Of a stretch of DNA of 59,898 bases, positions 1-59,898 are shown piece by piece (the first letter of the stretch is position 1; each line of letters opens with the position of its first letter). Origin of the DNA: an uncultured Chthonomonas sp. (GTDB lineage Bacteria > Armatimonadota > Chthonomonadetes > Chthonomonadales > Chthonomonadaceae); the NCBI GenBank assembly GCA_903859705.1, contig CAIONQ010000176.1, positions 1 through 59,898 of the forward strand. Direction: 5' to 3'. Position numbers and translations under genes: made by a program. The notes under the pieces were generated by a model. The model saw nothing but the letters and a program-made list of their open reading frames with translations. It had not been told where the DNA came from and did not search any database.

Positions 1-59
1 CGGAAACGATGATCCCTGATCGTTGCACCACGCATCTCAGCCGCAGCCCAGTTCTCCAT
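1..59 (-). CDS. Tn5-like transposase N-terminus (partial, cut by window edge)
   Basis: Only the first 19 codons are inside the window. They read MENWAAAEMRGATIRDHRF, which resembles the N-terminal DNA-binding segment of Tn5/IS4-type transposases (W-A-x-x-E then GA-x-x-x-D-x-R). The ATG at 59 is preceded by a good ribosome-binding site (GGGGGA, 6 bases upstream). The gene reads leftwards out of the window, directly downstream of the phage lysis-like genes, so an insertion sequence may mark the end of the preserved phage block. With so few residues the assignment is tentative; an unrelated phage protein is the alternative. Confidence 0.5.
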   Translation of the reverse strand, partial: MENWAAAEMRGATIRDHRF

Positions 60-75
60 TTAACATCCCCCTAAA

Positions 76-318
76 TCATATCCGATTAAGAAGGAGCAAA
101 GATTCCCCGGTATGAGTTAAAAGATATGAATCATTGTTAGGTTCCCCGTCCTTCCTTCCAACCGTCATCGCGCCCGCCAGGGCTGAAACGGCACCAACCG
201 CAATGTGATCCAGGGTTTGCGGTGCGGGCAGCTGCCGCAGGCTGATGAGGGCTACAATGCCCAGGCTAAGCAGCGCAGCCAGCCCCAGAAACCATACGAT
301 AAGCCTCGAAGCATCCAT
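76..318 (-). CDS. Small membrane protein, holin-like position
   Basis: An 80-residue protein with one or two hydrophobic segments: residues about 6-26 (IVWFLGLAALLSLGIVALI) and a weaker one near 40-53. Its ATG overlaps the stop of the upstream gene in a TGATG arrangement, with GAGG eight bases upstream, so the two are translationally coupled. Position at the end of a phage late operon, small size and hydrophobicity fit a holin or similar lysis protein. That role is inferred from context; no family-specific motif is visible. Confidence 0.55.
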   Translation of the reverse strand: MDASRLIVWFLGLAALLSLGIVALISLRQLPAPQTLDHIAVGAVSALAGAMTVGRKDGEPNNDSYLLTHTGESLLLLNRI

Positions 319-701
319 CAAATTTTCCTCGTTATCTGTGAAGATGCGCCATTAAAACCGGGTGCCAGGCCGGCCGGCAGAGCCCAGGTGGCCCACAGAG
401 CTTGCGTGAGGGCACGAGATCCGGCCCAGGGGTCCACCTTCGGTTCAGCGCCGGCAACATAGTCTCTAATGGCGGCCTCCACCTCTGGCAGCAGGTTATC
501 ATGCATATCAAAGGTTTCTTCGCCCCACTTAACAGCCACCTCAACAGCCTGGCCAATGGCCTGTGTGTTGCCGGTGTTTATTCCCCACAGCAGAATCTGC
601 TGTGCCTGGTGAACGTAGCGCAGCCCCGTGGTAACTCCGGTTACGGCGCTGGTTTCGGCGCTGCGCAGCAGGCCACCAAAAAGCGTTCTAAACAGGTTCA
701 T
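318..701 (-). CDS. Phage late-operon protein of unknown function
   Basis: A 127-residue protein of a family I do not recognise. The N-terminus is mildly amphipathic (MNLFRTLFGGLLRSAE), followed by a largely helical segment and a small C-terminal domain rich in W, A and P. It overlaps the upstream gene by 4 nt (ATGA) and the downstream gene by TGATG, so it belongs to the same phage transcript. Its place between two small membrane proteins suggests the lysis or tail-end module, but nothing in the sequence gives a catalytic role. Confidence 0.6.
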   Translation of the reverse strand: MNLFRTLFGGLLRSAETSAVTGVTTGLRYVHQAQQILLWGINTGNTQAIGQAVEVAVKWGEETFDMHDNLLPEVEAAIRDYVAGAEPKVDPWAGSRALTQALWATWALPAGLAPGFNGASSQITRKI

Positions 702-904
702 TTCTCCTCCGCGTTCCCGTTATCCGAGTTCAATTTCTTGCCAATTCCGCCACAGTGCCTGCCATCTCTGTGCCCGCTTCGGTAGCCCTCATCGTACATC
801 GCGCCAGATGCCCGCAGGCTGGCATGCCAGCCGCCCATCCAGCAAACCACCCCATACACAAGCACAACCATGGCGGTTGGCCAATCGATACTTGCAATGT
901 GCAC
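698..904 (-). CDS. Small membrane protein with GTG start
   Basis: A 68-residue protein with one membrane segment (about residues 9-27, PTAMVVLVYGVVCWMGGWH) and a charged C-terminal tail. The GTG start at 904 is chosen because GGAGGG lies seven bases upstream. The stop overlaps the next gene's ATG (ATGA at 698-701). It could be a second holin/antiholin or a spanin partner of the coiled-coil protein just upstream; this is inference from position. Confidence 0.55.
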   Translation of the reverse strand: MHIASIDWPTAMVVLVYGVVCWMGGWHASLRASGAMYDEGYRSGHRDGRHCGGIGKKLNSDNGNAEEK

Positions 905-934
905 TCTGCGTCCCTCCTTTCACATTGGAACCTG

Positions 935-1306
935 TTAGCGCCTGCTGGCGCTCAACAGGCGCGTGTTAAGCTCCCGATTGAGCTCCTCCAACCTCGAAAT
1001 TTTCTCGCTCTGGGCTGCGGCTGCGGTTTGAAGCTGAAGGTTCAGCTTAACCAGCGCATCGCTACGCTCGCGGGCAGCGTCATAATCGCTGCACAGCCGG
1101 TTATAGGCAAGCTGCACCTCATGCAGGCTTGTTTCCAGCTGGCTGATGCGCTTTTCATAGGCATCGGCAACCGTTTCCCAGGCGGCGCTGCTGGTGCGGT
1201 TAACCATATCCACACCGCGCATGCGCGCCACAATGGCCACAAACACAAGCAGCGCTCCAGAGCCAAGAAGGCTAAGCGCTGCACAGGCCGCGTATACACT
1301 TTGCAT
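935..1306 (-). CDS. Membrane-anchored coiled-coil protein (i-spanin-like)
   Basis: A 123-residue protein with an N-terminal transmembrane helix (residues about 6-28) followed by a long heptad-rich region to the C-terminus (KRISQLETSLHEVQLAYNRL, then EKISRLEELNRELNTRLL). The layout of one anchor plus a periplasmic coiled coil matches the inner-membrane spanin (Rz) plan, and its neighbours are other small membrane proteins at the end of the phage operon. GAGGGG sits eight bases before the ATG. No separate outer-membrane lipoprotein spanin with a lipobox was found nested or downstream. Confidence 0.55.
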   Translation of the reverse strand: MQSVYAACAALSLLGSGALLVFVAIVARMRGVDMVNRTSSAAWETVADAYEKRISQLETSLHEVQLAYNRLCSDYDAARERSDALVKLNLQLQTAAAAQSEKISRLEELNRELNTRLLSASRR

Positions 1307-1311
1307 GGCAA

Positions 1312-1791
1312 CTACCCCTCTTCGGCTACATCGGCTGGCAGCCCGCTATCCGTGCCGGGTGCAGCATCAATTTGAAGCACCCCTGGCAGCAGAACATGTG
1401 CATAGCCGGGCACCCCAAGCGTGAACTCGGCGGTATACACCCCGGGTGGAAGGTGAGCACCTGCCCCCACAGAAAGATCCAGCGCGGCATCAACCCGCAG
1501 CCGCCCCGCATAGCTCGCATCATAAACGGCTGATGCGGGCAGGCAGGTGAGGCCGCTCACGGGCTGGCCAGCAGCAAACAGAGTGAGCGTGGCCTGCCAA
1601 TCTGCGGGCACGCCCACAACATAACAGGTGGCCGCTACCGCAGCTCGCTCACCACAAAACAGGCGCTGCGGCGGGAAGCTACGAAAAAGCACCACCGGGG
1701 CAGGGCCACCGGTGTAGGGAATGGGCGAACAACCACGCAAAACAAAGGGCGCCGAAATCGGCGCCCCACTCAAACCCGCTATTGTTCTCAT
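1312..1791 (-). CDS. Phage structural protein, beta-rich, unknown function
   Basis: A 159-residue protein predicted to be mostly beta strand, ending in a segment of Ig-like character (LPPGVYTAEFTLGVPGYAHV). Similar wording occurs in the connector protein at 18318-19058 (LAPGMYRALFRF), so both may carry a related small beta-sandwich used in virion proteins. It lies directly upstream of the coiled-coil membrane protein and downstream of the adhesin genes. A terminator-like hairpin lies within codons 9-15. Precise function unknown. Confidence 0.55.
   Translation of the reverse strand: MRTIAGLSGAPISAPFVLRGCSPIPYTGGPAPVVLFRSFPPQRLFCGERAAVAATCYVVGVPADWQATLTLFAAGQPVSGLTCLPASAVYDASYAGRLRVDAALDLSVGAGAHLPPGVYTAEFTLGVPGYAHVLLPGVLQIDAAPGTDSGLPADVAEEG
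1739..1766 (-). terminator. Intrinsic-terminator-like hairpin inside a phage CDS
   Basis: GGGCGCCGA (1747-1755) pairs perfectly with TCGGCGCCC (1758-1766). On the minus strand, the direction of the operon, the stem is followed by TTTGTTTTG. The element lies within the first 20 codons of the 1312-1791 gene, which it also encodes as S-G-A-P-I-S-A-P. The structure is direct sequence evidence; termination activity is inferred. Confidence 0.5.
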
Positions 1792-1812
1792 TTTTGTTCT
1801 TACAGCTCCGCA

Positions 1813-2721
1813 TTAACTTGCAAGGCTAACGCTCTGGTTGCCCGCGTTGGTACCGTTAACCCCGCCGGTGAGGGCAAACCGGTGCAGCAGCCCGGTGCTG
1901 CCATCATTAAGTGCAGCATGTGCCGGGCTATCATACAGGCAGATATCCGCAGAAGTCAGCACGCTGCCTGTGTAGGCCGTGTTGCGCACACCGCAGTTCA
2001 TTCCCACCAGGCCGGCAACAATGCCAAGCAGGTTAAGCAGGGTGGATGCCTGCGAATCGGTATTGGTGGCATGGCCCTCTACCTGCGCAATGTCTGCAGC
2101 AATGCTGGCCCCTGTTGGCACACCAAGGCGCGAAAGCAGAGTAGTTGTGCCAGCCGTATCCGCCCCCGCATAGGTGGATCGGCTCGAGACGGCCGCATCC
2201 AGATTCCCAAGTCTGGAATCTCCCAGGGATGTAAGCCCCGCGCCAGCCGCGCCAAGCCGGCCGTATGCGTCTCCGCTCTGGTTCACGCTGGCAGCAGTAA
2301 GCACCGGGGTACCCACATCCAGCAGCTTCTTGAATGCTGCAGCCAGATTGCCGCCAGTGGTTTCGGTCAGGGCGGTTGCAAGGATAGCGCTGATACTTGT
2401 TTTAACGTTACTGTTGGCATCAAACAGAAACTTTGCAACGGTAGCAGAATCTATTGCAGCAAACACAGCACCGGTTGCATTCTGCCCTGTTACTGTTTTG
2501 CCACTCTGGCTCACAGAGTAAACGATCCAGGCCTCACCATTTGTTACAGGATCATAGGCGATGCTGATAGGCACCGCTGTGCCAGACCCATTTACAGTAG
2601 CAAGTCCGGTGGAGAGTGAACTTCCACTGGGCGTGTAAATGGCTGTAACAGTAACCACTGGTGCATTGAGTATGGCGCCGCTATTATCAACAAGCAGACC
2701 TACAGGATATGTGATGCTCAC
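1813..2721 (-). CDS. Tail appendage / adhesin-like protein
   Basis: A 302-residue protein of low-complexity, S/T/A/G-rich beta and helix character. The N-terminal third (residues 1-85) looks like a small beta-sandwich (VTVTAIYTPSGSSLSTGLATV). The middle (about 95-220) has repeated D-A-V / L-S-R-L-G segments typical of helical phage fibre shafts, and the C-terminus is a compact beta domain. It lies 12 bp downstream of the SGNH-hydrolase gene, in the region where host-recognition proteins are expected. The role as a tail fibre is inferred from composition and context. Confidence 0.55.
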   Translation of the reverse strand: MSITYPVGLLVDNSGAILNAPVVTVTAIYTPSGSSLSTGLATVNGSGTAVPISIAYDPVTNGEAWIVYSVSQSGKTVTGQNATGAVFAAIDSATVAKFLFDANSNVKTSISAILATALTETTGGNLAAAFKKLLDVGTPVLTAASVNQSGDAYGRLGAAGAGLTSLGDSRLGNLDAAVSSRSTYAGADTAGTTTLLSRLGVPTGASIAADIAQVEGHATNTDSQASTLLNLLGIVAGLVGMNCGVRNTAYTGSVLTSADICLYDSPAHAALNDGSTGLLHRFALTGGVNGTNAGNQSVSLAS

Positions 2722-2733
2722 TTAACCCCTCCC

Positions 2734-4872
2734 TTATCGGCCACGGCGTGGCAACTGGTTTTTCGTCTTAAATGTAGAGCTCAAATTATTCAGCGCCACA
2801 TATACCTGATATCCGATCTGAGACGCTGCATCCGCATGCGTTCTCACATTTGGGTGCAGTCCATCCCAGGATCTGTATGAAGCACCAGCGTTGGTTAATC
2901 CCTGTTGGAATTGAGTCCCAAGGTCAATGAAGATGCTATTAGAATCCGGCAGCGTAGCTGCCAACACATACGATCGATACCAGCCACCGAATGGCACAAT
3001 GCAAACTATCAAAGCATTCGGGGCAGCAGCTCGCAACTGTGCAAGAAACGCTGTGTAGCTCGCCTGGAATGTTGCGGTATTAGCAGAGCTATAGCCATCA
3101 TTGGTACCCTGGTTAACGATAATAACATCCGGAGCCGGTGTCAGCAACCCACCAACAAGCCTGGATGTACCGTTAAAGTAATTAGACCAGGCTGCAGTTG
3201 TGAGAGATGCATTGTAACACGCGGGTACTGATCTCTGCGCTGCAACAATCAATCCCTGTCCGTCCCATGCCACCAACCCAACATTTGCCTTGAGCATTTT
3301 CGCGATGGTGTTAGCATAACTCTGCGTGCCGTCTTGGCCACCACTGATATTTGCAGAGTTAGCCAACATCCTCGAGCCTTCTGTTATGCTATCCCCAAAA
3401 ACAAGGATATTGAGTGTTGTTGGTGGTGGCGGCTTCGATGCAGAAGATGGCGCTATCGAAGCTGATCCTCCATCTATCAGGGCTGCAGTAAACTTCACAC
3501 GGTTTACAGGCATAGTGTCACCACCTGCAATCGCCCAGGCATTATCTGATTCGTAAGATCCGTAAGACCAGAACTCAACTAAGTGGTTACCAGCACTCAA
3601 CCCGGTTGCTACCGTAATCAATGCTGCACTTGATGCAACCTGTTGCGCTCCACCATCCACTGAATATACCAATTGGCTAAGGTTGCTACCATCAGTGTTG
3701 GTCATATCCATCATCAAAATGCATGAGGTTCCCGTGAACCCAAGCATGCTTTTGTTTCCGTTGTTTACCCATCCTGCAACAGTAGATCCCGGCAATATGT
3801 TATTACTCTGAAGTGTTCCGCTGCCGTTGCTAAACGTTGCGTATGGTGCCCAGTACCAGTTAGTGTCAGTTACAGTGATCTTCTTTTTAGATGGCAATGC
3901 CAATCCAGATGGATCCGAAAGGGATCCGTTATTCGTTGTGGATATGGTTATATTACCGGTTGCTGTAGACAGCGGCGTGTATACAAATGTCGCACTGGTA
4001 CCGGTACCTGCTGCCAGCGATACAGTAGTTGGCGTAAATGCCCCGCCTGCACCACCGTCTGAAGGCGTAACAGTTATGCCACTCCCCAGCGATCCACCAG
4101 ATGTTACAGTGAAGCTGGAACTGGCAACACCATCGATCAGGTAGCTCGGGCCAGTTAATGAATAGCTGCTGCTCTGCGCCTGATATATCTGTATTTTGCT
4201 GAGGGTATATGTCTGAACAGGGGAATTGACCTGGCAGGTGATGGCAAATTGCCCCGCAGCAGTTGGCCCGTTGGTATCAGTATTGGTTAGAGTTCCAAGT
4301 GTCGTGGAACTGGTTGTATCTATAAGCTGCAGATAAACAGTCGTGCTGCCACCAAGGCCGGAAGCGGCTCCTCCGTAACACTGTGCATCAAGCGTGTAGT
4401 TATGGCCAGCTGTTAACGTTACCGCCTGTGTTCCGATCGCATGTGCCGATCCGCCAGTCACATAATAGGTATTGATGGCAGCAGCGCCAAGCAGGAACAG
4501 GTAGTAATTACCGGAACCATTGGAACGCATTGCCATACCAATATTTCCAGATCCAGAACTGGCCATATTCCAGTTATTTATAGTGAGAACAACCCGGCCG
4601 TCAACAAGATTTTCAGCAGATGGGCGCGTCAAAAAGTCGTTGTTAAAACCGGTGCCATTAGTGGGGCTGACAAGCAGCAAGTTGCTACTGTTTATGTTGT
4701 AAATACTGCCGTGAACATCTGTCCAAGCACCACCAGTTGATGGAGCAGAAAATGTCGACGGTGATCCAACGCCTGTAGTGCTATTAGCTGCACCAGTGGA
4801 TGTCGGTGCGGTTCTACTCGCGTTGTTGTCGAAGATATCAGTAATAAAACTGTTCCAGATTGGCACGGTCAT
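2734..4872 (-). CDS. Tail-associated SGNH/GDSL-family esterase with adhesin N-terminus
   Basis: About 712 residues from the ATG at 4872 (MTVPIWNSF...); an in-frame ATG at 4989 would add 39 residues. The N-terminal two thirds hold several S/T/N-rich beta-sandwich modules of carbohydrate-binding appearance. The C-terminal 210 residues form an SGNH hydrolase: block I FGDSITEG (nucleophile Ser), block III NQGTND, and block V DGLHPN supplying the Asp-x-x-His pair. Family members are esterases or O-deacetylases acting on acetylated polysaccharides. In a phage tail locus the likely job is removing ester groups from the host surface glycan on adsorption. An acyltransferase-3 gene lies just upstream, separated by a terminator hairpin. 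Confidence 0.8.
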   Translation of the reverse strand: MTVPIWNSFITDIFDNNASRTAPTSTGAANSTTGVGSPSTFSAPSTGGAWTDVHGSIYNINSSNLLLVSPTNGTGFNNDFLTRPSAENLVDGRVVLTINNWNMASSGSGNIGMAMRSNGSGNYYLFLLGAAAINTYYVTGGSAHAIGTQAVTLTAGHNYTLDAQCYGGAASGLGGSTTVYLQLIDTTSSTTLGTLTNTDTNGPTAAGQFAITCQVNSPVQTYTLSKIQIYQAQSSSYSLTGPSYLIDGVASSSFTVTSGGSLGSGITVTPSDGGAGGAFTPTTVSLAAGTGTSATFVYTPLSTATGNITISTTNNGSLSDPSGLALPSKKKITVTDTNWYWAPYATFSNGSGTLQSNNILPGSTVAGWVNNGNKSMLGFTGTSCILMMDMTNTDGSNLSQLVYSVDGGAQQVASSAALITVATGLSAGNHLVEFWSYGSYESDNAWAIAGGDTMPVNRVKFTAALIDGGSASIAPSSASKPPPPTTLNILVFGDSITEGSRMLANSANISGGQDGTQSYANTIAKMLKANVGLVAWDGQGLIVAAQRSVPACYNASLTTAAWSNYFNGTSRLVGGLLTPAPDVIIVNQGTNDGYSSANTATFQASYTAFLAQLRAAAPNALIVCIVPFGGWYRSYVLAATLPDSNSIFIDLGTQFQQGLTNAGASYRSWDGLHPNVRTHADAASQIGYQVYVALNNLSSTFKTKNQLPRRGR

Positions 4873-5148
4873 TTCCCCCACAGAAAAGGCGATGGCCGCA
4901 TCCATGTCAACGGAAACGGCCATTGCATACCGGTATCGTTTTTGAAAACCCTTGCAATCCGCAGACAATAATACACAATAGCAATGCACCGAGGGTGCCC
5001 ATCAGAAGCATTTGGTTATGCATAAGGTCCGCGTTCACAACTCAGCCGCACCCACACTCGCTTTGCCTGAACTGCAAGAAATCGGATTGATGCGCAGTTG
5101 CCAGACTCCGGCTTCGATTGGCAACCAACCTTAGCCTCAGATAAGCAA

Positions 5149-5180
5149 ACAGCCCCGGGATTAATCCCAGGGCTGTTTTT
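5149..5180. terminator. Intrinsic terminator between acyltransferase and tail esterase genes
   Basis: ACAGCCC (5149-5155) pairs with GGGCTGT (5170-5176), with inner GGG/CCC pairing around ATTAAT. The plus strand continues TTTTTG and the minus strand TTTGCTTAT, so it could stop transcription in either direction. It separates the acyltransferase gene from the structural operon, which fits the acyltransferase being an independent accessory unit. Confidence 0.65.
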
Positions 5181-5203
5181 GTTACATCTGCTATACGTCG
5201 TAA

Positions 5204-6325
5204 TCATGCAGGCTTTGGCTTAGCAATCCATCTCTTTTCCCACAGTTCGTACATCAGCTTCCCGATGGCAATTAGCACTATCGCTCTTACCAGACTAAAC
5301 GCCGCATATGCTGGCACTGAGTGTACGTAAATCGGTTCAGCCACTTTACCAATCGCCTGTAAAATTGGCTGGTGATACAGGTAGACAGAGTAAGAGCAAG
5401 CTCCTACAGTGGTCAAGAGCTGTAGCCCTTGCGAGTTGAAATACTTCGCAGGTATGGCAGCGCAAGCAACCACAATGCTTGCGAAGAACAAGCCGCACAA
5501 CTGGTCGCGCAGCAGCGGCGGATTCATCTGGTCCCCTGTCATCAGAAGCACTGGGATAAACAGCGCGGCAATAATTGCAACGGCGTACCTAGCCTGCCCC
5601 TGTTTTGGTCGCGCTACCAGATAAGCAGCAGCCATTCCTGCGGCAAACTCAAACACGCGTCCAGGCAGCGCATTGTATCTACTTGCAAAATGTTCAAGGC
5701 TCGGATTGTGCCCGAGCTTGTGTATTACAAACGCCTGATACGCAGCCGAAGCGAACAACGCCAAACCGAGCGTAACTGGGAGGCTTGCCCTCTTCATCAT
5801 GAAGATGAGCAACGGAAACACCAAGTACAACTGAAACTCGAGGGCAAGGCTCCAGAATGGCGGGTTGATAGTCACAACCGTCGACGAGAACAAGTTGTGA
5901 AGCATAAGTAAGTGAAGCGGTATGTCTTTCGCTCCTCCAAATCCCGCCATTACTCCCGAGTGCCTATGAATGTTTGCTCCAATCTTAAGCCCTGCATATA
6001 TCACGAGGCATAAATAGAACGGCGGCAATATTCTCCAGCATCGCCTGCTAAAAAAGCCGCGGATATCCAGCTTCATATCTGGAATATCGTTCTTTCTCGC
6101 CATTGGCAGAAAAAGGCAAAATCCAGAAAGTACCAGAAATAGGCTTACGCCGAGCCATCCCCTGTTGGCCAGGTCAGCGCCAATCCTGAACCCTTCGCCA
6201 TGCTGAGCATCGCACTTCGTAAACAACACCGTATGTTGTCCAATAACCGCCATGCATGCCAGTGCTCGCAAGCAATCAATATAAGCCAGGTGTTTAGCAG
6301 TAGTTCCCGCAGTGGTTTTTTCCAT
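5204..6325 (-). CDS. Acyltransferase 3 family membrane O-acyltransferase (OafA-like)
   Basis: About 373 residues from the ATG at 6325 (MEKTTAGTTAKHLAYIDCLRA); a longer in-frame start at 6379 exists. The N-terminal YIDCLRALACMAVIGQHT and GWLGVSLFLVLSGF blocks are hallmarks of acyltransferase-3 proteins, with the conserved R-A and the F-x-x-SGF element. About ten membrane helices span the protein. These enzymes acetylate sugars of surface polysaccharides. It sits in a phage block next to an esterase-bearing tail protein and has its own terminator, the pattern of a lysogenic-conversion gene: the prophage could O-acetylate the receptor and so block related phages. That biological role is inference. 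Confidence 0.8.
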   Translation of the reverse strand: MEKTTAGTTAKHLAYIDCLRALACMAVIGQHTVLFTKCDAQHGEGFRIGADLANRGWLGVSLFLVLSGFCLFLPMARKNDIPDMKLDIRGFFSRRCWRILPPFYLCLVIYAGLKIGANIHRHSGVMAGFGGAKDIPLHLLMLHNLFSSTVVTINPPFWSLALEFQLYLVFPLLIFMMKRASLPVTLGLALFASAAYQAFVIHKLGHNPSLEHFASRYNALPGRVFEFAAGMAAAYLVARPKQGQARYAVAIIAALFIPVLLMTGDQMNPPLLRDQLCGLFFASIVVACAAIPAKYFNSQGLQLLTTVGACSYSVYLYHQPILQAIGKVAEPIYVHSVPAYAAFSLVRAIVLIAIGKLMYELWEKRWIAKPKPA

Positions 6326-6818
6326 GGCGGTAGTATACCTTCCGGTGCAGCACGAAGTGGGCATCACATTGCCGTGCAAAACGGGTACGCGCTCTGCTCC
6401 ACCAGTTGGCTAACCGTATTGGTGGTAACGGCTCTCGGGGCAACCTTGTTTCTGAATTCCATACCAGCAACATGTGAACAGCAGCACACCCCATCGCCCC
6501 GCTAACCCTTTCCAGGAACAATCCGTCCGCTGTCTCAGTCTTAAGAGGTACTGAAGACATGTGGCAACTCACTGTTTTTCCGCCACAATCGCCTGTGTAT
6601 GCGATATAATATAGGTGGCTTTTCTGTACTGCCTGGCTGCATACAGATGCCTGCGCACCGCACCGCCAGCCTCTAATCCCACAGATGTGGCATGCATCTG
6701 GCTTAGCAACCAGCTCTTCGCGCAACCTCTCAACTCCGCCTTTCACACCATCGCTCGCCCATTTTGCGCGCTATGGATGCGTTAATCGGCCCTGTTTTAC
6801 GAACCAAGGAATCCAGGC
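6326..6818. other. Non-coding stretch between acyltransferase and small membrane genes
   Basis: No convincing gene is seen here. A TATAAT hexamer at 6605-6610 followed by ATATAGG is the only promoter-like element and could serve the plus-strand small-protein row. Open frames across this stretch lack start signals and sensible composition. Confidence 0.4.
6605..6610 (+). promoter_or_regulatory. Candidate -10 element upstream of the DQFGR genes
   Basis: A perfect TATAAT in a local AT-rich patch, about 210 bases upstream of the first small plus-strand gene. No good -35 hexamer is found at the expected spacing, so the call rests on the -10 match and position only. Confidence 0.3.
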
Positions 6819-6998
6819 TTGCTCACCAGGCGCAAATACGATAAAGCTCGAGATAAAGAAATAACTCAGATAGAACCGTTTTTTGTTATTCTCTTCATCA
6901 TAGTGGTAGTGCTTGTAGTAGGCTCGATTACCATTAAAGGCGCCGGGCGTGGGCCAGTGTTTGACTCCGCCGATCAGTTTGGCCGAGAACGCAGGTAG
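6819..6998 (+). CDS. DQFGR micro-protein 1: basic N-terminus, one membrane helix
   Basis: A 59-residue protein. The TTG start at 6819 is chosen because AGGA lies eight bases upstream; no ATG is in frame. Layout: charged cytoplasmic head (TRRKYDKARDKEITQIEP), one very hydrophobic helix (FFVILFIIVVVLVVGSI), then a short outside tail ending SADQFGRERR. The tail motif D-Q-F-G-R recurs in three further plus-strand small genes immediately downstream. Known family: none recognised. By the positive-inside rule the motif should face the periplasm. The gene runs opposite to the surrounding phage operon. Confidence 0.65.
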   Translation: MLTRRKYDKARDKEITQIEPFFVILFIIVVVLVVGSITIKGAGRGPVFDSADQFGRERR

Positions 6999-7069
6999 TG
7001 GCCAGGTATCTGTAGCGCGGCGCGGTTAGATGGATAAGCCGACCCCTGCAGAATTAAGAAGGAAACACA

Positions 7070-7339
7070 GTGATTGCAGAAGAACCCACAAGGCGACGCA
7101 GGAGACGGCGGCGACGTAGCAGATCACGTCATCAGTCGGCACAGGGCCTTGCCTCAACTATGGTGGTGGGCCTCATAATTATCGCCGTTGTGGCAGCAGC
7201 CTTCATGTTCGCAACGCGGGGGCCTTCGACTGGCTCTGGGGCACCCGTTACCGATACCGACCGCTATGGCCGATCTCGCACGCCTGCAGGAACCCCTAAC
7301 AATGGGGGAGATGGCATGATCCGCCAATCTGAAAACTAA
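7070..7339 (+). CDS. DQFGR micro-protein 2 (DRYGR variant) with arginine tract
   Basis: An 89-residue protein starting at GTG 7070, with AAGGA upstream at correct spacing. The head carries an extreme arginine run (TRRRRRRRRRSRSRHQS). A membrane helix follows (about 30-48, MVVGLIIIAVVAAAFMF), then a tail with DTDRYGR, the conservative variant of DQFGR, plus a longer G/N/P-rich extension of about 20 residues. The arginine tract could bind nucleic acid or acidic lipid; this is speculation. It is 71 bp after gene 1 and 39 bp before gene 3, consistent with one transcript. Confidence 0.7.
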   Translation: MIAEEPTRRRRRRRRRSRSRHQSAQGLASTMVVGLIIIAVVAAAFMFATRGPSTGSGAPVTDTDRYGRSRTPAGTPNNGGDGMIRQSEN

Positions 7340-7378
7340 ACCGCATTGCATTGCCGCGCCGCTGCGGCACCCGAAACC

Positions 7379-7582
7379 ATGGACGATTTTCAGCCAAGAC
7401 GCAGACACAGACGCAGCCGAGAAAAAAGGCGCATCCCTAAGAAACGACGCCAGGTTATATTAGCTGCAATTGTTATTGTGGCCGTAATAGCCATGGTTTG
7501 GGCCACCCTCACACATGGAGGAGGAGGCCTTTCTTCTGGATCAGATGTGGATCAGTTTGGACGTTCCCTGGACAGCAAATAA
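7379..7582 (+). CDS. DQFGR micro-protein 3
   Basis: A 67-residue protein from the ATG at 7379; a TTG at 7346 in frame would add 11 residues and neither has a strong ribosome-binding site. Head: highly basic (PRRRHRRSREKRRIPKKRRQ). Helix: VILAAIVIVAVIAMVWATL. Tail: G-rich linker then SDVDQFGRSLDSK at the C-terminus. The shared layout and motif with genes 1, 2 and 4 indicate paralogy by tandem duplication, although head and helix sequences have diverged. No enzyme motif is present. Confidence 0.7.
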   Translation: MDDFQPRRRHRRSREKRRIPKKRRQVILAAIVIVAVIAMVWATLTHGGGGLSSGSDVDQFGRSLDSK

Positions 7583-7630
7583 ACCAGAGATTGATGCAGC
7601 GCCAGCCCTCCCCAGCTGCCGCATGCAATT

Positions 7631-7669
7631 CTTAAGTAAGACTTAATATAAATAAAGAACTTACTTGAG
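7631..7669. promoter_or_regulatory. Inverted repeat in the gap before the fourth DQFGR gene
   Basis: CTTAAGTAAG (7631-7640) is mirrored by CTTACTTGAG (7660-7669) with one mismatch, flanking an AT-rich loop that contains TTAATATAAATAAAG. It could be an operator with an embedded -10 element for the fourth gene, or an attenuator. This 176-bp gap is the only sizeable one in the row. Confidence 0.4.
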
Positions 7670-7758
7670 TTTGATACGTCACACTTTTAGATGAGGTAAG
7701 TCTGTGGTTTCTATTCCCCGGACATGCCTCTCTAAAATCAACAACAGGATGTAATCCG

Positions 7759-7965
7759 TTGGGGAAAATCCGCAGAACAACAGGCTGGCAACAGCCTCAA
7801 AAACCGAAATCGCTTGGCTGGGTACCGCTTGTAATTGTACTGCTTGTTGCCGGGGCTATCTATATGATGTTTCTCAAACCGGCCGATGGGGAAGCCACCG
7901 CGGAAAATGGCGTAGATCAGTTCGGCCGCCCGGTTAACGATTCCTACAACATCAAGAAACGCTGA
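7759..7965 (+). CDS. DQFGR micro-protein 4
   Basis: A 68-residue protein starting at TTG 7759, with AGGA nine bases upstream. Head: GKIRRTTGWQQPQKPKSLG. Helix: WVPLVIVLLVAGAIYMMFL. Tail: acidic linker, then NGVDQFGRPVNDSYNIKKR. It ends 11 bp from the convergent GNAT gene. Same architecture as the three preceding proteins, and the least arginine-rich of the four. Confidence 0.7.
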   Translation: MGKIRRTTGWQQPQKPKSLGWVPLVIVLLVAGAIYMMFLKPADGEATAENGVDQFGRPVNDSYNIKKR

Positions 7966-7976
7966 TTTTGCAGGCT

Positions 7977-8498
7977 TTACACCACTGCCTCCTCTTCGGT
8001 TTTGTATACCTGCATTCCACGGGCTCGGTAGTTCGGCAGGGCAGTTGGCCCATCCAGTGTGCAGGTATGCACCCAAACCCGCTTCACGCCATCGGCCAGG
8101 CTCCATGCACGTTTTATGGCATCTGTTAGCAATGCTCCACCCAGCCCACGCCCGGTAAACTGCGGCAGCAGGCCGAAGTACTGAATCTCAACCTCCCCCA
8201 CTTCCATGGCGTAAAACAGCTCAAAATAGCCTGCAGGCGTGCCATTTATATAGGCAACCCAGGTCTCTAACCCGGGCTGTGCGGTATTTTGCTGCCACTG
8301 CTCCAGGCTCCAGGGCAATCTATCGGTCCACTGCCAGTCTGCCCCGACCGTAGAATACAGAAATCGATTAAATGCCCCACACGGCTCTTCGGCGCGCATC
8401 AGCATATAAATGGGAGCGGGCCGCAAACAGGGCTTTAGCTCCTGTGGGTTGTTCATTTCCAGATAGGTAGTTACCACTGCCGCCGCTGTGTTCTCCAA
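7977..8498 (-). CDS. GNAT-family N-acetyltransferase
   Basis: A 173-residue single-domain protein. The acetyl-CoA loop is visible as LLPQFTGRGLGGALLTDAI (motif A, R/Q-x-x-G-x-G/A), preceded by a beta-bulge strand VEIQYFGL and followed by the conserved C-terminal NYRARGMQVY strand-helix. The substrate cannot be told. It lies in the adhesin part of the phage operon, minus strand, so it may be an accessory gene carried by the phage. GNAT genes are common cargo and no specific phage role can be read from the sequence. Confidence 0.8.
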   Translation of the reverse strand: MENTAAAVVTTYLEMNNPQELKPCLRPAPIYMLMRAEEPCGAFNRFLYSTVGADWQWTDRLPWSLEQWQQNTAQPGLETWVAYINGTPAGYFELFYAMEVGEVEIQYFGLLPQFTGRGLGGALLTDAIKRAWSLADGVKRVWVHTCTLDGPTALPNYRARGMQVYKTEEEAVV

Positions 8499-8540
8499 TA
8501 CTGCGCTCCCTGCCGATTCAAAATTTTGCCGGGGCCGGTA

Positions 8541-9050
8541 TCACCACCACGTTACCCCACCATCCGAACTGGCGAGAAACTGTGGCACATTTCCGGAAAC
8601 CCACACACAGAATACCGTATCTTGAAGGGCGGTAACCGTGGGTGGCAGAGGCAAATCTGGCATGGCAAGGCCGAACTCAAATTCATTATTCCAGCCCTCT
8701 CCGCCGTTTCTGCTCTGCAAAAAACCTGTGTGCGTTGTTCCGCCAGCTCCCCACACGGCCGCCACCAGTATGCCCTGCGCCGTGCGCGCTATTCCGCTGC
8801 AATAGCCGGTATACCCGGTAAAAACAGGTGTGCTCCAGATATTGCCCCCATCCGTGCTATGCGTGCAAAACAGCTGCCCTGCTGCACCCACTCCTGCAAC
8901 AGTTTGTGCAAGGGTAAACAGGCACACATACCGGTTGCCCGTAAATACGCCACCACACCATGGCCCGGCTGCAAGCGCGTTGATGGCAACTTCCGTGGTC
9001 CAACTCCCCCTGTTATCCCGGCATTGGCTGAAATTAAGCGCACCCGGCAC
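8541..9050 (-). CDS. Distal half of a beta-propeller tail protein with BNR/Asp-box repeats
   Basis: About 169 residues carrying Asp-box repeats of the S-x-D-G-G-x-x-W type (STDGGNIW, SRNGGEGW, SSDGGVTW). These are structural elements of sialidase-like and other beta-propellers. It is in the same frame as the gene immediately upstream (9057-10499), separated only by a TAA at 9057-9059 and two codons. Its GTG at 9050 has no ribosome-binding site. It therefore reads as the continuation of that protein rather than an independent gene: a nonsense mutation, readthrough, or coupled reinitiation are the options. Confidence 0.6.
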   Translation of the reverse strand: MPGALNFSQCRDNRGSWTTEVAINALAAGPWCGGVFTGNRYVCLFTLAQTVAGVGAAGQLFCTHSTDGGNIWSTPVFTGYTGYCSGIARTAQGILVAAVWGAGGTTHTGFLQSRNGGEGWNNEFEFGLAMPDLPLPPTVTALQDTVFCVWVSGNVPQFLASSDGGVTWW

Positions 9051-9056
9051 GCCCGG

Positions 9057-10499
9057 TTAGCCCAGGGCGCGAAACCGAAACGCCTGCCCTTCTGCACGCC
9101 CACTGGCGCTGTGCCGGCTAACCGCTGGCACAGCTGCAGTGGCCAATCCCCAGCCGCCGGCCGCCCCTGCCATTGGGTTTAATCTACGCTTTGCTGCGCC
9201 GCCCAGCATGTAAGATAGGTAGAGTGCCCTGGCCGGCAGGTAGGCCATGCCGATGTCATCCGCACCAGCGCTTTCTACCACTTCTGCAGCCTCCCAGCCC
9301 TCTGCAGAGTTGCCGATATGGCGCAAAGGGGATAGATGAACGGCAGTGCGCAAAGTTCCGCCCGTTGCCGTGAGCCACGACACTGCAAGGCGCTCGTCAT
9401 GCGTATCTGCCTGAAGGCGCTCTGGCGTTTCGCCCGTGCATGTTTGCAGCCTGATACCAAACGAAGGGAATGCGTTGATACACAGATCGGTGAGCGTTGG
9501 CACAGCGGGATACACATCCCGCAAAATCCGCGGTCGCGTGGCAGCCGTTAATGGGCCACTTACAAACAGCGGGCCCTCTGGGCCCGCAAAACTGGTATAC
9601 AACGGTGGCGAACACTCACCCACCCAGTTGCTAACCGTTACGGATACAATGTTTGGCCAATCTACATTCCCAATTTGAGATACACCGGGGTAGCTTGCAG
9701 TGCCAATGGTTTCTGTTCTGCCACAACTATCCGTTAGATGCACCATAGCACCGCCAACCTGGTAAAAGCTGCCATCCTTCACATAGTAGGCCACCACGCC
9801 CGCGCCGGTAAAGTTATCGTAGAAATCCAGGGTGTAGCTGCCACTGAGGGATTGTGCCTGGTACTGAACCGTGCCATCGCCCGGCCGAACAACCGTAATA
9901 GCGGTGGGCCGGGTTACAAAAAAGGCACCAGTGGTGTTCTGACACTCAGAACACACTCCGGTTGGGGCTATATAACCGCACAACCCATTAATCACCGAAG
10001 CATCAGAAATACCGCCGGTTTCATCATTTATCAGGTCTCCCAACCCGGAACTAATTGCCGTGCCAGAAGCCCCGATATCTCGTGGACAGCCGTAGCGCGC
10101 AATGCTCGCCGGGTCACGAACAAAAGGCAGCCAGGCGGCATTTGCGGGGTTATCGGCTGCCGGTGGAGAACCACAGCTAAAGGCAGGGTTGGCAACCCAT
10201 GGGCCAACGGCGAGCGCCGCTGCAAGGTAACTGCCAACAACCGTAACAGAGTAGTTGCCCGCACAATCTGTGGTTAACGGCATAATCTCAATCTCACCAT
10301 CGGAGCAATACTCCCCCACGCTAACGGTGCCAACCCGTGGGTGGGCGCATGGCTTACGCACCGGGCCAGTGCAGCGCTTTAGAAAGAGCGTAAGCGGCAC
10401 ATTCTCATGGGGAATAGTAAGATACCTGCCCCTGCGGTACTGGCCGGAGAGGGTAAAGCTTGCCGCCGCCCCGCAATACCCCGCACTGATAGCTGGCAT
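9057..10499 (-). CDS. Phage tail protein, proximal part of a beta-propeller adhesin
   Basis: About 480 residues from the ATG at 10499, which has GGAGG six bases upstream (an in-frame upstream start at 10562 lacks this). The N-terminal 230 residues are cysteine-bearing beta-rich segments (YCGAAASFTLSGQYRRGRY, CSECQN); the C-terminal 130 residues have the strand pattern of propeller blades (RLAVSWLTATGGTLRTAVH). The protein appears to continue in the same frame past its TAA into the 8541-9050 segment. A GCGGGCCC/GGGCCCGC hairpin lies inside the gene at 9569-9587. Role: virion adhesin, inferred. Confidence 0.6.
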   Translation of the reverse strand: MPAISAGYCGAAASFTLSGQYRRGRYLTIPHENVPLTLFLKRCTGPVRKPCAHPRVGTVSVGEYCSDGEIEIMPLTTDCAGNYSVTVVGSYLAAALAVGPWVANPAFSCGSPPAADNPANAAWLPFVRDPASIARYGCPRDIGASGTAISSGLGDLINDETGGISDASVINGLCGYIAPTGVCSECQNTTGAFFVTRPTAITVVRPGDGTVQYQAQSLSGSYTLDFYDNFTGAGVVAYYVKDGSFYQVGGAMVHLTDSCGRTETIGTASYPGVSQIGNVDWPNIVSVTVSNWVGECSPPLYTSFAGPEGPLFVSGPLTAATRPRILRDVYPAVPTLTDLCINAFPSFGIRLQTCTGETPERLQADTHDERLAVSWLTATGGTLRTAVHLSPLRHIGNSAEGWEAAEVVESAGADDIGMAYLPARALYLSYMLGGAAKRRLNPMAGAAGGWGLATAAVPAVSRHSASGRAEGQAFRFRALG

Positions 10500-10626
10500 C
10501 CAAAACCTCCGATCGTGATATGCCCTGAAAAGGAAGATTGCATAAACTCTGGCTATCGCCAAATACCATTTATTTCAGTTTAATATCCGTTATGTGCATT
10601 TGTAGGGGCAACGCTGGGTGCACTTT

Positions 10627-10660
10627 ACGTTGCGGTGCAACTACGGCGGAGGGCGCCCTC
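10627..10660 (+). repeat. GTTGC-GCAAC palindromic repeat, copy 1
   Basis: GTTGC (10629-10633), loop GGT, GCAAC (10637-10641), followed by TACGGCGGAGGG and GCCC. The same hairpin and 3' flank recur at 52340-52372 on the plus strand and at 55331-55366 on the minus strand. Confidence 0.6.
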
Positions 10661-10790
10661 TTTGAGTTACAAGCCCAAACCGTAGAAAAGAACCAGCTTT
10701 GGAGAAACATTGTTTGAACAACCTTGTCGGCTCAGATACCCAGAGTGGGCGCGCAGCCATCATCTCATTTGCGAGCGCGAGGATCTCCTC
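10655..10790 (+). repeat. Left direct repeat of a plus-strand insertion in the phage operon
   Basis: Starts GCCCTCTTTGAGTTACAAGC and ends GCGCGAGGATCTCCTC. The 5' 45 bases match 11808 onwards almost perfectly (CCCAAACCGTxGAAAAGAACC is shared) and the 3' end also matches, with a diverged middle. Together with the right copy it brackets the single plus-strand gene at 10850-11740. Confidence 0.7.
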
Positions 10791-10849
10791 AGAACAATAA
10801 CACGCCGCTTTCCCTGAACCCCACCCGCCTACCCAATCGTCCAAAGGAT

Positions 10850-11740
10850 ATGAACCTGAACACATCAGAACAAATCGCCGAAGAATCAGCCCTGATTGAG
10901 CGGCAAGAAGCCCCTCTCCAGGATGAAATCCTGACGTTACAACCAGAGCAGCAGAATTCCGCTGAAGAGGTTGCCAGGCTAACAAAGGTGATGAAACAGG
11001 ATGTTTATCGAAGAACAGGCTCCATTATGGTGCTGCCGTTCATCGCCATTCTGTTTCTGGAGAGTTTCCGGAAACTGCTTGGTCAAACTAACTTTATTAC
11101 CCTCTGCACCAACCCAACATTTCTCCTGATTACGCTGGCAGGCGTTGGCATTACGGTTCCTGTTTGGATGCTGAGGCCCTCTCGTAAGGCGCGGGCGGCT
11201 CAAGAAGCGCTGGCACAGTACAAGGGGCTGCCCATCCTTGGTGGACTGATAGAATCGCTGTATTTTAACGACTTAAAGGCTGGCCATGCCATGGAGGCCG
11301 TACTGGCTCTGCTGCCGCAGCTTACCAGCGCAGATGCACACCTGCTTGCCGAAAGGCACCACCAGGTGTTGCGGACCTGCCTGTTGGCTTTACCTCAGGC
11401 TTCTGGCAACCTTGCTGTAAGCCTGGCAAAACGAAAAGCTTTACACGCACGCCTTCAGATTGCAATATTAAGAGCGTTTGAGAGTGTAGGAACCCCGCGC
11501 GATCTGGCTGCGGTTTCTACCCTCATAAAGCGCGGTGCACCGGCAAACGTTCTGGAAGTGGCAAATGACTGCGAACGTGAAATGCACCTGCGCCTGGACC
11601 CCCAGATTGCCAGCGAAGTTCTGCTCAGAGCCTCCAGCGCTAATGAAGGGGCAGACATACTGCTGCGGGCAACAACGGACACCCCGGATACATCTCCTGT
11701 AGAGATGTTACGAGCATCCTCCGGGCCCGAGAACAGGTAA
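10850..11740 (+). CDS. Membrane protein with helical-repeat C-terminus, inserted accessory gene
   Basis: About 296 residues from the ATG at 10850. A TTG at 10724 would extend it into the left repeat, and the ribosome-binding site is poor for either. Residues 1-60 are coiled-coil-like (EEVARLTKVMKQDV). Two membrane helices follow (GSIMVLPFIAILFLESF and FLLITLAGVGITVPVWML). The rest is helical-hairpin repeats resembling HEAT/ARM units, ending with LLRASS-type elements often seen in this phylum. It is oriented against the phage genes and flanked by direct repeats, so it is a cargo gene. Function unknown. Confidence 0.65.
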   Translation: MNLNTSEQIAEESALIERQEAPLQDEILTLQPEQQNSAEEVARLTKVMKQDVYRRTGSIMVLPFIAILFLESFRKLLGQTNFITLCTNPTFLLITLAGVGITVPVWMLRPSRKARAAQEALAQYKGLPILGGLIESLYFNDLKAGHAMEAVLALLPQLTSADAHLLAERHHQVLRTCLLALPQASGNLAVSLAKRKALHARLQIAILRAFESVGTPRDLAAVSTLIKRGAPANVLEVANDCEREMHLRLDPQIASEVLLRASSANEGADILLRATTDTPDTSPVEMLRASSGPENR

Positions 11741-11807
11741 CCGAAACCACGCACACGGCATTGCTGGACCTCACAGCGCGCTGCGATAGCAGTTACCGCG
11801 TTGGGGT

Positions 11808-11922
11808 GCCCTCTTAGAGTTACACGCCCAAACCGTTGAAAAGAACCAGCTTTTACGAAGCAAGTTCTGAACCACCATTTCGGCACGGCAAGTACCTAAC
11901 CGGGAAGCGCGAGGATCCCCTC
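11808..11922 (+). repeat. Right direct repeat of the plus-strand insertion
   Basis: Starts GCCCTCTTAGAGTTACACGC and ends GCGCGAGGATCCCCTC, matching the left copy at both ends. It carries the GCGAGG/CCTCGC palindrome followed by seven A residues. It lies between the cargo gene and the next phage gene. Confidence 0.7.
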
Positions 11923-11941
11923 GCAAAAAAACGCCCACCCA

Positions 11942-13255
11942 CTACCAGCCCTCATACACCCACGCTCCGCTGCTGGCGCTCCCGCTTACCCCGGCCTCAT
12001 TCACGGCCTGCACCACAAAGCCTGCAGGCAGGGTATACATGGCAGTATCCCCAACATTGCCCGTGGCAAACCCTGTGGCGGGCGTTAGCCCACCCACCGT
12101 TTGCGTAACTCCCCAGCCGCGGCTGGCATCAAACCCGGTAACGGCGATGGTGGGTGTAAGCGTGCCACTTAATGCGGAAGTGACACGTGCCCGCAGGCCC
12201 ATTGCACCGGCAAAGCCCTGAATTCCCACCCTTGCGCTGTTGATCATGGCGATGCCGCCCGCGGTAAATACCGAGGAGCCAACACCACCCAGCACGCTCT
12301 GCCCGGCGATGCCGCTCTGAGGTGGATTTGCCAGCCCCAGCACGCTTGCAGCAGATTGCAGCTGCACATTTGCAGGCGATAGCATGCCGGCAGCGCTCAA
12401 CACCGGGGTTCCGCCGCCCACCAGTGCGGCGGAGGCCAGGGCATACAACAGGGCTGCTGCCGGGCCGGGGGCGCATTGCATCCATACCGGCGGCGCCCAA
12501 TCCAAACGCAGGGCAGCATCTGGCTGAACCAGCAATATAGCCGGGTATGCGGATCCCGGTGTTACCTGCACATCCTGATCATAACCATAATCGCTGCCGC
12601 CTGCAACGGTTCGGTACACGCGTACTTTGCGGATTCCCGAGGGCACTGCCCCCGCTATCTGATACTGCAGCGCATTAAATGGAGTGCCCGTGATCATCGG
12701 ATACACAGAGTGTATCAGCTGGCTCTCATTCTCATCTCCAGCGCCAACCAGGGTGTGCGCCACCATCGGTAGCGGGCCTATGCCACTGCCCGCCATAGCA
12801 CCCTCGGCAGCAAACACGGGCGTAAGGGTTGCCGTTACGCTGCCGGGTGCTGGCGGTGCAATGGGCGAACCTGCGGCTCCGTTAGCCCGAGTAAGATACC
12901 CATCCAGTGAGCGGGCAGATTGAAACCTCCAGCCCGGCGGCATGCTGGCCTGTATTCTATCCTCCAAGAGGCGCATAAGCCCACCCTGGCGCGCAAACAA
13001 ATAGTCCCACCGCGCCCCGGCCGCAGCCCCCGCAAGCAGAGGCGCTGCTAGCGCCTGCCACTCCGGGTTGCCGAGGCCGGGATGCGCAGAGGTGCCATCT
13101 CCCAGGATGGCGGTGTGGGATGCGTTTTCCAGGGCAGAGAGTGTGCCGGTTTCCCCGGCCAGCCCGCTGCCCAGGGCAAGCCAGGCAGCCTGCAGCACCG
13201 CTGCACGGCTGTTTAAGTAGCTCAAGACCTGCGCGGGTGTGGGTGCTGTTGCCAT
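11942..13255 (-). CDS. Phage tail/baseplate-region structural protein, unknown family
   Basis: A 437-residue protein of a family I do not recognise. The N-terminal 130 residues are helical with a clear PPGWRFQSARSLDGYLTRAN element. Residues 135-270 are beta-rich (RKVRVYRTVAGGSDYGYDQD), and the C-terminal part is glycine/alanine-rich with a final beta domain (FVVQAVNEAGVSGSASSG) resembling a fibronectin-type strand pair. It directly follows the hub-like gene in transcription order, where tail-tip proteins are usually encoded. Confidence 0.6.
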   Translation of the reverse strand: MATAPTPAQVLSYLNSRAAVLQAAWLALGSGLAGETGTLSALENASHTAILGDGTSAHPGLGNPEWQALAAPLLAGAAAGARWDYLFARQGGLMRLLEDRIQASMPPGWRFQSARSLDGYLTRANGAAGSPIAPPAPGSVTATLTPVFAAEGAMAGSGIGPLPMVAHTLVGAGDENESQLIHSVYPMITGTPFNALQYQIAGAVPSGIRKVRVYRTVAGGSDYGYDQDVQVTPGSAYPAILLVQPDAALRLDWAPPVWMQCAPGPAAALLYALASAALVGGGTPVLSAAGMLSPANVQLQSAASVLGLANPPQSGIAGQSVLGGVGSSVFTAGGIAMINSARVGIQGFAGAMGLRARVTSALSGTLTPTIAVTGFDASRGWGVTQTVGGLTPATGFATGNVGDTAMYTLPAGFVVQAVNEAGVSGSASSGAWVYEGW

Positions 13256-13278
13256 GCTGCCTCCTCTGTAAACTGTGT

Positions 13279-15489
13279 TTAGCCAATACGCCGAGCTGTA
13301 ACTTCGCTGATACTTTCGCGCATTCCGCCTGCCCCACGCATGCCATACCGGCTACGCAGAGATGTTATAAGAAACTCCCCGGTGCCTCCCAGCGACTTTC
13401 GCTCCGAAACCAGCACCTTTTGGCCCGCAAAAACCCATGGCAAAAACGGTGCCATAAACTGCACCGTTTGCTGCGGATAGGAGGCCAACCGTGCGGCAGC
13501 CAGCACACGCAGCGGCAGAGCACCACCGGCAGATCGCGCGAAACGTGGGCTGCGCTCCTGCCATGGGTAGTAAAACCCAACGGATCGCCGCACGGTATCT
13601 GGCATGGTAAGGTGCACCGCAAACTCTGCCCCGGTGCGTGCATCCATACCTTCAAAGGCTATATCCGAGCGCATCTGCGCCGTGGAGTTGATCACCCGCA
13701 GCTCTCCAATAATCTGCCCTTCGCCGCCAGGGTCTTCATCGGAGTAGCTCATAACCGGAGTTAACCCGGCAGTATCCAGCGGTTCAAACCGAAACTGGCC
13801 CGCGGCATCAAAACCATAAAAGTAAGGCAGCGCCTCGCCGGTTGCGGCATCGATATCGGCACGCTCGCGCGTAAGCATCCCCAGCGCAGCCCACGCAGAT
13901 ACCTCCGCACCAAACAGAAAGCGCGGCACAAGCCCCGTTCCGGCTGCCAGCACGGGATACGGGCAGCCAGCATCTGCGGGCCCATAAGGGGCTTCGGCGA
14001 TAGCGCCTGGCGGGACATATAACGGGATGTTGCGCAGGGATTCTGAACGCACATTGCCCAGTTCACACTCACAGCGCACAGCCGACCACAGGCACCAACC
14101 GTCATAAACTCTGCGCTGTGCAGCCGCGTGCTGCATCATTGCTTCCCGGCCCGTGCATTCCAGTACAAGGGTGCCCACGCCATCACGTGTTACCAGGGTT
14201 ACGCCTCCAGAACTGCCTCCTGCAATGCCCCGAAAGCGGACAGTACTGCCGCCTTCACTGGTAGCAGCCAGTGTTACAGCGCGTGTTCCATAAGCCCCCG
14301 CAAACCTGCCATCTTGATTATCGGCCTCTACCACGGCATGGCTGGTGAGCGTTCGAGAGATATCATCGAAGCGCTGAACCTCTTCTATGTGCCGAACAGG
14401 CAGCTCCAGCATTCCGATAGGATCTGGCAGCGGACCAACGGTATCGCTCCATACTGCGGGTACCACAATGGCAGCCGATGCCAGCCGAGGGGGCGATGTG
14501 CTGCCGAGGGCATCTCCTGCATCCGGCGCGGTGGCGGTGGCACTCCACAGATAGTCGGAGCCATCCGCATCTGCGCGGCCTTCGCTCAACTGCCCCGCTG
14601 CAGCCCCGCCCGGGCCACCGCAAACCAGGAATGCGGTGGCAGCATTAGGATGCGTAAAACCGGCACGTGCTCTGCCCTCAACGCTCAGCTGCTTCCAGCG
14701 GAGCGGCAAATAGCAAAACCGCACAGAGCCGCATTTACCACTCAACCGAAGTCGGCCCGGGGCCGGCAGAGTGCCTGAGGGTGCCGTGTAGGCGAGCATC
14801 GCTTCATCGCCGATTTCGATATTGAGCGTACTGGCCTCCACATCTGGCAATATCCGCAAACGAACCTGGCCGCCATGCCCGGCAAGATAGCGCTCCAACA
14901 CGCCCAGATCTCGTGCGATGGCCGCGGGCTTCCAGGTAGCCCCATTGTTTGTTGTGGTATCCAGCCGAATTGGCTGCCCCCACTCCAGCGCAATGCGGCA
15001 GCCTGTACCATCGCTTGCATTGTAGGCAAGCTCCAGCCAGGCGCTGTATCCGCCCGGCATGCGGGCCCCGCTATCCGCTGCCGGTGGGATACCCCTCCAT
15101 ATCACAATATCTGCCGCTTCAATCTCGGTAGTGATATCCGCACTGCGCAACTCCCAGGCGATCTCCGGGCTGCTATCCGGCATTAACAAACAGAATAGAT
15201 CGTGCTGAGGGTCTACAAAGTCATCCTTCCAGGTGCCACTTATAGCATTGAATGCCCTGCCGCTTCGGCCCGCTGTGCCCGCAAGGTACGTATCCTGCAG
15301 CAAAGGCACCGGTACTGGCTGCACCTCACCCAGATTGGCATGGATGTACCGGCCACTGATGGCCGTTTCCGGGTTCAGGTTCCAATCTCTCGCCAGCATC
15401 GGTAGGATGAGGGGCGGTGCTTCCAGATATCCGTATACCTCCGGCACGGGCTGAATTACCGCCGTCGCCAGAGTATCAAACACCGCCAT
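13279..15489 (-). CDS. Large tail-tip / baseplate hub-like protein
   Basis: About 736 residues from the ATG at 15489, which has GGAGG five bases upstream; the open frame reaches back to 15651 but that segment looks non-coding. The N-terminal half is beta-rich (WKPAAIARDLGVLERYLAGH). The C-terminal half includes repeated hub-like elements (FRGIAGGSSGGVTLVTRDG, then FLFGAEVSAWAALGMLTRE) and ends with GEFLITSLRSRYG, a pattern like the closing strands of phage late-control/hub proteins. It lies downstream of the tail tube gene. The hub call is by position and fold-like appearance, not by a diagnostic motif. Confidence 0.55.
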   Translation of the reverse strand: MAVFDTLATAVIQPVPEVYGYLEAPPLILPMLARDWNLNPETAISGRYIHANLGEVQPVPVPLLQDTYLAGTAGRSGRAFNAISGTWKDDFVDPQHDLFCLLMPDSSPEIAWELRSADITTEIEAADIVIWRGIPPAADSGARMPGGYSAWLELAYNASDGTGCRIALEWGQPIRLDTTTNNGATWKPAAIARDLGVLERYLAGHGGQVRLRILPDVEASTLNIEIGDEAMLAYTAPSGTLPAPGRLRLSGKCGSVRFCYLPLRWKQLSVEGRARAGFTHPNAATAFLVCGGPGGAAAGQLSEGRADADGSDYLWSATATAPDAGDALGSTSPPRLASAAIVVPAVWSDTVGPLPDPIGMLELPVRHIEEVQRFDDISRTLTSHAVVEADNQDGRFAGAYGTRAVTLAATSEGGSTVRFRGIAGGSSGGVTLVTRDGVGTLVLECTGREAMMQHAAAQRRVYDGWCLWSAVRCECELGNVRSESLRNIPLYVPPGAIAEAPYGPADAGCPYPVLAAGTGLVPRFLFGAEVSAWAALGMLTRERADIDAATGEALPYFYGFDAAGQFRFEPLDTAGLTPVMSYSDEDPGGEGQIIGELRVINSTAQMRSDIAFEGMDARTGAEFAVHLTMPDTVRRSVGFYYPWQERSPRFARSAGGALPLRVLAAARLASYPQQTVQFMAPFLPWVFAGQKVLVSERKSLGGTGEFLITSLRSRYGMRGAGGMRESISEVTARRIG

Positions 15490-15647
15490 TTGAACCTCCG
15501 TAATGATCAAGCTAAAAACCTGACTGAACCGGCAGAACCACCCGCGCTGTAACTGTGAGCGTGCGAACAGTAGATAGCAGCGCCTGAAGAAGGGGAAAGC
15601 CCAAACGGAACCAGCGAAGGCGTTCTCGCTCCGTACAGAAGGCGCCT

Positions 15648-16328
15648 TCAATTCACCCCATCTGGCCTGGCACCAATGCCAGATGCCGATAGAATTCCGT
15701 TGAGGCTGGATGCGTTTTCGCCCGCCTGTCGAGATGGCTCGGAACGGTAGCCAGTGGGAGCTTCAAGCCTGGAGGCAACGCGCTCCAGAGCGCTGATGAG
15801 CCTCTCCACCAGTTCAGAGCCGCTGAAAGGATCCTGTACCGAAGTTGGGCTTCCAAACTGTGGCTCCCAGCCACCAGCGGCAAAATAGCCATGTGGCCTG
15901 TTGATGCTCTCCACATCTGGCTCATGCTCTTGCCAATTGGGATGTGAGGGCTTAACTGCGCGGTGAGGCGGCTGTTCGTCAATCTGCGTCTCAGGCACCT
16001 CTTCTTCGGCGATGGCGGCCTCTGCCTCTCCCCGAATATCCAATAGCCGAACTGGATCTGGCATTTGCACACGGCTTTTGCGGCCTGTTACCGGCACTTC
16101 TTCTTCCCAATCTGCAGGGCTCATAGAGAACGCTTCTGATACTAACGATGCCGGGTGGGGAGGTGGCAATGGTGTTTCTGCCGGAATAGAAGCAGAGATT
16201 GCAGATATAAATAGCTGCATCGCAGCTTGAAGTTCGTTTACTACCTCCGTTAGCCCGCGTATCGCTACGGCCGCAGCAGCCGTGGCATCTGGTACTGTTT
16301 CTGGCGGTTGGGGCAGTCGCTTCTGCAT
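15648..16328 (-). CDS. Short protein in the tape-measure position
   Basis: A 226-residue protein with GGAGG upstream of its ATG. Two helices, one near the start (LTEVVNELQAAMQLFISAIS) and one near the end (SELVERLISALERVASRLEA), flank a proline/glutamate-rich, probably disordered centre. It sits between the tail tube and the hub-like gene, exactly where a long tape-measure gene is expected. It has none of the length or hydrophobic segments of one. It may be a minimal tape measure for a very short tail, or an unrelated assembly protein. Confidence 0.6.
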   Translation of the reverse strand: MQKRLPQPPETVPDATAAAAVAIRGLTEVVNELQAAMQLFISAISASIPAETPLPPPHPASLVSEAFSMSPADWEEEVPVTGRKSRVQMPDPVRLLDIRGEAEAAIAEEEVPETQIDEQPPHRAVKPSHPNWQEHEPDVESINRPHGYFAAGGWEPQFGSPTSVQDPFSGSELVERLISALERVASRLEAPTGYRSEPSRQAGENASSLNGILSASGIGARPDGVN

Positions 16329-16344
16329 CCATTCCCTCCTGTGC

Positions 16345-17226
16345 TTAGAGTGCCGATGCGGTTATGGGTGGGCTGCCATCCCGGCTCAATAGCTGATAGC
16401 TGCGGACGCTCATCCGGTTATCCAGCTGAAAATCTTTCACATCTTCCTTTAAATCAAGCTGAAAACTGAGCGCAACCCCTGCCCCACTGCTTCCAAACTG
16501 CACCTCGCCAACATCGGCCCAGGCGGCACTGCGCTTTACACTCTGGGTTATGCTCACCTGCCCACTGAGTGCTCCTGAAGCCACGCCAGCCGGAAACATC
16601 GTGCCATCGTCGTAATACACATGAGTTTGTGGCCGCTTCAAATCCAGCGAGAACCCGGCAACCAGATCGGCAGTGCCGCCAAAGCTAACCCGCGTTACAT
16701 CCGTTGCGGGCCCTGCAGAAGCGGCGCCGAGGCTAAAGGTTGTTATGGGATAAACTGTGCCCGGGTTCTCACTTTCGCCATACATGCAATTGAACGTAAG
16801 GCGCATGGCAACCGGGCCACCGCGGGCAGTTTGCCGCAACTGCAGCCCCGCACAGCGCGCGCCATCCCACACCTCCTGGGTGTGCAGATCGTCCAACAAA
16901 ATCGACCAAACATCCGTATCCCCTCCCGAATCGGTGCTTAACATCAGCGAGTTGAAGAGATCTGCGGTGAAATCTGAACTTGCACGCACCACGGTAGTGA
17001 TTGCAAGCCCCGGCGATCGCTTGCCAGCCACCACCCCCGCCGGGAAGTCCCGACCGCTAATTCCCGTAAGCAATGTGCTGTTGGTTGGGTTGCGGGGAGA
17101 GGCGCCAGCATGCGCCAGCGCTACCTGCGTCCCCGCCGCCAACGGGCCTGCTCCGGCCAGTTTACGAAGCACAATGCGGCCAAGAAATGGCTTTACCACG
17201 CTGCCGCCATACATATCTGCAGGCAT
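16345..17226 (-). CDS. Putative phage tail tube protein
   Basis: A 293-residue protein, ATG with GGAGG upstream. Composition and strand pattern (GISGRDFPAGVVAGKRSPGL, AGLQLRQTARGGPVAMRLTF, VSITQSVKRSAAWADVGEVQ) are those of beta-barrel tail tube/major tail proteins, and the place after the connector genes and before the tape-measure slot agrees. Length fits the family. No enzymatic motif. Confidence 0.6.
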   Translation of the reverse strand: MPADMYGGSVVKPFLGRIVLRKLAGAGPLAAGTQVALAHAGASPRNPTNSTLLTGISGRDFPAGVVAGKRSPGLAITTVVRASSDFTADLFNSLMLSTDSGGDTDVWSILLDDLHTQEVWDGARCAGLQLRQTARGGPVAMRLTFNCMYGESENPGTVYPITTFSLGAASAGPATDVTRVSFGGTADLVAGFSLDLKRPQTHVYYDDGTMFPAGVASGALSGQVSITQSVKRSAAWADVGEVQFGSSGAGVALSFQLDLKEDVKDFQLDNRMSVRSYQLLSRDGSPPITASAL

Positions 17227-17242
17227 GCCGCCCTCCTTGCCT

Positions 17243-17863
17243 CTACTCTATGCTTGCTTGAACTATCAGATGCAGAGCCGGGATAAGCTCTGCTCCGCCA
17301 AAACCTCTAAACGGAGTATCCCGATACCCCCTGTACACATGGCTCTCTAACAGGGCATCCGTTTGTGGGGGCACGCTGAGAATACTGGTGCCAAGCTGAA
17401 CAGTAAGGCCGCCAGTTGCCGTTTCCGGGTTCCAGTAGTTGCACACCCCCAGCGTTACCCAATCGCTTAACCGGGATAGCAGCCGCTCTCTGGCCTCTGC
17501 CTGCCTGCGTACGGATACACTTGCGAGGGCATCCGGATGCACGTAGATGGCGAGATGCGTGTAGAAGGTGTATCGGAAACCAGAACAACCATTTACACCC
17601 AGGGTAAGAGCCGATTCAAAATCCAGGGGGCTGGTTTCGTCGCCGCCACGGATGCGAATTCGGATGCCGCCTGTGCCGATGTCCCACAGCGTTTCGCTAT
17701 CGCCAATCTCCACCATCTCCGGCGTTACCTCGCCAACCGGAGTGCGCCTATCACGCATGAGCGCAACATTTAGCAGATCCAGGCGGGATATCAGCAGCCT
17801 GCGGTACGCCTCCAACCGGGCCTCATCTAAACCAGGTTTGCTCGGGTCGTATCCTGTGCTCAT
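17243..17863 (-). CDS. Head-tail connector / tail terminator-like protein
   Basis: A 206-residue protein. The ATG at 17863 overlaps the upstream stop in an ATGA; the open frame extends 6 codons further. An N-terminal helix (LEAYRRLLISRLDLLNVALM) precedes a beta domain with Y-T-F-Y-T-H-L-A-I-Y-V and a second helix (ARERLLSRLSDWVTLGV). This order resembles small tail-terminator proteins, but the family is not certain. It is translationally coupled to its upstream neighbour. Confidence 0.55.
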   Translation of the reverse strand: MSTGYDPSKPGLDEARLEAYRRLLISRLDLLNVALMRDRRTPVGEVTPEMVEIGDSETLWDIGTGGIRIRIRGGDETSPLDFESALTLGVNGCSGFRYTFYTHLAIYVHPDALASVSVRRQAEARERLLSRLSDWVTLGVCNYWNPETATGGLTVQLGTSILSVPPQTDALLESHVYRGYRDTPFRGFGGAELIPALHLIVQASIE

Positions 17864-18294
17864 CTCGCCTCCTCTTCCCAAATTGCATCCTCAGCCCATG
17901 GCTGCTGCGCATCGGTGGCCGGGCTTTCGCGCCGAATACCTACACAGCGCACGCCCATCTTCTGGCCTTTAAAGCTCTGCGGCAGCGCGTTTAGCAGCAC
18001 ATATACATCGGCATCCAGCTCCACCCTGTCGTTTTCAAGCACGCCACTGCTGCCACCAAATGTGAATATAAGCGGTGCCGGGGAGAGCGCATTGCAATCT
18101 CCCTCCACCTTCAAATGGCCAATATCGTTGGCATTGGGGGGCTCTATCAACGCAAAAACGGTGCGCTTTAGCGCACCGTTAGCAAACCGGGCAGGCGAAG
18201 GATGCAAGGTTACAAGGGTTCCGCAACGGCGCAGTGTTTCTTCAAACCGCGCCTGAAGGGAAAGCGCCTCTTCCACCGTAGATTCCTGACGCAT
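17860..18294 (-). CDS. Head-tail joining protein, unknown family
   Basis: A 144-residue protein starting MRQESTVEEALSL at 18294; ten further in-frame codons lie upstream. An N-terminal helix is followed by beta strands (RTVFALIEPPNANDIGHLKV). ATGA overlap with the downstream gene. A terminator-like hairpin lies inside the gene at 18154-18180. Connector role is inferred from its place between capsid and tail genes. Confidence 0.55.
   Translation of the reverse strand: MRQESTVEEALSLQARFEETLRRCGTLVTLHPSPARFANGALKRTVFALIEPPNANDIGHLKVEGDCNALSPAPLIFTFGGSSGVLENDRVELDADVYVLLNALPQSFKGQKMGVRCVGIRRESPATDAQQPWAEDAIWEEEAR
18154..18180 (-). terminator. Intrinsic-terminator-like hairpin inside a connector gene
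   Basis: AACGGTGCGC (18157-18166) and GCGCACCGTT (18171-18180) form a perfect 10-bp stem with a 4-nt loop; on the minus strand the stem runs into TTTTT then GCG. It is fully coding (N-G-A-L-K-R-T-V-F). Activity not shown by sequence alone. Confidence 0.45.
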
Positions 18295-18317
18295 GGCATC
18301 CTCCTTTCTCAACACAA

Positions 18318-19058
18318 TTACCAATCCCGCATGTTTCCGCGGCGCTTGCTACCCGGCAAATCTGGAACAAAAATGGGCTCGGGTGCCCGCACGGCCGGCA
18401 TAACAGGCGACAGGATTCTGAGCCGGGCGGCACGCTCCGATATGGCGCGCCAGGCCTCCTCTTCGCCGGCGCCAAACGCCCCAATACGAATGGCACTTGC
18501 CAACCGCGCCCTATCGGTGGCAAGTGTTTCCAGAGCATCCGCCGCTGCCAGCCTGGGGATGCCGCCCGCGTAGTGTAAGTAGAATTTGAGCTCATCGTCG
18601 CTCCAAATCGGGCGCTCCACATCGGTATCTGCGGCAAACAGCCGTGTTTGAAACAGAGGGCTGCGCTCCAACTGGGATGCAACGTAGGTTGCCGCGCCAG
18701 TTACCAGCGGCAGCACATCAATGGATATCTCCCGCTCCAGTGTCTGAGCTTCGGCGGGATCTGAAGAGAACACACACGAAAACCGAAACAATGCCCTGTA
18801 CATACCCGGTGCAAGGGAAGTGGTATCGAGCACCTGCCACAGCCTTAGTCGTGGCTGTGGGCCAGCCTGGAACCCCGATATTCCCACCTCGGTAAGGCCG
18901 GGAGTTGCAGAGCCATCCGGGCCGAAGAGGCTAAACACACCACCAGATTGCGCCACGGCGGTTATGCCCTGCGGGGAATTCACAGCGGCAAAAATGGGCT
19001 GAATGCTTCCCTGGCGCAGCCGTATTACATCCTCCTTGCCACTCTGTAAATCGCTCAC
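18318..19058 (-). CDS. Phage connector/structural protein with beta-sandwich N-terminus
   Basis: About 246 residues. The GTG at 19058 is chosen because AAAGGAG lies seven bases upstream and it makes a GTGA overlap with the preceding stop. Residues 10-120 are an Ig-like beta domain (LAPGMYRALFRFSCVFSSD). The C-terminal half is helical with KFYLHYAGGIPRLAAADALE, a segment of the kind found in head-tail connector or gp6-like adaptor proteins. Function inferred from this and the genomic position after the major capsid gene. Confidence 0.6.
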   Translation of the reverse strand: MSDLQSGKEDVIRLRQGSIQPIFAAVNSPQGITAVAQSGGVFSLFGPDGSATPGLTEVGISGFQAGPQPRLRLWQVLDTTSLAPGMYRALFRFSCVFSSDPAEAQTLEREISIDVLPLVTGAATYVASQLERSPLFQTRLFAADTDVERPIWSDDELKFYLHYAGGIPRLAAADALETLATDRARLASAIRIGAFGAGEEEAWRAISERAARLRILSPVMPAVRAPEPIFVPDLPGSKRRGNMRDW

Positions 19059-19489
19059 TGCGCGGCTCCTTTCTCGGAAGATGGGGGTGCATATCCCACC
19101 CTGGCGTTGATATGATCTGCCCAGGCAATTAATGCCTCCAGCGCATGCCGCCAGTAGACGTGGCTGCGCCAATCTCTGCCGATCCCTTCGCTGTAAACGC
19201 CCCTTGCCCGAAACCCATTGGGCACATCATAGGGGTCGTAACCCGGGTAAAGGCTTATGCGGTTAAAGCCGCCGCTCTGCGGCAGTGCAGGCGGCACAAA
19301 CTGAATAACCTCGCGGGCGGCATCCCATAGCTCCTGCCTGCCTGAGCCGAACCGGGGCACCGTTTGGCGGGCAACTTCGAGGGTATCGAAGAGAAGAAGC
19401 CGGCCCTCCACGGCAAGGAACTCGGGATGTTCGGGCCGATCGGCCCAGTGGACGGCCAATGCCGTGTAGCGAGATTGCGTGGCAGGCAT
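19055..19489 (-). CDS. Phage head-region protein of unknown function
   Basis: A 144-residue protein, acidic-to-neutral with many W, Y and R residues (IGRDWRSHVYWRHALEALIA). It lies directly after the major capsid gene in transcription order and is coupled to the next gene by a GTGA overlap. No known family is recognised; a connector or capsid accessory protein is likely. Confidence 0.55.
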   Translation of the reverse strand: MPATQSRYTALAVHWADRPEHPEFLAVEGRLLLFDTLEVARQTVPRFGSGRQELWDAAREVIQFVPPALPQSGGFNRISLYPGYDPYDVPNGFRARGVYSEGIGRDWRSHVYWRHALEALIAWADHINARVGYAPPSSEKGAAQ

Positions 19490-19570
19490 GCCTCTTCTCT
19501 CCTCCCTTTTCCGGCAATTTAAGCCGGAAACCCGTTCAGAACCCCTGGGCTCTGCAAGGTGTTTGTGCGG

Positions 19571-20623
19571 TTACAGGGTGCAGCCGGAGATGAGATATCC
19601 GCCGGTGGCGTAACCGCTGGCGTTATCTCCATTGGTGCTGCCATCTGTGGATACAAAGCGCCAGTCGCGCGTGGTGCGCACCTCTATGCGCTCCGCATCT
19701 ATCCACTCTTCTCGCCAGCGCTTTACCAGAAATCCCCGCGTGTTCAGGCTATCATCCGGCGCCTCGAACGTAAGCCCGAAGGCAACCATCTTAAGCGAGG
19801 GCGCAGCCATGGGGGAGTAATAAACAAGCGCGGCATCCTGGCCCTGATCATCCGCCCACACAAAACCGGTGGTTACGGCTGCGCCCTCCGGGCTGGTTGC
19901 CCGCTGTGTGCGGGCCTCCACTACTGAAAGCCCGCCGATAACCGGAGCAAGGCCAGAGGATGTTAGCCCTTCTCGGCTTACATACTTGATCTTATCCAGG
20001 TACTCCCAGTTCTGGCTAAGAGTAACGGCGGCATTGTAGTTGAGCAGAATGTGAGTTGCGCTGCGCACCAGGCTGCCAATAACAGCCTTGCGCGCCTTCG
20101 GTATGTCTACAGAGATGGGGAAGCTGGTGTAGCTGCCAGCGGTTTGTGCGTTTTGCGCCCAGGATGTTGTGCCGGTGGAGAGCTGTGCCTTGTTGGATGC
20201 AGCATAGTTACCACGCTTCATTGCCTTGCTGGCAACGGCCACTTCGTTATCCAGCGTTATCATCTCGGTAAGTGCAATGGTTGCATCGATGCCGGGTTGC
20301 AGCGGTGCATCGGCAAGGTGGGTTTCTGAATCGGTAAGCGCGTAGTTGCGCGCCAGCTGTTCGCAATAGTACGGGTTGGTGGATACATCAAACAGGATCT
20401 CTGTGGAGCGGCTGCCCGGCCGGCGCATCGAGCCCGGTCGACCCTGCTTATCCACACCAGAGGAGCGAAGAAACGCATCTTTGTTGTACAGAAAGTACCG
20501 ATCGGAGCGCTTTTCAACCGGAACCACGGGGAACACGCGACTGGCCACATAATCCTCGTTTGTGTAGGCCACCGAAAGGTTGGTAAGCGCCACATCTACG
20601 TGCACATTGGCTAAATCTGGCAT
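19571..20623 (-). CDS. Major capsid protein (HK97-fold type, Mu-like group)
   Basis: A 350-residue protein. The N-terminus (VALTNLSVAYTNEDYVASRV then FPVVPVEKRSDRYFLYNK) matches the opening of the capsid group found with DUF935-type portals. The middle has the long helix and P-domain pattern (DIPKARKAVIGSLVRSATHI) and the C-terminus a basic strand segment (VKRWREEWIDAERIEVRTTR). Length, central place in the head module, and the upstream protease/scaffold and decoration genes support the call. A hairpin (TTTCCGGC/GCCGGAAA) follows the gene at 19512-19531. Confidence 0.75.
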   Translation of the reverse strand: MPDLANVHVDVALTNLSVAYTNEDYVASRVFPVVPVEKRSDRYFLYNKDAFLRSSGVDKQGRPGSMRRPGSRSTEILFDVSTNPYYCEQLARNYALTDSETHLADAPLQPGIDATIALTEMITLDNEVAVASKAMKRGNYAASNKAQLSTGTTSWAQNAQTAGSYTSFPISVDIPKARKAVIGSLVRSATHILLNYNAAVTLSQNWEYLDKIKYVSREGLTSSGLAPVIGGLSVVEARTQRATSPEGAAVTTGFVWADDQGQDAALVYYSPMAAPSLKMVAFGLTFEAPDDSLNTRGFLVKRWREEWIDAERIEVRTTRDWRFVSTDGSTNGDNASGYATGGYLISGCTL

Positions 20624-20742
20624 TAAACAGGCTCCTTAAACGCCGTTTGGCCCGCCAGAACGGTGCATGGGAGCAGGTTCTGTGGGCCGTACGGCAGCTG
20701 TATGCAATGCAATGGAGTGAGCGCTTTTAGGGCGCAGAATAT

Positions 20743-21183
20743 CTATGCAGCAAATATCATAAACGGACCCAGGCGCACTGCCACCGGTGCGCCTGCCGTT
20801 GCCGGTATCGGCCCCTCATCCACACACATGCCGATGATGTTGTACAGGTTCCAGTTGCCTGCCGTGCCCGGGCTTGCGGGGATGGCCAGCGCCTGCGATT
20901 TCACCTGCCCTGTGGTGGCGGATGCTACCAGATAATCGCCAGGATTGATTACGGCGCTGCCATCGCTCTCCAGCACAGCCACTCCCGCAATCTGTACTGC
21001 AACGCCGCCCCCCGGGCTAACACGCTCGGCGGTGGCACCAACAGCTGTGGCCTCTGCAGGCGATGCCGGCAGCTTTACATTGCCCCGGGTTGTGCCATCC
21101 ATAACCACCACCCGGCGCGCCACAATCCCACTGCCTGCAGCGGCCGGGAATGTATCCTCCAACAGCGAAATACCCCTGCTCAT
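20743..21183 (-). CDS. Head decoration / DUF2190-like protein
   Basis: A 146-residue beta-rich protein (GSGIVARRVVVMDGTTRGNV, INPGDYLVASATTGQV) lacking charged catalytic motifs. Such proteins located between the prohead protease and the capsid gene normally decorate or stabilise the capsid. The ATG overlaps the protease-gene stop as ATGA. Family assignment is by size, composition and position. Confidence 0.65.
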   Translation of the reverse strand: MSRGISLLEDTFPAAAGSGIVARRVVVMDGTTRGNVKLPASPAEATAVGATAERVSPGGGVAVQIAGVAVLESDGSAVINPGDYLVASATTGQVKSQALAIPASPGTAGNWNLYNIIGMCVDEGPIPATAGAPVAVRLGPFMIFAA

Positions 21184-22250
21184 GCCTGCACCGCCTTTCC
21201 ATCTTCCACACCACTATAGGCTGGCGATGCGGCCGCATGTGCCGCTGCCAGATCGGTGTTTTCGCGGCATACGCGCGAAAATGCCACATCAAACCGCTCC
21301 CCGCTCTCTTTCATGCGCTCCCGGGTAAGAGCCACAAGCCGCTGCCCGGGATCTTCGGCACCCGGGGTTACCTGCCTTGTTGCTGAATTGCGGAACTGAG
21401 CAAGGGGTGGCCGCTGCTTCAGGGTTTGCAGGATTTGAGCAAAGGCTGCCGGATGCTCTTCGGCGGCATGTCGCCACTGATCCGCCTCGGCGGCAGTCAT
21501 CCTTCCATCCTTCACCAACTCCTGTATTTCGGCAAGGTGCCTTGCAGTATCTGCCCTGCGCTGTTCCTCGGCAAACTGGGCGCGCAGCTCTACAATCACG
21601 CGCTCCTGCTCTTGCAGCGCAGCACTCATCTGCCTGAACTCAGCACTGCTGCGGAAATCTGCCGATGCCACCTCGCCCAGCTGAGTTTGCCCACCTTCCC
21701 GCTCTTTCACCTCAAACCCCTCCCCGCGCAAAAACGCAGCAAGTTTGGCCGCAAGGCTCATTCGTGTCTCCTCTCTCTGCCGGGTGCCACCGGCATTTCC
21801 ATCACGCTCCATCGCCATCATCACCGCGTCGGCTATGCGGGGCTCCAGCACCATCGCCGCCCCCAGCGGTAGCTTTGTTGCCCTATCCCATTCGCTGCTG
21901 ATGCGTATGGGCGCGCCCTCTGTTATCTGGTGCAACCAGGCCGGTATGCGGTACTCAGCCATCACATCTCGCCCGGCCCGCCACAGCCGTGTTACCTGGC
22001 CCAGTTTTCCATCCAGAACGCTGGAGATATGCTCGATATTTATGGGGCCGCCCCGAAACTGCTTTACCGCCGCATCTGCTTCGGCCTCGGTAAGGGCAAA
22101 CTGCTTATCCGGGTAATCACCCACTTCAAAAAACTTGCCCTGCCGAATAACCGCCCCATCGGCTTCGGTTTGCCCTTCTGTAGCCACCGGACCCCCGACA
22201 ATAAAAAGGGCGGAGCGTGCCGCTCCGCCTCTCTCAAGCAATGCCGTCAT
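21180..22250 (-). CDS. Prohead protease fused to scaffold
   Basis: About 356 residues from the ATG at 22250 (AGGAG upstream). The N-terminal 150 residues form a Mu gpI-like capsid-maturation protease: LFIVGGPVATEG, an INIEHISS segment with candidate catalytic His and Ser, and LPLGAAMVLEPRIADAVMM. Residues 180-280 are a heptad-rich helical scaffold (QMSAALQEQERVIVELRAQF), and the C-terminus is a capsid-binding type helix. In this family the scaffold is cleaved off during assembly. A perfect terminator-like hairpin overlaps codons 8-16. Confidence 0.7.
   Translation of the reverse strand: MTALLERGGAARSALFIVGGPVATEGQTEADGAVIRQGKFFEVGDYPDKQFALTEAEADAAVKQFRGGPINIEHISSVLDGKLGQVTRLWRAGRDVMAEYRIPAWLHQITEGAPIRISSEWDRATKLPLGAAMVLEPRIADAVMMAMERDGNAGGTRQREETRMSLAAKLAAFLRGEGFEVKEREGGQTQLGEVASADFRSSAEFRQMSAALQEQERVIVELRAQFAEEQRRADTARHLAEIQELVKDGRMTAAEADQWRHAAEEHPAAFAQILQTLKQRPPLAQFRNSATRQVTPGAEDPGQRLVALTRERMKESGERFDVAFSRVCRENTDLAAAHAAASPAYSGVEDGKAVQA
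22201..22229 (-). terminator. Perfect terminator-like hairpin at the 5' end of the protease gene
   Basis: GGCGGAGCG (22209-22217) and CGCTCCGCC (22221-22229) form a 9-bp perfect stem with a 3-nt loop. On the minus strand the stem is followed by CTTTTTAT. The portal gene ends at 22267 and the protease ATG is at 22250, so the hairpin lies at the portal/protease boundary but inside the coding sequence. Confidence 0.6.
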
Positions 22251-22266
22251 TCTGTTTTTTCTCCTG

Positions 22267-23721
22267 TTATGTCCCCACAGCCCGCATGGCATCTCGGGCC
22301 ATAATCGCCTTTGTTAGCATGGCAACTGCGGTGTCTGCATCTGCCTTGCTCATGGCGGCTATCTTGCCGGATAGCCTGCCATCGGCAAGCTGCTGTTCTG
22401 CCTCGGAATGCGCGCTTTGTTCGGCATCCAGCATCTTCTCTTCTTCCGGATCCAGCGGAGGCAGCCCTAACTGCTGCCGAATTACCTTGCTGCGGGATGG
22501 CAGGTTGCCGCCCTGCATTAGTATCTGCAGCATCTGCGCGATCTGCAGCTGATCTCCTTCTGGCCTCTTTCGCAGCCGCAGTTGTGGGCACAGAGCCAGT
22601 GCTTTTTCGCCGTAGTTGTACAGCACAAATCTGCGGATTATCTGCGCGGTAACCACGGCTTCAATGTCTCGGGAGAGCGCGTCATACACCATCATCCCGC
22701 TATCCTGATGTACTTTTCCCAGCGCAAGGCTGTTGGTTCCAGAGCTGGTGGTAAGCACATTGCTATTGATGTTGAGTGCAATCTGCTGTGTATCCCACAT
22801 GGCTGCCCGCTCCATAGCCACAAACACACTGCGTGGAGCATTTATCATTTCGTACTTCACATTATCAGGAAGCACCGGGCTGGCCCCCTGCCGAATGGTA
22901 TTCGCAATCTCTTCGGCGGCATGCATCTCGGTAACCGACATCGCAGGGTAGGTCATCACCATAACCGGCGCACCCCAGCGCTCCAGGGCCATAGCCCAGA
23001 ACTTAACGCAGGCATCCAGGCGCCACCAGTGCTTATAACAGGCGCGCCAATCTCCCTGCCCGGCCGGTGCATTGGCACTCTGCCCATCAACGTAGTACAC
23101 GCAGCGTTCTACCGGGATATCGAAGTCGTAACCACCGGCAGGTGTGTAGCTGGTGAATTTGCGAACGGCCAGCGTGCTGGTATCGATATCAAACCCTACT
23201 TGTTTGCACGGCTTTATCCAGATACCTCGCAGGCCATGTTTACCAGCAAGCTGCCCACCCTCCTGATACTGCCAGCCAATTTCCCCCACGCGATAGCCGG
23301 TCCAGGCGCCAAGCATCAGATCAAACAGGATGGTGCGGAGATCGGTTGTAAGATCCGTTTCTGGATCGCGGATATTCTGAAGTGCATATTGTACGGCGGT
23401 TGCCAGCTCTGCCGCCGATGCATGATCTGGTGCACCCGGTTCCGAAATTGCGGGCTCTACGTCCCAGCCATCTTGCAGTACCGCATATCTCTTAAGGTTG
23501 AACGGTGCCCTGCAGGCGGCCATGTTCAGCATATCTTCTACAAACTGATAGCCCTTCTGCGCAAGTGTGGTATCCAGCGAAAAACCTGGGTACCGAAAGG
23601 AGGGCGCGAAAACGCCATCATACGCCCCCATGCGTGGGGCCCTGCCGGGCACCGGGCGGGCACCAGCATGTTGTGTGCTCCCGGAGCGCCGCAACTCTTT
23701 ACCAACAGGTATGCGCACCAT
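22267..23721 (-). CDS. Phage portal protein (DUF935 / Mu gp29-like)
   Basis: A 484-residue protein. Conserved-looking blocks include QFVEDMLNMAACRAPFNLKR, TILFDLMLGAWTGYRVGEIGW, KFWAMALERWGAPVMVMTYP and IIRRFVLYNYGEKALALCPQ, the order seen in Mu-type portals. The C-terminal tail (QQLGLPPLDPEEEKMLDAEQ) is acidic. Portal forms the dodecameric gate for DNA packaging. It lies 53 bp after terminase and just before the protease gene, the canonical order. Confidence 0.75.
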   Translation of the reverse strand: MVRIPVGKELRRSGSTQHAGARPVPGRAPRMGAYDGVFAPSFRYPGFSLDTTLAQKGYQFVEDMLNMAACRAPFNLKRYAVLQDGWDVEPAISEPGAPDHASAAELATAVQYALQNIRDPETDLTTDLRTILFDLMLGAWTGYRVGEIGWQYQEGGQLAGKHGLRGIWIKPCKQVGFDIDTSTLAVRKFTSYTPAGGYDFDIPVERCVYYVDGQSANAPAGQGDWRACYKHWWRLDACVKFWAMALERWGAPVMVMTYPAMSVTEMHAAEEIANTIRQGASPVLPDNVKYEMINAPRSVFVAMERAAMWDTQQIALNINSNVLTTSSGTNSLALGKVHQDSGMMVYDALSRDIEAVVTAQIIRRFVLYNYGEKALALCPQLRLRKRPEGDQLQIAQMLQILMQGGNLPSRSKVIRQQLGLPPLDPEEEKMLDAEQSAHSEAEQQLADGRLSGKIAAMSKADADTAVAMLTKAIMARDAMRAVGT

Positions 23722-23774
23722 TGCCTCCCTTCCCGGCGTTTGTATTGCTATGCCCCGGGTTCAACGCATGCAAT

Positions 23775-25364
23775 TCACCATGATCTTGATGCCTGGCTGC
23801 TTTTCAAGAAGTGGCTATCGCCCCGCCTGCTCTGCACGGCAAGGCTAAGGCTCATCTCCTCTCCATTGCCGGAAAATGCAAGCGCCAGGGCATCGGCAAA
23901 ATCTGGCGAGTCTATGCCGCGCTTTTTAAGATCCTGCTTGCTCTCTAATTGAACTTTGCCGGTTTCAGTGTAAAAGTACAAAGGCAGCGCTATCTGCTGT
24001 ATCAACTCGGAAACCAGCGGAAGTGAAATCATCTCTTCCTGTGGGAACAGCGTAAACTCGGTGCCTGCGGCTATCGCCGCTGCAAAGTTGTTTGCCTTCT
24101 CGAAGCGTGTGCGCAGCATCCACCACATTTCTGAACGCAGGTTTCTAAACCGCTCCCTGCTGCTTTTGCCATCGGGCCAAATTCTATCGCGTGGTGCATC
24201 GCCAACATTAACTGCCACCGGCCTCAAAGCTATTCTGTTATCCGCGGTAAGGGCATTGAAGTTGGCGCGCACCGCGGCCCCAACCCCAATGCTATCGTAG
24301 TAAAGGGTTACAATTCCCAGTTCCTGGCAAACCTCAATAACATGGTGGGTGCTCTGCAGCAGATCCATCTCGCCCCAGTGCCGAACTGCCACCACAACAG
24401 GGCCATGGCGGCACACCAGCACATTTTTGCAACGGCCTGTATCGGCTACATCCCACCCACCAATCGGGAACCCACCGGGCTTTAAGGGCAGCCCAACCGC
24501 TGCATTAACCCACATGGCAGGAATACAAACATTCTCGATAGAGGCGCTGTAATCAATATCCAGCTCCTGGGCAATAATCACGGGGTCGGCAATGCGCTGC
24601 TTTTCCCGCTCGTACCAGGCATCATTCTTGCGGGGATCATCGCGCCAGTGAAAGGTGAACACGGGTACCGAGCCATTAAAACGGCGCGTGTGAAACGGGT
24701 TGCCCATGCCATTGGGTGTGGAAACATCGATGCGCACCCGGGTTGTCTGGCTGAGTGCGGCCTCTACCGATTTTGGGTTAGGCAAGTAAGCGGCCTCATC
24801 CACAAAGTAGCGCGATTTGCGCCCGCCTCGCCCAATTTCAGAGCCCCCCTCGCCGGTTATGGTGCTGCCATTTTCCGGGTTTAGCAGCGTGCAGTACTTA
24901 TCGTGCTTGCCAGGCACAAACCCTTTGGGCAGCATCCAGCCAGGCAAGTGCCTGTATAGAAACCGGCACTTTTCAAAAATACAATCCGGATTATCCCGGT
25001 GATCCACCAGATCCAGCTTTCGGCTTCCGAACCCGGTACTATCGGCCAGCTTGAACAGCCAGCAGTGCAGCGCATATGCCGTGCAAAGCCAGGTAAAGCC
25101 CACATCTCTGCTCTTTTCTGCAAGCCCGCTCTCCTGCCTGGCATCGCGCTCTGTAAGCCACCGCAGAAACTCTTCTTGTCTTGGAAACAGGTCAAATGGC
25201 CGAATAGGGTCGGGCTCGCGCGGGTCATAGGTCCAGCACCAGCTGTTTACCCAGTGAACTACATCCCCGCGGCACTTGTTTACCTCTGGCTGGCACCCGT
25301 CTGAGTTTTGATTATAAAAAGCGGCCAACTGCTGCCGCCGCAAAACGGAGGACTCAAAGTCCAC
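23775..25364 (-). CDS. Terminase large subunit
   Basis: About 529 residues. The GTG at 25364 is preferred, with GGGAGG five bases upstream; a TTG six codons earlier has no such site. ATPase: Walker A variant EKSRDVGFTW (about residue 82) and Walker B RYFVDEAAYL with the catalytic Glu. Nuclease: first acidic residue in GGWDVAD, second in LYYDSIGVGA, third in DSPDFADALAL. All key residues are present, so packaging activity may be intact. No small terminase gene is visible upstream, and this is the first gene of the structural operon. Confidence 0.85.
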   Translation of the reverse strand: MDFESSVLRRQQLAAFYNQNSDGCQPEVNKCRGDVVHWVNSWCWTYDPREPDPIRPFDLFPRQEEFLRWLTERDARQESGLAEKSRDVGFTWLCTAYALHCWLFKLADSTGFGSRKLDLVDHRDNPDCIFEKCRFLYRHLPGWMLPKGFVPGKHDKYCTLLNPENGSTITGEGGSEIGRGGRKSRYFVDEAAYLPNPKSVEAALSQTTRVRIDVSTPNGMGNPFHTRRFNGSVPVFTFHWRDDPRKNDAWYEREKQRIADPVIIAQELDIDYSASIENVCIPAMWVNAAVGLPLKPGGFPIGGWDVADTGRCKNVLVCRHGPVVVAVRHWGEMDLLQSTHHVIEVCQELGIVTLYYDSIGVGAAVRANFNALTADNRIALRPVAVNVGDAPRDRIWPDGKSSRERFRNLRSEMWWMLRTRFEKANNFAAAIAAGTEFTLFPQEEMISLPLVSELIQQIALPLYFYTETGKVQLESKQDLKKRGIDSPDFADALALAFSGNGEEMSLSLAVQSRRGDSHFLKSSQASRSW

Positions 25365-25565
25365 AGCCGCCTCCCATGCCAATATGAAGTTGTGTGAATT
25401 AAATACTAAACATATGTCTACATATATTAACTACATGCAGAAACGTGATTTTGAAAGATTGGCAAAAAAATCAGTTAAAAAAGGCGCAAAAGAACAACAG
25501 TACAGGGCCATTTTGCGCATGTGACAGGCAAATTTTGGGCCATAAGCCGATGGTTTCAATCCAGC
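25365..25565. other. AT-rich gap at the right end of the phage block
   Basis: This short AT-rich stretch (CATATGTCTACATATATTAA near 25411) separates terminase from host-type genes and should contain the late-operon promoter; no clean -35/-10 pair could be settled. A 36-codon plus-strand frame (25414-25524, MSTYINYMQKRDFERLAKK...) is basic and possible but lacks a ribosome-binding site. No att-like repeat could be paired inside the window. Confidence 0.35.
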
Positions 25566-26363
25566 TCAGCTTTTGGATTCTGTGTCTATCAGTACCGCCT
25601 TAAAAGCGATATAGAGTTTGTGTTTTCGCTGGTTTCTGCTATCGATCAACACCGTAACATATTTGCAACCACTTATTTTGGCCGCGTAATCCGCATATAC
25701 GGCAACGGTACCCTCAACACTATCACCGCTTGTAGTGCTGTACCGATACCTGAGTTTGTATGGGAGTGTGAGCTGGTTTGGATTAAGTGGCTCGAGATTC
25801 ACTATCTCAGCTGGCTCTACCTTGCCATATTGAAGCAAGCGCTGCTGGCCCCGAATTTCTGTTTCTACAAGCATAATGAGTGCGACAATAAATACCGAGC
25901 AAAAGCAGACAATAGCTGCCCAGTAGCCAACTTTCTGTTGAATAGACCCAGCATCCGGCACGCCGCCAATGCGCGATACATGAGGCTTGTTGGGCAGGTA
26001 TGTGAGAGCTATCGCGAAGCGTTCTGGTTGTGCGTTGTACTGATCCGGTGTCACCTCACTGTCGCCAGTGAAGTGTGTATTTGCCCCGGGCGGCAGGTAA
26101 CGATACTGGATGTGATACAGATTGGCACCACGATCCGCGATGATATATTTGCCAGTAACGGTTCCAAGAATAGTTACACCATGCGCGCGCAGCTGATTTA
26201 AAGTGCTTATATCCTGGTAGGCGTTTGCTGCTGCGATGCCACACACAATTACTATCAGCGCACGCAATACAATGCGCAGATTGCGTATAGGTACTGACCA
26301 CCGGGTTCGCCTCGGTGTAGCACCGGTGAGTTCGGGTTCAATATTCCAGCCACCAATTTGCAT
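25566..26363 (-). CDS. DUF3592-like membrane protein
   Basis: A 265-residue protein with two membrane helices (about 29-47, IVLRALIVIVCGIAAANAY, and 149-170, WAAIVCFCSVFIVALIMLV). Two extracytoplasmic beta segments follow the DUF3592 pattern: a G-x-V-T-G-K strand, then Y-R-Y then an F-A-I-A-L-T-Y-L-P close, repeated as KLRYRYSTTSGDSVEGTV after helix 2. Function of the family is unknown. It is the first host-like gene beyond the phage block and is divergent from the glycosidase-like gene. Confidence 0.6.
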   Translation of the reverse strand: MQIGGWNIEPELTGATPRRTRWSVPIRNLRIVLRALIVIVCGIAAANAYQDISTLNQLRAHGVTILGTVTGKYIIADRGANLYHIQYRYLPPGANTHFTGDSEVTPDQYNAQPERFAIALTYLPNKPHVSRIGGVPDAGSIQQKVGYWAAIVCFCSVFIVALIMLVETEIRGQQRLLQYGKVEPAEIVNLEPLNPNQLTLPYKLRYRYSTTSGDSVEGTVAVYADYAAKISGCKYVTVLIDSRNQRKHKLYIAFKAVLIDTESKS

Positions 26364-26409
26364 TGCGTTGAGTTCGCTTTACCGCCGCAGTATTCCTCCA
26401 GGACATACA

Positions 26410-27666
26410 ATGCAGGAATCTACAATGATGTCTGGAATGACCTTGTATCACATGTGGAGGTTGTTCGCCTTGCCAGCAAACTTAAAACGGTTCTGTGGAG
26501 CGGCGGTTGCGGTTTCGGTGGGGTTGATGTGCACTGCTTCTGCAGCACCACGCAGTAGCGACACTTCTCGTCCCTACGCTTCCTACAGCCATGGGCCATC
26601 TGCCTCTGCCAACTACTTTCCAATTGCTGTTTGGCTACAATCTCCCCAGAACGCAGCGCGCTACAAAGCAGCCGGCTTCAACCTGTATATTGGCCTCTGG
26701 CAGGGACCAACCGAAGCTCAACTCACCGAATTGAAGGCGGCAGGCATGCCCGTAATCTGCGAGCAGAACGCAGTTGGGCTTAAACACACGTCGGACCCCA
26801 CCATAGTAGGCTGGATGCATCAAGACGAACCGGATAACGCCCAGCCAATGAAAGCGGCCGATGGAAGCCAGACATATGGCCCCTGTGTACCGCCGCAAAA
26901 GATTGTAAAAGAATATTTAGAGATGAACAGGGCAGACCCTACTCGCCCGATATTGCTGAACCTGGGCCAGGGTGTTGCGGATGACACCTGGATAGGGCGA
27001 GGCAATGGCGCAAAACCTGAGGATTACGAAACCTATGTGAAGGGTGGAGACATAACTTCGTTTGATATCTACCCGTTCGCTTCAAATCTTCATGGCAGCG
27101 GCGAAAAAAATGTTGGATTTGTAGCCAACGGGGTTGATCGGCTCAAACGCTGGGCCGGGCCAACAAGGGTTGTGTGGAACTGCATTGAGTGCAGCCAGAT
27201 AGATGGAGCCACAAAGCCAACACCAGCTCAAACACGTGCTGAAGTTTGGATGTCGCTAATTCACGGCAGTCGTGGTTTGATCTACTTTGTACACCAGTTC
27301 AAACCGGCATTCAATGAACACGCATTGTTGGATGACCCCGCCATGCTGACTGAAGTTACCCGCACAAATAGACAGATCCAGGCACTGGCAACTATTTTGA
27401 ACCAGCCCGATGTGGCGCCATGTACTATTGTGCAGGCGGGCACGGGCAAGATAGACATCGTATGTAAGAAGAGTGGCGGCGTTGTGTGGCTGCTAAGTGT
27501 GAACCGAACTGGCACAGCCTGCGATGCGTTGTTGCCAATACAGGCAAATAGCGGTGCCGTTGCCGAGGCACAGGATGAAAACAGAAAGCTCCAGCTAGGA
27601 AATGGGCAGATTAAGGATCATTTTGAGCCCTGGCAGGTGCATATTTATCGCTTTGCCCGGCAGTAA
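26410..27666 (+). CDS. Exported TIM-barrel glycosidase-like protein
   Basis: About 418 residues from the ATG at 26410 (AGGA six bases upstream); the open frame extends upstream to 26236 but would overlap the divergent gene. A signal peptide is followed by FPIAVWLQSPQNAARYKAAG, the first strand-helix of a (beta/alpha)8 barrel. Candidate catalytic acids lie after strand 4 (GWMHQDEPDN) and in VVWNCIECSQ, spaced as in clan A glycoside hydrolases. The last 80 residues form a beta domain. Substrate unknown. A convergent terminator follows. Confidence 0.65.
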   Translation: MQESTMMSGMTLYHMWRLFALPANLKRFCGAAVAVSVGLMCTASAAPRSSDTSRPYASYSHGPSASANYFPIAVWLQSPQNAARYKAAGFNLYIGLWQGPTEAQLTELKAAGMPVICEQNAVGLKHTSDPTIVGWMHQDEPDNAQPMKAADGSQTYGPCVPPQKIVKEYLEMNRADPTRPILLNLGQGVADDTWIGRGNGAKPEDYETYVKGGDITSFDIYPFASNLHGSGEKNVGFVANGVDRLKRWAGPTRVVWNCIECSQIDGATKPTPAQTRAEVWMSLIHGSRGLIYFVHQFKPAFNEHALLDDPAMLTEVTRTNRQIQALATILNQPDVAPCTIVQAGTGKIDIVCKKSGGVVWLLSVNRTGTACDALLPIQANSGAVAEAQDENRKLQLGNGQIKDHFEPWQVHIYRFARQ

Positions 27667-27719
27667 AAAGGCGATAGCATTGCGGCTTCCTGAGCTTTAC
27701 CGCCACAGATTGCATTAAA

Positions 27720-27751
27720 AGATCCCCACCTCTACAATGAAGTGGGGATCT
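27720..27751. terminator. Bidirectional intrinsic terminator
   Basis: AGATCCCCAC (27720-27729) pairs perfectly with GTGGGGATCT (27742-27751), preceded by AAAA and followed by CTTGATTT. It lies between two convergent genes. Confidence 0.8.
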
Positions 27752-27779
27752 CTTGATTTGTGCCACGTATGGAGCCAGG

Positions 27780-29135
27780 TTAGCCTGCATCCACCCCTAA
27801 TTTTGCAAGGGCCATTACCAGCTCGTCCTCATTTCCAGAGCCAACAACCACTGACTTAACAACCCCATCTGTGCCAATAACAAACAGCGTTGGGATGGCG
27901 TTTACACCAAACTTGGTAGCCGCAATGCTCTTCTTCGGATCCCGCTCACCGGGATCAAACGCAAAGGTGAAAGAGTATTTGCTGCCAGCATTTTTCTTAA
28001 TCCAGGCATCAAACGGGCTCTTTTCATCAAACACATTAAGGCTAAGAACCACCACGTTTTGTTTCTTAATCTTCTGGTAAATCTGCTCCAGCCGGGGCAT
28101 CGCCTGCTGACACGGGCCACACCAGGTAGCCCATAGATCAAGCAGCACTATCTTGCCCTTGAAATCACTCAGGTGAATGGGCTTTCCCGCCGGATCAAAC
28201 GCAGTGAAATCTGGAGCCTTAACCCCTGCAGCAATCAGCTTACGTTCTTCCACTTCACGCGGAGCCTGGGCCTGGGCAACTGCTCCCGGAGCGGTGCTTG
28301 GGATAAGCGTTAACTGCGCGCCACTTGCTATGGTGGAGGCTTCCCACCACAGGCCCGCAATCTGAAATGGCTGATCCAGCATTATTTGCTCGCTCTGCAT
28401 CATCTTCATGCCATCAGCCCCGGTGGTAGATGCGCCACGAAAGGTACCATCTCCATCCAGATCGATAAACAACTGCAGTGGGCGGCGAGTGCGATCCGTT
28501 CGGCGAGCATTGATAAACAGACCATCGCTATTGTTCTCGGCAAGCAAAATGGGATAGGTTTTGCCGCCGATGGTAACTTTGCCGGAGCGAGCAGTAAACT
28601 TGGTATATCCCACACGGGCAGTGCCATGCTGCTTGTATATCATCAGCGTATAACTGCCCGCATCTTCCTCTTTAACCGGCCCACCCCAGGATGCATTAAC
28701 AGTTATAACACTTTGATAGTTGGCAACGCCATTGCTATCAATGGTTTTATCCCAGCCACCGGCGCCATCATCAGTTAAATCGCCATTCTGATTTCTGTCT
28801 ACATAGATCTTACCTGGGCCATTTTCTGGCTCATCCACGGCGAAGTAAGTAAAACTCTTAGGACCATTGCCCACCACAAATGCCCCGTACTTTGGTTTAC
28901 CCTTATAGGCTGGCTCTTTGTGAATTGCTGCAGGCTTAACCTCAACCAGCTGAACAGAAGCCGGCATGTAGCCCATAAAGTTCTTCTTCAGAGCATCCAT
29001 ATCCAGCGCATTGGCGGATAGAGAAAGGTCTACAGTTACGGGTTGCGGTGCCTGAGCCAACCCTGCCACTGGTAGGCCCAGCATTAGGGAGGCAGCAGCC
29101 ATACGGGGGATTATTGGGTGGCGTTTATGGTTCAA
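27780..29135 (-). CDS. Exported TlpA/ResA-type thioredoxin-fold protein
   Basis: A 451-residue protein with a signal peptide (MAAASLMLGLPVAGLAQA). The C-terminal 145 residues are a TlpA-like domain with the redox motif WATWCGPC and the cis-proline strand FGVNAIPTLFVI. The N-terminal 280 residues hold a beta-rich domain with acidic loops of EF-hand type (DRNQNGDLTDD, DLDGDGTF), probably calcium sites. Likely a periplasmic thiol-disulfide reductase. The enlarged N-terminus, also seen in Planctomycete/Armatimonadota relatives, has no known role. Confidence 0.8.
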   Translation of the reverse strand: MNHKRHPIIPRMAAASLMLGLPVAGLAQAPQPVTVDLSLSANALDMDALKKNFMGYMPASVQLVEVKPAAIHKEPAYKGKPKYGAFVVGNGPKSFTYFAVDEPENGPGKIYVDRNQNGDLTDDGAGGWDKTIDSNGVANYQSVITVNASWGGPVKEEDAGSYTLMIYKQHGTARVGYTKFTARSGKVTIGGKTYPILLAENNSDGLFINARRTDRTRRPLQLFIDLDGDGTFRGASTTGADGMKMMQSEQIMLDQPFQIAGLWWEASTIASGAQLTLIPSTAPGAVAQAQAPREVEERKLIAAGVKAPDFTAFDPAGKPIHLSDFKGKIVLLDLWATWCGPCQQAMPRLEQIYQKIKKQNVVVLSLNVFDEKSPFDAWIKKNAGSKYSFTFAFDPGERDPKKSIAATKFGVNAIPTLFVIGTDGVVKSVVVGSGNEDELVMALAKLGVDAG

Positions 29136-29293
29136 AGTAGCTAAGCTCCTGACATCGGAATGGTATAAGGTTACCCTCTGTTCAGTTCATCACAACGATT
29201 GTTTAAAGTAAAAGCAGATGGTTTTGGCATAAATCTCCGCCGGTAAGCACATTCTCAGGTAACTGTACCGTTAACGACTGGTAAAATGTTGGC

Positions 29294-29764
29294 ATGGATC
29301 TCATCATCAAAATTGTTGCAAAATACCTTTTCGTACTTATCGGCCCAATTGCAGCCTACGTGTTCTGGAAAGCGGACGCACTGTCTCGCAAAACATTGAT
29401 TTTACGTGGGATTGTTGTGCTCGTTCTGGGCATAGTTCTTGCAAAAGGGGCCGGAGCTCTCTATTTTGAGCCCCGGCCCTTCGTAACGCTACATCGCGCA
29501 CCACTATTCCCGCATGAGGCAGACAACGGCTTTCCATCCGACCATACCCTGCTGGTATTCGCCTGTGCCTTCCTGCTATATCCCTTTAATAAACGGGCTG
29601 CGGGCGCAAGCATGGTAGTTGGCGCTATGGTAGGCGGCGCACGCATCGCAGCGCTAGTTCACAGCCCACTCGATATCGCCACCAGCACAGTGTTCGCCCT
29701 GATCTCCGGGGTAGTGGCAGCAAAAGCAATAAAGCTACCGCAACCTCAAACGCCTGAGGGATAA
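29294..29764 (+). CDS. PAP2-family phosphatase (undecaprenyl-diphosphatase-like)
   Basis: A 156-residue protein with about five membrane helices. The three-part phosphatase signature is complete: K-x6-RP (KGAGALYFEPRP), PSDH (FPSDHTLLVF) and R-x5-H-x3-D (ARIAALVHSPLD). This set and size match BcrC-type enzymes that recycle undecaprenyl pyrophosphate for envelope synthesis and confer bacitracin tolerance; substrate identity is inferred from the family. Divergent from the TlpA gene with a 158-bp shared upstream region. Confidence 0.85.
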   Translation: MDLIIKIVAKYLFVLIGPIAAYVFWKADALSRKTLILRGIVVLVLGIVLAKGAGALYFEPRPFVTLHRAPLFPHEADNGFPSDHTLLVFACAFLLYPFNKRAAGASMVVGAMVGGARIAALVHSPLDIATSTVFALISGVVAAKAIKLPQPQTPEG

Positions 29765-29800
29765 TTTGTCCTCGTTCCCTCTTACATCTTCCCTCGTTTC

Positions 29801-31483
29801 CTATGCTCCAGGCTTCTTCTCCTCTGCTTCTGGCACCGCGTGCACGGTTTCGCCTTCCTGCAGATCATCCGACGGATTGGAGATGAGAGTTTCTGTGCCC
29901 TTCAAACCCTTTACTATCTGGATAGTGGCACCGTAATCCTTGCCAACCTTTATCTCCACAAAGTGAACCTTGCCATCCTCAACGGTAGCAACGCGCATGC
30001 CTTTTGCATTGATAATAAGGGTGTTGGAAGGGATAACCGTCTCTTTGCCTGCCGCAGCGGTTTTGAACCTAACCTGCGCAAACATTCCCGCTTTGAGCGC
30101 TCCATCCAGGTTGGGTATACGAACTTCGGTTAGCATGGTACGAGAATTTGCATCCAGCGCACCGGCAGTCTTTGCAACTACTCCGGCAAATGCCCGTTTG
30201 GGATACTCCGCCAGTTCTACTGTTGCCTGCGATCCTGGCTTCATCAGCCTTACATACGCCTGAGGCACATTTACAGAAATTCGCACCATACCCGTGCTGG
30301 CAATGCCGAACAGGCCGTTGCTTGGTGCCGTACCGTTTACTCCGCCAATGGCGCTGCCGCCCGCATTTACCAACGCGCCAATATCCACATTGCGTGAAGT
30401 AATAACACCATCAAAAGGTGCCACAACCTTCTCGAAGCTCTTTAAAGTAGAGAAGCGTTGTGCATTTGCCGCACTCGATAACACCGCAGCCTGATTGGCC
30501 TGCACCGTAGACTTGCTTACATTAACGCTCGCCTGCGCCGCATGCGATGCCGCTACAGAACTGTTCAACACTGATTTCGCTGCCTCTAAACTCTCTTTTG
30601 AAGCATCGAGGTCCGATCGGGATGCGTTAACTGCCGCGCGTGCTGCAGCAACAGCCTGCCGTGCCGCTTCCACATCGCTCTGGGCCGAGGCAATGGCCGC
30701 GCTCACTGCCTGAACAGTGGCAGAGGCTGTTTTGAATGCGGCCTCGGCCTGATCCTGGTTTTGCCGTGTATCAAACCCCTGTTTAACCAGGTCAACGTAC
30801 CTATCTCGGGTGATCTTAGCAAACGAGAGTTGTGCTTCGGCCTGCTTCATATTGGCATTTTGCTGCACCACAGTTTGCCGGGCATGCGCGAGCTGAGCCT
30901 CTGTCTGGCTCAGCGCTGCTGTTGCCTGCACGCCCTTAGCCTCTACACTCTGCACAACTGCCTGTGCCTGCCGCACTGCAGCACGCTGCTGGGCAACTGT
31001 GGCCTCTGCCTGCGCGGCCGCTGCCGTTTGCCTGGCAACATCTGCCTGGCTCTGCCGCACGCTTGCCCGAGATTGCTCTGTTTGAGCATCGGCCTGAACT
31101 ACCTGTTGATCGAGATCGGGCGATTCAATAATCGCCAATACGTCACCGGCTTTAACTACTGAGCCAATATCCACAAATCTCTGCTTCAGATACCCCGTAG
31201 AACGGGCGTTAACGGCCGCCTCCTCCACCGCCTGAATACCACCGGGCAGCGTAAGATCCGTGGCTTTTGCTTTCTTCGGCACTACAACCGTTACATCAGG
31301 TATGGCACTTGTGGCCTCCTGTGCCATAGCAGAAAGGCGCGAAGTGTTATGCAAACGTGGCAGCTCTCCGAATACGAAGAGGCCAACAAGCGCAATACCC
31401 ACAACGCACACAATAAGCCGTATTTTGCCGGGTTTTGCTGCCGGTATGGCATGCATTCCGCCGGTATCTTCCCCATGATTCAT
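29801..31483 (-). CDS. RND efflux periplasmic adaptor (HlyD/MFP family)
   Basis: About 560 residues from the ATG at 31483 (GAGG nine bases upstream). One N-terminal membrane helix (LIVCVVGIALVGLFVFGEL) is followed by a lipoyl half-motif (GSVVKAGDVLAIIESPDL), a very long A/Q-rich coiled coil (about residues 130-340), the second lipoyl half (EKVVAPFDGVITSRNVDIG), a beta-barrel and a membrane-proximal domain. It lies 15 bp downstream of the RND permease. The hairpin is longer than in AcrA-type adaptors. No outer-membrane factor gene is adjacent. Confidence 0.85.
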   Translation of the reverse strand: MNHGEDTGGMHAIPAAKPGKIRLIVCVVGIALVGLFVFGELPRLHNTSRLSAMAQEATSAIPDVTVVVPKKAKATDLTLPGGIQAVEEAAVNARSTGYLKQRFVDIGSVVKAGDVLAIIESPDLDQQVVQADAQTEQSRASVRQSQADVARQTAAAAQAEATVAQQRAAVRQAQAVVQSVEAKGVQATAALSQTEAQLAHARQTVVQQNANMKQAEAQLSFAKITRDRYVDLVKQGFDTRQNQDQAEAAFKTASATVQAVSAAIASAQSDVEAARQAVAAARAAVNASRSDLDASKESLEAAKSVLNSSVAASHAAQASVNVSKSTVQANQAAVLSSAANAQRFSTLKSFEKVVAPFDGVITSRNVDIGALVNAGGSAIGGVNGTAPSNGLFGIASTGMVRISVNVPQAYVRLMKPGSQATVELAEYPKRAFAGVVAKTAGALDANSRTMLTEVRIPNLDGALKAGMFAQVRFKTAAAGKETVIPSNTLIINAKGMRVATVEDGKVHFVEIKVGKDYGATIQIVKGLKGTETLISNPSDDLQEGETVHAVPEAEEKKPGA

Positions 31484-31498
31484 TCGCAATATCCTCGC

Positions 31499-34400
31499 TT
31501 AACTTCCCGGACTATCCATCTCCGGGCTTGCGGGCGCCTTGCGGCGCAGAACGCTGTACAGAACAGGAACAAAGAAGAGGGTGGCGATTGTTGCCACGCC
31601 AAGGCCGCCAATAACCGCCCGGCCCAGAGGTGCGTTCTGTTCGCCCCCTTCTCCAAGGCCAAGAGACATCGGCAGCATGCCGATAACCATGGCAAGCGCG
31701 GTCATCATAACTGGCCGAAGCCGGGTAAACCCGGCCGCAAGCGCCGCCTGGTAGGCGTTATCCCCCTCCGCTCGCCTGTCGTTGGCAAACGTAATCACCA
31801 GAATACTGTTTGCGGTGGATACGCCCATACACATAATCGCTCCCATGAGCGAGGGCACACTGAATGTTGTTTGTGTTACAAACAGCATCCAAACTATGCC
31901 GCTAAGAGCTCCCGGCAACGCACCAATAATGATCAGCGGATCTATCCAGGATTGGAAGTTAACCACAATCAGCAGATAAACCAGCAGAATTGCGAACAGC
32001 AGGCCGGCACCAAGCCCCGTAAAGGAGGCATTCATGCTCTCCACCTGCCCCCGCACATTAATCGATGTTCCGCGAGGCAGCTTCTTGCTGTTCGCAGCAA
32101 TCACTTTATCTACTGCCCTGGAAACTGTACCCAGATCTCGCCCCTGAACATTGGCATAAACATCAAACACGTTCTGCACATTGTAGTGGCTTACTACCTG
32201 TGCGGATTGCCCGCGACCAACAGTAGAAACATTGCCCAGCAGGGTTTGTGTTTTGCCGCTGCTTGCCACAGGAGTATTGAGCAGTGCCTGAACCGAGTCG
32301 TTCTTATATTGCGGAGTTTGCGATGCCACAGAGTAGCTCACCCCGGATTTGGGATCCAGCCAGAAGCTCGGAGAACCCTGCCCGCTGGATGATAGGGAAA
32401 TAAGCAAGTTGCTTGCCACGTCGCTCTGCGTTAATCCAAGGCCCGCCGCCCTATCTCTATCCACATTTAGCAAGATGGAGGGCGTGGTAAGCACCTGGTG
32501 CACATGCACATCCACCGTTCCCGGTATCTTTTCAACCTCATGGCTTATCTTTTTCGCTAGCGCGTAGTTCTCTTCGCTTTTGCCTACCACCTGAATATCG
32601 ATGGGAGCTGGCAAACCAAAGTTCAAAATCTGATTTACTATATCGGCTGGCTGAAAGAAGAACTCTACATCCGGATACTTCTTCTTTAACCTCGCGCGCA
32701 GCTGCTCGATGGTCCTTTGTATGGGATGATGCTCTGGTGTTAAAGAAACCAGGATCTCTCCATCTGCATTGCCAATCGTTACGGTATCGCTTTGAGCCAG
32801 ATTGATACCGCTAACCGGCAAACCCACGTTATCTATAATAAGCTTCAGCTCATCCTTAGGTATCAAGGCACGAATTTCGTTATCCACACCATGGAATACG
32901 CGCTCAGTCTCCTCGAGCCGTGTGCCAGCGGGGCAGCGCACATGCAGCCTCAATTGGCCGGCATCCACGCTGGGGAAGAAATCTTGCCCCACAAAAGGTG
33001 CCAGTGCCAGAGATACTACAAAGAACACCGCGAATAACCCCAGCGTACCCATTGGGCGCTCCAGCGCGAAGCGCAAGATGCCGGCGTAGCTATCTCTAAA
33101 CCGCCCGAACACTGCGTTGAACCTCTGGTGCTGACGGAATATCCAGTCTCCCTGAGGTGTGCCGTCTCCCTCATCCCCATGGGTATACAACTTCAGCTCT
33201 TTTCGCAGCATCAGCTTTGCCATAACTGGCACCAGGGTCCGCGAGAGCAGGTACGAAGGGATCATTGCCCACACAACGGCAAGCGCCAGCGGCGTAAACA
33301 AAAACTTTGCGGGGCCATACAGAAAGATTACCGATATGAAAACGATGCAAATAGAGAGTGTAGACACCATGGTTGGCGTCGCAATCTGCTGCGCTCCATC
33401 CAAAATTGCCTTCTGAAGCGGCTTACCCTGCCCCAGATTTCGATGGATATTCTCAATCTCTACCGTGGCATCGTCCACCAGTATTCCAACAGCAAGCGCC
33501 AGGCCGCCCAGCGTCATAACATTCAGCGTCTGCCCCAGATACCCCAGAATAATGATGGAGCAAAGAATGGAGAGCGGGATAGACACGGCAATGATTAGGG
33601 TGCTGCGCCAGCTTCCCAAAAACAGCAGGATCATGGCCGCCGTAAGGCAGGCGGCAATTATTGCCTCACGCACAACCCCATCAATAGCGGCTCGCACAAA
33701 CACAGATTGATCCGCCATCGGAACAACTTTTAGCTCCGGCGGCAACGTAGCTGCAATCTTCGGAAGCGCAGCCTTCACACGCTCTACTACGCTCAGGGTG
33801 GAGGCATCGCCATTTTTCAGAACCGTAATCAGGGCAGAACGTCTGCCATCCGAGTTGATAATGTTGGTTTGTACGGTGTTTCCATCGCGCACATGCGCCA
33901 CATCACGCATATGGATGATAGCCCCGTTAATCACCTTCACCGGGATATCGTTTAACAGGTCCACGGCCGGTGGGCTGCTGTTAAGGAAAACGTTGTACTC
34001 GCGGCTGCCCATCTTCGCCACACCGGCAGGCAATATAAGGTTTTGAGCGCTTACGGCGGCAGTTACATCCTGTGGAGAAAGCCCCTTGGATTGCAGAGCC
34101 TGCAGATCCAGGTCTATCATTACCTGCCGCACCTTACCACCATAGGGTGAAGGGATGGAGGCACCCTGTACCGTTGCCAGTTGCGTTCGGATAAAGTTTG
34201 CACCGTAGTCGTACAGTTGTTGCTCACTCAGCGTTTTACTGCTGAGGCCAAGCTGTAAAATGGGCACGCTGGAGGCACTGTAGCGCAAAATAAGCGGCGG
34301 AGTTATTCCGGGCGGCATAATGCGCAGCAAAGTCTGGGTAATGGAGGTTAGCTGGGCAACCCCGGCCTCTATGCGGGCGCCAGGCTGGAAGAAGAATTTA

Positions 34401-34675
34401 ATTACTGTGATACCGGGGTAAGACTGAGACTCTATGTGCTCAATATCCGCCACGGTAGTAGTTGCAGAGCGTTCCGAGATGGTGCTGATGCGCTTGGCCA
34501 TCTCATCCGGCGCAATGCCACTGTACTGCCAGATAACGCTAACCACCGGGATGTCAATGTTAGGGAAGATATCCGTTGGGGTGCGCTGTATGGTTACCGT
34601 ACCAATAATGACGATAAGGATCGCCATAACAATAAATGTGTACGGTCTGCGAAGCGCTAACTGCACTATCCACAT
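31499..34675 (-). CDS. RND-family efflux permease (HAE1/AcrB-like)
   Basis: About 1058 residues from the ATG at 34675 (MWIVQLALRRPYTF); 22 further upstream codons look non-coding. Twelve membrane helices with the two large periplasmic loops of RND pumps. Diagnostic motifs: GGLALAVGILVDDATVEIEN with the paired proton-relay aspartates in helix 4, PTDIFPNIDIPVVSV near the N-terminus and FVGQDFFPSVDAGQLRLHV. It should form a tripartite proton-driven exporter with the adaptor just downstream. Substrate is unknown. Confidence 0.9.
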   Translation of the reverse strand: MWIVQLALRRPYTFIVMAILIVIIGTVTIQRTPTDIFPNIDIPVVSVIWQYSGIAPDEMAKRISTISERSATTTVADIEHIESQSYPGITVIKFFFQPGARIEAGVAQLTSITQTLLRIMPPGITPPLILRYSASSVPILQLGLSSKTLSEQQLYDYGANFIRTQLATVQGASIPSPYGGKVRQVMIDLDLQALQSKGLSPQDVTAAVSAQNLILPAGVAKMGSREYNVFLNSSPPAVDLLNDIPVKVINGAIIHMRDVAHVRDGNTVQTNIINSDGRRSALITVLKNGDASTLSVVERVKAALPKIAATLPPELKVVPMADQSVFVRAAIDGVVREAIIAACLTAAMILLFLGSWRSTLIIAVSIPLSILCSIIILGYLGQTLNVMTLGGLALAVGILVDDATVEIENIHRNLGQGKPLQKAILDGAQQIATPTMVSTLSICIVFISVIFLYGPAKFLFTPLALAVVWAMIPSYLLSRTLVPVMAKLMLRKELKLYTHGDEGDGTPQGDWIFRQHQRFNAVFGRFRDSYAGILRFALERPMGTLGLFAVFFVVSLALAPFVGQDFFPSVDAGQLRLHVRCPAGTRLEETERVFHGVDNEIRALIPKDELKLIIDNVGLPVSGINLAQSDTVTIGNADGEILVSLTPEHHPIQRTIEQLRARLKKKYPDVEFFFQPADIVNQILNFGLPAPIDIQVVGKSEENYALAKKISHEVEKIPGTVDVHVHQVLTTPSILLNVDRDRAAGLGLTQSDVASNLLISLSSSGQGSPSFWLDPKSGVSYSVASQTPQYKNDSVQALLNTPVASSGKTQTLLGNVSTVGRGQSAQVVSHYNVQNVFDVYANVQGRDLGTVSRAVDKVIAANSKKLPRGTSINVRGQVESMNASFTGLGAGLLFAILLVYLLIVVNFQSWIDPLIIIGALPGALSGIVWMLFVTQTTFSVPSLMGAIMCMGVSTANSILVITFANDRRAEGDNAYQAALAAGFTRLRPVMMTALAMVIGMLPMSLGLGEGGEQNAPLGRAVIGGLGVATIATLFFVPVLYSVLRRKAPASPEMDSPGS

Positions 34676-34921
34676 GGTAAAGCAATTCCCCCAACCATCG
34701 GTTAAAAGGCGCGTTGCACATTCGCCTGCCCACCAGGGCACACCGGATGGCGATTCGCCACTGTTTATTTAATATAGGTTAACAAAACACCTGCAAAGTT
34801 GCGTATATTTCAAAATGTTGAAAATTCCAACCTATCTCATCCAGCCGGCATCGGCAGGATAAGTACGGAAGAAGCACGAATCATTTATCATCTTTGCTTC
34901 GCCCTCCGGGAGTTTTGAATA

Positions 34922-35641
34922 ATGTGTAACCTGCTGGTTATCGGCGGATCCGGCCATGTTGGATCGCTGGTACTGCCTTCCCTTGCCGCAGCTCATAACG
35001 TGCGCGTGTTTGATCTGAAACCGCCGGCATCGGGCCCGGTTGTAGATTATGTTGCTGGCAATGTTTGCGATCCAGATGCCATCTTTTCGGCCTGCGAAGG
35101 CATGGATGTACTGTTGTACATGGCAATGGGCCCCGCTAACTGGCATTCACCAGCCCTTATCGCCGGCTCTTTTGATGCAAATGTTAAGGGCGTTTTTCTC
35201 GCTCTGGAAGCAGCTCACAGGGCAGGCATAAAACACGCGGTTTACACCAGTAGCATGTCGGTTTATGATGGCGATCTGTTTCGCCGCCACTTCAACGACG
35301 AAGATGTAACCCCGGATTCAACCCATGTTTATGGCTTTACCAAACTACTTGGAGAAGAGTGCTGCCGCACTGCTACCCGTGCCTGGGGCATGTCTGTAAA
35401 CGCCCTGCGACTTTGCCTGCCTGTGGCAGAAGAGAAGTGGCTTGCCGAAACCAGGAATGGTACACCAACCATAGCAACCACCGCTGAAGACGTAGCAAGA
35501 GCACTGCTTGGCGCGGTGGATTATGAGGGAAATGGCTTCAACGCCTTTATGATCTCTGGAGATTATGAACAGAAGCTGATGAATATGAGCAAGGCAAAAC
35601 GCGCACTCAACTGGGAGCCGTTGGCCCGGCCAAACCACTAA
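34922..35641 (+). CDS. NAD-dependent epimerase/dehydratase-type SDR
   Basis: A 239-residue extended SDR protein. The nucleotide-binding glycine motif is GGSGHVG near the N-terminus; the active-site pair appears as VYGFTKLLGE (Y-x3-K), with the SSMSVYD strand supplying the upstream Ser. It is shorter than typical 300-residue epimerases, lacking most of the C-terminal substrate domain, and ends MSKAKRALNWEPLARPN like full-length members. It probably acts on a nucleotide sugar or related substrate. Confidence 0.8.
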   Translation: MCNLLVIGGSGHVGSLVLPSLAAAHNVRVFDLKPPASGPVVDYVAGNVCDPDAIFSACEGMDVLLYMAMGPANWHSPALIAGSFDANVKGVFLALEAAHRAGIKHAVYTSSMSVYDGDLFRRHFNDEDVTPDSTHVYGFTKLLGEECCRTATRAWGMSVNALRLCLPVAEEKWLAETRNGTPTIATTAEDVARALLGAVDYEGNGFNAFMISGDYEQKLMNMSKAKRALNWEPLARPNH

Positions 35642-36017
35642 AGCTTGATTGCCGCGCCGGGTTTGTGGCTATTATGCCTGCCCGGCACGCAAGAGTTCCG
35701 GGAGTATCTAAGCCAAAAATGGCAATTTACCGCTTCTGATAAATATTGCAGCAACTCTAATTACAACTGATGTGTAATAATACTGATTATTGTGATTGCT
35801 TGCTCGTTTCGTAACACAGTTACTTTATTGCGGTTACTAACTCGCTTCCAATCACGATACATAAGCTCTAATTTGCCATCCACGGCGGTTAACGTTTTAC
35901 GCCCTGCTCGGCACTATAGCGCAATTTATCCGGGTGAAATACTTTAATTCAATAATCCGTAGACACAGGTTGTGCGGGCAATCTGTTCATCTCGCATTAT
36001 GAGGGAGCAGCCATATC
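35642..36017. other. Intergenic region, 376 bp
   Basis: AT-rich with no convincing gene. A weak CCGGG/CCCGG pairing lies just after the SDR stop. GGGAG a few bases before the 36018 ATG is the next gene's ribosome-binding site. A promoter is expected but no clear hexamer pair stands out. Confidence 0.35.
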
Positions 36018-37607
36018 ATGGCAACATGTTTGGTGAATTGGAAATCTGGGCGATATGCATTTGCACGCACATTGCCATACATTGTTTTCTTGATAATCAC
36101 TGCCGGCGTGTTTAGCACAACCGTAGACGACCCATTCATCACCTTTCGATATGCTGCCAACATTACCAGAGGCTTCGGCGCCGTGTTCAATCCTGGTGAA
36201 CGTGTTGAGGGTTATTCAAGCCCTCTGCATCTCTGGATATGCGTACTCCTTTTGAAAATTTTGCCGGCTACTGGCATGCTGTTCAAGGCAAAGGTTGTTT
36301 CAGCGGTCGCTTCCATCTGGCTTATCGCATCCACACGCAAGCTATCCCTCACGGCCGGGCAATCAGATCAGGCGGCAATCCTATCACAACTCCTGGTAGC
36401 CAGTAACATAGGCTTCGTTGTCGCTGGCACAAATGGCCTGGAAACCAGTATCTATTGCCTGCTGCTTGTTGAGATGGTTTCTATGTTTATTACAGAGATA
36501 CGCACCGGGCATGGCCAATTATCCGCCATCCTGATGTTTGTCACCATACTCGCCCGCCCAGAAGGCATGCTGCTTGCATTCTTGTTCTGGTGCTTACGCG
36601 CCTATCTAACGTATCGTCAAAAACTTACACTCCGAAACTTAGCCGTATGGTCCGCCCTGCTCCTATGCCCGGCAATTTGCTTTGAGCTGATCAGGCTGGG
36701 TTATTACGGGCTGCCGTTGCCCAATACCTACTATGCCAAGCATATGCCACCGTTTGCTGCGCTCAAAGATGGCGTTAGCTATCTGTTTCGCCCACTCGCA
36801 ATCTATTATGAGGATGGCAAACATAATCAGCTATGGGCACTTTCCCTTCGCCTGCACGCCATACTCTTCTGGGTATTGGCTGCGCGTGGGGCATTCATCC
36901 TCAAGAAAGATGCTGCATTGCCACCCATTCTGGTGCCTGTAGCGGCTACCATCACCTTTATTCTTCTATCTGGTGGAGATTGGATGCCAGGCTGGCGCTT
37001 CGGCGCGGGTGCGCTGCCATTTATCTCCATACTTCAGTGCGGCGTACCAGGCAAAACCGGCAAGCCACAATCCAAATCAGAAAACACAACGCGTTCTCCG
37101 CAATTTGCATGGGCCCTCTGTTTGCTGGCACTGGGCCTGTTTGCAGGAGTAGTTGCATCTCGGCGGCATCTTCACTTTAAGCATTGTGCGCCACGGGCAG
37201 ACAAAAACTATCACGTTGCAGATGTTGGTCGGCCCTTTATACATATCGCCGATACTATTAGTACCATGCTGCCGAAAGGCTGCAGTGTTGCCTATTCTGA
37301 GATGGGTTATGCACCCTACCAGAATCCGGATAAACGATTCATCGATACATTCGGCCTGCTGGATGCCCAGATTGCTGCCCTACCAAACAAATACAAAGTG
37401 CAAATTGGCGTGGATATGAATAACCAGAACTGGATGGCGCAGGACAATCCTCAGCGATCGATCATCTTCGGCAAAAAGCCGGATTACATCCTGACAGATA
37501 GAATGAAAACCATGCCAGCCCCGGGCCAAATCGGACCCTATATCTTGGTAAAGGCCCTCCCCGATGGTTGGGTGCTCTACAAATATAATGCAATTCCTAC
37601 AAAATAA
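36018..37607 (+). CDS. GT-C-type integral membrane glycosyltransferase-like protein
   Basis: A 529-residue protein with roughly ten membrane helices and a soluble C-terminus. The first periplasmic loop contains DDPFITFRYAANITRGFG then NPGERVEGYSSPLHL. This is the DD-x-(F/Y)-I-x-F-R-Y-A ... N-x-G-E-x-V-E-G-Y signature of arabinofuranosyl- and mannosyltransferase-like GT-C proteins that use polyprenyl-phosphate sugars; the DD pair would be catalytic. Probably involved in surface glycan or glycoprotein modification. It is followed by a strong terminator. Confidence 0.75.
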   Translation: MATCLVNWKSGRYAFARTLPYIVFLIITAGVFSTTVDDPFITFRYAANITRGFGAVFNPGERVEGYSSPLHLWICVLLLKILPATGMLFKAKVVSAVASIWLIASTRKLSLTAGQSDQAAILSQLLVASNIGFVVAGTNGLETSIYCLLLVEMVSMFITEIRTGHGQLSAILMFVTILARPEGMLLAFLFWCLRAYLTYRQKLTLRNLAVWSALLLCPAICFELIRLGYYGLPLPNTYYAKHMPPFAALKDGVSYLFRPLAIYYEDGKHNQLWALSLRLHAILFWVLAARGAFILKKDAALPPILVPVAATITFILLSGGDWMPGWRFGAGALPFISILQCGVPGKTGKPQSKSENTTRSPQFAWALCLLALGLFAGVVASRRHLHFKHCAPRADKNYHVADVGRPFIHIADTISTMLPKGCSVAYSEMGYAPYQNPDKRFIDTFGLLDAQIAALPNKYKVQIGVDMNNQNWMAQDNPQRSIIFGKKPDYILTDRMKTMPAPGQIGPYILVKALPDGWVLYKYNAIPTK

Positions 37608-37682
37608 AACACTACAGGTGAGCCTTTTTGCACCTATTTGCAACTAAATGGATAGAAGGGTCCCATACCCCTTCTGATTTCT

Positions 37683-37721
37683 GGGCTGCGCGGACACCAC
37701 CGTCCCGCAGCCCCTTTTTTT
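37683..37721 (+). terminator. Strong intrinsic terminator
   Basis: GGGCTGCG (37683-37690) pairs with CGCAGCCC (37706-37713), with additional inner GG/CC pairs, followed by seven T residues. It ends the glycosyltransferase transcript. Confidence 0.85.
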
Positions 37722-37760
37722 AGTGCTGGCGACACGCCGAATGAGTGATGGAGAGATCCG

Positions 37761-38792
37761 TTGACCGATAAACTGGACTGGGAGCACTGGTCAAAGCTTT
37801 CACTTGCCAACAAAATGGCCACCGCACGTCTGCTGGTCTCCCGTTTGCCATCTGGTTTTTCCTATGTATCTACCCAGAGCTTTCGGTTAGCAGGCCAAGA
37901 GAATGATGTTGCAAGGTACTCCTATCGCGGCAAAACATTCGTTCTGGTGCCAGGCGGAACCTTTTCAATCGGCCGAGAACCCAACAGTGAGTGGAAACCA
38001 ACGCAGGTTGAAGCTGAGCGCTGGGCTGATGTTGCCGCCGATTATGAACTAACCGGAGATTTAGCGGAGTATGTTCGGTCCGTAACTTTGCCGTATCGCA
38101 AGGTTACAATCCCTACCATGCTGGTAGAAGCAGAAGTTGAAGAGGCTGGCTGGGACGTAATTCGCTTGCCTGCGTTTGACCCGGATGTAAGGAAAGCCGT
38201 AAGCGATCACTTTCAAGCTCCACAACGGGAACAGAGGGTTGAGGCGTACACAAATAGGGGCTGGATTAGGGTAGCACGGGATCGCATGGGGAAGGTATCC
38301 GCCTGGCGAGAATCGGGACTAACCCATGCACAAATTTCGGCAAAACTACGTAACAGCGGTTTTCGATTTCCAACTTCAGACGAGTGGGAGTACCTGTGCG
38401 CTGGCGGTGCTAAGACGCTGTTTCGATGGGGCGAGCATGCACCAATGGAGCGTGATCCAAACGATTTGCCTGCCACAGTACCGTCGCCAGGTGATGGCCC
38501 ATATGAAGTAGCGAATGGCACGTTTTCTTCCGGCTGGCAGGATCATATGCTGCCGAACGCCTTCGGCATCACTATTGCACGCAATCCATACTTTATGGAG
38601 CTAACCCATGAGTCCGGTATTACCCGTGGCGGAGATGGGGGCAGCATGATCTGCTCGGGTGGGGGCTACTTCCTGACGTGGCTTACACTTGCCAGCGCTT
38701 ACTTTGAAAGAGATGTATGCGTTCACAACCCGGATAAACCCATATCTGCTGGCTACACAATCGGGAGACGCGTGCTGGAAATTGGCAGATAA
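37761..38792 (+). CDS. Formylglycine-generating-enzyme-like (SUMF1) domain protein
   Basis: A 343-residue protein starting at TTG 37761, with GGAGAG five bases upstream. YRGKTFVLVPGGTFSIGRE opens the SUMF1 domain, and FRFPTSDEWEYLCAGGAKTL plus LPNAFGI are conserved family blocks. An insertion of about 130 residues separates the first strand from the FPT-x-DEWEYA core. At the end, GGSMICSGGGYF aligns with the FGE active-site segment but keeps only the first of the two cysteines, so sulfatase activation is doubtful. No sulfatase gene is nearby. More likely a non-canonical member. Confidence 0.7.
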   Translation: MTDKLDWEHWSKLSLANKMATARLLVSRLPSGFSYVSTQSFRLAGQENDVARYSYRGKTFVLVPGGTFSIGREPNSEWKPTQVEAERWADVAADYELTGDLAEYVRSVTLPYRKVTIPTMLVEAEVEEAGWDVIRLPAFDPDVRKAVSDHFQAPQREQRVEAYTNRGWIRVARDRMGKVSAWRESGLTHAQISAKLRNSGFRFPTSDEWEYLCAGGAKTLFRWGEHAPMERDPNDLPATVPSPGDGPYEVANGTFSSGWQDHMLPNAFGITIARNPYFMELTHESGITRGGDGGSMICSGGGYFLTWLTLASAYFERDVCVHNPDKPISAGYTIGRRVLEIGR

Positions 38793-38925
38793 CTGATGTT
38801 AACCCCACCGCCACCACATCATCTGCCACTTTTCCCACAAAATGTGTCAAAACATAACACACATTGCGGTAGTATCGCAATCCTGTTCTGCAACCCCTTC
38901 CCAGAATGTTCCTGGAGGCGCACCG

Positions 38926-41370
38926 GTGCGTAAACTGTGTTCTGCTCTTGCTCTGCTAATTTCCGTTTGCTCTGTTGCAGGCCATGCCGCCCCGGCTGGC
39001 AAAACCACACTGCGCCTTTCACCGCCATCGGCAATGCTCATTGGCCCGTATTCGGAAACACATCTGCTGGTAGATTCTGTGGATGCCACAGGTGCAGCAC
39101 ACGATGCCACCGCCACGGCAAAACTCTCGAGCTCGGATCCATCAATAGCTTCGATTGATGCAGATGGAGCCATCCGCCCACACAAAAATGGTAAAGTGCG
39201 CATCACTGCCGCTCGCGGCGCTCAAACTGCTGCAGCAACTATCTCGGTAACTGGCATTCGCCCCGGCACACCTCCCAGTTTTCTTAAAGATGTAGAGCCC
39301 GTTCTCACCCATGCCGGCTGCAATATGGGTGCCTGCCACGGCGCCGCCGCTGGCAAGGGTGGCTTCCGCCTCTCTCTGCTCGGTTACGATCCAGATCTCG
39401 ATTTCGAATCCATCACACGCCAGGCGGGCGCCCGCCGTATCGCGCGCTCTCAGCCACAGAACAGCCTACTCCTGCGCAAACCTACCTTTGCCACACCGCA
39501 CCGTGGCGGAAAACGCCTGGAGGCGGGCTCCGCAGAGTACCGAATACTTACAGACTGGATAGCTGCTGGCTGCCCTGGCCCAATTGCCACCGACGCAAGA
39601 GTAGTGGCACTTAAGGTAACGCCCGAGGTCCGCACTCTCCACCGAGGAGATACACAGCAGTTTACGGTTACCGCAAAGTATAGCGATGGCACCACGCGGG
39701 ATGCAACCGGGGAAACACTGTTCACCGCCAGCGACGAGTCCACGGCCTCCGTAACTCCCTCCGGCCTGGCAAAAGCAACAGGCCCCGGGGAGGCTGCGGT
39801 TATTGCGCGCTACCAGGGCCTGGTAACCACGGCCAATGTGGTTTCGCCGTTCGCCAGCCCACTGCATAGAACCCAACCCATAAGCAAGAACGCAACGGTC
39901 TCCTCAACCATAGATCGCATGGTAACCTCCCGCCTGGATGCTCTTGGCCTGCCGCTTTCCGCACGTAGCTCCGATGGCGATTTCCTCCGCAGAGCCTCCC
40001 TGGATATTACTGGTCAGATCCCATCGCCTCAGGATGCTCGAGTCTTCTTGAATGATAAGGATCCGCAAAAGCGGACGAAACTTATTGATTCCCTGCTTGC
40101 ACGCCCGGAGTATGTTGATTGCTGGACAAGGCAATGGGCCGATCTGCTGCGCTGTTCACGCTCCGTACTTAACGAAAAGGGCATGTATGCCCTCAACTCC
40201 TGGATACACGATGCCGTAAACACCAACATGCCCTGGGATAGGTTCGCCACCGAGATAATCGTCTCTGCAGGGGATACCTACAAGAATGGGCCGGCCAATT
40301 TCTACAAAGCGGCATCCAGCCCGGAAGAGCGTGCAGAGGCGCTATCTCAGGTGTTTCTGGGTGTGCGAATCTCATGCGCAAAGTGCCACAACCATCCTTA
40401 TGATCGGTGGACCCAGAACCAGTACTACCAGATGGCAGCCTTCTTCTCCCGCGTGTCTTCCAAAAAGGGAAGCGACAAGGGCGAAATGGTGGTGTTTGCA
40501 TCCGATACTGGGGAAACCAGGCATCCAAAATCTCAGAAGGTAATGGCGCCCTGCGCTCTGATCAATGCCACCCCACTGGCGGCAGACTTCAATCAGGATA
40601 GGAGAGAGCCCCTGGCAGCATGGGTAACCACGCCAGCCAACCCATTCTTCTCACACGCACTGGTAAACCGGGTGTGGAAGCGCATGCTTGGCAGGGGATT
40701 TGTGGACCCGGTGGATGATATGAAGGCCACCACGCCACCCACCAACAGAGCTCTGTTTGATTACCTCGCCACTGATTTCTCATCCCATGGCTACGATATC
40801 AAGCGCCTCATCCGCAACATCTGCCTTACGGATACCTACCAGCGCAGTGCCGAGCCAAACGGTGTGAATGCCGGCGACCGTAAGTTCTACTCGCATTACC
40901 CCGTTAAACGCCTGGAAGCCGAGCAGATGCTGGATGCCCTCTCTGCAGCAACGGGAGTGTACGAAAAGTTTGCCGGTTACCCAACTGGCCTCACCGCTCA
41001 GGCACTGCCAGATACGCAAACTGCCTCCTACTTCCTTGATCTGTTTGGAAGGCCAGCAAGAACCACAACCTGCGCATGCGAACGCGGCGATGATCCAAAC
41101 CTCAGCCAGGTTCTACATCTCATGAATAGCCAGGATGTGAACACACGCCTCGCAGCAAAAACCGGGCGTGTAGAAACACTATCCACTTCCAAACTTACCG
41201 ATACACAGGTCATCGAAGATCTTTACCTCGCCAGCTACACGCGCTTGCCCTCTACGGCAGAAACAAAGCGCACCCTTGCCGCCTTTAAGAAGGCAAAGGA
41301 GCGCCGAGCAGCCATAGAAGATCTCTCCTGGGCGCTGTTAAACTCCAACGAATTTTTGTTCTGCCACTAA
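38926..41370 (+). CDS. DUF1549/DUF1553 exported cytochrome-like protein with Big2 domains
   Basis: About 814 residues; the GTG at 38926 is chosen for GGAGG seven bases upstream and because it starts a clean signal peptide (RKLCSALALLISVCSVAGHA). Order: Big2 domain, c-type-like segment with C-N-M-G-A-C-H, second Big2 domain, DUF1549 (SRLDALGLPLSARSSDGDFL...), then DUF1553 (TTPANPFFSHALVNRVWKRM). A further heme motif CAKCH sits between them. Such PSD1-type proteins are abundant in Planctomycetes and allies and usually pair with DUF1501 genes, as here four genes on. Their biochemical role is unresolved. Confidence 0.85.
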   Translation: MRKLCSALALLISVCSVAGHAAPAGKTTLRLSPPSAMLIGPYSETHLLVDSVDATGAAHDATATAKLSSSDPSIASIDADGAIRPHKNGKVRITAARGAQTAAATISVTGIRPGTPPSFLKDVEPVLTHAGCNMGACHGAAAGKGGFRLSLLGYDPDLDFESITRQAGARRIARSQPQNSLLLRKPTFATPHRGGKRLEAGSAEYRILTDWIAAGCPGPIATDARVVALKVTPEVRTLHRGDTQQFTVTAKYSDGTTRDATGETLFTASDESTASVTPSGLAKATGPGEAAVIARYQGLVTTANVVSPFASPLHRTQPISKNATVSSTIDRMVTSRLDALGLPLSARSSDGDFLRRASLDITGQIPSPQDARVFLNDKDPQKRTKLIDSLLARPEYVDCWTRQWADLLRCSRSVLNEKGMYALNSWIHDAVNTNMPWDRFATEIIVSAGDTYKNGPANFYKAASSPEERAEALSQVFLGVRISCAKCHNHPYDRWTQNQYYQMAAFFSRVSSKKGSDKGEMVVFASDTGETRHPKSQKVMAPCALINATPLAADFNQDRREPLAAWVTTPANPFFSHALVNRVWKRMLGRGFVDPVDDMKATTPPTNRALFDYLATDFSSHGYDIKRLIRNICLTDTYQRSAEPNGVNAGDRKFYSHYPVKRLEAEQMLDALSAATGVYEKFAGYPTGLTAQALPDTQTASYFLDLFGRPARTTTCACERGDDPNLSQVLHLMNSQDVNTRLAAKTGRVETLSTSKLTDTQVIEDLYLASYTRLPSTAETKRTLAAFKKAKERRAAIEDLSWALLNSNEFLFCH

Positions 41371-41392
41371 CCGGGTACCGAAAGCCACTGCG

Positions 41393-42760
41393 ATGCTGCA
41401 TCCTTTGCGAGTAACGTTTCTGTTTGCACTGGCTCTGGCATGTTTGCCAGCGGGGCATGCCACGGCTGCGCCCCCTGCCGTATCTTACTCTCGAGATATC
41501 ACCGCCATTTTCCGCACGGCCTGCCTGGGCTGCCATAACAATGAAACTCCCGCCGGCAAGTTTTCGGTAGCCAGCTACACAGCCATAATGAAGGGTGGCA
41601 AAAGTGGACCCTCCATCATCGCGGGCAAAAGCGCACAAAGCCGCCTGTTCAAGCTTGTTTCCGGTGCCGCCCGCCCAGTAATGCCTCCCGGTGGCGGCCT
41701 CCGCCCTGTCGATATCGAGAATATCAAAACCTGGATAGATTCAGGCGCAAAGTTGGATTTAGCCGCGCCATCCACACCCATGCCTCGCCCGGTTGCTACC
41801 CCGGCCGCCCCCGCAGTAAGCCCTAATCCTATAGGCAAAACCATCTCCGTGGCCTCGCCAGTTGCCTGCCTTGCATACAGCCCGGATGGCACCACCCTGG
41901 CTGTGGGCACCTACCGAGAAGTGCTTCTTATAGATACAAAGTCTACACGCGTCGCAGGCATATGGGGTGGTCAGGCCGATGAGGTCCGCTCACTCGCTTA
42001 CTCTCGCTCTGGTGCCATGCTCGCCGCCGGGGGCGGTGCACCAGGCATCACGGGCGAAATTCGCCTGTACGATGTAAAAGCAGGTAAAGAAACAGCCGCG
42101 TTTGGCGACCATACCGATGTCGTAAATGGCGTCGCCTTCTCTCCCGATGAAAAGCGCATTGCATCCGGCAGTGCAGATAAATCTGTACGAATCTGGGATA
42201 TTGCTGCCCGCAAGCAGCTCGCGTTAATGCGAGATCATGCCGATATGGTGCTTGGCATGGCGTGGAGCCCCGATGGCAAGTATGCGGCCTCCTGTGGTGC
42301 CGATTTAAATATCAAGATTTGGGATCCAACCGCTGGCCGCCGGGTCTACTCTTTTCAAGCGCACGACGCAGCCGTAAACTCCATAGCATTTAGCCCGGAT
42401 GGCAAAACTTTGCTCAGTTCCAGCTCCGATCACAGCGTTCGATTCTGGAATTTTGGTGCGGAAAGCAGCGGGATGCTGCGCACTCTATCGGGCCATGGCC
42501 AGTACGTACTCGCTGCTGCCTTTTCTAAGGATGGCTCGCTGGCAGCCACCGCCTCTGCAGATAAAGTAGTTAAACTCTGGAAAACTGCAGATGGTGCCAA
42601 CACCATCACTCTTACCGATGCAAAGGATTGGGTTTACGCGGTTGCGTTCAGCCCGGATGGCACCCACGTGGCCGCTGGCTGTTGGGATGGCACTATCCTC
42701 ATCTGGAATATTCAAACCGCAAAGTTGGAAACCACGCTCACCACCCTGCATCGCCCATAA
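41393..42760 (+). CDS. Cytochrome c-WD40 beta-propeller protein
   Basis: A 455-residue exported protein. After the signal peptide, one c-type heme site (CLGCHNNETPAGKFSVASY) lies in a PSD-type cytochrome domain with VMPPGGG as the likely distal Met region. The remainder is at least six WD40 repeats (for example VAFSPDEKRIASGSADKSVR, IAFSPDGKTLLSSSSDHSVR) forming a propeller. It starts 22 bp after the DUF1553 gene, so they are probably co-transcribed and act together in the periplasm. Confidence 0.85.
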   Translation: MLHPLRVTFLFALALACLPAGHATAAPPAVSYSRDITAIFRTACLGCHNNETPAGKFSVASYTAIMKGGKSGPSIIAGKSAQSRLFKLVSGAARPVMPPGGGLRPVDIENIKTWIDSGAKLDLAAPSTPMPRPVATPAAPAVSPNPIGKTISVASPVACLAYSPDGTTLAVGTYREVLLIDTKSTRVAGIWGGQADEVRSLAYSRSGAMLAAGGGAPGITGEIRLYDVKAGKETAAFGDHTDVVNGVAFSPDEKRIASGSADKSVRIWDIAARKQLALMRDHADMVLGMAWSPDGKYAASCGADLNIKIWDPTAGRRVYSFQAHDAAVNSIAFSPDGKTLLSSSSDHSVRFWNFGAESSGMLRTLSGHGQYVLAAAFSKDGSLAATASADKVVKLWKTADGANTITLTDAKDWVYAVAFSPDGTHVAAGCWDGTILIWNIQTAKLETTLTTLHRP

Positions 42761-42831
42761 ACGTCGTCCCACCCGGATTTACTATCGCGGCAACCACCAT
42801 GCTCGCCGCCAATCTGAGGCCACTATAATCC

Positions 42832-43629
42832 ATGAAAAGCGTCCTTTCTCAAGAACAGATCGATACCTACAATCAGGATGGATTTCTCGTAATCCCAAAT
42901 TTTCTGGAGCATTCTGAGCTCGAAACATGGCGCAACTGGACCCAGGAAGCCGTGGATCAACGGCTTGCCGCAAGTGGGCCGCTCAGCAACCAGGCCGATC
43001 CTGATAACTTTTATGCACAGGTCTTTATCCAGTGCCTTAAGCTCGCCGATACCCATCCCGGTATGCGCTCCCTGCTGCTCAACCCCGAACTGGGCGAGAT
43101 GATTGCCACCCTTGCAGGCACAGATGGCATCCGGATATGGCACGATCAGGCGCTGTTTAAGCCACCCTTCGGCAACCCCACAGCCTGGCATCTGGATGTT
43201 CCTTACTGGTCGTTTCAGGCACGCAATGCCATCTCTATGTGGATTGCGCTCGATGATGCCACTCTCAGCAACGGTTGCATGTACTATCTTCCGGGCACAC
43301 ACCTTAAAGCCAGCTTCGATAACGTGGGCATTGGTCAAAACATGGCAGCTCTGTTCAAGGTCTATCCGGAATGGCGCTCCATAGAGCCAGTTGCCTGCCC
43401 CTGCCCCGCCGGCTCTGCAGTGTTCCACAATGGCTTAACAGCACATGGCGCAGGTGCCAACATGACAAACCGCCCACGCCGCGCCATGACCTGCGCCTAC
43501 ATGCCAGATGGCAGCACGTTTAATGGCACCCGAAATGTACTTCCGGAAGTGTACTTCAATAGCATCAAACCCGGAGATGTCCTCAACGATCCCGTTGTAA
43601 ATCCACTGGTTTGGAAAAAGGGCGAATAG
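42832..43629 (+). CDS. Phytanoyl-CoA dioxygenase (PhyH) family protein
   Basis: A 265-residue Fe(II)/2-oxoglutarate dioxygenase. The iron triad is visible as H-x-D in TAWHLDVPYW and the distal His in GLTAHGAGANMTNRPRRAM, whose Arg would bind 2-oxoglutarate. N-terminal SQEQIDTYNQDGFLVIPNFL is the usual opening of the family. Substrate unknown. It is embedded in the same plus-strand run as the DUF1553 and DUF1501 genes, 71 bp after the cytochrome gene. Confidence 0.85.
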   Translation: MKSVLSQEQIDTYNQDGFLVIPNFLEHSELETWRNWTQEAVDQRLAASGPLSNQADPDNFYAQVFIQCLKLADTHPGMRSLLLNPELGEMIATLAGTDGIRIWHDQALFKPPFGNPTAWHLDVPYWSFQARNAISMWIALDDATLSNGCMYYLPGTHLKASFDNVGIGQNMAALFKVYPEWRSIEPVACPCPAGSAVFHNGLTAHGAGANMTNRPRRAMTCAYMPDGSTFNGTRNVLPEVYFNSIKPGDVLNDPVVNPLVWKKGE

Positions 43630-43793
43630 TCGCGCTTTTCCCGGGCACAGCAGCCTGCCACAGATTGCAGCAGGGGATGCAATTTGTGCGAAACTTGTGC
43701 TACCCTTTCATCTAACAACTCATTATCTGGTGGCGGTTGCGATTCACTCAACAAGCCCCCGTTTAGAATATATTCCCGGCACGGAGCAAATAG

Positions 43794-45122
43794 ATGCTGA
43801 CAATACGAGGCGGCGGAGGTTCCCGCTTCTGTGATGGTATCAATCGGCGAGAGTTTCTGAAGATCGGCGGCCTGGCACTCGGCGGGCTGTCTTTAACAGA
43901 TGTGCTCCAGGCAGAAGCAATGGCTGGCGTGCGTTCATCGCATAAAGCCATCATCATGATCTACCTGCCGGGCGGCCCTCCACATCAGGATATGTTCGAT
44001 CTGAAGATGGACGCCCCCGCCGAGATTCGGGGCGAATTCAAGCCGATCAAAACCAATGTCCCGGGCATTCAGATAACCGAGTACCTGCCTCGCATCGCCT
44101 CGATGATGGATAAATGCGCCATCATTCGCAGCCTGGTAGGTGCCCGCGATGAGCACCATGCCAGCATCTGCCAGAGCGGGTACACTTCGCTGGAAGTAAC
44201 GCAGAACCACTGGCCGAGCCTTGGCTCCGTAGTTTCTAAGCTACAGGGGCCGGTGGATCGCACCGTGCCGCCATTTATCGGGCTCGCACCCAAAATGGGC
44301 CACATGGAGTGGGCAGATCCCGGCACACCGGGCTTTCTGGGCCTGGCACACAAATGCCTTCAGCCCGATGGCCAGCTGATGAACGATATGGTGCTAAATG
44401 GCATCAGCCTGGATCGCCTTAGAGATAGGCGCAGCCTGCTGCAAAGCATGGATAGGTTCCGCAGAGGGGCCGATGCACTGGAAGGCATGAACGATCTCAA
44501 TCAACGGGCCTTCGATCTGCTAACCAGCCACAAACTTGCTGAAGCACTGGATGTTACCAAAGAAGATCCCAAAGTGCGCGAGCGCTATGGCAAAGGCAAC
44601 AACGTAAACGTAGACGATGGCGGGCCGGATTGGAACGATCAGTTCCTGGTTGCCCGCCGCCTTGTAGAGGCCGGAGCACGCTGCGTTACCCTGGCTTTTG
44701 GCCGCTGGGATTACCATGGTGCCAACTTCCCGCAGCTTAAAAACCACCTGCCCAGATTGGATCAGGGTGTGAGTGCCCTTATTCAGGATATTTACGACCG
44801 AGGGCTGGATAAAGATGTAAGCGTGGTGGTATGGGGCGAGTTTGGCCGTTCACCACGCATCAACAAAGATGGTGGCCGCGATCACTGGCCACGCGTCTCC
44901 TGCGCCCTGCTGGCAGGTGGTGGCATGAAAACTGGCCAGGTAATCGGCTCTACAAACCGCTTTGGAGAAGAGGCAGATGATCGGCCAATCCACTACAAAG
45001 ATGTGTTTGCAACCCTGTATCACAACATGGGAATCAGCGTGAAGGATACCCCGGTATTCGATGAACTTGGCCGACCGCGCTTCCTTCTGGAAGACCACGA
45101 GCCCATCGCCGAACTGGTTTAG
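43794..45122 (+). CDS. DUF1501 family Tat-exported protein
   Basis: A 442-residue protein with a twin-arginine signal (NRREFLKIGGLALGGLSL). The body matches DUF1501: KAIIMIYLPGGPPHQDMFDL near the start, DEHHASICQSGYTS, GRWDYHGANFPQLKNHLPRL, and VVWGEFGRSPRINKDGGRDH. These conserved Asp/His positions resemble the alkaline-phosphatase/sulfatase superfamily. DUF1501 proteins accompany DUF1549/DUF1553 proteins, and both are present here. A very strong terminator follows. Confidence 0.85.
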   Translation: MLTIRGGGGSRFCDGINRREFLKIGGLALGGLSLTDVLQAEAMAGVRSSHKAIIMIYLPGGPPHQDMFDLKMDAPAEIRGEFKPIKTNVPGIQITEYLPRIASMMDKCAIIRSLVGARDEHHASICQSGYTSLEVTQNHWPSLGSVVSKLQGPVDRTVPPFIGLAPKMGHMEWADPGTPGFLGLAHKCLQPDGQLMNDMVLNGISLDRLRDRRSLLQSMDRFRRGADALEGMNDLNQRAFDLLTSHKLAEALDVTKEDPKVRERYGKGNNVNVDDGGPDWNDQFLVARRLVEAGARCVTLAFGRWDYHGANFPQLKNHLPRLDQGVSALIQDIYDRGLDKDVSVVVWGEFGRSPRINKDGGRDHWPRVSCALLAGGGMKTGQVIGSTNRFGEEADDRPIHYKDVFATLYHNMGISVKDTPVFDELGRPRFLLEDHEPIAELV

Positions 45123-45133
45123 AAATACAAAGC

Positions 45134-45178
45134 GGCCCGATGCTTTCCTGCTGGAAAGCATCGGGCCATTTTTTTTTG
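45134..45178 (+). terminator. Strong intrinsic terminator of the DUF1501 unit
   Basis: A perfect 15-bp stem (45134-45148 with 45153-45167) with loop TGCT, followed by A and a run of about nine T. It ends the plus-strand run. Confidence 0.9.
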
Positions 45179-45194
45179 TTGCTCTGCCTCAATC

Positions 45195-45854
45195 TCAGTT
45201 ATCTGGCAGCGTATACAGGCTCGTAATCTTCTGGTAAGAGCCCGGCGTTAGCTTTACATGCCCATCCACATAGGCAATGTTCTGCGCCCCTATTTTGCCC
45301 TGGGAATACACAGAGTTTGTGGTTTCTCCCATGTGCTCGCCCAGCCCATCGCACAGCAGCATCGGCTTTTCCGCCGAGTTGGATATTGCGGACAGAGGAT
45401 GGCTGCACACTCCCTGCAAATCGTTGTTGTAATTGGGGAAATACAGCGCCCAGCCGTGCACGCACAAAAAGTTGTAATCGGTGGGATATAGATTTGCGCG
45501 GTTGGCCTGCCCCCGCATTGTTGGGCACATAAATACCTGGCGGTTTTTGGTGTACGGCTGCATCAAATCTACCAGGAAGATGGGTTTGCCCGCCCCATCT
45601 ACATGCGTTGCAGGCGGAAACCCGGTGTTTGTATCACTGAAGTTACATACCGGAAATAGCTCATCATAGTCCTGGATGTACATGGCCATGCTCATGCCAA
45701 TCTGCCTCAGATTGGAGGTGCAGGTTGCCTTACGAGCCTGTTCTCTGGCCCGCGCAAACACCGGGAAGAGGATGGCTGCCAGGATGGATATAATTGCTAT
45801 AACCACAAGCAGTTCTATTAATGTAAATGCGCCCGTCTTGCTATTCCGAACCAA
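45195..45854 (-). CDS. Type II secretion/type IV pilin-like protein (prepilin leader, H-x9-DG type)
   Basis: About 219 residues from a TTG at 45854 (AAGG seven bases upstream; other in-frame starts up to 45878). A class III leader ends KTG before AFTLIELLVVIAIISILAAI, with the +5 Glu. FPVFARAREQARKATCTSN then LRQIGMSMAMYIQDYDELFP is the hallmark of the large pseudopilin families of Armatimonadota and Planctomycetes. The C-terminus ends with NIAYVDGHVKL, the closing strand of the DUF1559-type globular domain. Cleaved and assembled by a prepilin peptidase system not in this window; function in that group is uncertain. Confidence 0.85.
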   Translation of the reverse strand: MVRNSKTGAFTLIELLVVIAIISILAAILFPVFARAREQARKATCTSNLRQIGMSMAMYIQDYDELFPVCNFSDTNTGFPPATHVDGAGKPIFLVDLMQPYTKNRQVFMCPTMRGQANRANLYPTDYNFLCVHGWALYFPNYNNDLQGVCSHPLSAISNSAEKPMLLCDGLGEHMGETTNSVYSQGKIGAQNIAYVDGHVKLTPGSYQKITSLYTLPDN

Positions 45855-45890
45855 GATTCCGCCTTCCTGTATATCCACACCGTTAACGCT

Positions 45891-47936
45891 CTAGTTCTTT
45901 TTCGGCATCAGCACTTGCGCACTGCGGGCCGGCAGGTAGATCTGCACGCTCTGCTTCTGCCCATACATTGGCACATCCTGCCACGGGTAAACCACACCAT
46001 CTTCCAGAGCCCCGGTTCCGCTGTACGCCACCGCATCCGTGCTTAACACAACACTATAGTCGGCAGCCTCAAGTACCGGTATCCGTAAATCTGCGTAAGA
46101 TTCCGTTGGGTGCAGGTTCACAGCAACTATCAAGGGGCCCCTTCGGTATACCAGCTGCATGGTATCTTGATGCAATGCAAGCTGTTGCGTAGGCTCAGAG
46201 CTTAAAACATGGCCCTCGCTATCCAGCCGCATCAAGGCTCTATCGAACGCCTCCAGCCCACTGTAAAGCAATTGATCGGAATCTGCCAGCGACCACTGCC
46301 TGCGAGCATACTGGTGGCTGTATCCGTTGCCCTCCCGGGGAAAGTCTATCCACTCCGGGTGCCCAAATTCATTCCCCATAAAGTTCAGATACGCTTCTCC
46401 GCCGAGGGTAAACGTCAACAATCTTATAATCTTGTGCAGTGCAATGCCACGAGCCGCGATTGGGTCCTGAATCAGCCGAGACATCCCCGTGTACATATGC
46501 GTTCCCATCAAACGAAACGCAATGGTTTGATCGCCCACCAGTGCCTGATCATGCGATTCCGCATACGCAACGTACTGCTCGCCGCTTCGCCGGTTGGTTA
46601 GCTGATGGTAAATTTCGCCCAGATCCCAGGTTTCATCGGCACGCTCTTTTATCATCTTGATCCAAAAATCTGGAATCCCCATGGCCAGCCGATAGTCAAA
46701 CCCCAGCCCCGCCTTATCTACCGGCATGGCCGTTGCTGGCATTCCACTCACCTCTTCTGCCACGGTGATGGCATCCGGGCGGGCTGCATGCGCCACCTCA
46801 TTGGCAAGCATTAAATAGGCGGCAGCATCTACATCAACGCCTTCGTTAAAGTAGCCTTCGTAACCGGCAAACTCTCGGCTCAGGCCATGATCCAGGTACA
46901 GCATGCTTGTAACGCCATCAAAGCGGTATCCATCGAAGCGGTACTCCTCCAGCCAGAAGCGAACGTTGGATAACAGAAAACGAAGAACCTCGTACTTTGA
47001 ATAGTCGAAGAGCATGGAGTCCCACGAGGGATGCAGGCCCCGCGGCCCGGCATGAAAGTACTGATGATCGGTGCCATCAAAACCGTTCAGGCCCTCCTGC
47101 CTGTTTTGCACGGAATGAGAATGCACCAGATCCATAATCACTCGTATGCCCATGCCATGGGCCCTATCCACAAGCTCCTTTAACTCCTCTGGTGTACCAA
47201 AGCGCGAGCATGCGGCAAAAAAGCTGGATACATGGTAGCCAAACGACCCATAGTAAGGGTGCTCCATGATCGCCATCAACTGAATGGTGTTGTAACCCAG
47301 TTTAGCAATACGTGGCAGCACACTTTCGGCAAACTCCCGGTAGGTGCCCACTCGCGCCTCCTCCTGAGCCATGCCAACATGCGCCTCATAAATCCGCAAG
47401 CCGTCACCTGCAATGGGTGCGGGGTTGGGGTTACGCCACTGATAACTATGTTGAGGCATCCAAAACTGCGCAGAATAAGAATGGTCGGCATCCTGCACAA
47501 CGCGGCGTGCATAGGCTGGTATGCGGTCCTCGCCGCCGCCAGTATGCCCCACGTGCACCTTGTACCTCCCGCCATGCTGCAGGCGGCCTGCATACACATC
47601 GGCCGGCAAAAACAGGCTCCAAACGCCCCACATATCACGCTCCATGGGGTGCGCACCACGGTCCCACTCATTAAAATCGCCAATCAATGCAAGGTAGTTA
47701 GCACCGGGTGCCCATTCTCGATACCAGAATCCGGGCTCCCCAAATCGATCTCCCTGGTTCAGGCCAAAGTACTCATAGGCGCGGCTGGCCTGCCCTGTAA
47801 TACCGCCCGTGCTATCAAATAGGGCCCGTAACTGGTTATAACGCTCAACTCTATGGCACAGTGCATCCCTGTAGGGTGCCAGCCACGGATCCACGGCAAT
47901 CAGGGCTTCTGCGGCTTTAGCAGCGGATTCAGACAT
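45891..47936 (-). CDS. 1,4-alpha-glucan branching enzyme, eukaryotic-type
   Basis: About 681 residues from the ATG at 47936 (GAGG six bases upstream). Order: CBM48-like N-terminus (REWAPGANYLALIGDFNEWD), then a GH13 catalytic barrel with RVIMDLVHSHS, YRFDGYRFDGVTSMLYLDHG (nucleophile Asp), AEEVSGMPA (acid/base Glu) and YAESHDQALVGDQTIAF, then an all-beta C domain. It forms alpha-1,6 branches in glycogen. The block spellings match the animal/plant (GH13_8) branching enzymes rather than the common bacterial GlgB. Convergent with ThuA-like and next to the pilin-like gene. Confidence 0.9.
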   Translation of the reverse strand: MSESAAKAAEALIAVDPWLAPYRDALCHRVERYNQLRALFDSTGGITGQASRAYEYFGLNQGDRFGEPGFWYREWAPGANYLALIGDFNEWDRGAHPMERDMWGVWSLFLPADVYAGRLQHGGRYKVHVGHTGGGEDRIPAYARRVVQDADHSYSAQFWMPQHSYQWRNPNPAPIAGDGLRIYEAHVGMAQEEARVGTYREFAESVLPRIAKLGYNTIQLMAIMEHPYYGSFGYHVSSFFAACSRFGTPEELKELVDRAHGMGIRVIMDLVHSHSVQNRQEGLNGFDGTDHQYFHAGPRGLHPSWDSMLFDYSKYEVLRFLLSNVRFWLEEYRFDGYRFDGVTSMLYLDHGLSREFAGYEGYFNEGVDVDAAAYLMLANEVAHAARPDAITVAEEVSGMPATAMPVDKAGLGFDYRLAMGIPDFWIKMIKERADETWDLGEIYHQLTNRRSGEQYVAYAESHDQALVGDQTIAFRLMGTHMYTGMSRLIQDPIAARGIALHKIIRLLTFTLGGEAYLNFMGNEFGHPEWIDFPREGNGYSHQYARRQWSLADSDQLLYSGLEAFDRALMRLDSEGHVLSSEPTQQLALHQDTMQLVYRRGPLIVAVNLHPTESYADLRIPVLEAADYSVVLSTDAVAYSGTGALEDGVVYPWQDVPMYGQKQSVQIYLPARSAQVLMPKKN

Positions 47937-48129
47937 CAAGTGCCTCTTCTTAAACACAAAGTTTGGCCACATTGCGGCCTCCCTACTCACTTCGGCTATC
48001 CTGGCAGGTTTCTCCTTCCAGCATCTGGTATAATCCGTTTCGTTCGTAAGAATCCTATCGTCACCGAATGCTCTCAATTCTCCGCCTCAGTGGCATTCAT
48101 AGTCCGGACGATATGCGAAAGGAACCTGT

Positions 48130-48954
48130 ATGCCTGAACTGATCACGAGACGCACGGTGCTTGGAGCGGGACTGGCTGCGGCCGGCGCAGTACTTCTTGG
48201 CGATACCGCCTTTTCCCAGCAGGGAACGGCACCGGCTCGCCGCAAAGTGGTAGTATGGTCCGAAGGCACCGCGCCCAAGGCTGTATATCCCAAAGATATT
48301 AACACAGCCATTGCGGCCGGGCTTAAGGGCCTGCGCAACTGGGATGTGGTTACCGCATCTCTTAACGATCCCGATCAGGGCCTGAACGATGAGCTGCTAA
48401 AGAGCGCCGACGTCATTATCTGGTGGGGCCACAAGCGCCACGACGAAGTGAAGCAGGAACTGGTTGCGAAGATTGTTAAGCGCGTTAAAGAAGATGGCAT
48501 GGGCTTTATTGCCACGCACTCTGCGCACTACTCCAAACCCCTCAAGCAGATTCTGGGCACCAACTGCGGCTGGAACGGTTATGTTAACGACGGTTCCAAA
48601 CTGCAGGTAATTGTAAAAGACTCTAACCACCCTATCGCCCGTGGCGTTAAGGATTTTGAGTCTCCCCACACCGAGCGCTATGGCGATCCGTTTGAAGTGC
48701 CGAAGCCCGAAGCATTCATCTTCGATGGCATCTACACTCATCCGGATGGCACTGTAGAGCACAGCCAGCAGGGCATGTGCTGGACCATCGGCAAAGGCCG
48801 TGTGTTCTACTTCCAGCCGGGCCACGAGGACTACCCAATGTACATGCAGCCGGAGATCCAGATGATCTTCCGCAACGCAGTACGCTGGGCTGGCCCGCGC
48901 CGCGCCCCCGCAGCGGCACCCGCCGCACCTGCCGATGCCAACAAACCGGCCTGA
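48130..48954 (+). CDS. ThuA-like domain protein, Tat-exported
   Basis: A 274-residue protein with a Tat-type leader (TRRTVLGAGLAAAGAVLLGD). The body is a ThuA-like glutamine-amidotransferase-fold domain: KVVVWSEGTAPKAVYPKDIN, VIIWWGHKRHDEVKQELV, GMGFIATHSAHYSKPLKQIL, and FYFQPGHEDYPMYMQPEIQ. ThuA proteins are linked to sugar utilisation, and the catalytic chemistry is not established. The C-terminus is an A/P-rich tail. Monocistronic with its own terminator. Confidence 0.85.
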   Translation: MPELITRRTVLGAGLAAAGAVLLGDTAFSQQGTAPARRKVVVWSEGTAPKAVYPKDINTAIAAGLKGLRNWDVVTASLNDPDQGLNDELLKSADVIIWWGHKRHDEVKQELVAKIVKRVKEDGMGFIATHSAHYSKPLKQILGTNCGWNGYVNDGSKLQVIVKDSNHPIARGVKDFESPHTERYGDPFEVPKPEAFIFDGIYTHPDGTVEHSQQGMCWTIGKGRVFYFQPGHEDYPMYMQPEIQMIFRNAVRWAGPRRAPAAAPAAPADANKPA

Positions 48955-48974
48955 GCAGGTTAACCGAATCAAAG

Positions 48975-49012
48975 CAGCCCCCATCCTGGTTCAGGATGGG
49001 GGCTGTTTTGTT
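48975..49012. terminator. Intrinsic terminator between convergent genes
   Basis: CAGCCCCCATCCTG (48975-48988) pairs perfectly with CAGGATGGGGGCTG (48992-49005), followed by TTTTG. It lies at the 3' end of the ThuA-like gene and overlaps the stop region of the CopA gene. Confidence 0.9.
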
Positions 49013-51395
49013 ATTTACTGGATGGTTGCCAATTGCGCAGCCGCAATGCATTGCTCACCACAGAAAAGCTGGACATCGCCATTGCCGCCGAGGCGATCAT
49101 CGGGTTGAGCAGATGCCCCGTTAACCCGTAAAACACTCCCGCCGCAGCGGGAATACCCAGAATGTTATAGCCGAAGGCGAACATCAAGTTTTGTCGGATA
49201 CAACCCATCACCGCGCCAGATAGTTCAATGGCATCGGCCACCCCATTCAGGTCGCTTCGCATCAACACCACATCTGCCGCCTCTATGGCGATATCGGCGC
49301 CGCCTCCAACCGCGATGCCTGCATCGGCAGCTGCCAGCGCAGGGGCATCATTGATGCCATCTCCAATCATTGCAACATGCTTCCCGGCGCTCTTTAACAG
49401 CTCAATCTCTGCGGCCTTCTGGCCCGGCTGCACCCCGGCAATCACCCTGTCTATGCCTGCAGTGCGGGCAATTGCTTCGGCCGCTCTCTGGTTGTCGCCG
49501 CTTATCATAACCGTCTCAATGCCAAGATTACGGAGCCGTGTAGCGGCCCTTGCCGAGGTTGGCCGTATGGTATCGGCAATCCCAAGCACAGCAACGGGCT
49601 TGCCATCCACCATCACCACAGCTGCAGTTTTTCCGGCCTCTTCCAGCCTGGCGGCAATGGCAGTTACCGTTTCCAGCCCAGTTCCGGATAACTCAGCGGC
49701 CAGTCGAGAGGCGGATCCCACCTGAACGCGCTGACCTGCGATGGTGCCACTCACACCAACGCCCGCTTCGGCACGAAAATCGGTAACCCGCAGCATGGGC
49801 TCCGGTCCACGTTTTATGGCGCGCTCCGCATCTGCCCGGCAAATGGCGGATGCCAGCGGATGCTCGCTGTAGTTTTCCAGCGCGGCAGCCAGGCGCAAGC
49901 CCTGTTCTGCATCGGCATCTCCAACGGCCAGAACATCGGTAACAGAGGGCCGCCCCTCGGTAAGAGTTCCGGTTTTATCAAAGGCCGCGACATCTATGCG
50001 ATTCAGCCCTTCCAAAACCTCCGCGCCTTTTACAAGCACTCCAAGCCGGGCACCTCTGCCAGCCCCCACCATAATTGCGGCAGGTGTTGCAAGGCCCAGG
50101 GCGCAAGGGCAGGCGATAATAAGTACCGAGATGCATGCGGTAAGCGCATGCCGTATCCCCAGATCTGGCCTGAAGAAAAGCCATAGTCCCAGCGCAAGCA
50201 CCGATACCATAAGCACACTGGGCACAAAAATTTCGGTAATCCGGTCTGCCAGCCGCTGCACAGGGGCTTTGCTGCTCTGCGCCCGTTCTACAAGCCTTAC
50301 TATCTGTGCGAGGGCGGTACCATCGCCGCTTTGCGTTACTCGGAACTCAAGCGATCCCGTGATATTCAGCGTGCCTGCAGAAACTTTGTCTCCAACACTC
50401 CGCTCTGCGGGCATGCTTTCGCCAGTAAGCATGCTCTCATCTACGGTAGATTCCCCATGCACCACAACCCCATCGGCGGGAAGTTTTTCGCCGGGTTTTA
50501 CCAGGGCCCTATCGCCAGGCTTCACCTCTTCGGCGGGCACATCCACAATTTCGCCGTTGCGAATAAGATGTGCGGTCCGTGCCTGCAGGTCCAGCAGCTG
50601 ACGGATAGCATCGCCTGCAGTTCGCCTTGCTCTGGCCTCCAGGGTTCTGCCGGTAAGTATGAGCGTAACAATAACCGCCGAGGTTTCAAAGTAGACATCA
50701 TGCGTGGCCATGCCAGCATGAGGCCCCAGCATCGCCTGCAGCGTAACAAATGTGGAATAACCAAAGGCGGCGCCGGTGCCAAGCGCAATCAGCGTGTTCA
50801 TATCGCCAGTGCGCTGCCTTAGTGAGGCGGCTGCTCCTTTGAAAAACTCCAATCCGGCGCCGAATAGAACCGGTATCGTAAGCACCATTTGCACCAGGTT
50901 CCACCATGGGTGCATGGTTATGCCCATAGGAATCAGCCCCACATGGGGGCCCATAGCCATCACAAAAACGGGGGCAGTAAAGGCGGCGGCAAGCGGCAAG
51001 CGAGGGCTTCCTGCCCCTTGTGTAGGAGCCGCCTCCCGAGAACGCTCTCCAATTCCGCTCAGGGCCGGGGTGGCATCATATCCGGCAGCTTCAACGGATT
51101 TTATGATGTCGGTTGCCTTGCCATTGGATACAACAACTCTGGCACGCTCGGCAAGCAGGCTCACCTCCGCGCTCTGCACACCGGGAGCCCGCAATATCGC
51201 TTTTTCTACGCGGCCAACACAGGCAGCACAATGCATGCCTGCAATGGCAAAGTCCAGTTCAGTACTTTCGCCGGGCACAGTGGCTACCGGAACAACGGCT
51301 GCAGCACCACTTCGTCGCCCCCCGGCAAAAAACCACAGAATCAACAGCTCTACCAGAGCCATCACAACAAGAACCACATTAAACTCCCCGAGCAT
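49011..51395 (-). CDS. copA: P1B-type copper-transporting ATPase
   Basis: A 794-residue protein. One heavy-metal-associated domain carries GMHCAACVG (Cys56, Cys59). The ion site in the sixth core helix is ACPCALGLATPA, the phosphorylation site DKTGTLTEG, with TGES and GDGINDAPALAAADAG also intact. All point to Cu(I) export to the periplasm. An extra hydrophobic helix (residues about 6-24, NVVLVVMALVELLILWFFA) precedes the metal-binding domain, which is not standard. Divergent from the GNAT gene; no CueR/CsoR regulator lies beside it. Confidence 0.9.
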   Translation of the reverse strand: MLGEFNVVLVVMALVELLILWFFAGGRRSGAAAVVPVATVPGESTELDFAIAGMHCAACVGRVEKAILRAPGVQSAEVSLLAERARVVVSNGKATDIIKSVEAAGYDATPALSGIGERSREAAPTQGAGSPRLPLAAAFTAPVFVMAMGPHVGLIPMGITMHPWWNLVQMVLTIPVLFGAGLEFFKGAAASLRQRTGDMNTLIALGTGAAFGYSTFVTLQAMLGPHAGMATHDVYFETSAVIVTLILTGRTLEARARRTAGDAIRQLLDLQARTAHLIRNGEIVDVPAEEVKPGDRALVKPGEKLPADGVVVHGESTVDESMLTGESMPAERSVGDKVSAGTLNITGSLEFRVTQSGDGTALAQIVRLVERAQSSKAPVQRLADRITEIFVPSVLMVSVLALGLWLFFRPDLGIRHALTACISVLIIACPCALGLATPAAIMVGAGRGARLGVLVKGAEVLEGLNRIDVAAFDKTGTLTEGRPSVTDVLAVGDADAEQGLRLAAALENYSEHPLASAICRADAERAIKRGPEPMLRVTDFRAEAGVGVSGTIAGQRVQVGSASRLAAELSGTGLETVTAIAARLEEAGKTAAVVMVDGKPVAVLGIADTIRPTSARAATRLRNLGIETVMISGDNQRAAEAIARTAGIDRVIAGVQPGQKAAEIELLKSAGKHVAMIGDGINDAPALAAADAGIAVGGGADIAIEAADVVLMRSDLNGVADAIELSGAVMGCIRQNLMFAFGYNILGIPAAAGVFYGLTGHLLNPMIASAAMAMSSFSVVSNALRLRNWQPSSK

Positions 51396-51560
51396 ACAAC
51401 CGGCGCTCTATACAGTTTACGATGCAGCGGGAGTAAAGATGCATGTGTAACTGTGAGATGGGAAACGGAGTTGCCATTTTGCATTGTAAATCCTACCAGC
51501 TATTGCAGCTCGAAGATGATTCGTAAACACCATCTACCCAACGTCTGCTACAATTCCGGC

Positions 51561-52136
51561 ATGAAACCATACAGAACCTTGCTACTGGATGCCTCAACAT
51601 GGGATCTATTTGCCGAACTGGTTGAGCGCAACAATGGAATATTCGGTGGGTGCTGGTGCATAGGTTTCCACCCGGAGTGTGGGCAGCGAGGGATTAGCTA
51701 CCGCGAAGCCAAGGAGGCACGTGTGCGAAGTGGCAACGCACATCATGTGCTTGTGGTAGACGAGGATGGGGCCGCACAGGGATGGTGCCAGTGGGGCAGC
51801 CCCGAAGAGCTACCCAACATAAAACACCGCAGAGAGTACAACAAGAGCCTTCCCGATCCACCAGATTGGCGCATAACCTGCATCTTTGTCGATAAAAAAC
51901 ACAGAGGGCAGGGCATTGCCCGGCTCGCACTGGAAGGTGCCTTGAAAGAGATAGAGAAACAGGGAGGTGGGCTGGTAGAGGCTATCTCTGAAGTAACAGC
52001 AGGCAGGCAGGCTCACGGCAGATTCCTGTTCAGCGGAACGGTAGAACTGCTGGAAAGCTTCGGCTTCCACCGGGTCCGTCAGGTGGGCATGCATGCCTGG
52101 ATCATGAACAAAACCATCCCCGAAAGCACGGCATAG
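51561..52136 (+). CDS. GNAT-family acetyltransferase
   Basis: A 191-residue protein from the ATG at 51561; the open frame continues far upstream only because it lies antisense to CopA. The acetyl-CoA motif is visible as VDKKHRGQGIARLALEGAL (R-G-Q-G-I-A), preceded by WRITCIFV. The N-terminal GCWCIGFHPECG is a cysteine-containing insert seen in a subgroup of uncharacterised GNATs. Substrate unknown. Confidence 0.8.
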   Translation: MKPYRTLLLDASTWDLFAELVERNNGIFGGCWCIGFHPECGQRGISYREAKEARVRSGNAHHVLVVDEDGAAQGWCQWGSPEELPNIKHRREYNKSLPDPPDWRITCIFVDKKHRGQGIARLALEGALKEIEKQGGGLVEAISEVTAGRQAHGRFLFSGTVELLESFGFHRVRQVGMHAWIMNKTIPESTA

Positions 52137-53132
52137 TTTACTGGGCAACGTCTGCGGAGAGTACGACAGTCACGACGAGTACGACCCGTAGTTATAATCC
52201 AGCGGCGAGCAATGAGCAGATGCAAAATGCCGCGTTCGGATGGCTTCGAGGGCGTGATATCTGCCTACAATACGGCATTAGTTGCCTCAAATATGGAATG
52301 CTCTCAGCAAATGTATGGGCGTCTGCTGGGTTCACTGCGCGTTGCGTGAGCAACTACGGCGGAGGGGTGCCCGGTTGCGGTTTGCAAGCCGAAATGAGAG
52401 AGCCCTAAAACCACTTAATACAAATTCTGGATGGTGTATGGAACTCCGAAACTCCACCATCCGCATTGGCCTGTTGCGCCCAGAACGACCTCAAAATCAA
52501 CCATCCGCAGCACCTCCTCCTTGCTAAGATGCTAAGATTGCATGTTTGGGCATGATCCCCCTCAATTTGATATTCTTTCATACTAATTGATAACAATTGC
52601 CGAGATAGACCCCATTTATTGTGCTAAGATCGCATTTTCTGCGCCTAAGTTTGCATCTCTGGGCGCCGGATAGGATGCCGCCTCTGGATGGGTGCTGGTA
52701 AGCGGAGAGTACGACCGTGACTACCATTAAATGGGAACCATTGGCCTGCAGCGTGCAGATAGTAAATGCCGCCTGCGGATGCCTTCGAGTAAGCGGAGAG
52801 TACGACAATTACAACACATACGACCAGTAGTTGGAGCCGTGGGGTGGGACCGGGCGGTTCACGCACGTCACAAGCCCAAACGGGGCAGTATACGATAGCA
52901 CAGCCCGCCAGGGCTGGAACCATGTGTTTACTACCAGCCAAACTCCCCTCTATCGCCGCCCCCGACTCCTGGCCCCGCTTGTTCCGCGGTAGAAATTGCT
53001 CTTCATGCACCATCCGCACTTTAGCGCAAGGTGCGGTCTACGGTAGCTTTGGTCGATAGGCCCAGGTACGCGCACACCCCCCAACCTTTTCTTTTCTTTG
53101 TGGAACCGCCCTTGCTCCGAATAAGGGCAAGA
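52137..53132. repeat. Repeat-rich, gene-remnant region
   Basis: No intact gene. It contains three 14-bp copies of GCGGAGAGTACGAC (52154-52167, 52702-52715, 52793-52806), each ending a short plus-strand frame (CGEYD..., VSGEYDRDYH, VSGEYDNYNTYDQ) that looks like a Tyr/Asp-rich protein tail. Two have preceding AA.G residues in common (DAASGW, NAACGC), and NAAFGW lies near 52230. A GTTGC-GCAAC palindrome is at 52340-52372. At 52830-52990 a plus-strand frame (PWGGTGRFTHVTSPNGAVYD...) resembles a fragment of an RHS-type or other secreted protein. Confidence 0.5.
52340..52372 (+). repeat. GTTGC-GCAAC palindromic repeat, copy 2
   Basis: GTTGC (52341-52345), loop GTGA, GCAAC (52350-52354), then TACGGCGGAGGGGTGCCC, the same 3' flank as the copy at 10627-10660. 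Confidence 0.6.
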
Positions 53133-53519
53133 TTATTGGAGTGCGGTTTGCCCCCTACCTGTGTACACGATTAGGTCCGGTGTCTTATCTGTTACCATCT
53201 CGGCAATTATTGACCAATTGTCAGATAATGAAATTGTAACCACATCTCCAATAGCAATTGAGGTAATTTCTTTGCTACCGATTCTCCAAATACTACAATC
53301 AGAACGACAAGCTAAATCCATCGACCTGTCAATTATTCTACTGAGATCGTCAAATAGCGCCCATTTGCCCTTAAGGATTATTGCTCCGGTCTCGAGCATC
53401 AAAACGAGTGAATCGTGGTTGATATCCACGCCGTACACATTTTCTCCAACGAACCTATCCCAATGGGCCAGAGTCGATGATTCGTCATTGTTTGCATTTT
53501 GAAACAGTTCTTCAGGCAT
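53133..53519 (-). CDS. Putative RHS-associated immunity protein B
   Basis: About 128 residues from the ATG at 53519 (GGAGG seven bases upstream). It shares a pattern with its upstream neighbour: VGENVYGVDI, then L-E-T-G-A-I-I-L, then WALFDDLSRIIDRSMD, W-R-IG and a GD closing strand, compared with IGQTVTGVGL, WNLTDNHGNILDHSED, LWCLIG and GD there. So the pair are diverged duplicates. Small soluble beta-rich protein. Its location downstream of a broken RHS tip suggests immunity, which is inference; I do not recognise the exact family. Confidence 0.6.
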   Translation of the reverse strand: MPEELFQNANNDESSTLAHWDRFVGENVYGVDINHDSLVLMLETGAIILKGKWALFDDLSRIIDRSMDLACRSDCSIWRIGSKEITSIAIGDVVTISLSDNWSIIAEMVTDKTPDLIVYTGRGQTALQ

Positions 53520-53539
53520 ATATCGTCCTCCCGTCTTGG

Positions 53540-53974
53540 CTATACTTGCTGAGCTGTACCCATGCAAACCAGAAACCTATTCGGTACATTATCCCGGGTA
53601 TTAATAACAACTTGCCAGTCTTCAAATGCGTCACCATCTCCTTGCGCGGTGATGAAGTAATCACTTTCAAACGCTATGGCAAGCTGCGTAAACAAATCGC
53701 CCGTAAGACTGAAGTTAACAACACTTCGCCCAATTAGGCACCAGAGCCGAAAGGTCTTGCGTACTGTAAAGTCTTCGCTGTGGTCAAGAATATTGCCGTG
53801 ATTATCTGTTAAATTCCACTCGGCATACAATTGTACGGAACCATTGTTTAGGTGGATTCTTGCAGTTTTCCCGGTAAGTCCAACGCCAGTTACCGTCTGT
53901 CCAATGATAAGCCCTGAGTATTCTAACATGAGCTCCTCAGTATACGAGGTGCTGTTTGAAGGTTCTTGACACAT
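53540..53974 (-). CDS. Putative RHS-associated immunity protein A
   Basis: About 144 residues from the second ATG at 53974, chosen because GGAG lies six bases upstream; the first ATG at 53980 touches that site. A soluble beta-rich domain with IIGQTVTGVGL, VQLYAEWNLTDNHGNILD, FRLWCLIGRSVVNFSLTGDL, and a C-terminal EDWQVVIN strand. Paralog of the next gene (20 bp gap). It lies 230 bp downstream of the toxin tip at 54205, the usual place for a cognate immunity gene. Confidence 0.6.
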   Translation of the reverse strand: MCQEPSNSTSYTEELMLEYSGLIIGQTVTGVGLTGKTARIHLNNGSVQLYAEWNLTDNHGNILDHSEDFTVRKTFRLWCLIGRSVVNFSLTGDLFTQLAIAFESDYFITAQGDGDAFEDWQVVINTRDNVPNRFLVCMGTAQQV

Positions 53975-54122
53975 CGCCATCTCCTACCACTCCAGATTTA
54001 ACTGTTAGGTCACCTGACTATTGAGATTAATGTAAATAGTCGGAAATCGCTCTCTCGGAATAGGCAGTGTTCCAGCTTTTGAATAACCACCTTTATGCTA
54101 AACGCTATAGCAGCAGTGGTAC

Positions 54123-54157
54123 CCTCCCATCAGCTACATTGTCCATCTGATGGGAGG
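54123..54157. terminator. Stable hairpin between toxin tip and immunity genes
   Basis: CCTCCCATCAG (54123-54133) pairs perfectly with CTGATGGGAGG (54147-54157). There is no T-run, so it may be a structural or attenuating element rather than a simple terminator. Confidence 0.5.
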
Positions 54158-55222
54158 CTGACCTAAACGATTCAGCACTTGATTGTGGTAAGTGTTGTGT
54201 TGGATTAATTTGAAGCAGACCAGGTGTTGTGCCAGTGCTGGTTTGCCCTGCCTATGCCAGGTTTTCCTGTACTTACATCAATCTTATTGCCTGAACCGTA
54301 GTGAATAACGATATATCCTTTAGGATACATAGGTGTCGGATCCATTATCCGAATACTATTGTTATTACCTATAGATCCTGGCAACTGCCATACTTGTCCA
54401 GTATTCTTATCCCCTACCCGACCGACGTAACCTCTTGGAATCTCAATCGCCGGACCATCCGCAGGGCATATGGATCTTGCCCCGCCGGGAATCTGATCGC
54501 CAGGATTGCCTGGTTCGGATCCACCACCACCTCCTCCTCCTCCACCGATGCGATTGCCGCCGCCGCCACCAGGTATGCTTGTCATTCCCTCAGCCGCCAT
54601 GTCGGCACACATGGCAATGTTCATCACGATGTTCGCGCATGTTGCACCAGAGCCCAGAGGATCTGAAGTGCGCCGAACCATGCCACTGCCAGGGGCACCG
54701 ATTATGGATACCATGCCGCCGTAGGCGAACCAGTAACCTATGAGAACAGGAGTCAGTAAACCACCTGAGGCGAGTTCTGCGCCGATAACCACAATTGTAA
54801 CTACCAGGCCGATCCCGACACCAACGGCAACGTCTCCACCGTCCAGGCCTGATGGGTCAGATTTATCGTGGGGCTGTTGCCACAATACGCATACCGGGTT
54901 CACTGCCGCGCCGAGCGAAGCGAGGGAAGAGCGGTAGGGGGAAGTCTCCAGCGTAGATTGGATCCCTGGAAATAAACCTCCCTATGCTTGCATCATAGTA
55001 TCTGTGCCCGAGGAGCATCAGGCCGCTGTCAGCACCGGCAGATTCTGGTAGGCAAGGGCAGCTTTGCTGCGTGCTTATCCATTTTAGGTACTCCGTACAG
55101 GATTACCAATCCTGTACGGGGGTTACTGCCAGTAGAAGCTACCAGCATGCCAAAGCCATCGTAGCGTTTCGAGTCGGTTACGCTCTAAGACGACGCTGTA
55201 ATAAAGCCACCGCTGTTAAACG

Positions 55223-55298
55223 CTCCTCGCAAGCTCGAAGCTACAGCGCAATGCAAAAGTTCCTGCTTTGCATGTGTTTTATCGGCAGTTCGCCGATT
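55223..55298 (+). repeat. 76-bp structured repeat, copy 1
   Basis: CTCCTCGCAAGCTC at the start and ATCGGCAGTTCGCCGAT at the end. Two hairpins: ATGCAAA/TTTGCAT and ATCGGC/GCCGAT. It lies inside the RHS-1 pseudogene exactly where the intact RHS gene has only 11 unrelated bases. Aligned without gaps to the copy at 57330-57405. Confidence 0.65.
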
Positions 55299-55330
55299 GT
55301 CTGGCTTCTTGTTGAACCCTGTGCATCCCC

Positions 55331-55366
55331 TCCCGCACCGTAGTTGCTCCGCAACGTGCAGGAACC
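55331..55366 (-). repeat. GTTGC-GCAAC palindromic repeat, copy 3 (in-frame insertion in RHS)
   Basis: A 36-bp insertion, exactly 12 codons (SCTLRSNYGAGG) on the minus strand, absent from the intact RHS gene at the right edge (YHGDALGS there, YQG...DAQGS here). It carries GTTGC-GGA-GCAAC and then TACGGTGCGGGAGGG, as in copies 1 and 2. Confidence 0.65.
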
Positions 55367-55716
55367 CTGGTAAAAAGAGCTGGTTGATGAGCGGCGCTCG
55401 GAGAGGCCGGGAGTGAAAGTGGCAAGGCCGTCGGAGAGCACCGCTGCTACCGGCGAATCGCCATCGGTGATATAGTTGCGTGTGACGCTGGAATCTATCT
55501 TCTGAACACGCAGGTTCTGAAAACATTGGAAGCTAAGACTTACACGACATACAACGACATATAACGACTTATACGACCGCCGGATTCACTGCTAACCCGG
55601 GCGGTTGAAGGCTGCAATTCTGGCCACGTGCATCTTTTCACGGTTGCCTACACATGCGACAAAGCTGAACTCATTCTATTGGTTCAAGCCGCCCAGACGG
55701 AAGCTTGCATCAAGGT

Positions 55717-55857
55717 TTAATGCGGAGTAATCACCAACGCACAACAGCCACCTGTGGCATCGTGAATAATTTCGGTAAGTTTGTATGCCTCGAGTTTGCG
55801 GTACCCACCACGAGCACTTAGAATTGGCCCAGTTTCCAGGTTTGCACCTCGTGTAAG
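55717..55857 (-). pseudogene. Remnant of a four-helix-bundle (S23-like, suffix-type) protein
   Basis: A 46-codon frame without a start codon, closed at both ends by stops: RGANLETGPILSARGGYR then KLEAYKLTEIIHDAT. The ARGGYRKLEAYKLTEIIHDAT string matches the opening of proteins of the 23S rRNA-intervening-sequence/four-helix-bundle suffix group. The rest of the gene is missing. It is preceded upstream by ACGAC-rich sequence (55858-55886). Confidence 0.5.
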
Positions 55858-56042
55858 TCATATACGTCGTCTATGTCGTTGCAACAAGAACAACTAAAAC
55901 ACCTGTCTATTGCTAAAAACAACCGCCTATTGTATGCTCGGCCGTGCTGGTTCCCCCACTGGTTTTGTACTGGATCTCTGTTACCTGTTGGCATTATCGT
56001 ACGAATAGTAGGTTACCGAGGAATCGCCAGAGGTGAGGCTTA

Positions 56043-56339
56043 TCAAACTGGTCGCCGAAGACGACAAACTGGACATACACGCTGATACTCATTAGACCAA
56101 CCGTCTCCAGAGAAAAAGTGGTTACCACAATTGGGACAGGTGAGATTCAGTATTTTGCGACGTATCGTATAGATGTAATACATATCGCATACAAACCACA
56201 GAAACGTGAGTGGCGCGTACGTGATCATCATCAGCATACTCACAGGAATATAGGCAAAAAGTGAAGCCCGGTATATTCGCCGCAAGCGTACGAATTCGCG
56301 CCAATCAACAGGGACATCCTTAAGAAGTAGATATTTCAT
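56043..56339 (-). CDS. Small membrane protein with C-terminal zinc ribbon
   Basis: A 98-residue protein with two membrane helices (about 28-52, RASLFAYIPVSMLMMITYAP and TFLWFVCDMYYIYTI) and a C-terminal zinc ribbon, CPNCGNHFFSGDGW then VCPVC. Proteins of this plan are frequently found beside RHS/polymorphic toxin tips and may be immunity proteins for membrane-active or periplasmic toxins. Here it lies just downstream of the RHS-2 remnant. Role inferred. Confidence 0.65.
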   Translation of the reverse strand: MKYLLLKDVPVDWREFVRLRRIYRASLFAYIPVSMLMMITYAPLTFLWFVCDMYYIYTIRRKILNLTCPNCGNHFFSGDGWSNEYQRVCPVCRLRRPV

Positions 56340-56528
56340 TTACTGCCTTCAAGCACCATTCTTTGTGTACCTTCACAATACCCAAGACGCGGTGCGACAC
56401 ATGGCTCGCATCAGCGCAGCAACCTGCCCTCCTGATGTGAACCAGACGTCACACAATAATGCATCGTGGCAGATCAAAAAATTCGAAAGAGTCTGCAACG
56501 AAAGTACATCATTTTTCTCGTGCCCTTG

Positions 56529-57310
56529 CTACAGGGACCTAAGGTATCCAACAACATTAACGATCCCGTTAATCCAGTTGCCAGGCCCCTTCCACGTGTA
56601 ACCAATCGTTGGCCCGATAAAACCGCCAGCACCAACCGTTGGACCGATCTTGCCTCCTGCACCACCACCAACGTCAATGGATCCATCTACATGGGGACTT
56701 ACGCTAAGTTGGCCAGATATACCTATAGCATCACCGACGAATCCGACGATATCAATTGCAAACGACGGGCCAGGTGTGATGAACCCACTGCCAACCGACC
56801 CGCCAGGGCCGGCCGAACCCCCAACACCTCCGCCTATGCCAGCTCCGATATGTGGAGTTAGGCCCCAATTACCCATTGAGTCAAAGTCTACGGACACATC
56901 AGCCCACGCTCCAAAGAAAAGTCACCCACCAACCGCACCTAAACTTCCACTAACAATATAGTGCCCACTCGGATCCACCGCATTTACCGGATCATGCTCA
57001 CAGTAGAGATACGGCTTCTGATCCAGATAGGCGTCACGTGTGGTGAAGGCACCATCGCCGATCTGGCGATAAAACCCCGGCACAGAGGAATAATAAACCT
57101 GCGGAGCCGCCGAGCTTGCGAGGAGTCAAGGCTCCGTCGGATACGTTAAAAGCCCATTAAAACTTTGAGCCGCCCGGCATCACCATCATTCCGGTATCCA
57201 GATGTTGCCCCGAACTGATAGCTGCTGCCGGTAGTACCCGTGGTGGCCACGGCATTGCCGAAGGCATCCGGTGTGAGTGTTGACGGTACGCTACTTAAGG
57301 AAAGTAAACT
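56529..57310 (-). pseudogene. Second disrupted RHS 3' end (RHS-2)
   Basis: The minus strand encodes RHS core fragments: TLTPDAFGNAVATTGTTG then SSYQFGATSGYRNDGDAG, a break, then YYSSVPGFYRQIGDGAFTTR and YCEHDPVNAVDPSGHYIV followed by a glycine-rich tip (SVDFDSMGNWGLTPHIGAG). An in-frame TGA at 56922-56924 sits in G-G-stop-L-F-F-G-A-W, most simply a TGG to TGA nonsense change. Upstream, insertion of sequence containing an inverted CTCCTCGCAAGCTC piece (57112-57125) destroys the core. The tip reading frame remains open from 56897. Confidence 0.7.
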
Positions 57311-57329
57311 TGGCCGTCATGGTTGAACA

Positions 57330-57405
57330 CCCCTCGCAAGCTCAAAGCTACAGCGCAATGCAAGACTGCCTATCTTGCAAGTATTTTATCGGCAGTTAGC
57401 CAATT
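57330..57405 (+). repeat. 76-bp structured repeat, copy 2
   Basis: Matches copy 1 over its full length. The first hairpin has changed from A-T to G-C at one pair (TGCAAGA/TCTTGCA in place of TGCAAA/TTTGCA), a compensatory change. It lies between RHS-2 and the protease gene. Confidence 0.65.
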
Positions 57406-57636
57406 GAATCCGCACTCGCAAAGCCAACGCCGATCTCGCGACAAACCGCTGCCAGATCTTACAAACGCAACTCTTGGCACGGTTCTTAGCTCCCGAAGGG
57501 CAGTTATCACCAGTGTCGCTCGCTACGGGCCTGCGTTTTTCAGCGTTTCTGTCGACGTGTCGCCAGATCGTAGCATAATCCATTCGTCTGGCGTGCGGGT
57601 CGATCGTACCCAATCGGTAGCAACATTATCCGTATG

Positions 57637-58839
57637 CTATTTTAAGTGCGTACGCGGCGGGGCGGGTATATTTGCCCTGCAAACTATCGTAAAGTTGCGG
57701 GGTTTTCCATTCCGCATTACCTCAACGCAACACTTCCTTCCCACCGGAGAGGCTGTTAGAACTGAAATGGGAATTCCAATATTGTCATCATTGTGGTTTC
57801 CATCAAGTGCAATTAAGACATCACCGGACCTCAGGCCAGAGGTGTACGCAGGCGATCCATGCGCGACAGTGATACGTGAGTACTGGCCGAGCTTCATGCC
57901 GGGGTCCATATAGCAAAACTGTTCTCCAATTCTTCGCCCCGGCTTCAAATACATGACGCCGTGAGTCAGGTCGATTGTTACTTTGAACCTACGCGCAAAG
58001 TATATCCCGATGAGGATATCAGATCCGGGCCGGGGCTTGGGGCCGAAAACTCCAATCGCTGGCACGTTACGCAAATTAAACGGCCCAACAGATAAATATT
58101 TCAGCATGAATTCCCCACTCCTATGAAATCCGTCCAGCCCTAGCAGGTTTGTAGTCCTGAAAGGCTGCTGCGTTTGCAATGAGTTAAGTCGGCCCTGGTC
58201 ACATGCAATGTGCCCGCGGCATCCTGTATCCAGTTTAAGTTGCAGTTTCTGTCCATCAACATTTGCATTGAAAGTTGCGATGTTTTTGAGTTTTCTATCT
58301 AACCTGATTGCAGTACCAGCCTTACGCGATGGAATTCCCTGGTCAATAACAAGCGCAGACTCGTCGAAATCAAGAGTAATGACATATTTAGCCAGCACAT
58401 CCAAGCCGAGAATGCCGTCACAGTGCAACTGCATTACATTCTTTGAGCTAATCGCTACTAACACGCTTGGAATCTTAATCTTGCCAACTTGAAGGAACGG
58501 CAACATGGCAGCCTGACTCCTGGCGTGCAAGTTGTCCGGATCCATTGAGCGCACATCAAGATCCGGGTCATTGACAATGTTGAGCGCTCTGGCTGTTTCT
58601 GTGAATACGGTACTGCAAGTGCTTCCAGTGTCTACTAAAAAATTATAGTAGCCCTTGCCAGCAACATTCACGCGCACGCACGGCAAATCAAGATCGATTG
58701 TGAAAATCATAGGCACTCTGGCCAGGTGCGAGGCATGGCACAGACTTGTAGCACCCAGAAAAAGTTGAACTGCAAAACACATCTTTGTGAAAGCGATAAT
58801 CACTCGAGCAGGCCAGTGTCTATTCATGTTACCACTCAC
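57637..58839 (-). CDS. Secreted retropepsin-like aspartyl protease with PDZ domain
   Basis: A 400-residue protein with a signal peptide (MCFAVQLFLGATSLCHA). Two aspartyl-protease motifs occur in one chain: FLVDTGSTCSTVF (about residue 70) and LKLDTGCRGHIACD (about 205), with hydrophobic-hydrophobic-G closing strands (GILGLDVLAKYVI, SDILIGIYFARRF). The C-terminal 90 residues form a PDZ domain (GSPAYTSGLRSGDVLIALDG). This resembles bacterial two-lobed retropepsin-like proteins of Planctomycetes and Acidobacteria. It sits between two RHS 3' ends, so a role in toxin processing or degradation is possible but unproven. Confidence 0.75.
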   Translation of the reverse strand: MSGNMNRHWPARVIIAFTKMCFAVQLFLGATSLCHASHLARVPMIFTIDLDLPCVRVNVAGKGYYNFLVDTGSTCSTVFTETARALNIVNDPDLDVRSMDPDNLHARSQAAMLPFLQVGKIKIPSVLVAISSKNVMQLHCDGILGLDVLAKYVITLDFDESALVIDQGIPSRKAGTAIRLDRKLKNIATFNANVDGQKLQLKLDTGCRGHIACDQGRLNSLQTQQPFRTTNLLGLDGFHRSGEFMLKYLSVGPFNLRNVPAIGVFGPKPRPGSDILIGIYFARRFKVTIDLTHGVMYLKPGRRIGEQFCYMDPGMKLGQYSRITVAHGSPAYTSGLRSGDVLIALDGNHNDDNIGIPISVLTASPVGRKCCVEVMRNGKPRNFTIVCRANIPAPPRTHLK

Positions 58840-58860
58840 TATTCCTTACCAATGGTTGTT

Positions 58861-58901
58861 ATCCCGTCTACTGTTCAACTTCATCGAACGGTAGACGGGA
58901 T
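58861..58901. terminator. Hairpin downstream of the RHS gene
   Basis: ATCCCGTCTAC (58861-58871) pairs perfectly with GTAGACGGGAT (58891-58901); GTTC/GAAC extends the stem inside. There is no T-run on the minus strand, so efficiency is uncertain. Confidence 0.55.
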
Positions 58902-58948
58902 GGGTGGATTAGCCAGTCCGATTACACAGACGGCGAGTTCCAATCAAG

Positions 58949-59898
58949 TTATTTCGCCCGTTTGTGAACCTTCGACGGACCTCCGTCAGTTTTACCGGGT
59001 ATTTTTGGACTCGTTGGTTTTGTAGGTGAAACTGGCGTAGTCGGCTTTGTCACGGGCGCGGGCAATTGGTACCCGGGGTCAGTCAGACGTGGGTACGGTT
59101 CTGGTGTTGGTGTCTGACCAGCATGGCCGCCCTGGCCGGACGGCTGATTGATGGGAAGAATCCACGGAGGCGTGATGTTTCCCAGATTAGACCCAACTGA
59201 GACAGCTGGATAAACAATTTCATCCTGAGTGATATGGATCTCATGGCGCACTTCGACAGTGCCATCTGGGTAGCGGATCTCACGCACTATGTCGTCGCTC
59301 CGGTAGTGCCGAGAGCCTCCTCCAATAAATGATCCCTGGATTGGATTTAGACCCTTCCCAGTCTGAATAAACTTGCCTACCCAGTCAACTAACCCGAGTT
59401 GTTTAGCGTCTCCAGCCAACCCTTCTGGATCCTCATGATCTAACGGATTGTTCTCACAATATGCATAGTAATTAGTCCCCGCATACGCCGGATCCCTGGA
59501 AATGAACCTCCCGATGCTTGCATCGTAGTATCTGTGCCCAAGCAGCATCAGGCCGCTGTCGGCATCGGTCTGGTACTGACTCCCACCCACAAACCCGAAG
59601 GGGGTCGGGTTTGAGCCAGTAGCAGCTACCAGCATGCCAAAGGCATCGTATCGCTTGGAGTCGGTTACGCTCTGGCTGGAGTTTGTCTGGCTTCTTGTGG
59701 AACCCAGGGCATCCCCATGGTAAAAGCTGCTTGTTGAGCTGCGGCGCTCGGAGAGGCCGGGAGTGAAAGTGGCAAGTCCATCGGAGAGCACGGCTGCCGC
59801 CGGGGAATCGCCATCGGTGATATAGTTGCGTGTGCCGCTGGAATCTATCTTCTGCACACGCAGATCATTACCGTTGTACTTGAAGCTGTTAGTCGCGC
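58949..59898 (-). CDS. RHS-repeat toxin protein, C-terminal part (runs off the right edge)
   Basis: The last about 316 residues of an RHS protein continuing beyond the window. The hyperconserved core is intact: SDGLATFTPGLSERRSSTSS, SKRYDAFGMLVAATGSNPTP, then GHRYYDASIGRFISRDPAYA and YCENNPLDHEDPEG. After the DPEG junction the variable tip has about 155 residues: KQLGLVDWVGKFIQTGKGLN, YPDGTVEVRHEIHITQDEIV, and a P/T/K-rich end. No catalytic motif is recognised in the tip. Such proteins are polymorphic toxins or surface proteins. A hairpin follows the stop. Confidence 0.85.
   Translation of the reverse strand, partial: ATNSFKYNGNDLRVQKIDSSGTRNYITDGDSPAAAVLSDGLATFTPGLSERRSSTSSFYHGDALGSTRSQTNSSQSVTDSKRYDAFGMLVAATGSNPTPFGFVGGSQYQTDADSGLMLLGHRYYDASIGRFISRDPAYAGTNYYAYCENNPLDHEDPEGLAGDAKQLGLVDWVGKFIQTGKGLNPIQGSFIGGGSRHYRSDDIVREIRYPDGTVEVRHEIHITQDEIVYPAVSVGSNLGNITPPWILPINQPSGQGGHAGQTPTPEPYPRLTDPGYQLPAPVTKPTTPVSPTKPTSPKIPGKTDGGPSKVHKRAK

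Follow-up and report, generated by a model that had tools for sequence, protein, structure and literature searches.

The portal-protease junction

The window analysed here, a stretch of 59,898 nucleotides from contig CAIONQ010000176.1 of an uncultured Chthonomonas sp., harbours a cluster of phage structural genes on its minus strand. In the direction of transcription, these code for a large terminase (23775..25382; family match), a portal protein (22267..23721; PF06074, E 1.4e-47), a head maturation protease/scaffold protein resembling that of phage Mu gene I (21180..22250; PHROG 2976, E 1.1e-5, with a PF10123 match below the family cut-off), a scaffold- or decoration-like protein (20743..21183; family matches) and the major capsid protein (19571..20623; PHROG 1005, E 1.5e-42). 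The region upstream of the large terminase gene (25382-29135) contains an ORF without family match and then a thioredoxin-like host gene, and neither early phage genes nor a small terminase were recognized in it. An acyltransferase gene (5204-6379, minus strand; PF01757, PHROG O-acetyltransferase / O-antigen acetylase) is located inside the phage structural region and is a possible lysogenic-conversion gene.

A perfect hairpin, GGCGGAGCG-GCA-CGCTCCGCC (22209..22229, minus strand), starts 37 nt past the portal stop codon. The stem reads from 22229 to 22209 on the minus strand and is composed of nine perfect pairs, eight of them G-C, closed by the 3-nt loop GCA. The T-rich tail CTTTTTAT (22201..22208) directly follows on the 3' side, and the nine nucleotides downstream of the stem, CTTTTTATT, include seven T, on the strand of both the portal and the protease genes. 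The predicted hairpin energy is -17.3 kcal/mol, and only 7 of 200 shuffled sequences beat the predicted fold of the 86-nt junction (z -2.3). The T-tail score of 2.67 falls among the values obtained for intergenic hairpins of the host. Thus, the element combines the structural features of intrinsic terminators, i.e. a GC-rich stem of about 5-14 bp, a short loop and an adjoining U-rich tract. The original prediction of a perfect, GC-rich, terminator-like stem of 9 bp with a T tail at 22201-22229, on the transcribed strand and right after the portal gene, is confirmed in the sequence. A search of the 6.2-Mb assembly allowing up to two mismatches revealed a single other palindrome, with one mismatch, and we therefore rejected a mobile or repeated palindrome. 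The junction hairpin matched no Rfam entry, and no known RNA family or tRNA was recognized.

The overlap with the protease gene depends on where the latter starts. Beginning with ATG 22250, the frame stays open over 356 aa until the stop codon at 21180; with this start the stem begins 21 nt past the A of the ATG and corresponds exactly to codons 8-14, and the tail to codons 15-17. An alternative GTG start is found 3' of the hairpin (22185..22187, minus strand). The Shine-Dalgarno energy is -7.4 kcal/mol for ATG 22250, with AGGAG about 10 nt upstream, and -9.2 kcal/mol for GTG 22187, with GGGGGT about 3-4 nt upstream; the 5% level of random positions is -7.7. We favour ATG 22250 and consider GTG 22187, which would remove the overlap, a credible alternative of distinctly lower probability.

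The conserved core of the protease begins only near residue 35-40 (KFFEVGDYPDK). It is preceded by 38 residues in the window and by 24 in the closest relative described below (the sister prophage), which have RSA-F and a few others in common. The hairpin is thus located in a lineage-specific, non-conserved N-terminal stretch, and the original statement that the frame stays family-like across it does not hold. Because of this lack of conservation and of the possible GTG 22187 start, placement of the hairpin inside the gene is likely in the window rather than proven.

T-tailed stems across the cluster and in the host

Three other T-tailed stems are present on the minus strand of the phage cluster. 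A 10-bp stem (18157..18180) is inside ORF 17860-18324, at codon 49, and an 8-bp stem (9569..9587) is inside ORF 9057-10562, at codon 326. The last one, also of 8 bp (1747..1766), is found 46 nt past the stop of ORF 1813-2721 and covers codons 9-15 of ORF 1312-1791. For a cluster-wide test, we collected perfect stems that had 8 bp or more, including at least six G-C pairs, and called T-tailed those with at least five T in the next 9 nt. The set of late genes consisted of 20 ORFs (20.6 kb) chosen by hand from the ORF lists, several of which have no family match. In these ORFs, T tails follow four of the seven stems on the sense strand and none of the seven on the antisense strand. No synonymous-codon permutation of the 20 ORFs out of 4000 reached four T-tailed sense stems (mean 0.079, largest 3). 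In 300 runs under a first-order Markov model for the 24-kb region, such stems averaged 0.05 and never exceeded one.

This cluster-wide permutation test does not select the junction site, unlike resampling at the start of the protease gene. In the latter, synonymous resampling of codons 2-41 generated a stem of 9 bp or more, seven or more of its pairs being G-C, in 75 of 60000 trials, with a T tail in 40, but these figures are post hoc since the site was picked for being striking. The junction hairpin is a non-random feature. The argument that coding sequence rarely tolerates a perfect terminator by chance is nevertheless weakened by the loose constraint on the N-terminal stretch that harbours the hairpin. 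Taken together, the four sense-strand hairpins of the cluster are a more interesting lead than the junction hairpin alone.

We also counted T-tailed stems in host sequences, with long ORFs defined as those of at least 180 aa. In a 464-kb sample of the same genome, the long ORFs (346 kb) contain no sense and one antisense T-tailed stem, and the other 118 kb contain 14. In the genome of the sister prophage, one sense and no antisense T-tailed stem were found in the long ORFs (139 kb), and none in the other 49 kb. The host thus seems to place hairpin-plus-T signals between its genes and to keep the genes themselves free of them, and the prophage cluster appears to depart from that pattern; under the 180-aa rule, however, the sense coding hairpins of the window are reduced from four to two (22209 and 9569), since those at 18157 and 1747 are in ORFs of 154 and 159 aa.

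The junction in related prophages

Only one close relative was found, a prophage contig of the same genus (G001:C346, locus L052, CAIXIX010000346.1, uncultured Chthonomonas sp.). Its capsid, portal and protease are 85, 67 and 53% identical, respectively, to those of the window. A search of the genome and viral contigs with a single protease query retrieved no close relatives, and two- or three-sequence alignments of the capsid, portal or protease retrieved this sister contig, the viral contigs L068 and L070 and otherwise weak matches only. Among phage records the protease was unmatched, and all portal and capsid matches were below 60% identity. A hairpin pattern search of the viral contigs returned no hits.

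The stem sequence of the window is absent from the sister prophage. The latter nevertheless harbours a different stem at the same junction, a perfect one of 10 bp, ATCGCCCCGG-CCTCCGA-CCGGGGCGAT, followed by CTTGTTATC, a weak T tail with a score of 1.65. This stem is unrelated to that of the window and is in a non-homologous position. It starts 26 nt past the portal stop and is located 30-56 nt into the protease ORF. As there is no in-frame ATG, GTG or TTG between it and the conserved protease core, the sister stem is coding. Among 60000 synonymous resamplings of the sister sequence, 13 had a T-tailed stem of 10 bp or more, in this case at a place specified beforehand by the window finding. The structure, strand, position and excess over chance of the window hairpin are established, and so is the presence of a different hairpin at the sister junction.

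Beyond this pair, we surveyed 31 distinct loci with a detectable protease, including the window and the sister, and these two were the only positives. In all 29 distant loci (at most 39% identical), no T-tailed stem of at least 8 bp was found between -250 and +30 of the protease core. Similarly, there is no such stem at the corresponding junctions of L068 (capsid 64% identical) and L070 (protease 43% identical). At this place (3441-5303), L068 codes for what looks by eye like a different type of protease, S49/ClpP-like, with a similar scaffold-like C-terminus either in fusion or directly downstream, which would be a module swap.

The stem is therefore not kept by compensatory changes in relatives as a conserved structured RNA would be, contrary to the original proposal that it might be conserved through compensatory synonymous changes. 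That proposal also took as evidence against a role a stem lost while the protein is conserved, together with the lack of an RNA 3' end at the site; the first half is what we observed for the stem sequence, whereas the placement is kept in the sister prophage. From these two genomes, hairpin placement appears to persist while the stem sequence turns over fast.

We extended the counts to structural modules of the same order, using 11 of 13 modules as the other two have no portal match. With the window and the sister included, seven sense and one antisense T-tailed cases were found among 22 stems in 82.6 kb. Five modules (G017, G006, G020, G028b and G008) have no sense T-tailed stems, and G027b has none in sense and one in antisense. 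In addition, the T-tailed case of G010 follows what we take, by eye from the translations, to be an hslV-like host gene, and one G007 case is in a presumably DinB-like ORF. We therefore partly discount the order-level excess. Given these contexts and the modules with zero sense stems, the window alone shows an excess, to which the sister adds a single case. In L128 (G010) and L124 (G007), portal-like genes adjoin genes that look host-like by eye (hslV-like, glycosyltransferase-like, DinB-like), with no complete head operon around them, and these loci are possibly broken or domesticated prophages.

Putative attenuation and alternative roles

We propose, with a probability of roughly 0.6, that the hairpin is a putative intrinsic (Rho-independent) terminator acting as an attenuator between the portal gene and the following genes. 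It would probably dampen expression of the downstream genes, with partial polarity. RNA polymerase reading the head operon past the portal stop would make the stem and the U run about 60 nt later, and a fraction of the polymerases would halt at the U run. As the AGGAG ribosome-binding site of ATG 22250 is upstream of the hairpin, every message for the full-length protease would have to cross the latter. This geometry would be that of an attenuator rather than of the end of a transcription unit. With the ATG 22250 start, termination would be partial, or lifted by a ribosome that closely trails the polymerase, or suppressed by an antitermination factor of the phage. We infer transcription termination, its efficiency and the means of its relief from the sequence. 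Several points argue against a terminator. It is hard to see what the phage would gain from a stop in front of the protease and capsid genes, unless the stop is lifted at the right time. Furthermore, the stem sequence is not conserved, the 29 distant loci, L068 and L070 have no T-tailed stem there, the sister tail is weak, the shared placement is known from two genomes, and two of the four window hairpins drop out as coding under the 180-aa rule.

A possible but unlikely alternative is a conventional terminator between two genes. With a protease start at GTG 22187, the hairpin would be in a gap of about 80 nt past the portal gene, with no overlap, and the termination step would be the same as for an attenuator. 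The more favourable Shine-Dalgarno energy of that start, the short protease N-termini of most relatives and the lack of conservation upstream of the core are all consistent with this arrangement. Nevertheless, as a start codon GTG is weaker than ATG, only a short spacer separates it from the Shine-Dalgarno motif, the sister stem is within the protease ORF, with no start codon between it and the core, and a few residues upstream of V22 (RSA-F) align with the sister protein.

It is doubtful that the hairpin is a functionless by-product, i.e. a palindrome perfected by template switching during replication in an unconstrained N-terminal stretch. Poor conservation of this stretch, the lack of T-tailed stems in the distant loci and the unrelated sequence of the sister stem are what such an origin would leave behind. 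However, it does not account for the T-tailed stems found in 20.6 kb (four sense, where 0.079 are expected, and none antisense), for a second, different stem at the same junction of the sister, or for the near absence of T-tailed sense stems from long host ORFs.

We regard as rather improbable that the hairpin acts on translation, as a stem just beyond the footprint of the initiating ribosome that slows or tunes translation of the protease/scaffold protein, the T tail being incidental. The distance of 21 nt from the A of ATG 22250, the unpaired Shine-Dalgarno motif in the predicted fold and the location of the sister stem early in its ORF are in line with such a role, but it leaves unexplained the association of T tails with the sense strand and the hairpins far inside genes (9569 and 18157). 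We favour a terminator over a translation-level structure because the sense-strand T tail (4/7 versus 0/7) is needed by a terminator only.

Phage heads contain a 12-mer portal and hundreds of capsid subunits. We set aside the original proposal that the hairpin adjusts the portal-to-capsid transcript ratio through partial termination, which we consider very improbable. The hairpin does sit between the portal and the protease and capsid genes, but termination there would leave capsid transcripts scarcer than portal transcripts, when heads usually call for the reverse, unless a downstream promoter serves the capsid gene. There is no excess of sigma-70-type promoters in the region, and the 29 distant loci that must also make heads have no such hairpin. 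The promoter scan covered sigma-70-like sites between 14000 and 33000 and detected 11 for 12.3 expected. A promoter-like TTGAAG-16 nt-GATAAT sequence is found at 22664-22637 (minus strand), inside the portal gene and about 390 nt before the protease start; it is not above shuffle expectation.

The putative attenuator is familiar in kind. In translation-relieved attenuators, coupling between transcription and translation lets a ribosome prevent formation of the terminator stem. Similarly, if the protease starts at ATG 22250, a ribosome-binding site directly precedes the terminator-like hairpin of the window, so that a ribosome could block the stem; unlike in those systems, we identified no leader peptide or alternative anti-terminator pairing in the window, where relief by ribosomes is putative.

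In E. coli, RNA 3' ends internal to ORFs or in 5'-UTRs are documented, some of them with intrinsic-terminator character (Adams et al. 2021, PMC7815308). As in the cases described there, the window element has a GC-rich stem, a short loop and a U-rich tail near or inside coding sequence, and premature termination would serve as control. It differs from them in being predicted from sequence, in its location at a phage portal-protease junction and in its wholly different sequence in the one close relative. As for phage Mu, one of the promoters of its late transcription units is activated by C and located at gene I (PMC4461284). The likeness would be control of transcription in front of a gene I-type head maturation protease, in a phage with a Mu-type portal family. 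In contrast with the window junction, which shows no excess of sigma-70-type promoters, Mu uses a promoter in the 196-nt gap before I (NC_000929). There is no T-tailed stem of at least 7 pairs in this G-I gap, and we thus rejected Mu as a model for the junction hairpin. Our literature search found no published report of a hairpin at a portal-protease junction, which is no proof of absence in print.

If the hairpin does terminate transcription, the same DNA would serve as a stop signal and as the beginning of a phage structural gene, the placement of the signal being kept while its sequence changes. It would also suggest that late gene expression in this phage lineage depends on antitermination or on tight transcription-translation coupling. 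Elements of this kind would be discarded by mistake if relatives were compared by stem sequence. More broadly, and with little confidence, we envisage that the structural cluster of this prophage lineage could be sown with terminators in or at the edges of coding sequences (four sense and none antisense in 24 kb), whose sequences turn over and whose placement is kept. The late operon would then be readable only by antiterminated or ribosome-followed polymerases, which would keep the prophage silent.

Capsid relatives are present in 13 of 291 genomes of the phylum, including G000, G001, G006, G007, G017, G020, G027, G028 and G030. With the exception of the sister (85%), most capsids from the same family or order show 45-51% identity, a pattern suggesting that phages of this type have long been associated with one bacterial order.

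Follow-up and report, generated by a model that had tools for sequence, protein, structure and literature searches.

The BOX elements of Streptococcus are modular, structured and intergenic repeats, with their subunits in tandem. The PATE and other miniature elements derived from IS200/IS605 carry hairpins near both ends, and no target duplication is expected from them. The REPINs reportedly replicate as a unit in which a variable spacer separates two short sequences that each form a hairpin. In a study on REPs (PMC3733652), families with the GTAG or CGTC tags are described in eight phyla; these REPs are short, extragenic, high-copy palindromes with complementary stem changes, and are often restricted to a genus. 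Some REP families have no known transposase, and the REP dimers are mainly head-to-head or tail-to-tail (PMC3733652).

The window analysed here is a stretch of 59,898 nt from a Chthonomonas draft genome (6.24 Mb, 179 contigs, 95.7% complete). It contains a repeat which, like the REPINs, has two hairpins around a variable spacer; however, a REPIN consists of one sequence and its inverted copy, whereas the two hairpins of the Chthonomonas repeat (H1 and H2) are unlike in loop and stem. The full unit of about 90 bp, with ends known only to within a few bases, includes H1, a variable middle of about 27 nt, the motif TTTTA, and H2. On the plus strand the unit begins with about 20 nt bearing a weak TTTG-rich motif. 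H1 is composed of an outer stem, an inner stem and a 10-nt loop (TCGCAAGCTC), and this nested arrangement differs from the REPs. The outer stem is GCGCTGT/ACAGCGC in most copies, but CGGAGCC/GGCTCCG in subfamily B; the H1 loop is near-invariant across the family and the stems vary. The H2 loop has 5 nt (AGNTC). H1 and H2 fold as separate hairpins near both ends of the unit, as in the PATE elements, but they are not copies of each other. The repeat is also modular, structured and intergenic with tandem subunits, like the BOX elements; however, the order and sizes of the modules differ, and the likeness is one of description. The internal units of the tandem arrays, which have a period of about 100-180 bp, are often without the right arm of H2. 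A few copies carry an insert of about 45 nt in the H1 loop (CTCTACYGCTTGATCCGAGCACGCTCGGCGCTCTCAGAGAACAC or similar), which is itself partly palindromic (L013:1450-1590, L029:225-354, L010:1969-2099, L067:565-694 and L080:385-514).

Two copies in the same orientation (55215-55299 and 57322-57406) share 84% identity over 85 nt, and both match R1, a covariance model built from an alignment of 35 copies (A1). The pair of equal-length copies in the initial annotation is therefore real. Copy 1 (55208..55299, plus strand) is a full unit from H1 through the middle and TTTTA to H2 (R1 94.9 bits, E = 2.7e-24; included in A1). By the family pair counts, its H1 spans 55210..55249 on the plus strand; the outer stem pairs 55210-55216 with 55243-55249 (the first pair is mismatched in this copy), the inner stem pairs 55222-55226 with 55237-55241, and the invariant loop occupies 55227-55236. 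Its H2 (55281..55297, plus strand), preceded by TTTT, pairs ATCGGC (55281-55286) with GCCGAT (55292-55297). In copy 2 (57315..57406, plus strand, 59.2 bits) the outer stem has decayed and H2 has one mismatch. The unit had been given as 76 bp; the repeat is present, but it is longer, and the 5' arm of the outer stem (55210-55216), decayed in copy 2, had been missed. Similarly, what had been read as a short inverted piece of the repeat (57112-57125) is the 5' part of a full inverted third copy (57052..57139, minus strand, 55.1 bits), which is diverged and belongs to subfamily B. A weak match at 57424..57515 (minus strand, 19.7 bits, E = 0.003) is tentatively a fourth copy, probably decayed. A further copy, truncated at H2, is located in an intergenic gap (15508..15585, minus strand, 57.1 bits), immediately 5' of a ribosome-binding site (GGAGG) and an ATG, and may be in the leader of that gene. 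The window also contains a second short repeat family, with the consensus CCCTACGCCGTAGTTGCTATCGCAACGGGCAGGGAACCCG and the hairpin GTTGC-TATC-GCAAC preceded by GTA, at about 55337-55370 (plus strand), 52366-52327 (minus strand) and 10653-10628 (minus strand). About 15 copies of it were found in the extracted loci, sometimes directly 3' of H2 of the main repeat, and the copy at about 55337-55370 shares an RHS stretch with copy 1.

Copy 1 as the query yielded 36 matches in its own genome, and an iterated nhmmer search of the extracted loci yielded 54. R1 revealed 107 copies in this genome at E ≤ 0.001 and 114 at E ≤ 0.1. The sister genome G001, the sole genome of the same genus compared, has five copies. 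None of the 289 other genomes of the phylum matched R1 at E ≤ 0.001, which excludes a chance origin of the repeat; it thus occurs in 2 of 291 phylum genomes, both from the genus Chthonomonas. Many copies sit at contig ends of the draft genome, where they may break the assembly, and the real copy number is therefore probably higher; some copies were duplicated together with larger flanks, so that the copy number overstates the transposition events. An origin from phages or plasmids was rejected, since no match was found among them by blastn, or in IMG/VR by an exact-pattern search. Exact-pattern matches in Labrenzia (L035) and HR30 (L038) were also discarded; they have no second hairpin in the sequence examined, and their number is about that expected by chance (an estimate) for a pattern of this length.

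The initial annotation suggested that pairing is maintained and that the folded form may matter, and proposed covariation over all genome copies as a check. Pairing is maintained across the family, with evidence mostly from H1 and H2, and covariation is strong in the H1 inner stem and in H2. In A1, 88.9% of the cells are paired (79.0±0.8 after shuffling), 76 cells are double-changed (29±5.7 shuffled; 10 of 18 pairs), and the covariation score is 0.286 (0.128±0.011 shuffled); the shuffles ignore relatedness, and the covariation counts are not probabilities. When the partners were slid by 1-3 columns, pairing fell to 19-54%, in a control biased toward the proposed structure, which these same copies had served to define. 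The inner stem is perfect in 41 of 86 copies (shuffled mean 6.3, maximum 14), and the H2 stem in 55 of 80 (shuffled mean 14.4, maximum 27). The H2 arms AGCGGC, ATCGGC, AGCGCC and ATCGCC each occur mostly with the exact partner; all four combinations of two H2 pairs are present with matched partners, and the H2 types combine freely with the inner-stem types. The structured DNA repeat family is real and well supported.

The compensatory change that first drew attention lies in a third, middle hairpin (55252..55272, plus strand, in copy 1). It is TGCAAA/TTTGCA in copy 1 and TGCAAG/CTTGCA in copy 2, and the A-T to G-C exchange therefore stands. However, this hairpin is clear only in a subfamily of five copies, and one of the five (L010) breaks the compensatory pair (C-T). 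Across the family it has 7 double-changed cells against 3.4±1.3 shuffled, a marginal value, and the middle hairpin was rejected as a feature of the whole family.

Covariation might also arise by mutation without selection. Quasi-palindrome correction, a template switching within the hairpin, would perfect mismatched arms in single events, and half-way states are indeed nearly absent in several pairs; for example, the second pair of H2 is GC in 33 copies, TA in 25 and GT in 3. As a full explanation it is nevertheless quite improbable, as it leaves the invariant H1 loop, the conserved spacing, the copy number and the dispersal unexplained. Such correction could operate alongside a mobile repeat.

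The hairpins might instead belong to a structured RNA, either a cis-regulatory element or a small RNA, which was amplified in the genus and whose stems were selected at the RNA level. The strong covariation of the stems, the extragenic position and the one copy that immediately precedes a ribosome-binding site are in favor of this. An RNA from the plus strand is expected to tolerate G·U over A·C. Among 66 non-redundant copies there are 24 G·T cells and 69 A·C cells; 44 of the latter come from two poorly supported pairs, and without these the counts are 24 and 25. There is no G·U excess over A·C, and DNA hairpins therefore fit better than a plus-strand RNA. On the minus strand both weak pairs (9-37 and 19-32) would be G·U, and a molecule from that strand may remain compatible with the mismatch counts. 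Rfam searches of the window and of ten loci gave no match for the repeat, only matches for group II introns. Moreover, the copies have no clear or consistent orientation relative to the adjoining genes, the neighbour genes are many and different, and decayed RHS genes hold copies as well. The RNA role considered in the initial annotation is thus not favoured, and a structured RNA is an unlikely explanation.

The Chthonomonas repeat resembles the REP/BIME repeats in its high copy number (107), compensatory stem changes, restriction to a genus and extragenic position; 107 of 111 copies are outside the predicted genes according to a simple codon-usage gene caller, which misses short or atypical genes and leaves RHS remnants counted as non-coding. 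The coding density of the window is about 80%. Differences from the REPs were also found. The constant GTAG/CGTC tag is missing; on the minus strand, the sequence next to the H1 stem is TGTA and then A (64%) or G, and no CGTC occurs in the alignment. Another copy is located within 300 bp of 55 of the 111 copies, and close neighbour pairs are head-to-tail in 29 of 33 cases, the opposite of the cluster orientation of REPs. With the tags missing and the head-to-tail orientation dominant, the repeat was therefore classed neither with the GTAG/CGTC REPs nor with the REPINs. The passages of PMC3733652 consulted here also do not name the Armatimonadota among the phyla.

RHS genes provide sites with and without the repeat. 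The intact RHS site (PEYRRDD..GTV-(R/S)WYLYDGLGSV) is found in the source genome (C51:19-390) and in G001 (C528:282-662, C587:3985-4362 and C587:9060-9440). In other RHS paralogues of both species the unit lies exactly at the point GTV^(R/S)WYLYDGLGSV, where the RHS-associated core domain (TIGR03696) starts. Further occupied RHS sites include copy 1 of the window, L091, and L071/L085 before YVRARYYD. These empty paralogues suggest that the element is an insertion; in G001, the copies at the same site may trace to one insertion, because the RHS cassettes themselves were duplicated. The comparison covered one genome per species, and the empty sites are all paralogous. The unoccupied paralogue of the copy 1 site, identified by sequence comparison, is at 59655..59716 (minus strand), within an ORF (58949-59896) that has the TIGR03696 domain. 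Copy 1 had been described as replacing 11 bases of the RHS core. It does interrupt the RHS sequence relative to this paralogue, but the figure of 11 is only approximate, because part of the extra upstream sequence (55187-55207) is RHS-like. The L095 locus (G001 C587) is an RHS array with several core-plus-tail cassettes, resembling orphan RHS modules; some of its cassettes are intact, and some are interrupted by the repeat at one same codon. Adjoining the RHS remnants of the window, a protein encoded at 57637-58839 (minus strand) has two aspartyl-protease matches (gag-asp type) and a PDZ-like domain.

The sequence GTC^CGATGG in C51 suggested that the target might supply the right arm of H2 by base pairing; the window site contradicts this, since GCCGA is missing from its RHS paralogue. 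The RHS sites showed no target-site duplication. This bears on a classical MITE, with terminal inverted repeats and moved by a DDE transposase, which the small size, copy number and intergenic preference would suit. However, each end of the unit folds into its own hairpin and the two ends do not pair, and together with the missing duplication this makes a MITE very unlikely.

No Y1_Tnp gene, that is, no REP transposase or RAYT, was found in the source genome, although this is not proof of absence because the genome is only 95.7% complete. In the sister genome there are two Y1_Tnp genes, of which one is IS200-like by its translation, and no copy lies near either. In this respect the repeat differs from the REPs with a RAYT, the REPINs and the PATE elements, and the search for a REP-type transposase proposed earlier was negative. 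The enzyme search of the source genome covered the Y1_Tnp, TnpB, IS110-type and IntI families, a subset of the transposase families. Neither TnpB nor an IS110-type transposase was found there; a TnpB/OMEGA-type RNA and an IS110 bridge-RNA end were therefore rejected. Among the genes adjoining the copies there is no recurrent transposase-like family, and only RHS recurs widely.

Two other known systems act on folded sites. The repeats might be integron-like recombination sites, folded as single strands like attC in cassette arrays; the fold, the head-to-tail arrays and their variable spacers are of this kind. However, no integron integrase (IntI) was above the cut-off, and similarly weak matches occurred in all 14 of 14 control genomes. 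The RYYYAAC/GTTRRRY boxes were not seen in the alignment, the array spacers are too short to hold gene cassettes, and there are two separate hairpins instead of one long hairpin. attC-like sites are thus hardly credible. Group II introns include a class that targets hairpins, and they might have produced the repeat as a by-product. Two were identified (L071:2826-4770, and about 485-2434 in the reverse complement of L033; Rfam matches D1-D4-3 and RF00029), one of them inside an RHS gene; they carry reverse transcriptases, both within about 2 kb of copies, and the source genome yielded no others. However, about 250-410 bases separate their 5' ends (GTGCG) from the copies, the hairpin that precedes the C32 intron is unlike that of the repeat, and two introns cannot account for about 110 copies. 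The introns and the repeat may simply share a preference for hairpin-rich or RHS-rich places. Such a by-product is extremely improbable, and the repeat was rejected as an intron target since the intron ends are not at its hairpins.

The family probably consists of dispersed DNA repeats of the REP/BIME/BOX type, small and non-autonomous, whose hairpins would be read by an enzyme acting in trans. It is likely new, genus-restricted and REP/BOX-like, and presumably mobile; by analogy, it may work like a REP/BIME or BOX element. The mobility suggested in the initial annotation gains indirect support from the copy number, the dispersal, the genus restriction and the empty RHS paralogues, but not from a REP-type transposase, which was not found in the source genome. 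H1 and H2 would form in single-stranded DNA, such as replication or repair intermediates, and the enzyme would recognise the hairpin loops and insert the unit. The RHS genes would be one of several insertion places, and copies inserted there would then increase in number as the RHS arrays multiply. The mobilising enzyme may have disappeared from the genome, fall outside the draft assembly, or belong to a family other than those searched. A more specific version is tentative and rather doubtful: a lineage-specific two-hairpin mobile DNA might be spread by a loop-reading enzyme other than Y1/RAYT, with the compensatory changes preserving its recognition site.

How most small palindromic repeats spread is unknown, though they shape bacterial genomes. 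In the Chthonomonas family, many copies are available whose stems clearly covary around an invariant loop; no REP transposase was found, and the cluster orientation is opposite to that of the REPs. The family may therefore help to test whether anything besides RAYT can mobilise DNA hairpin repeats.
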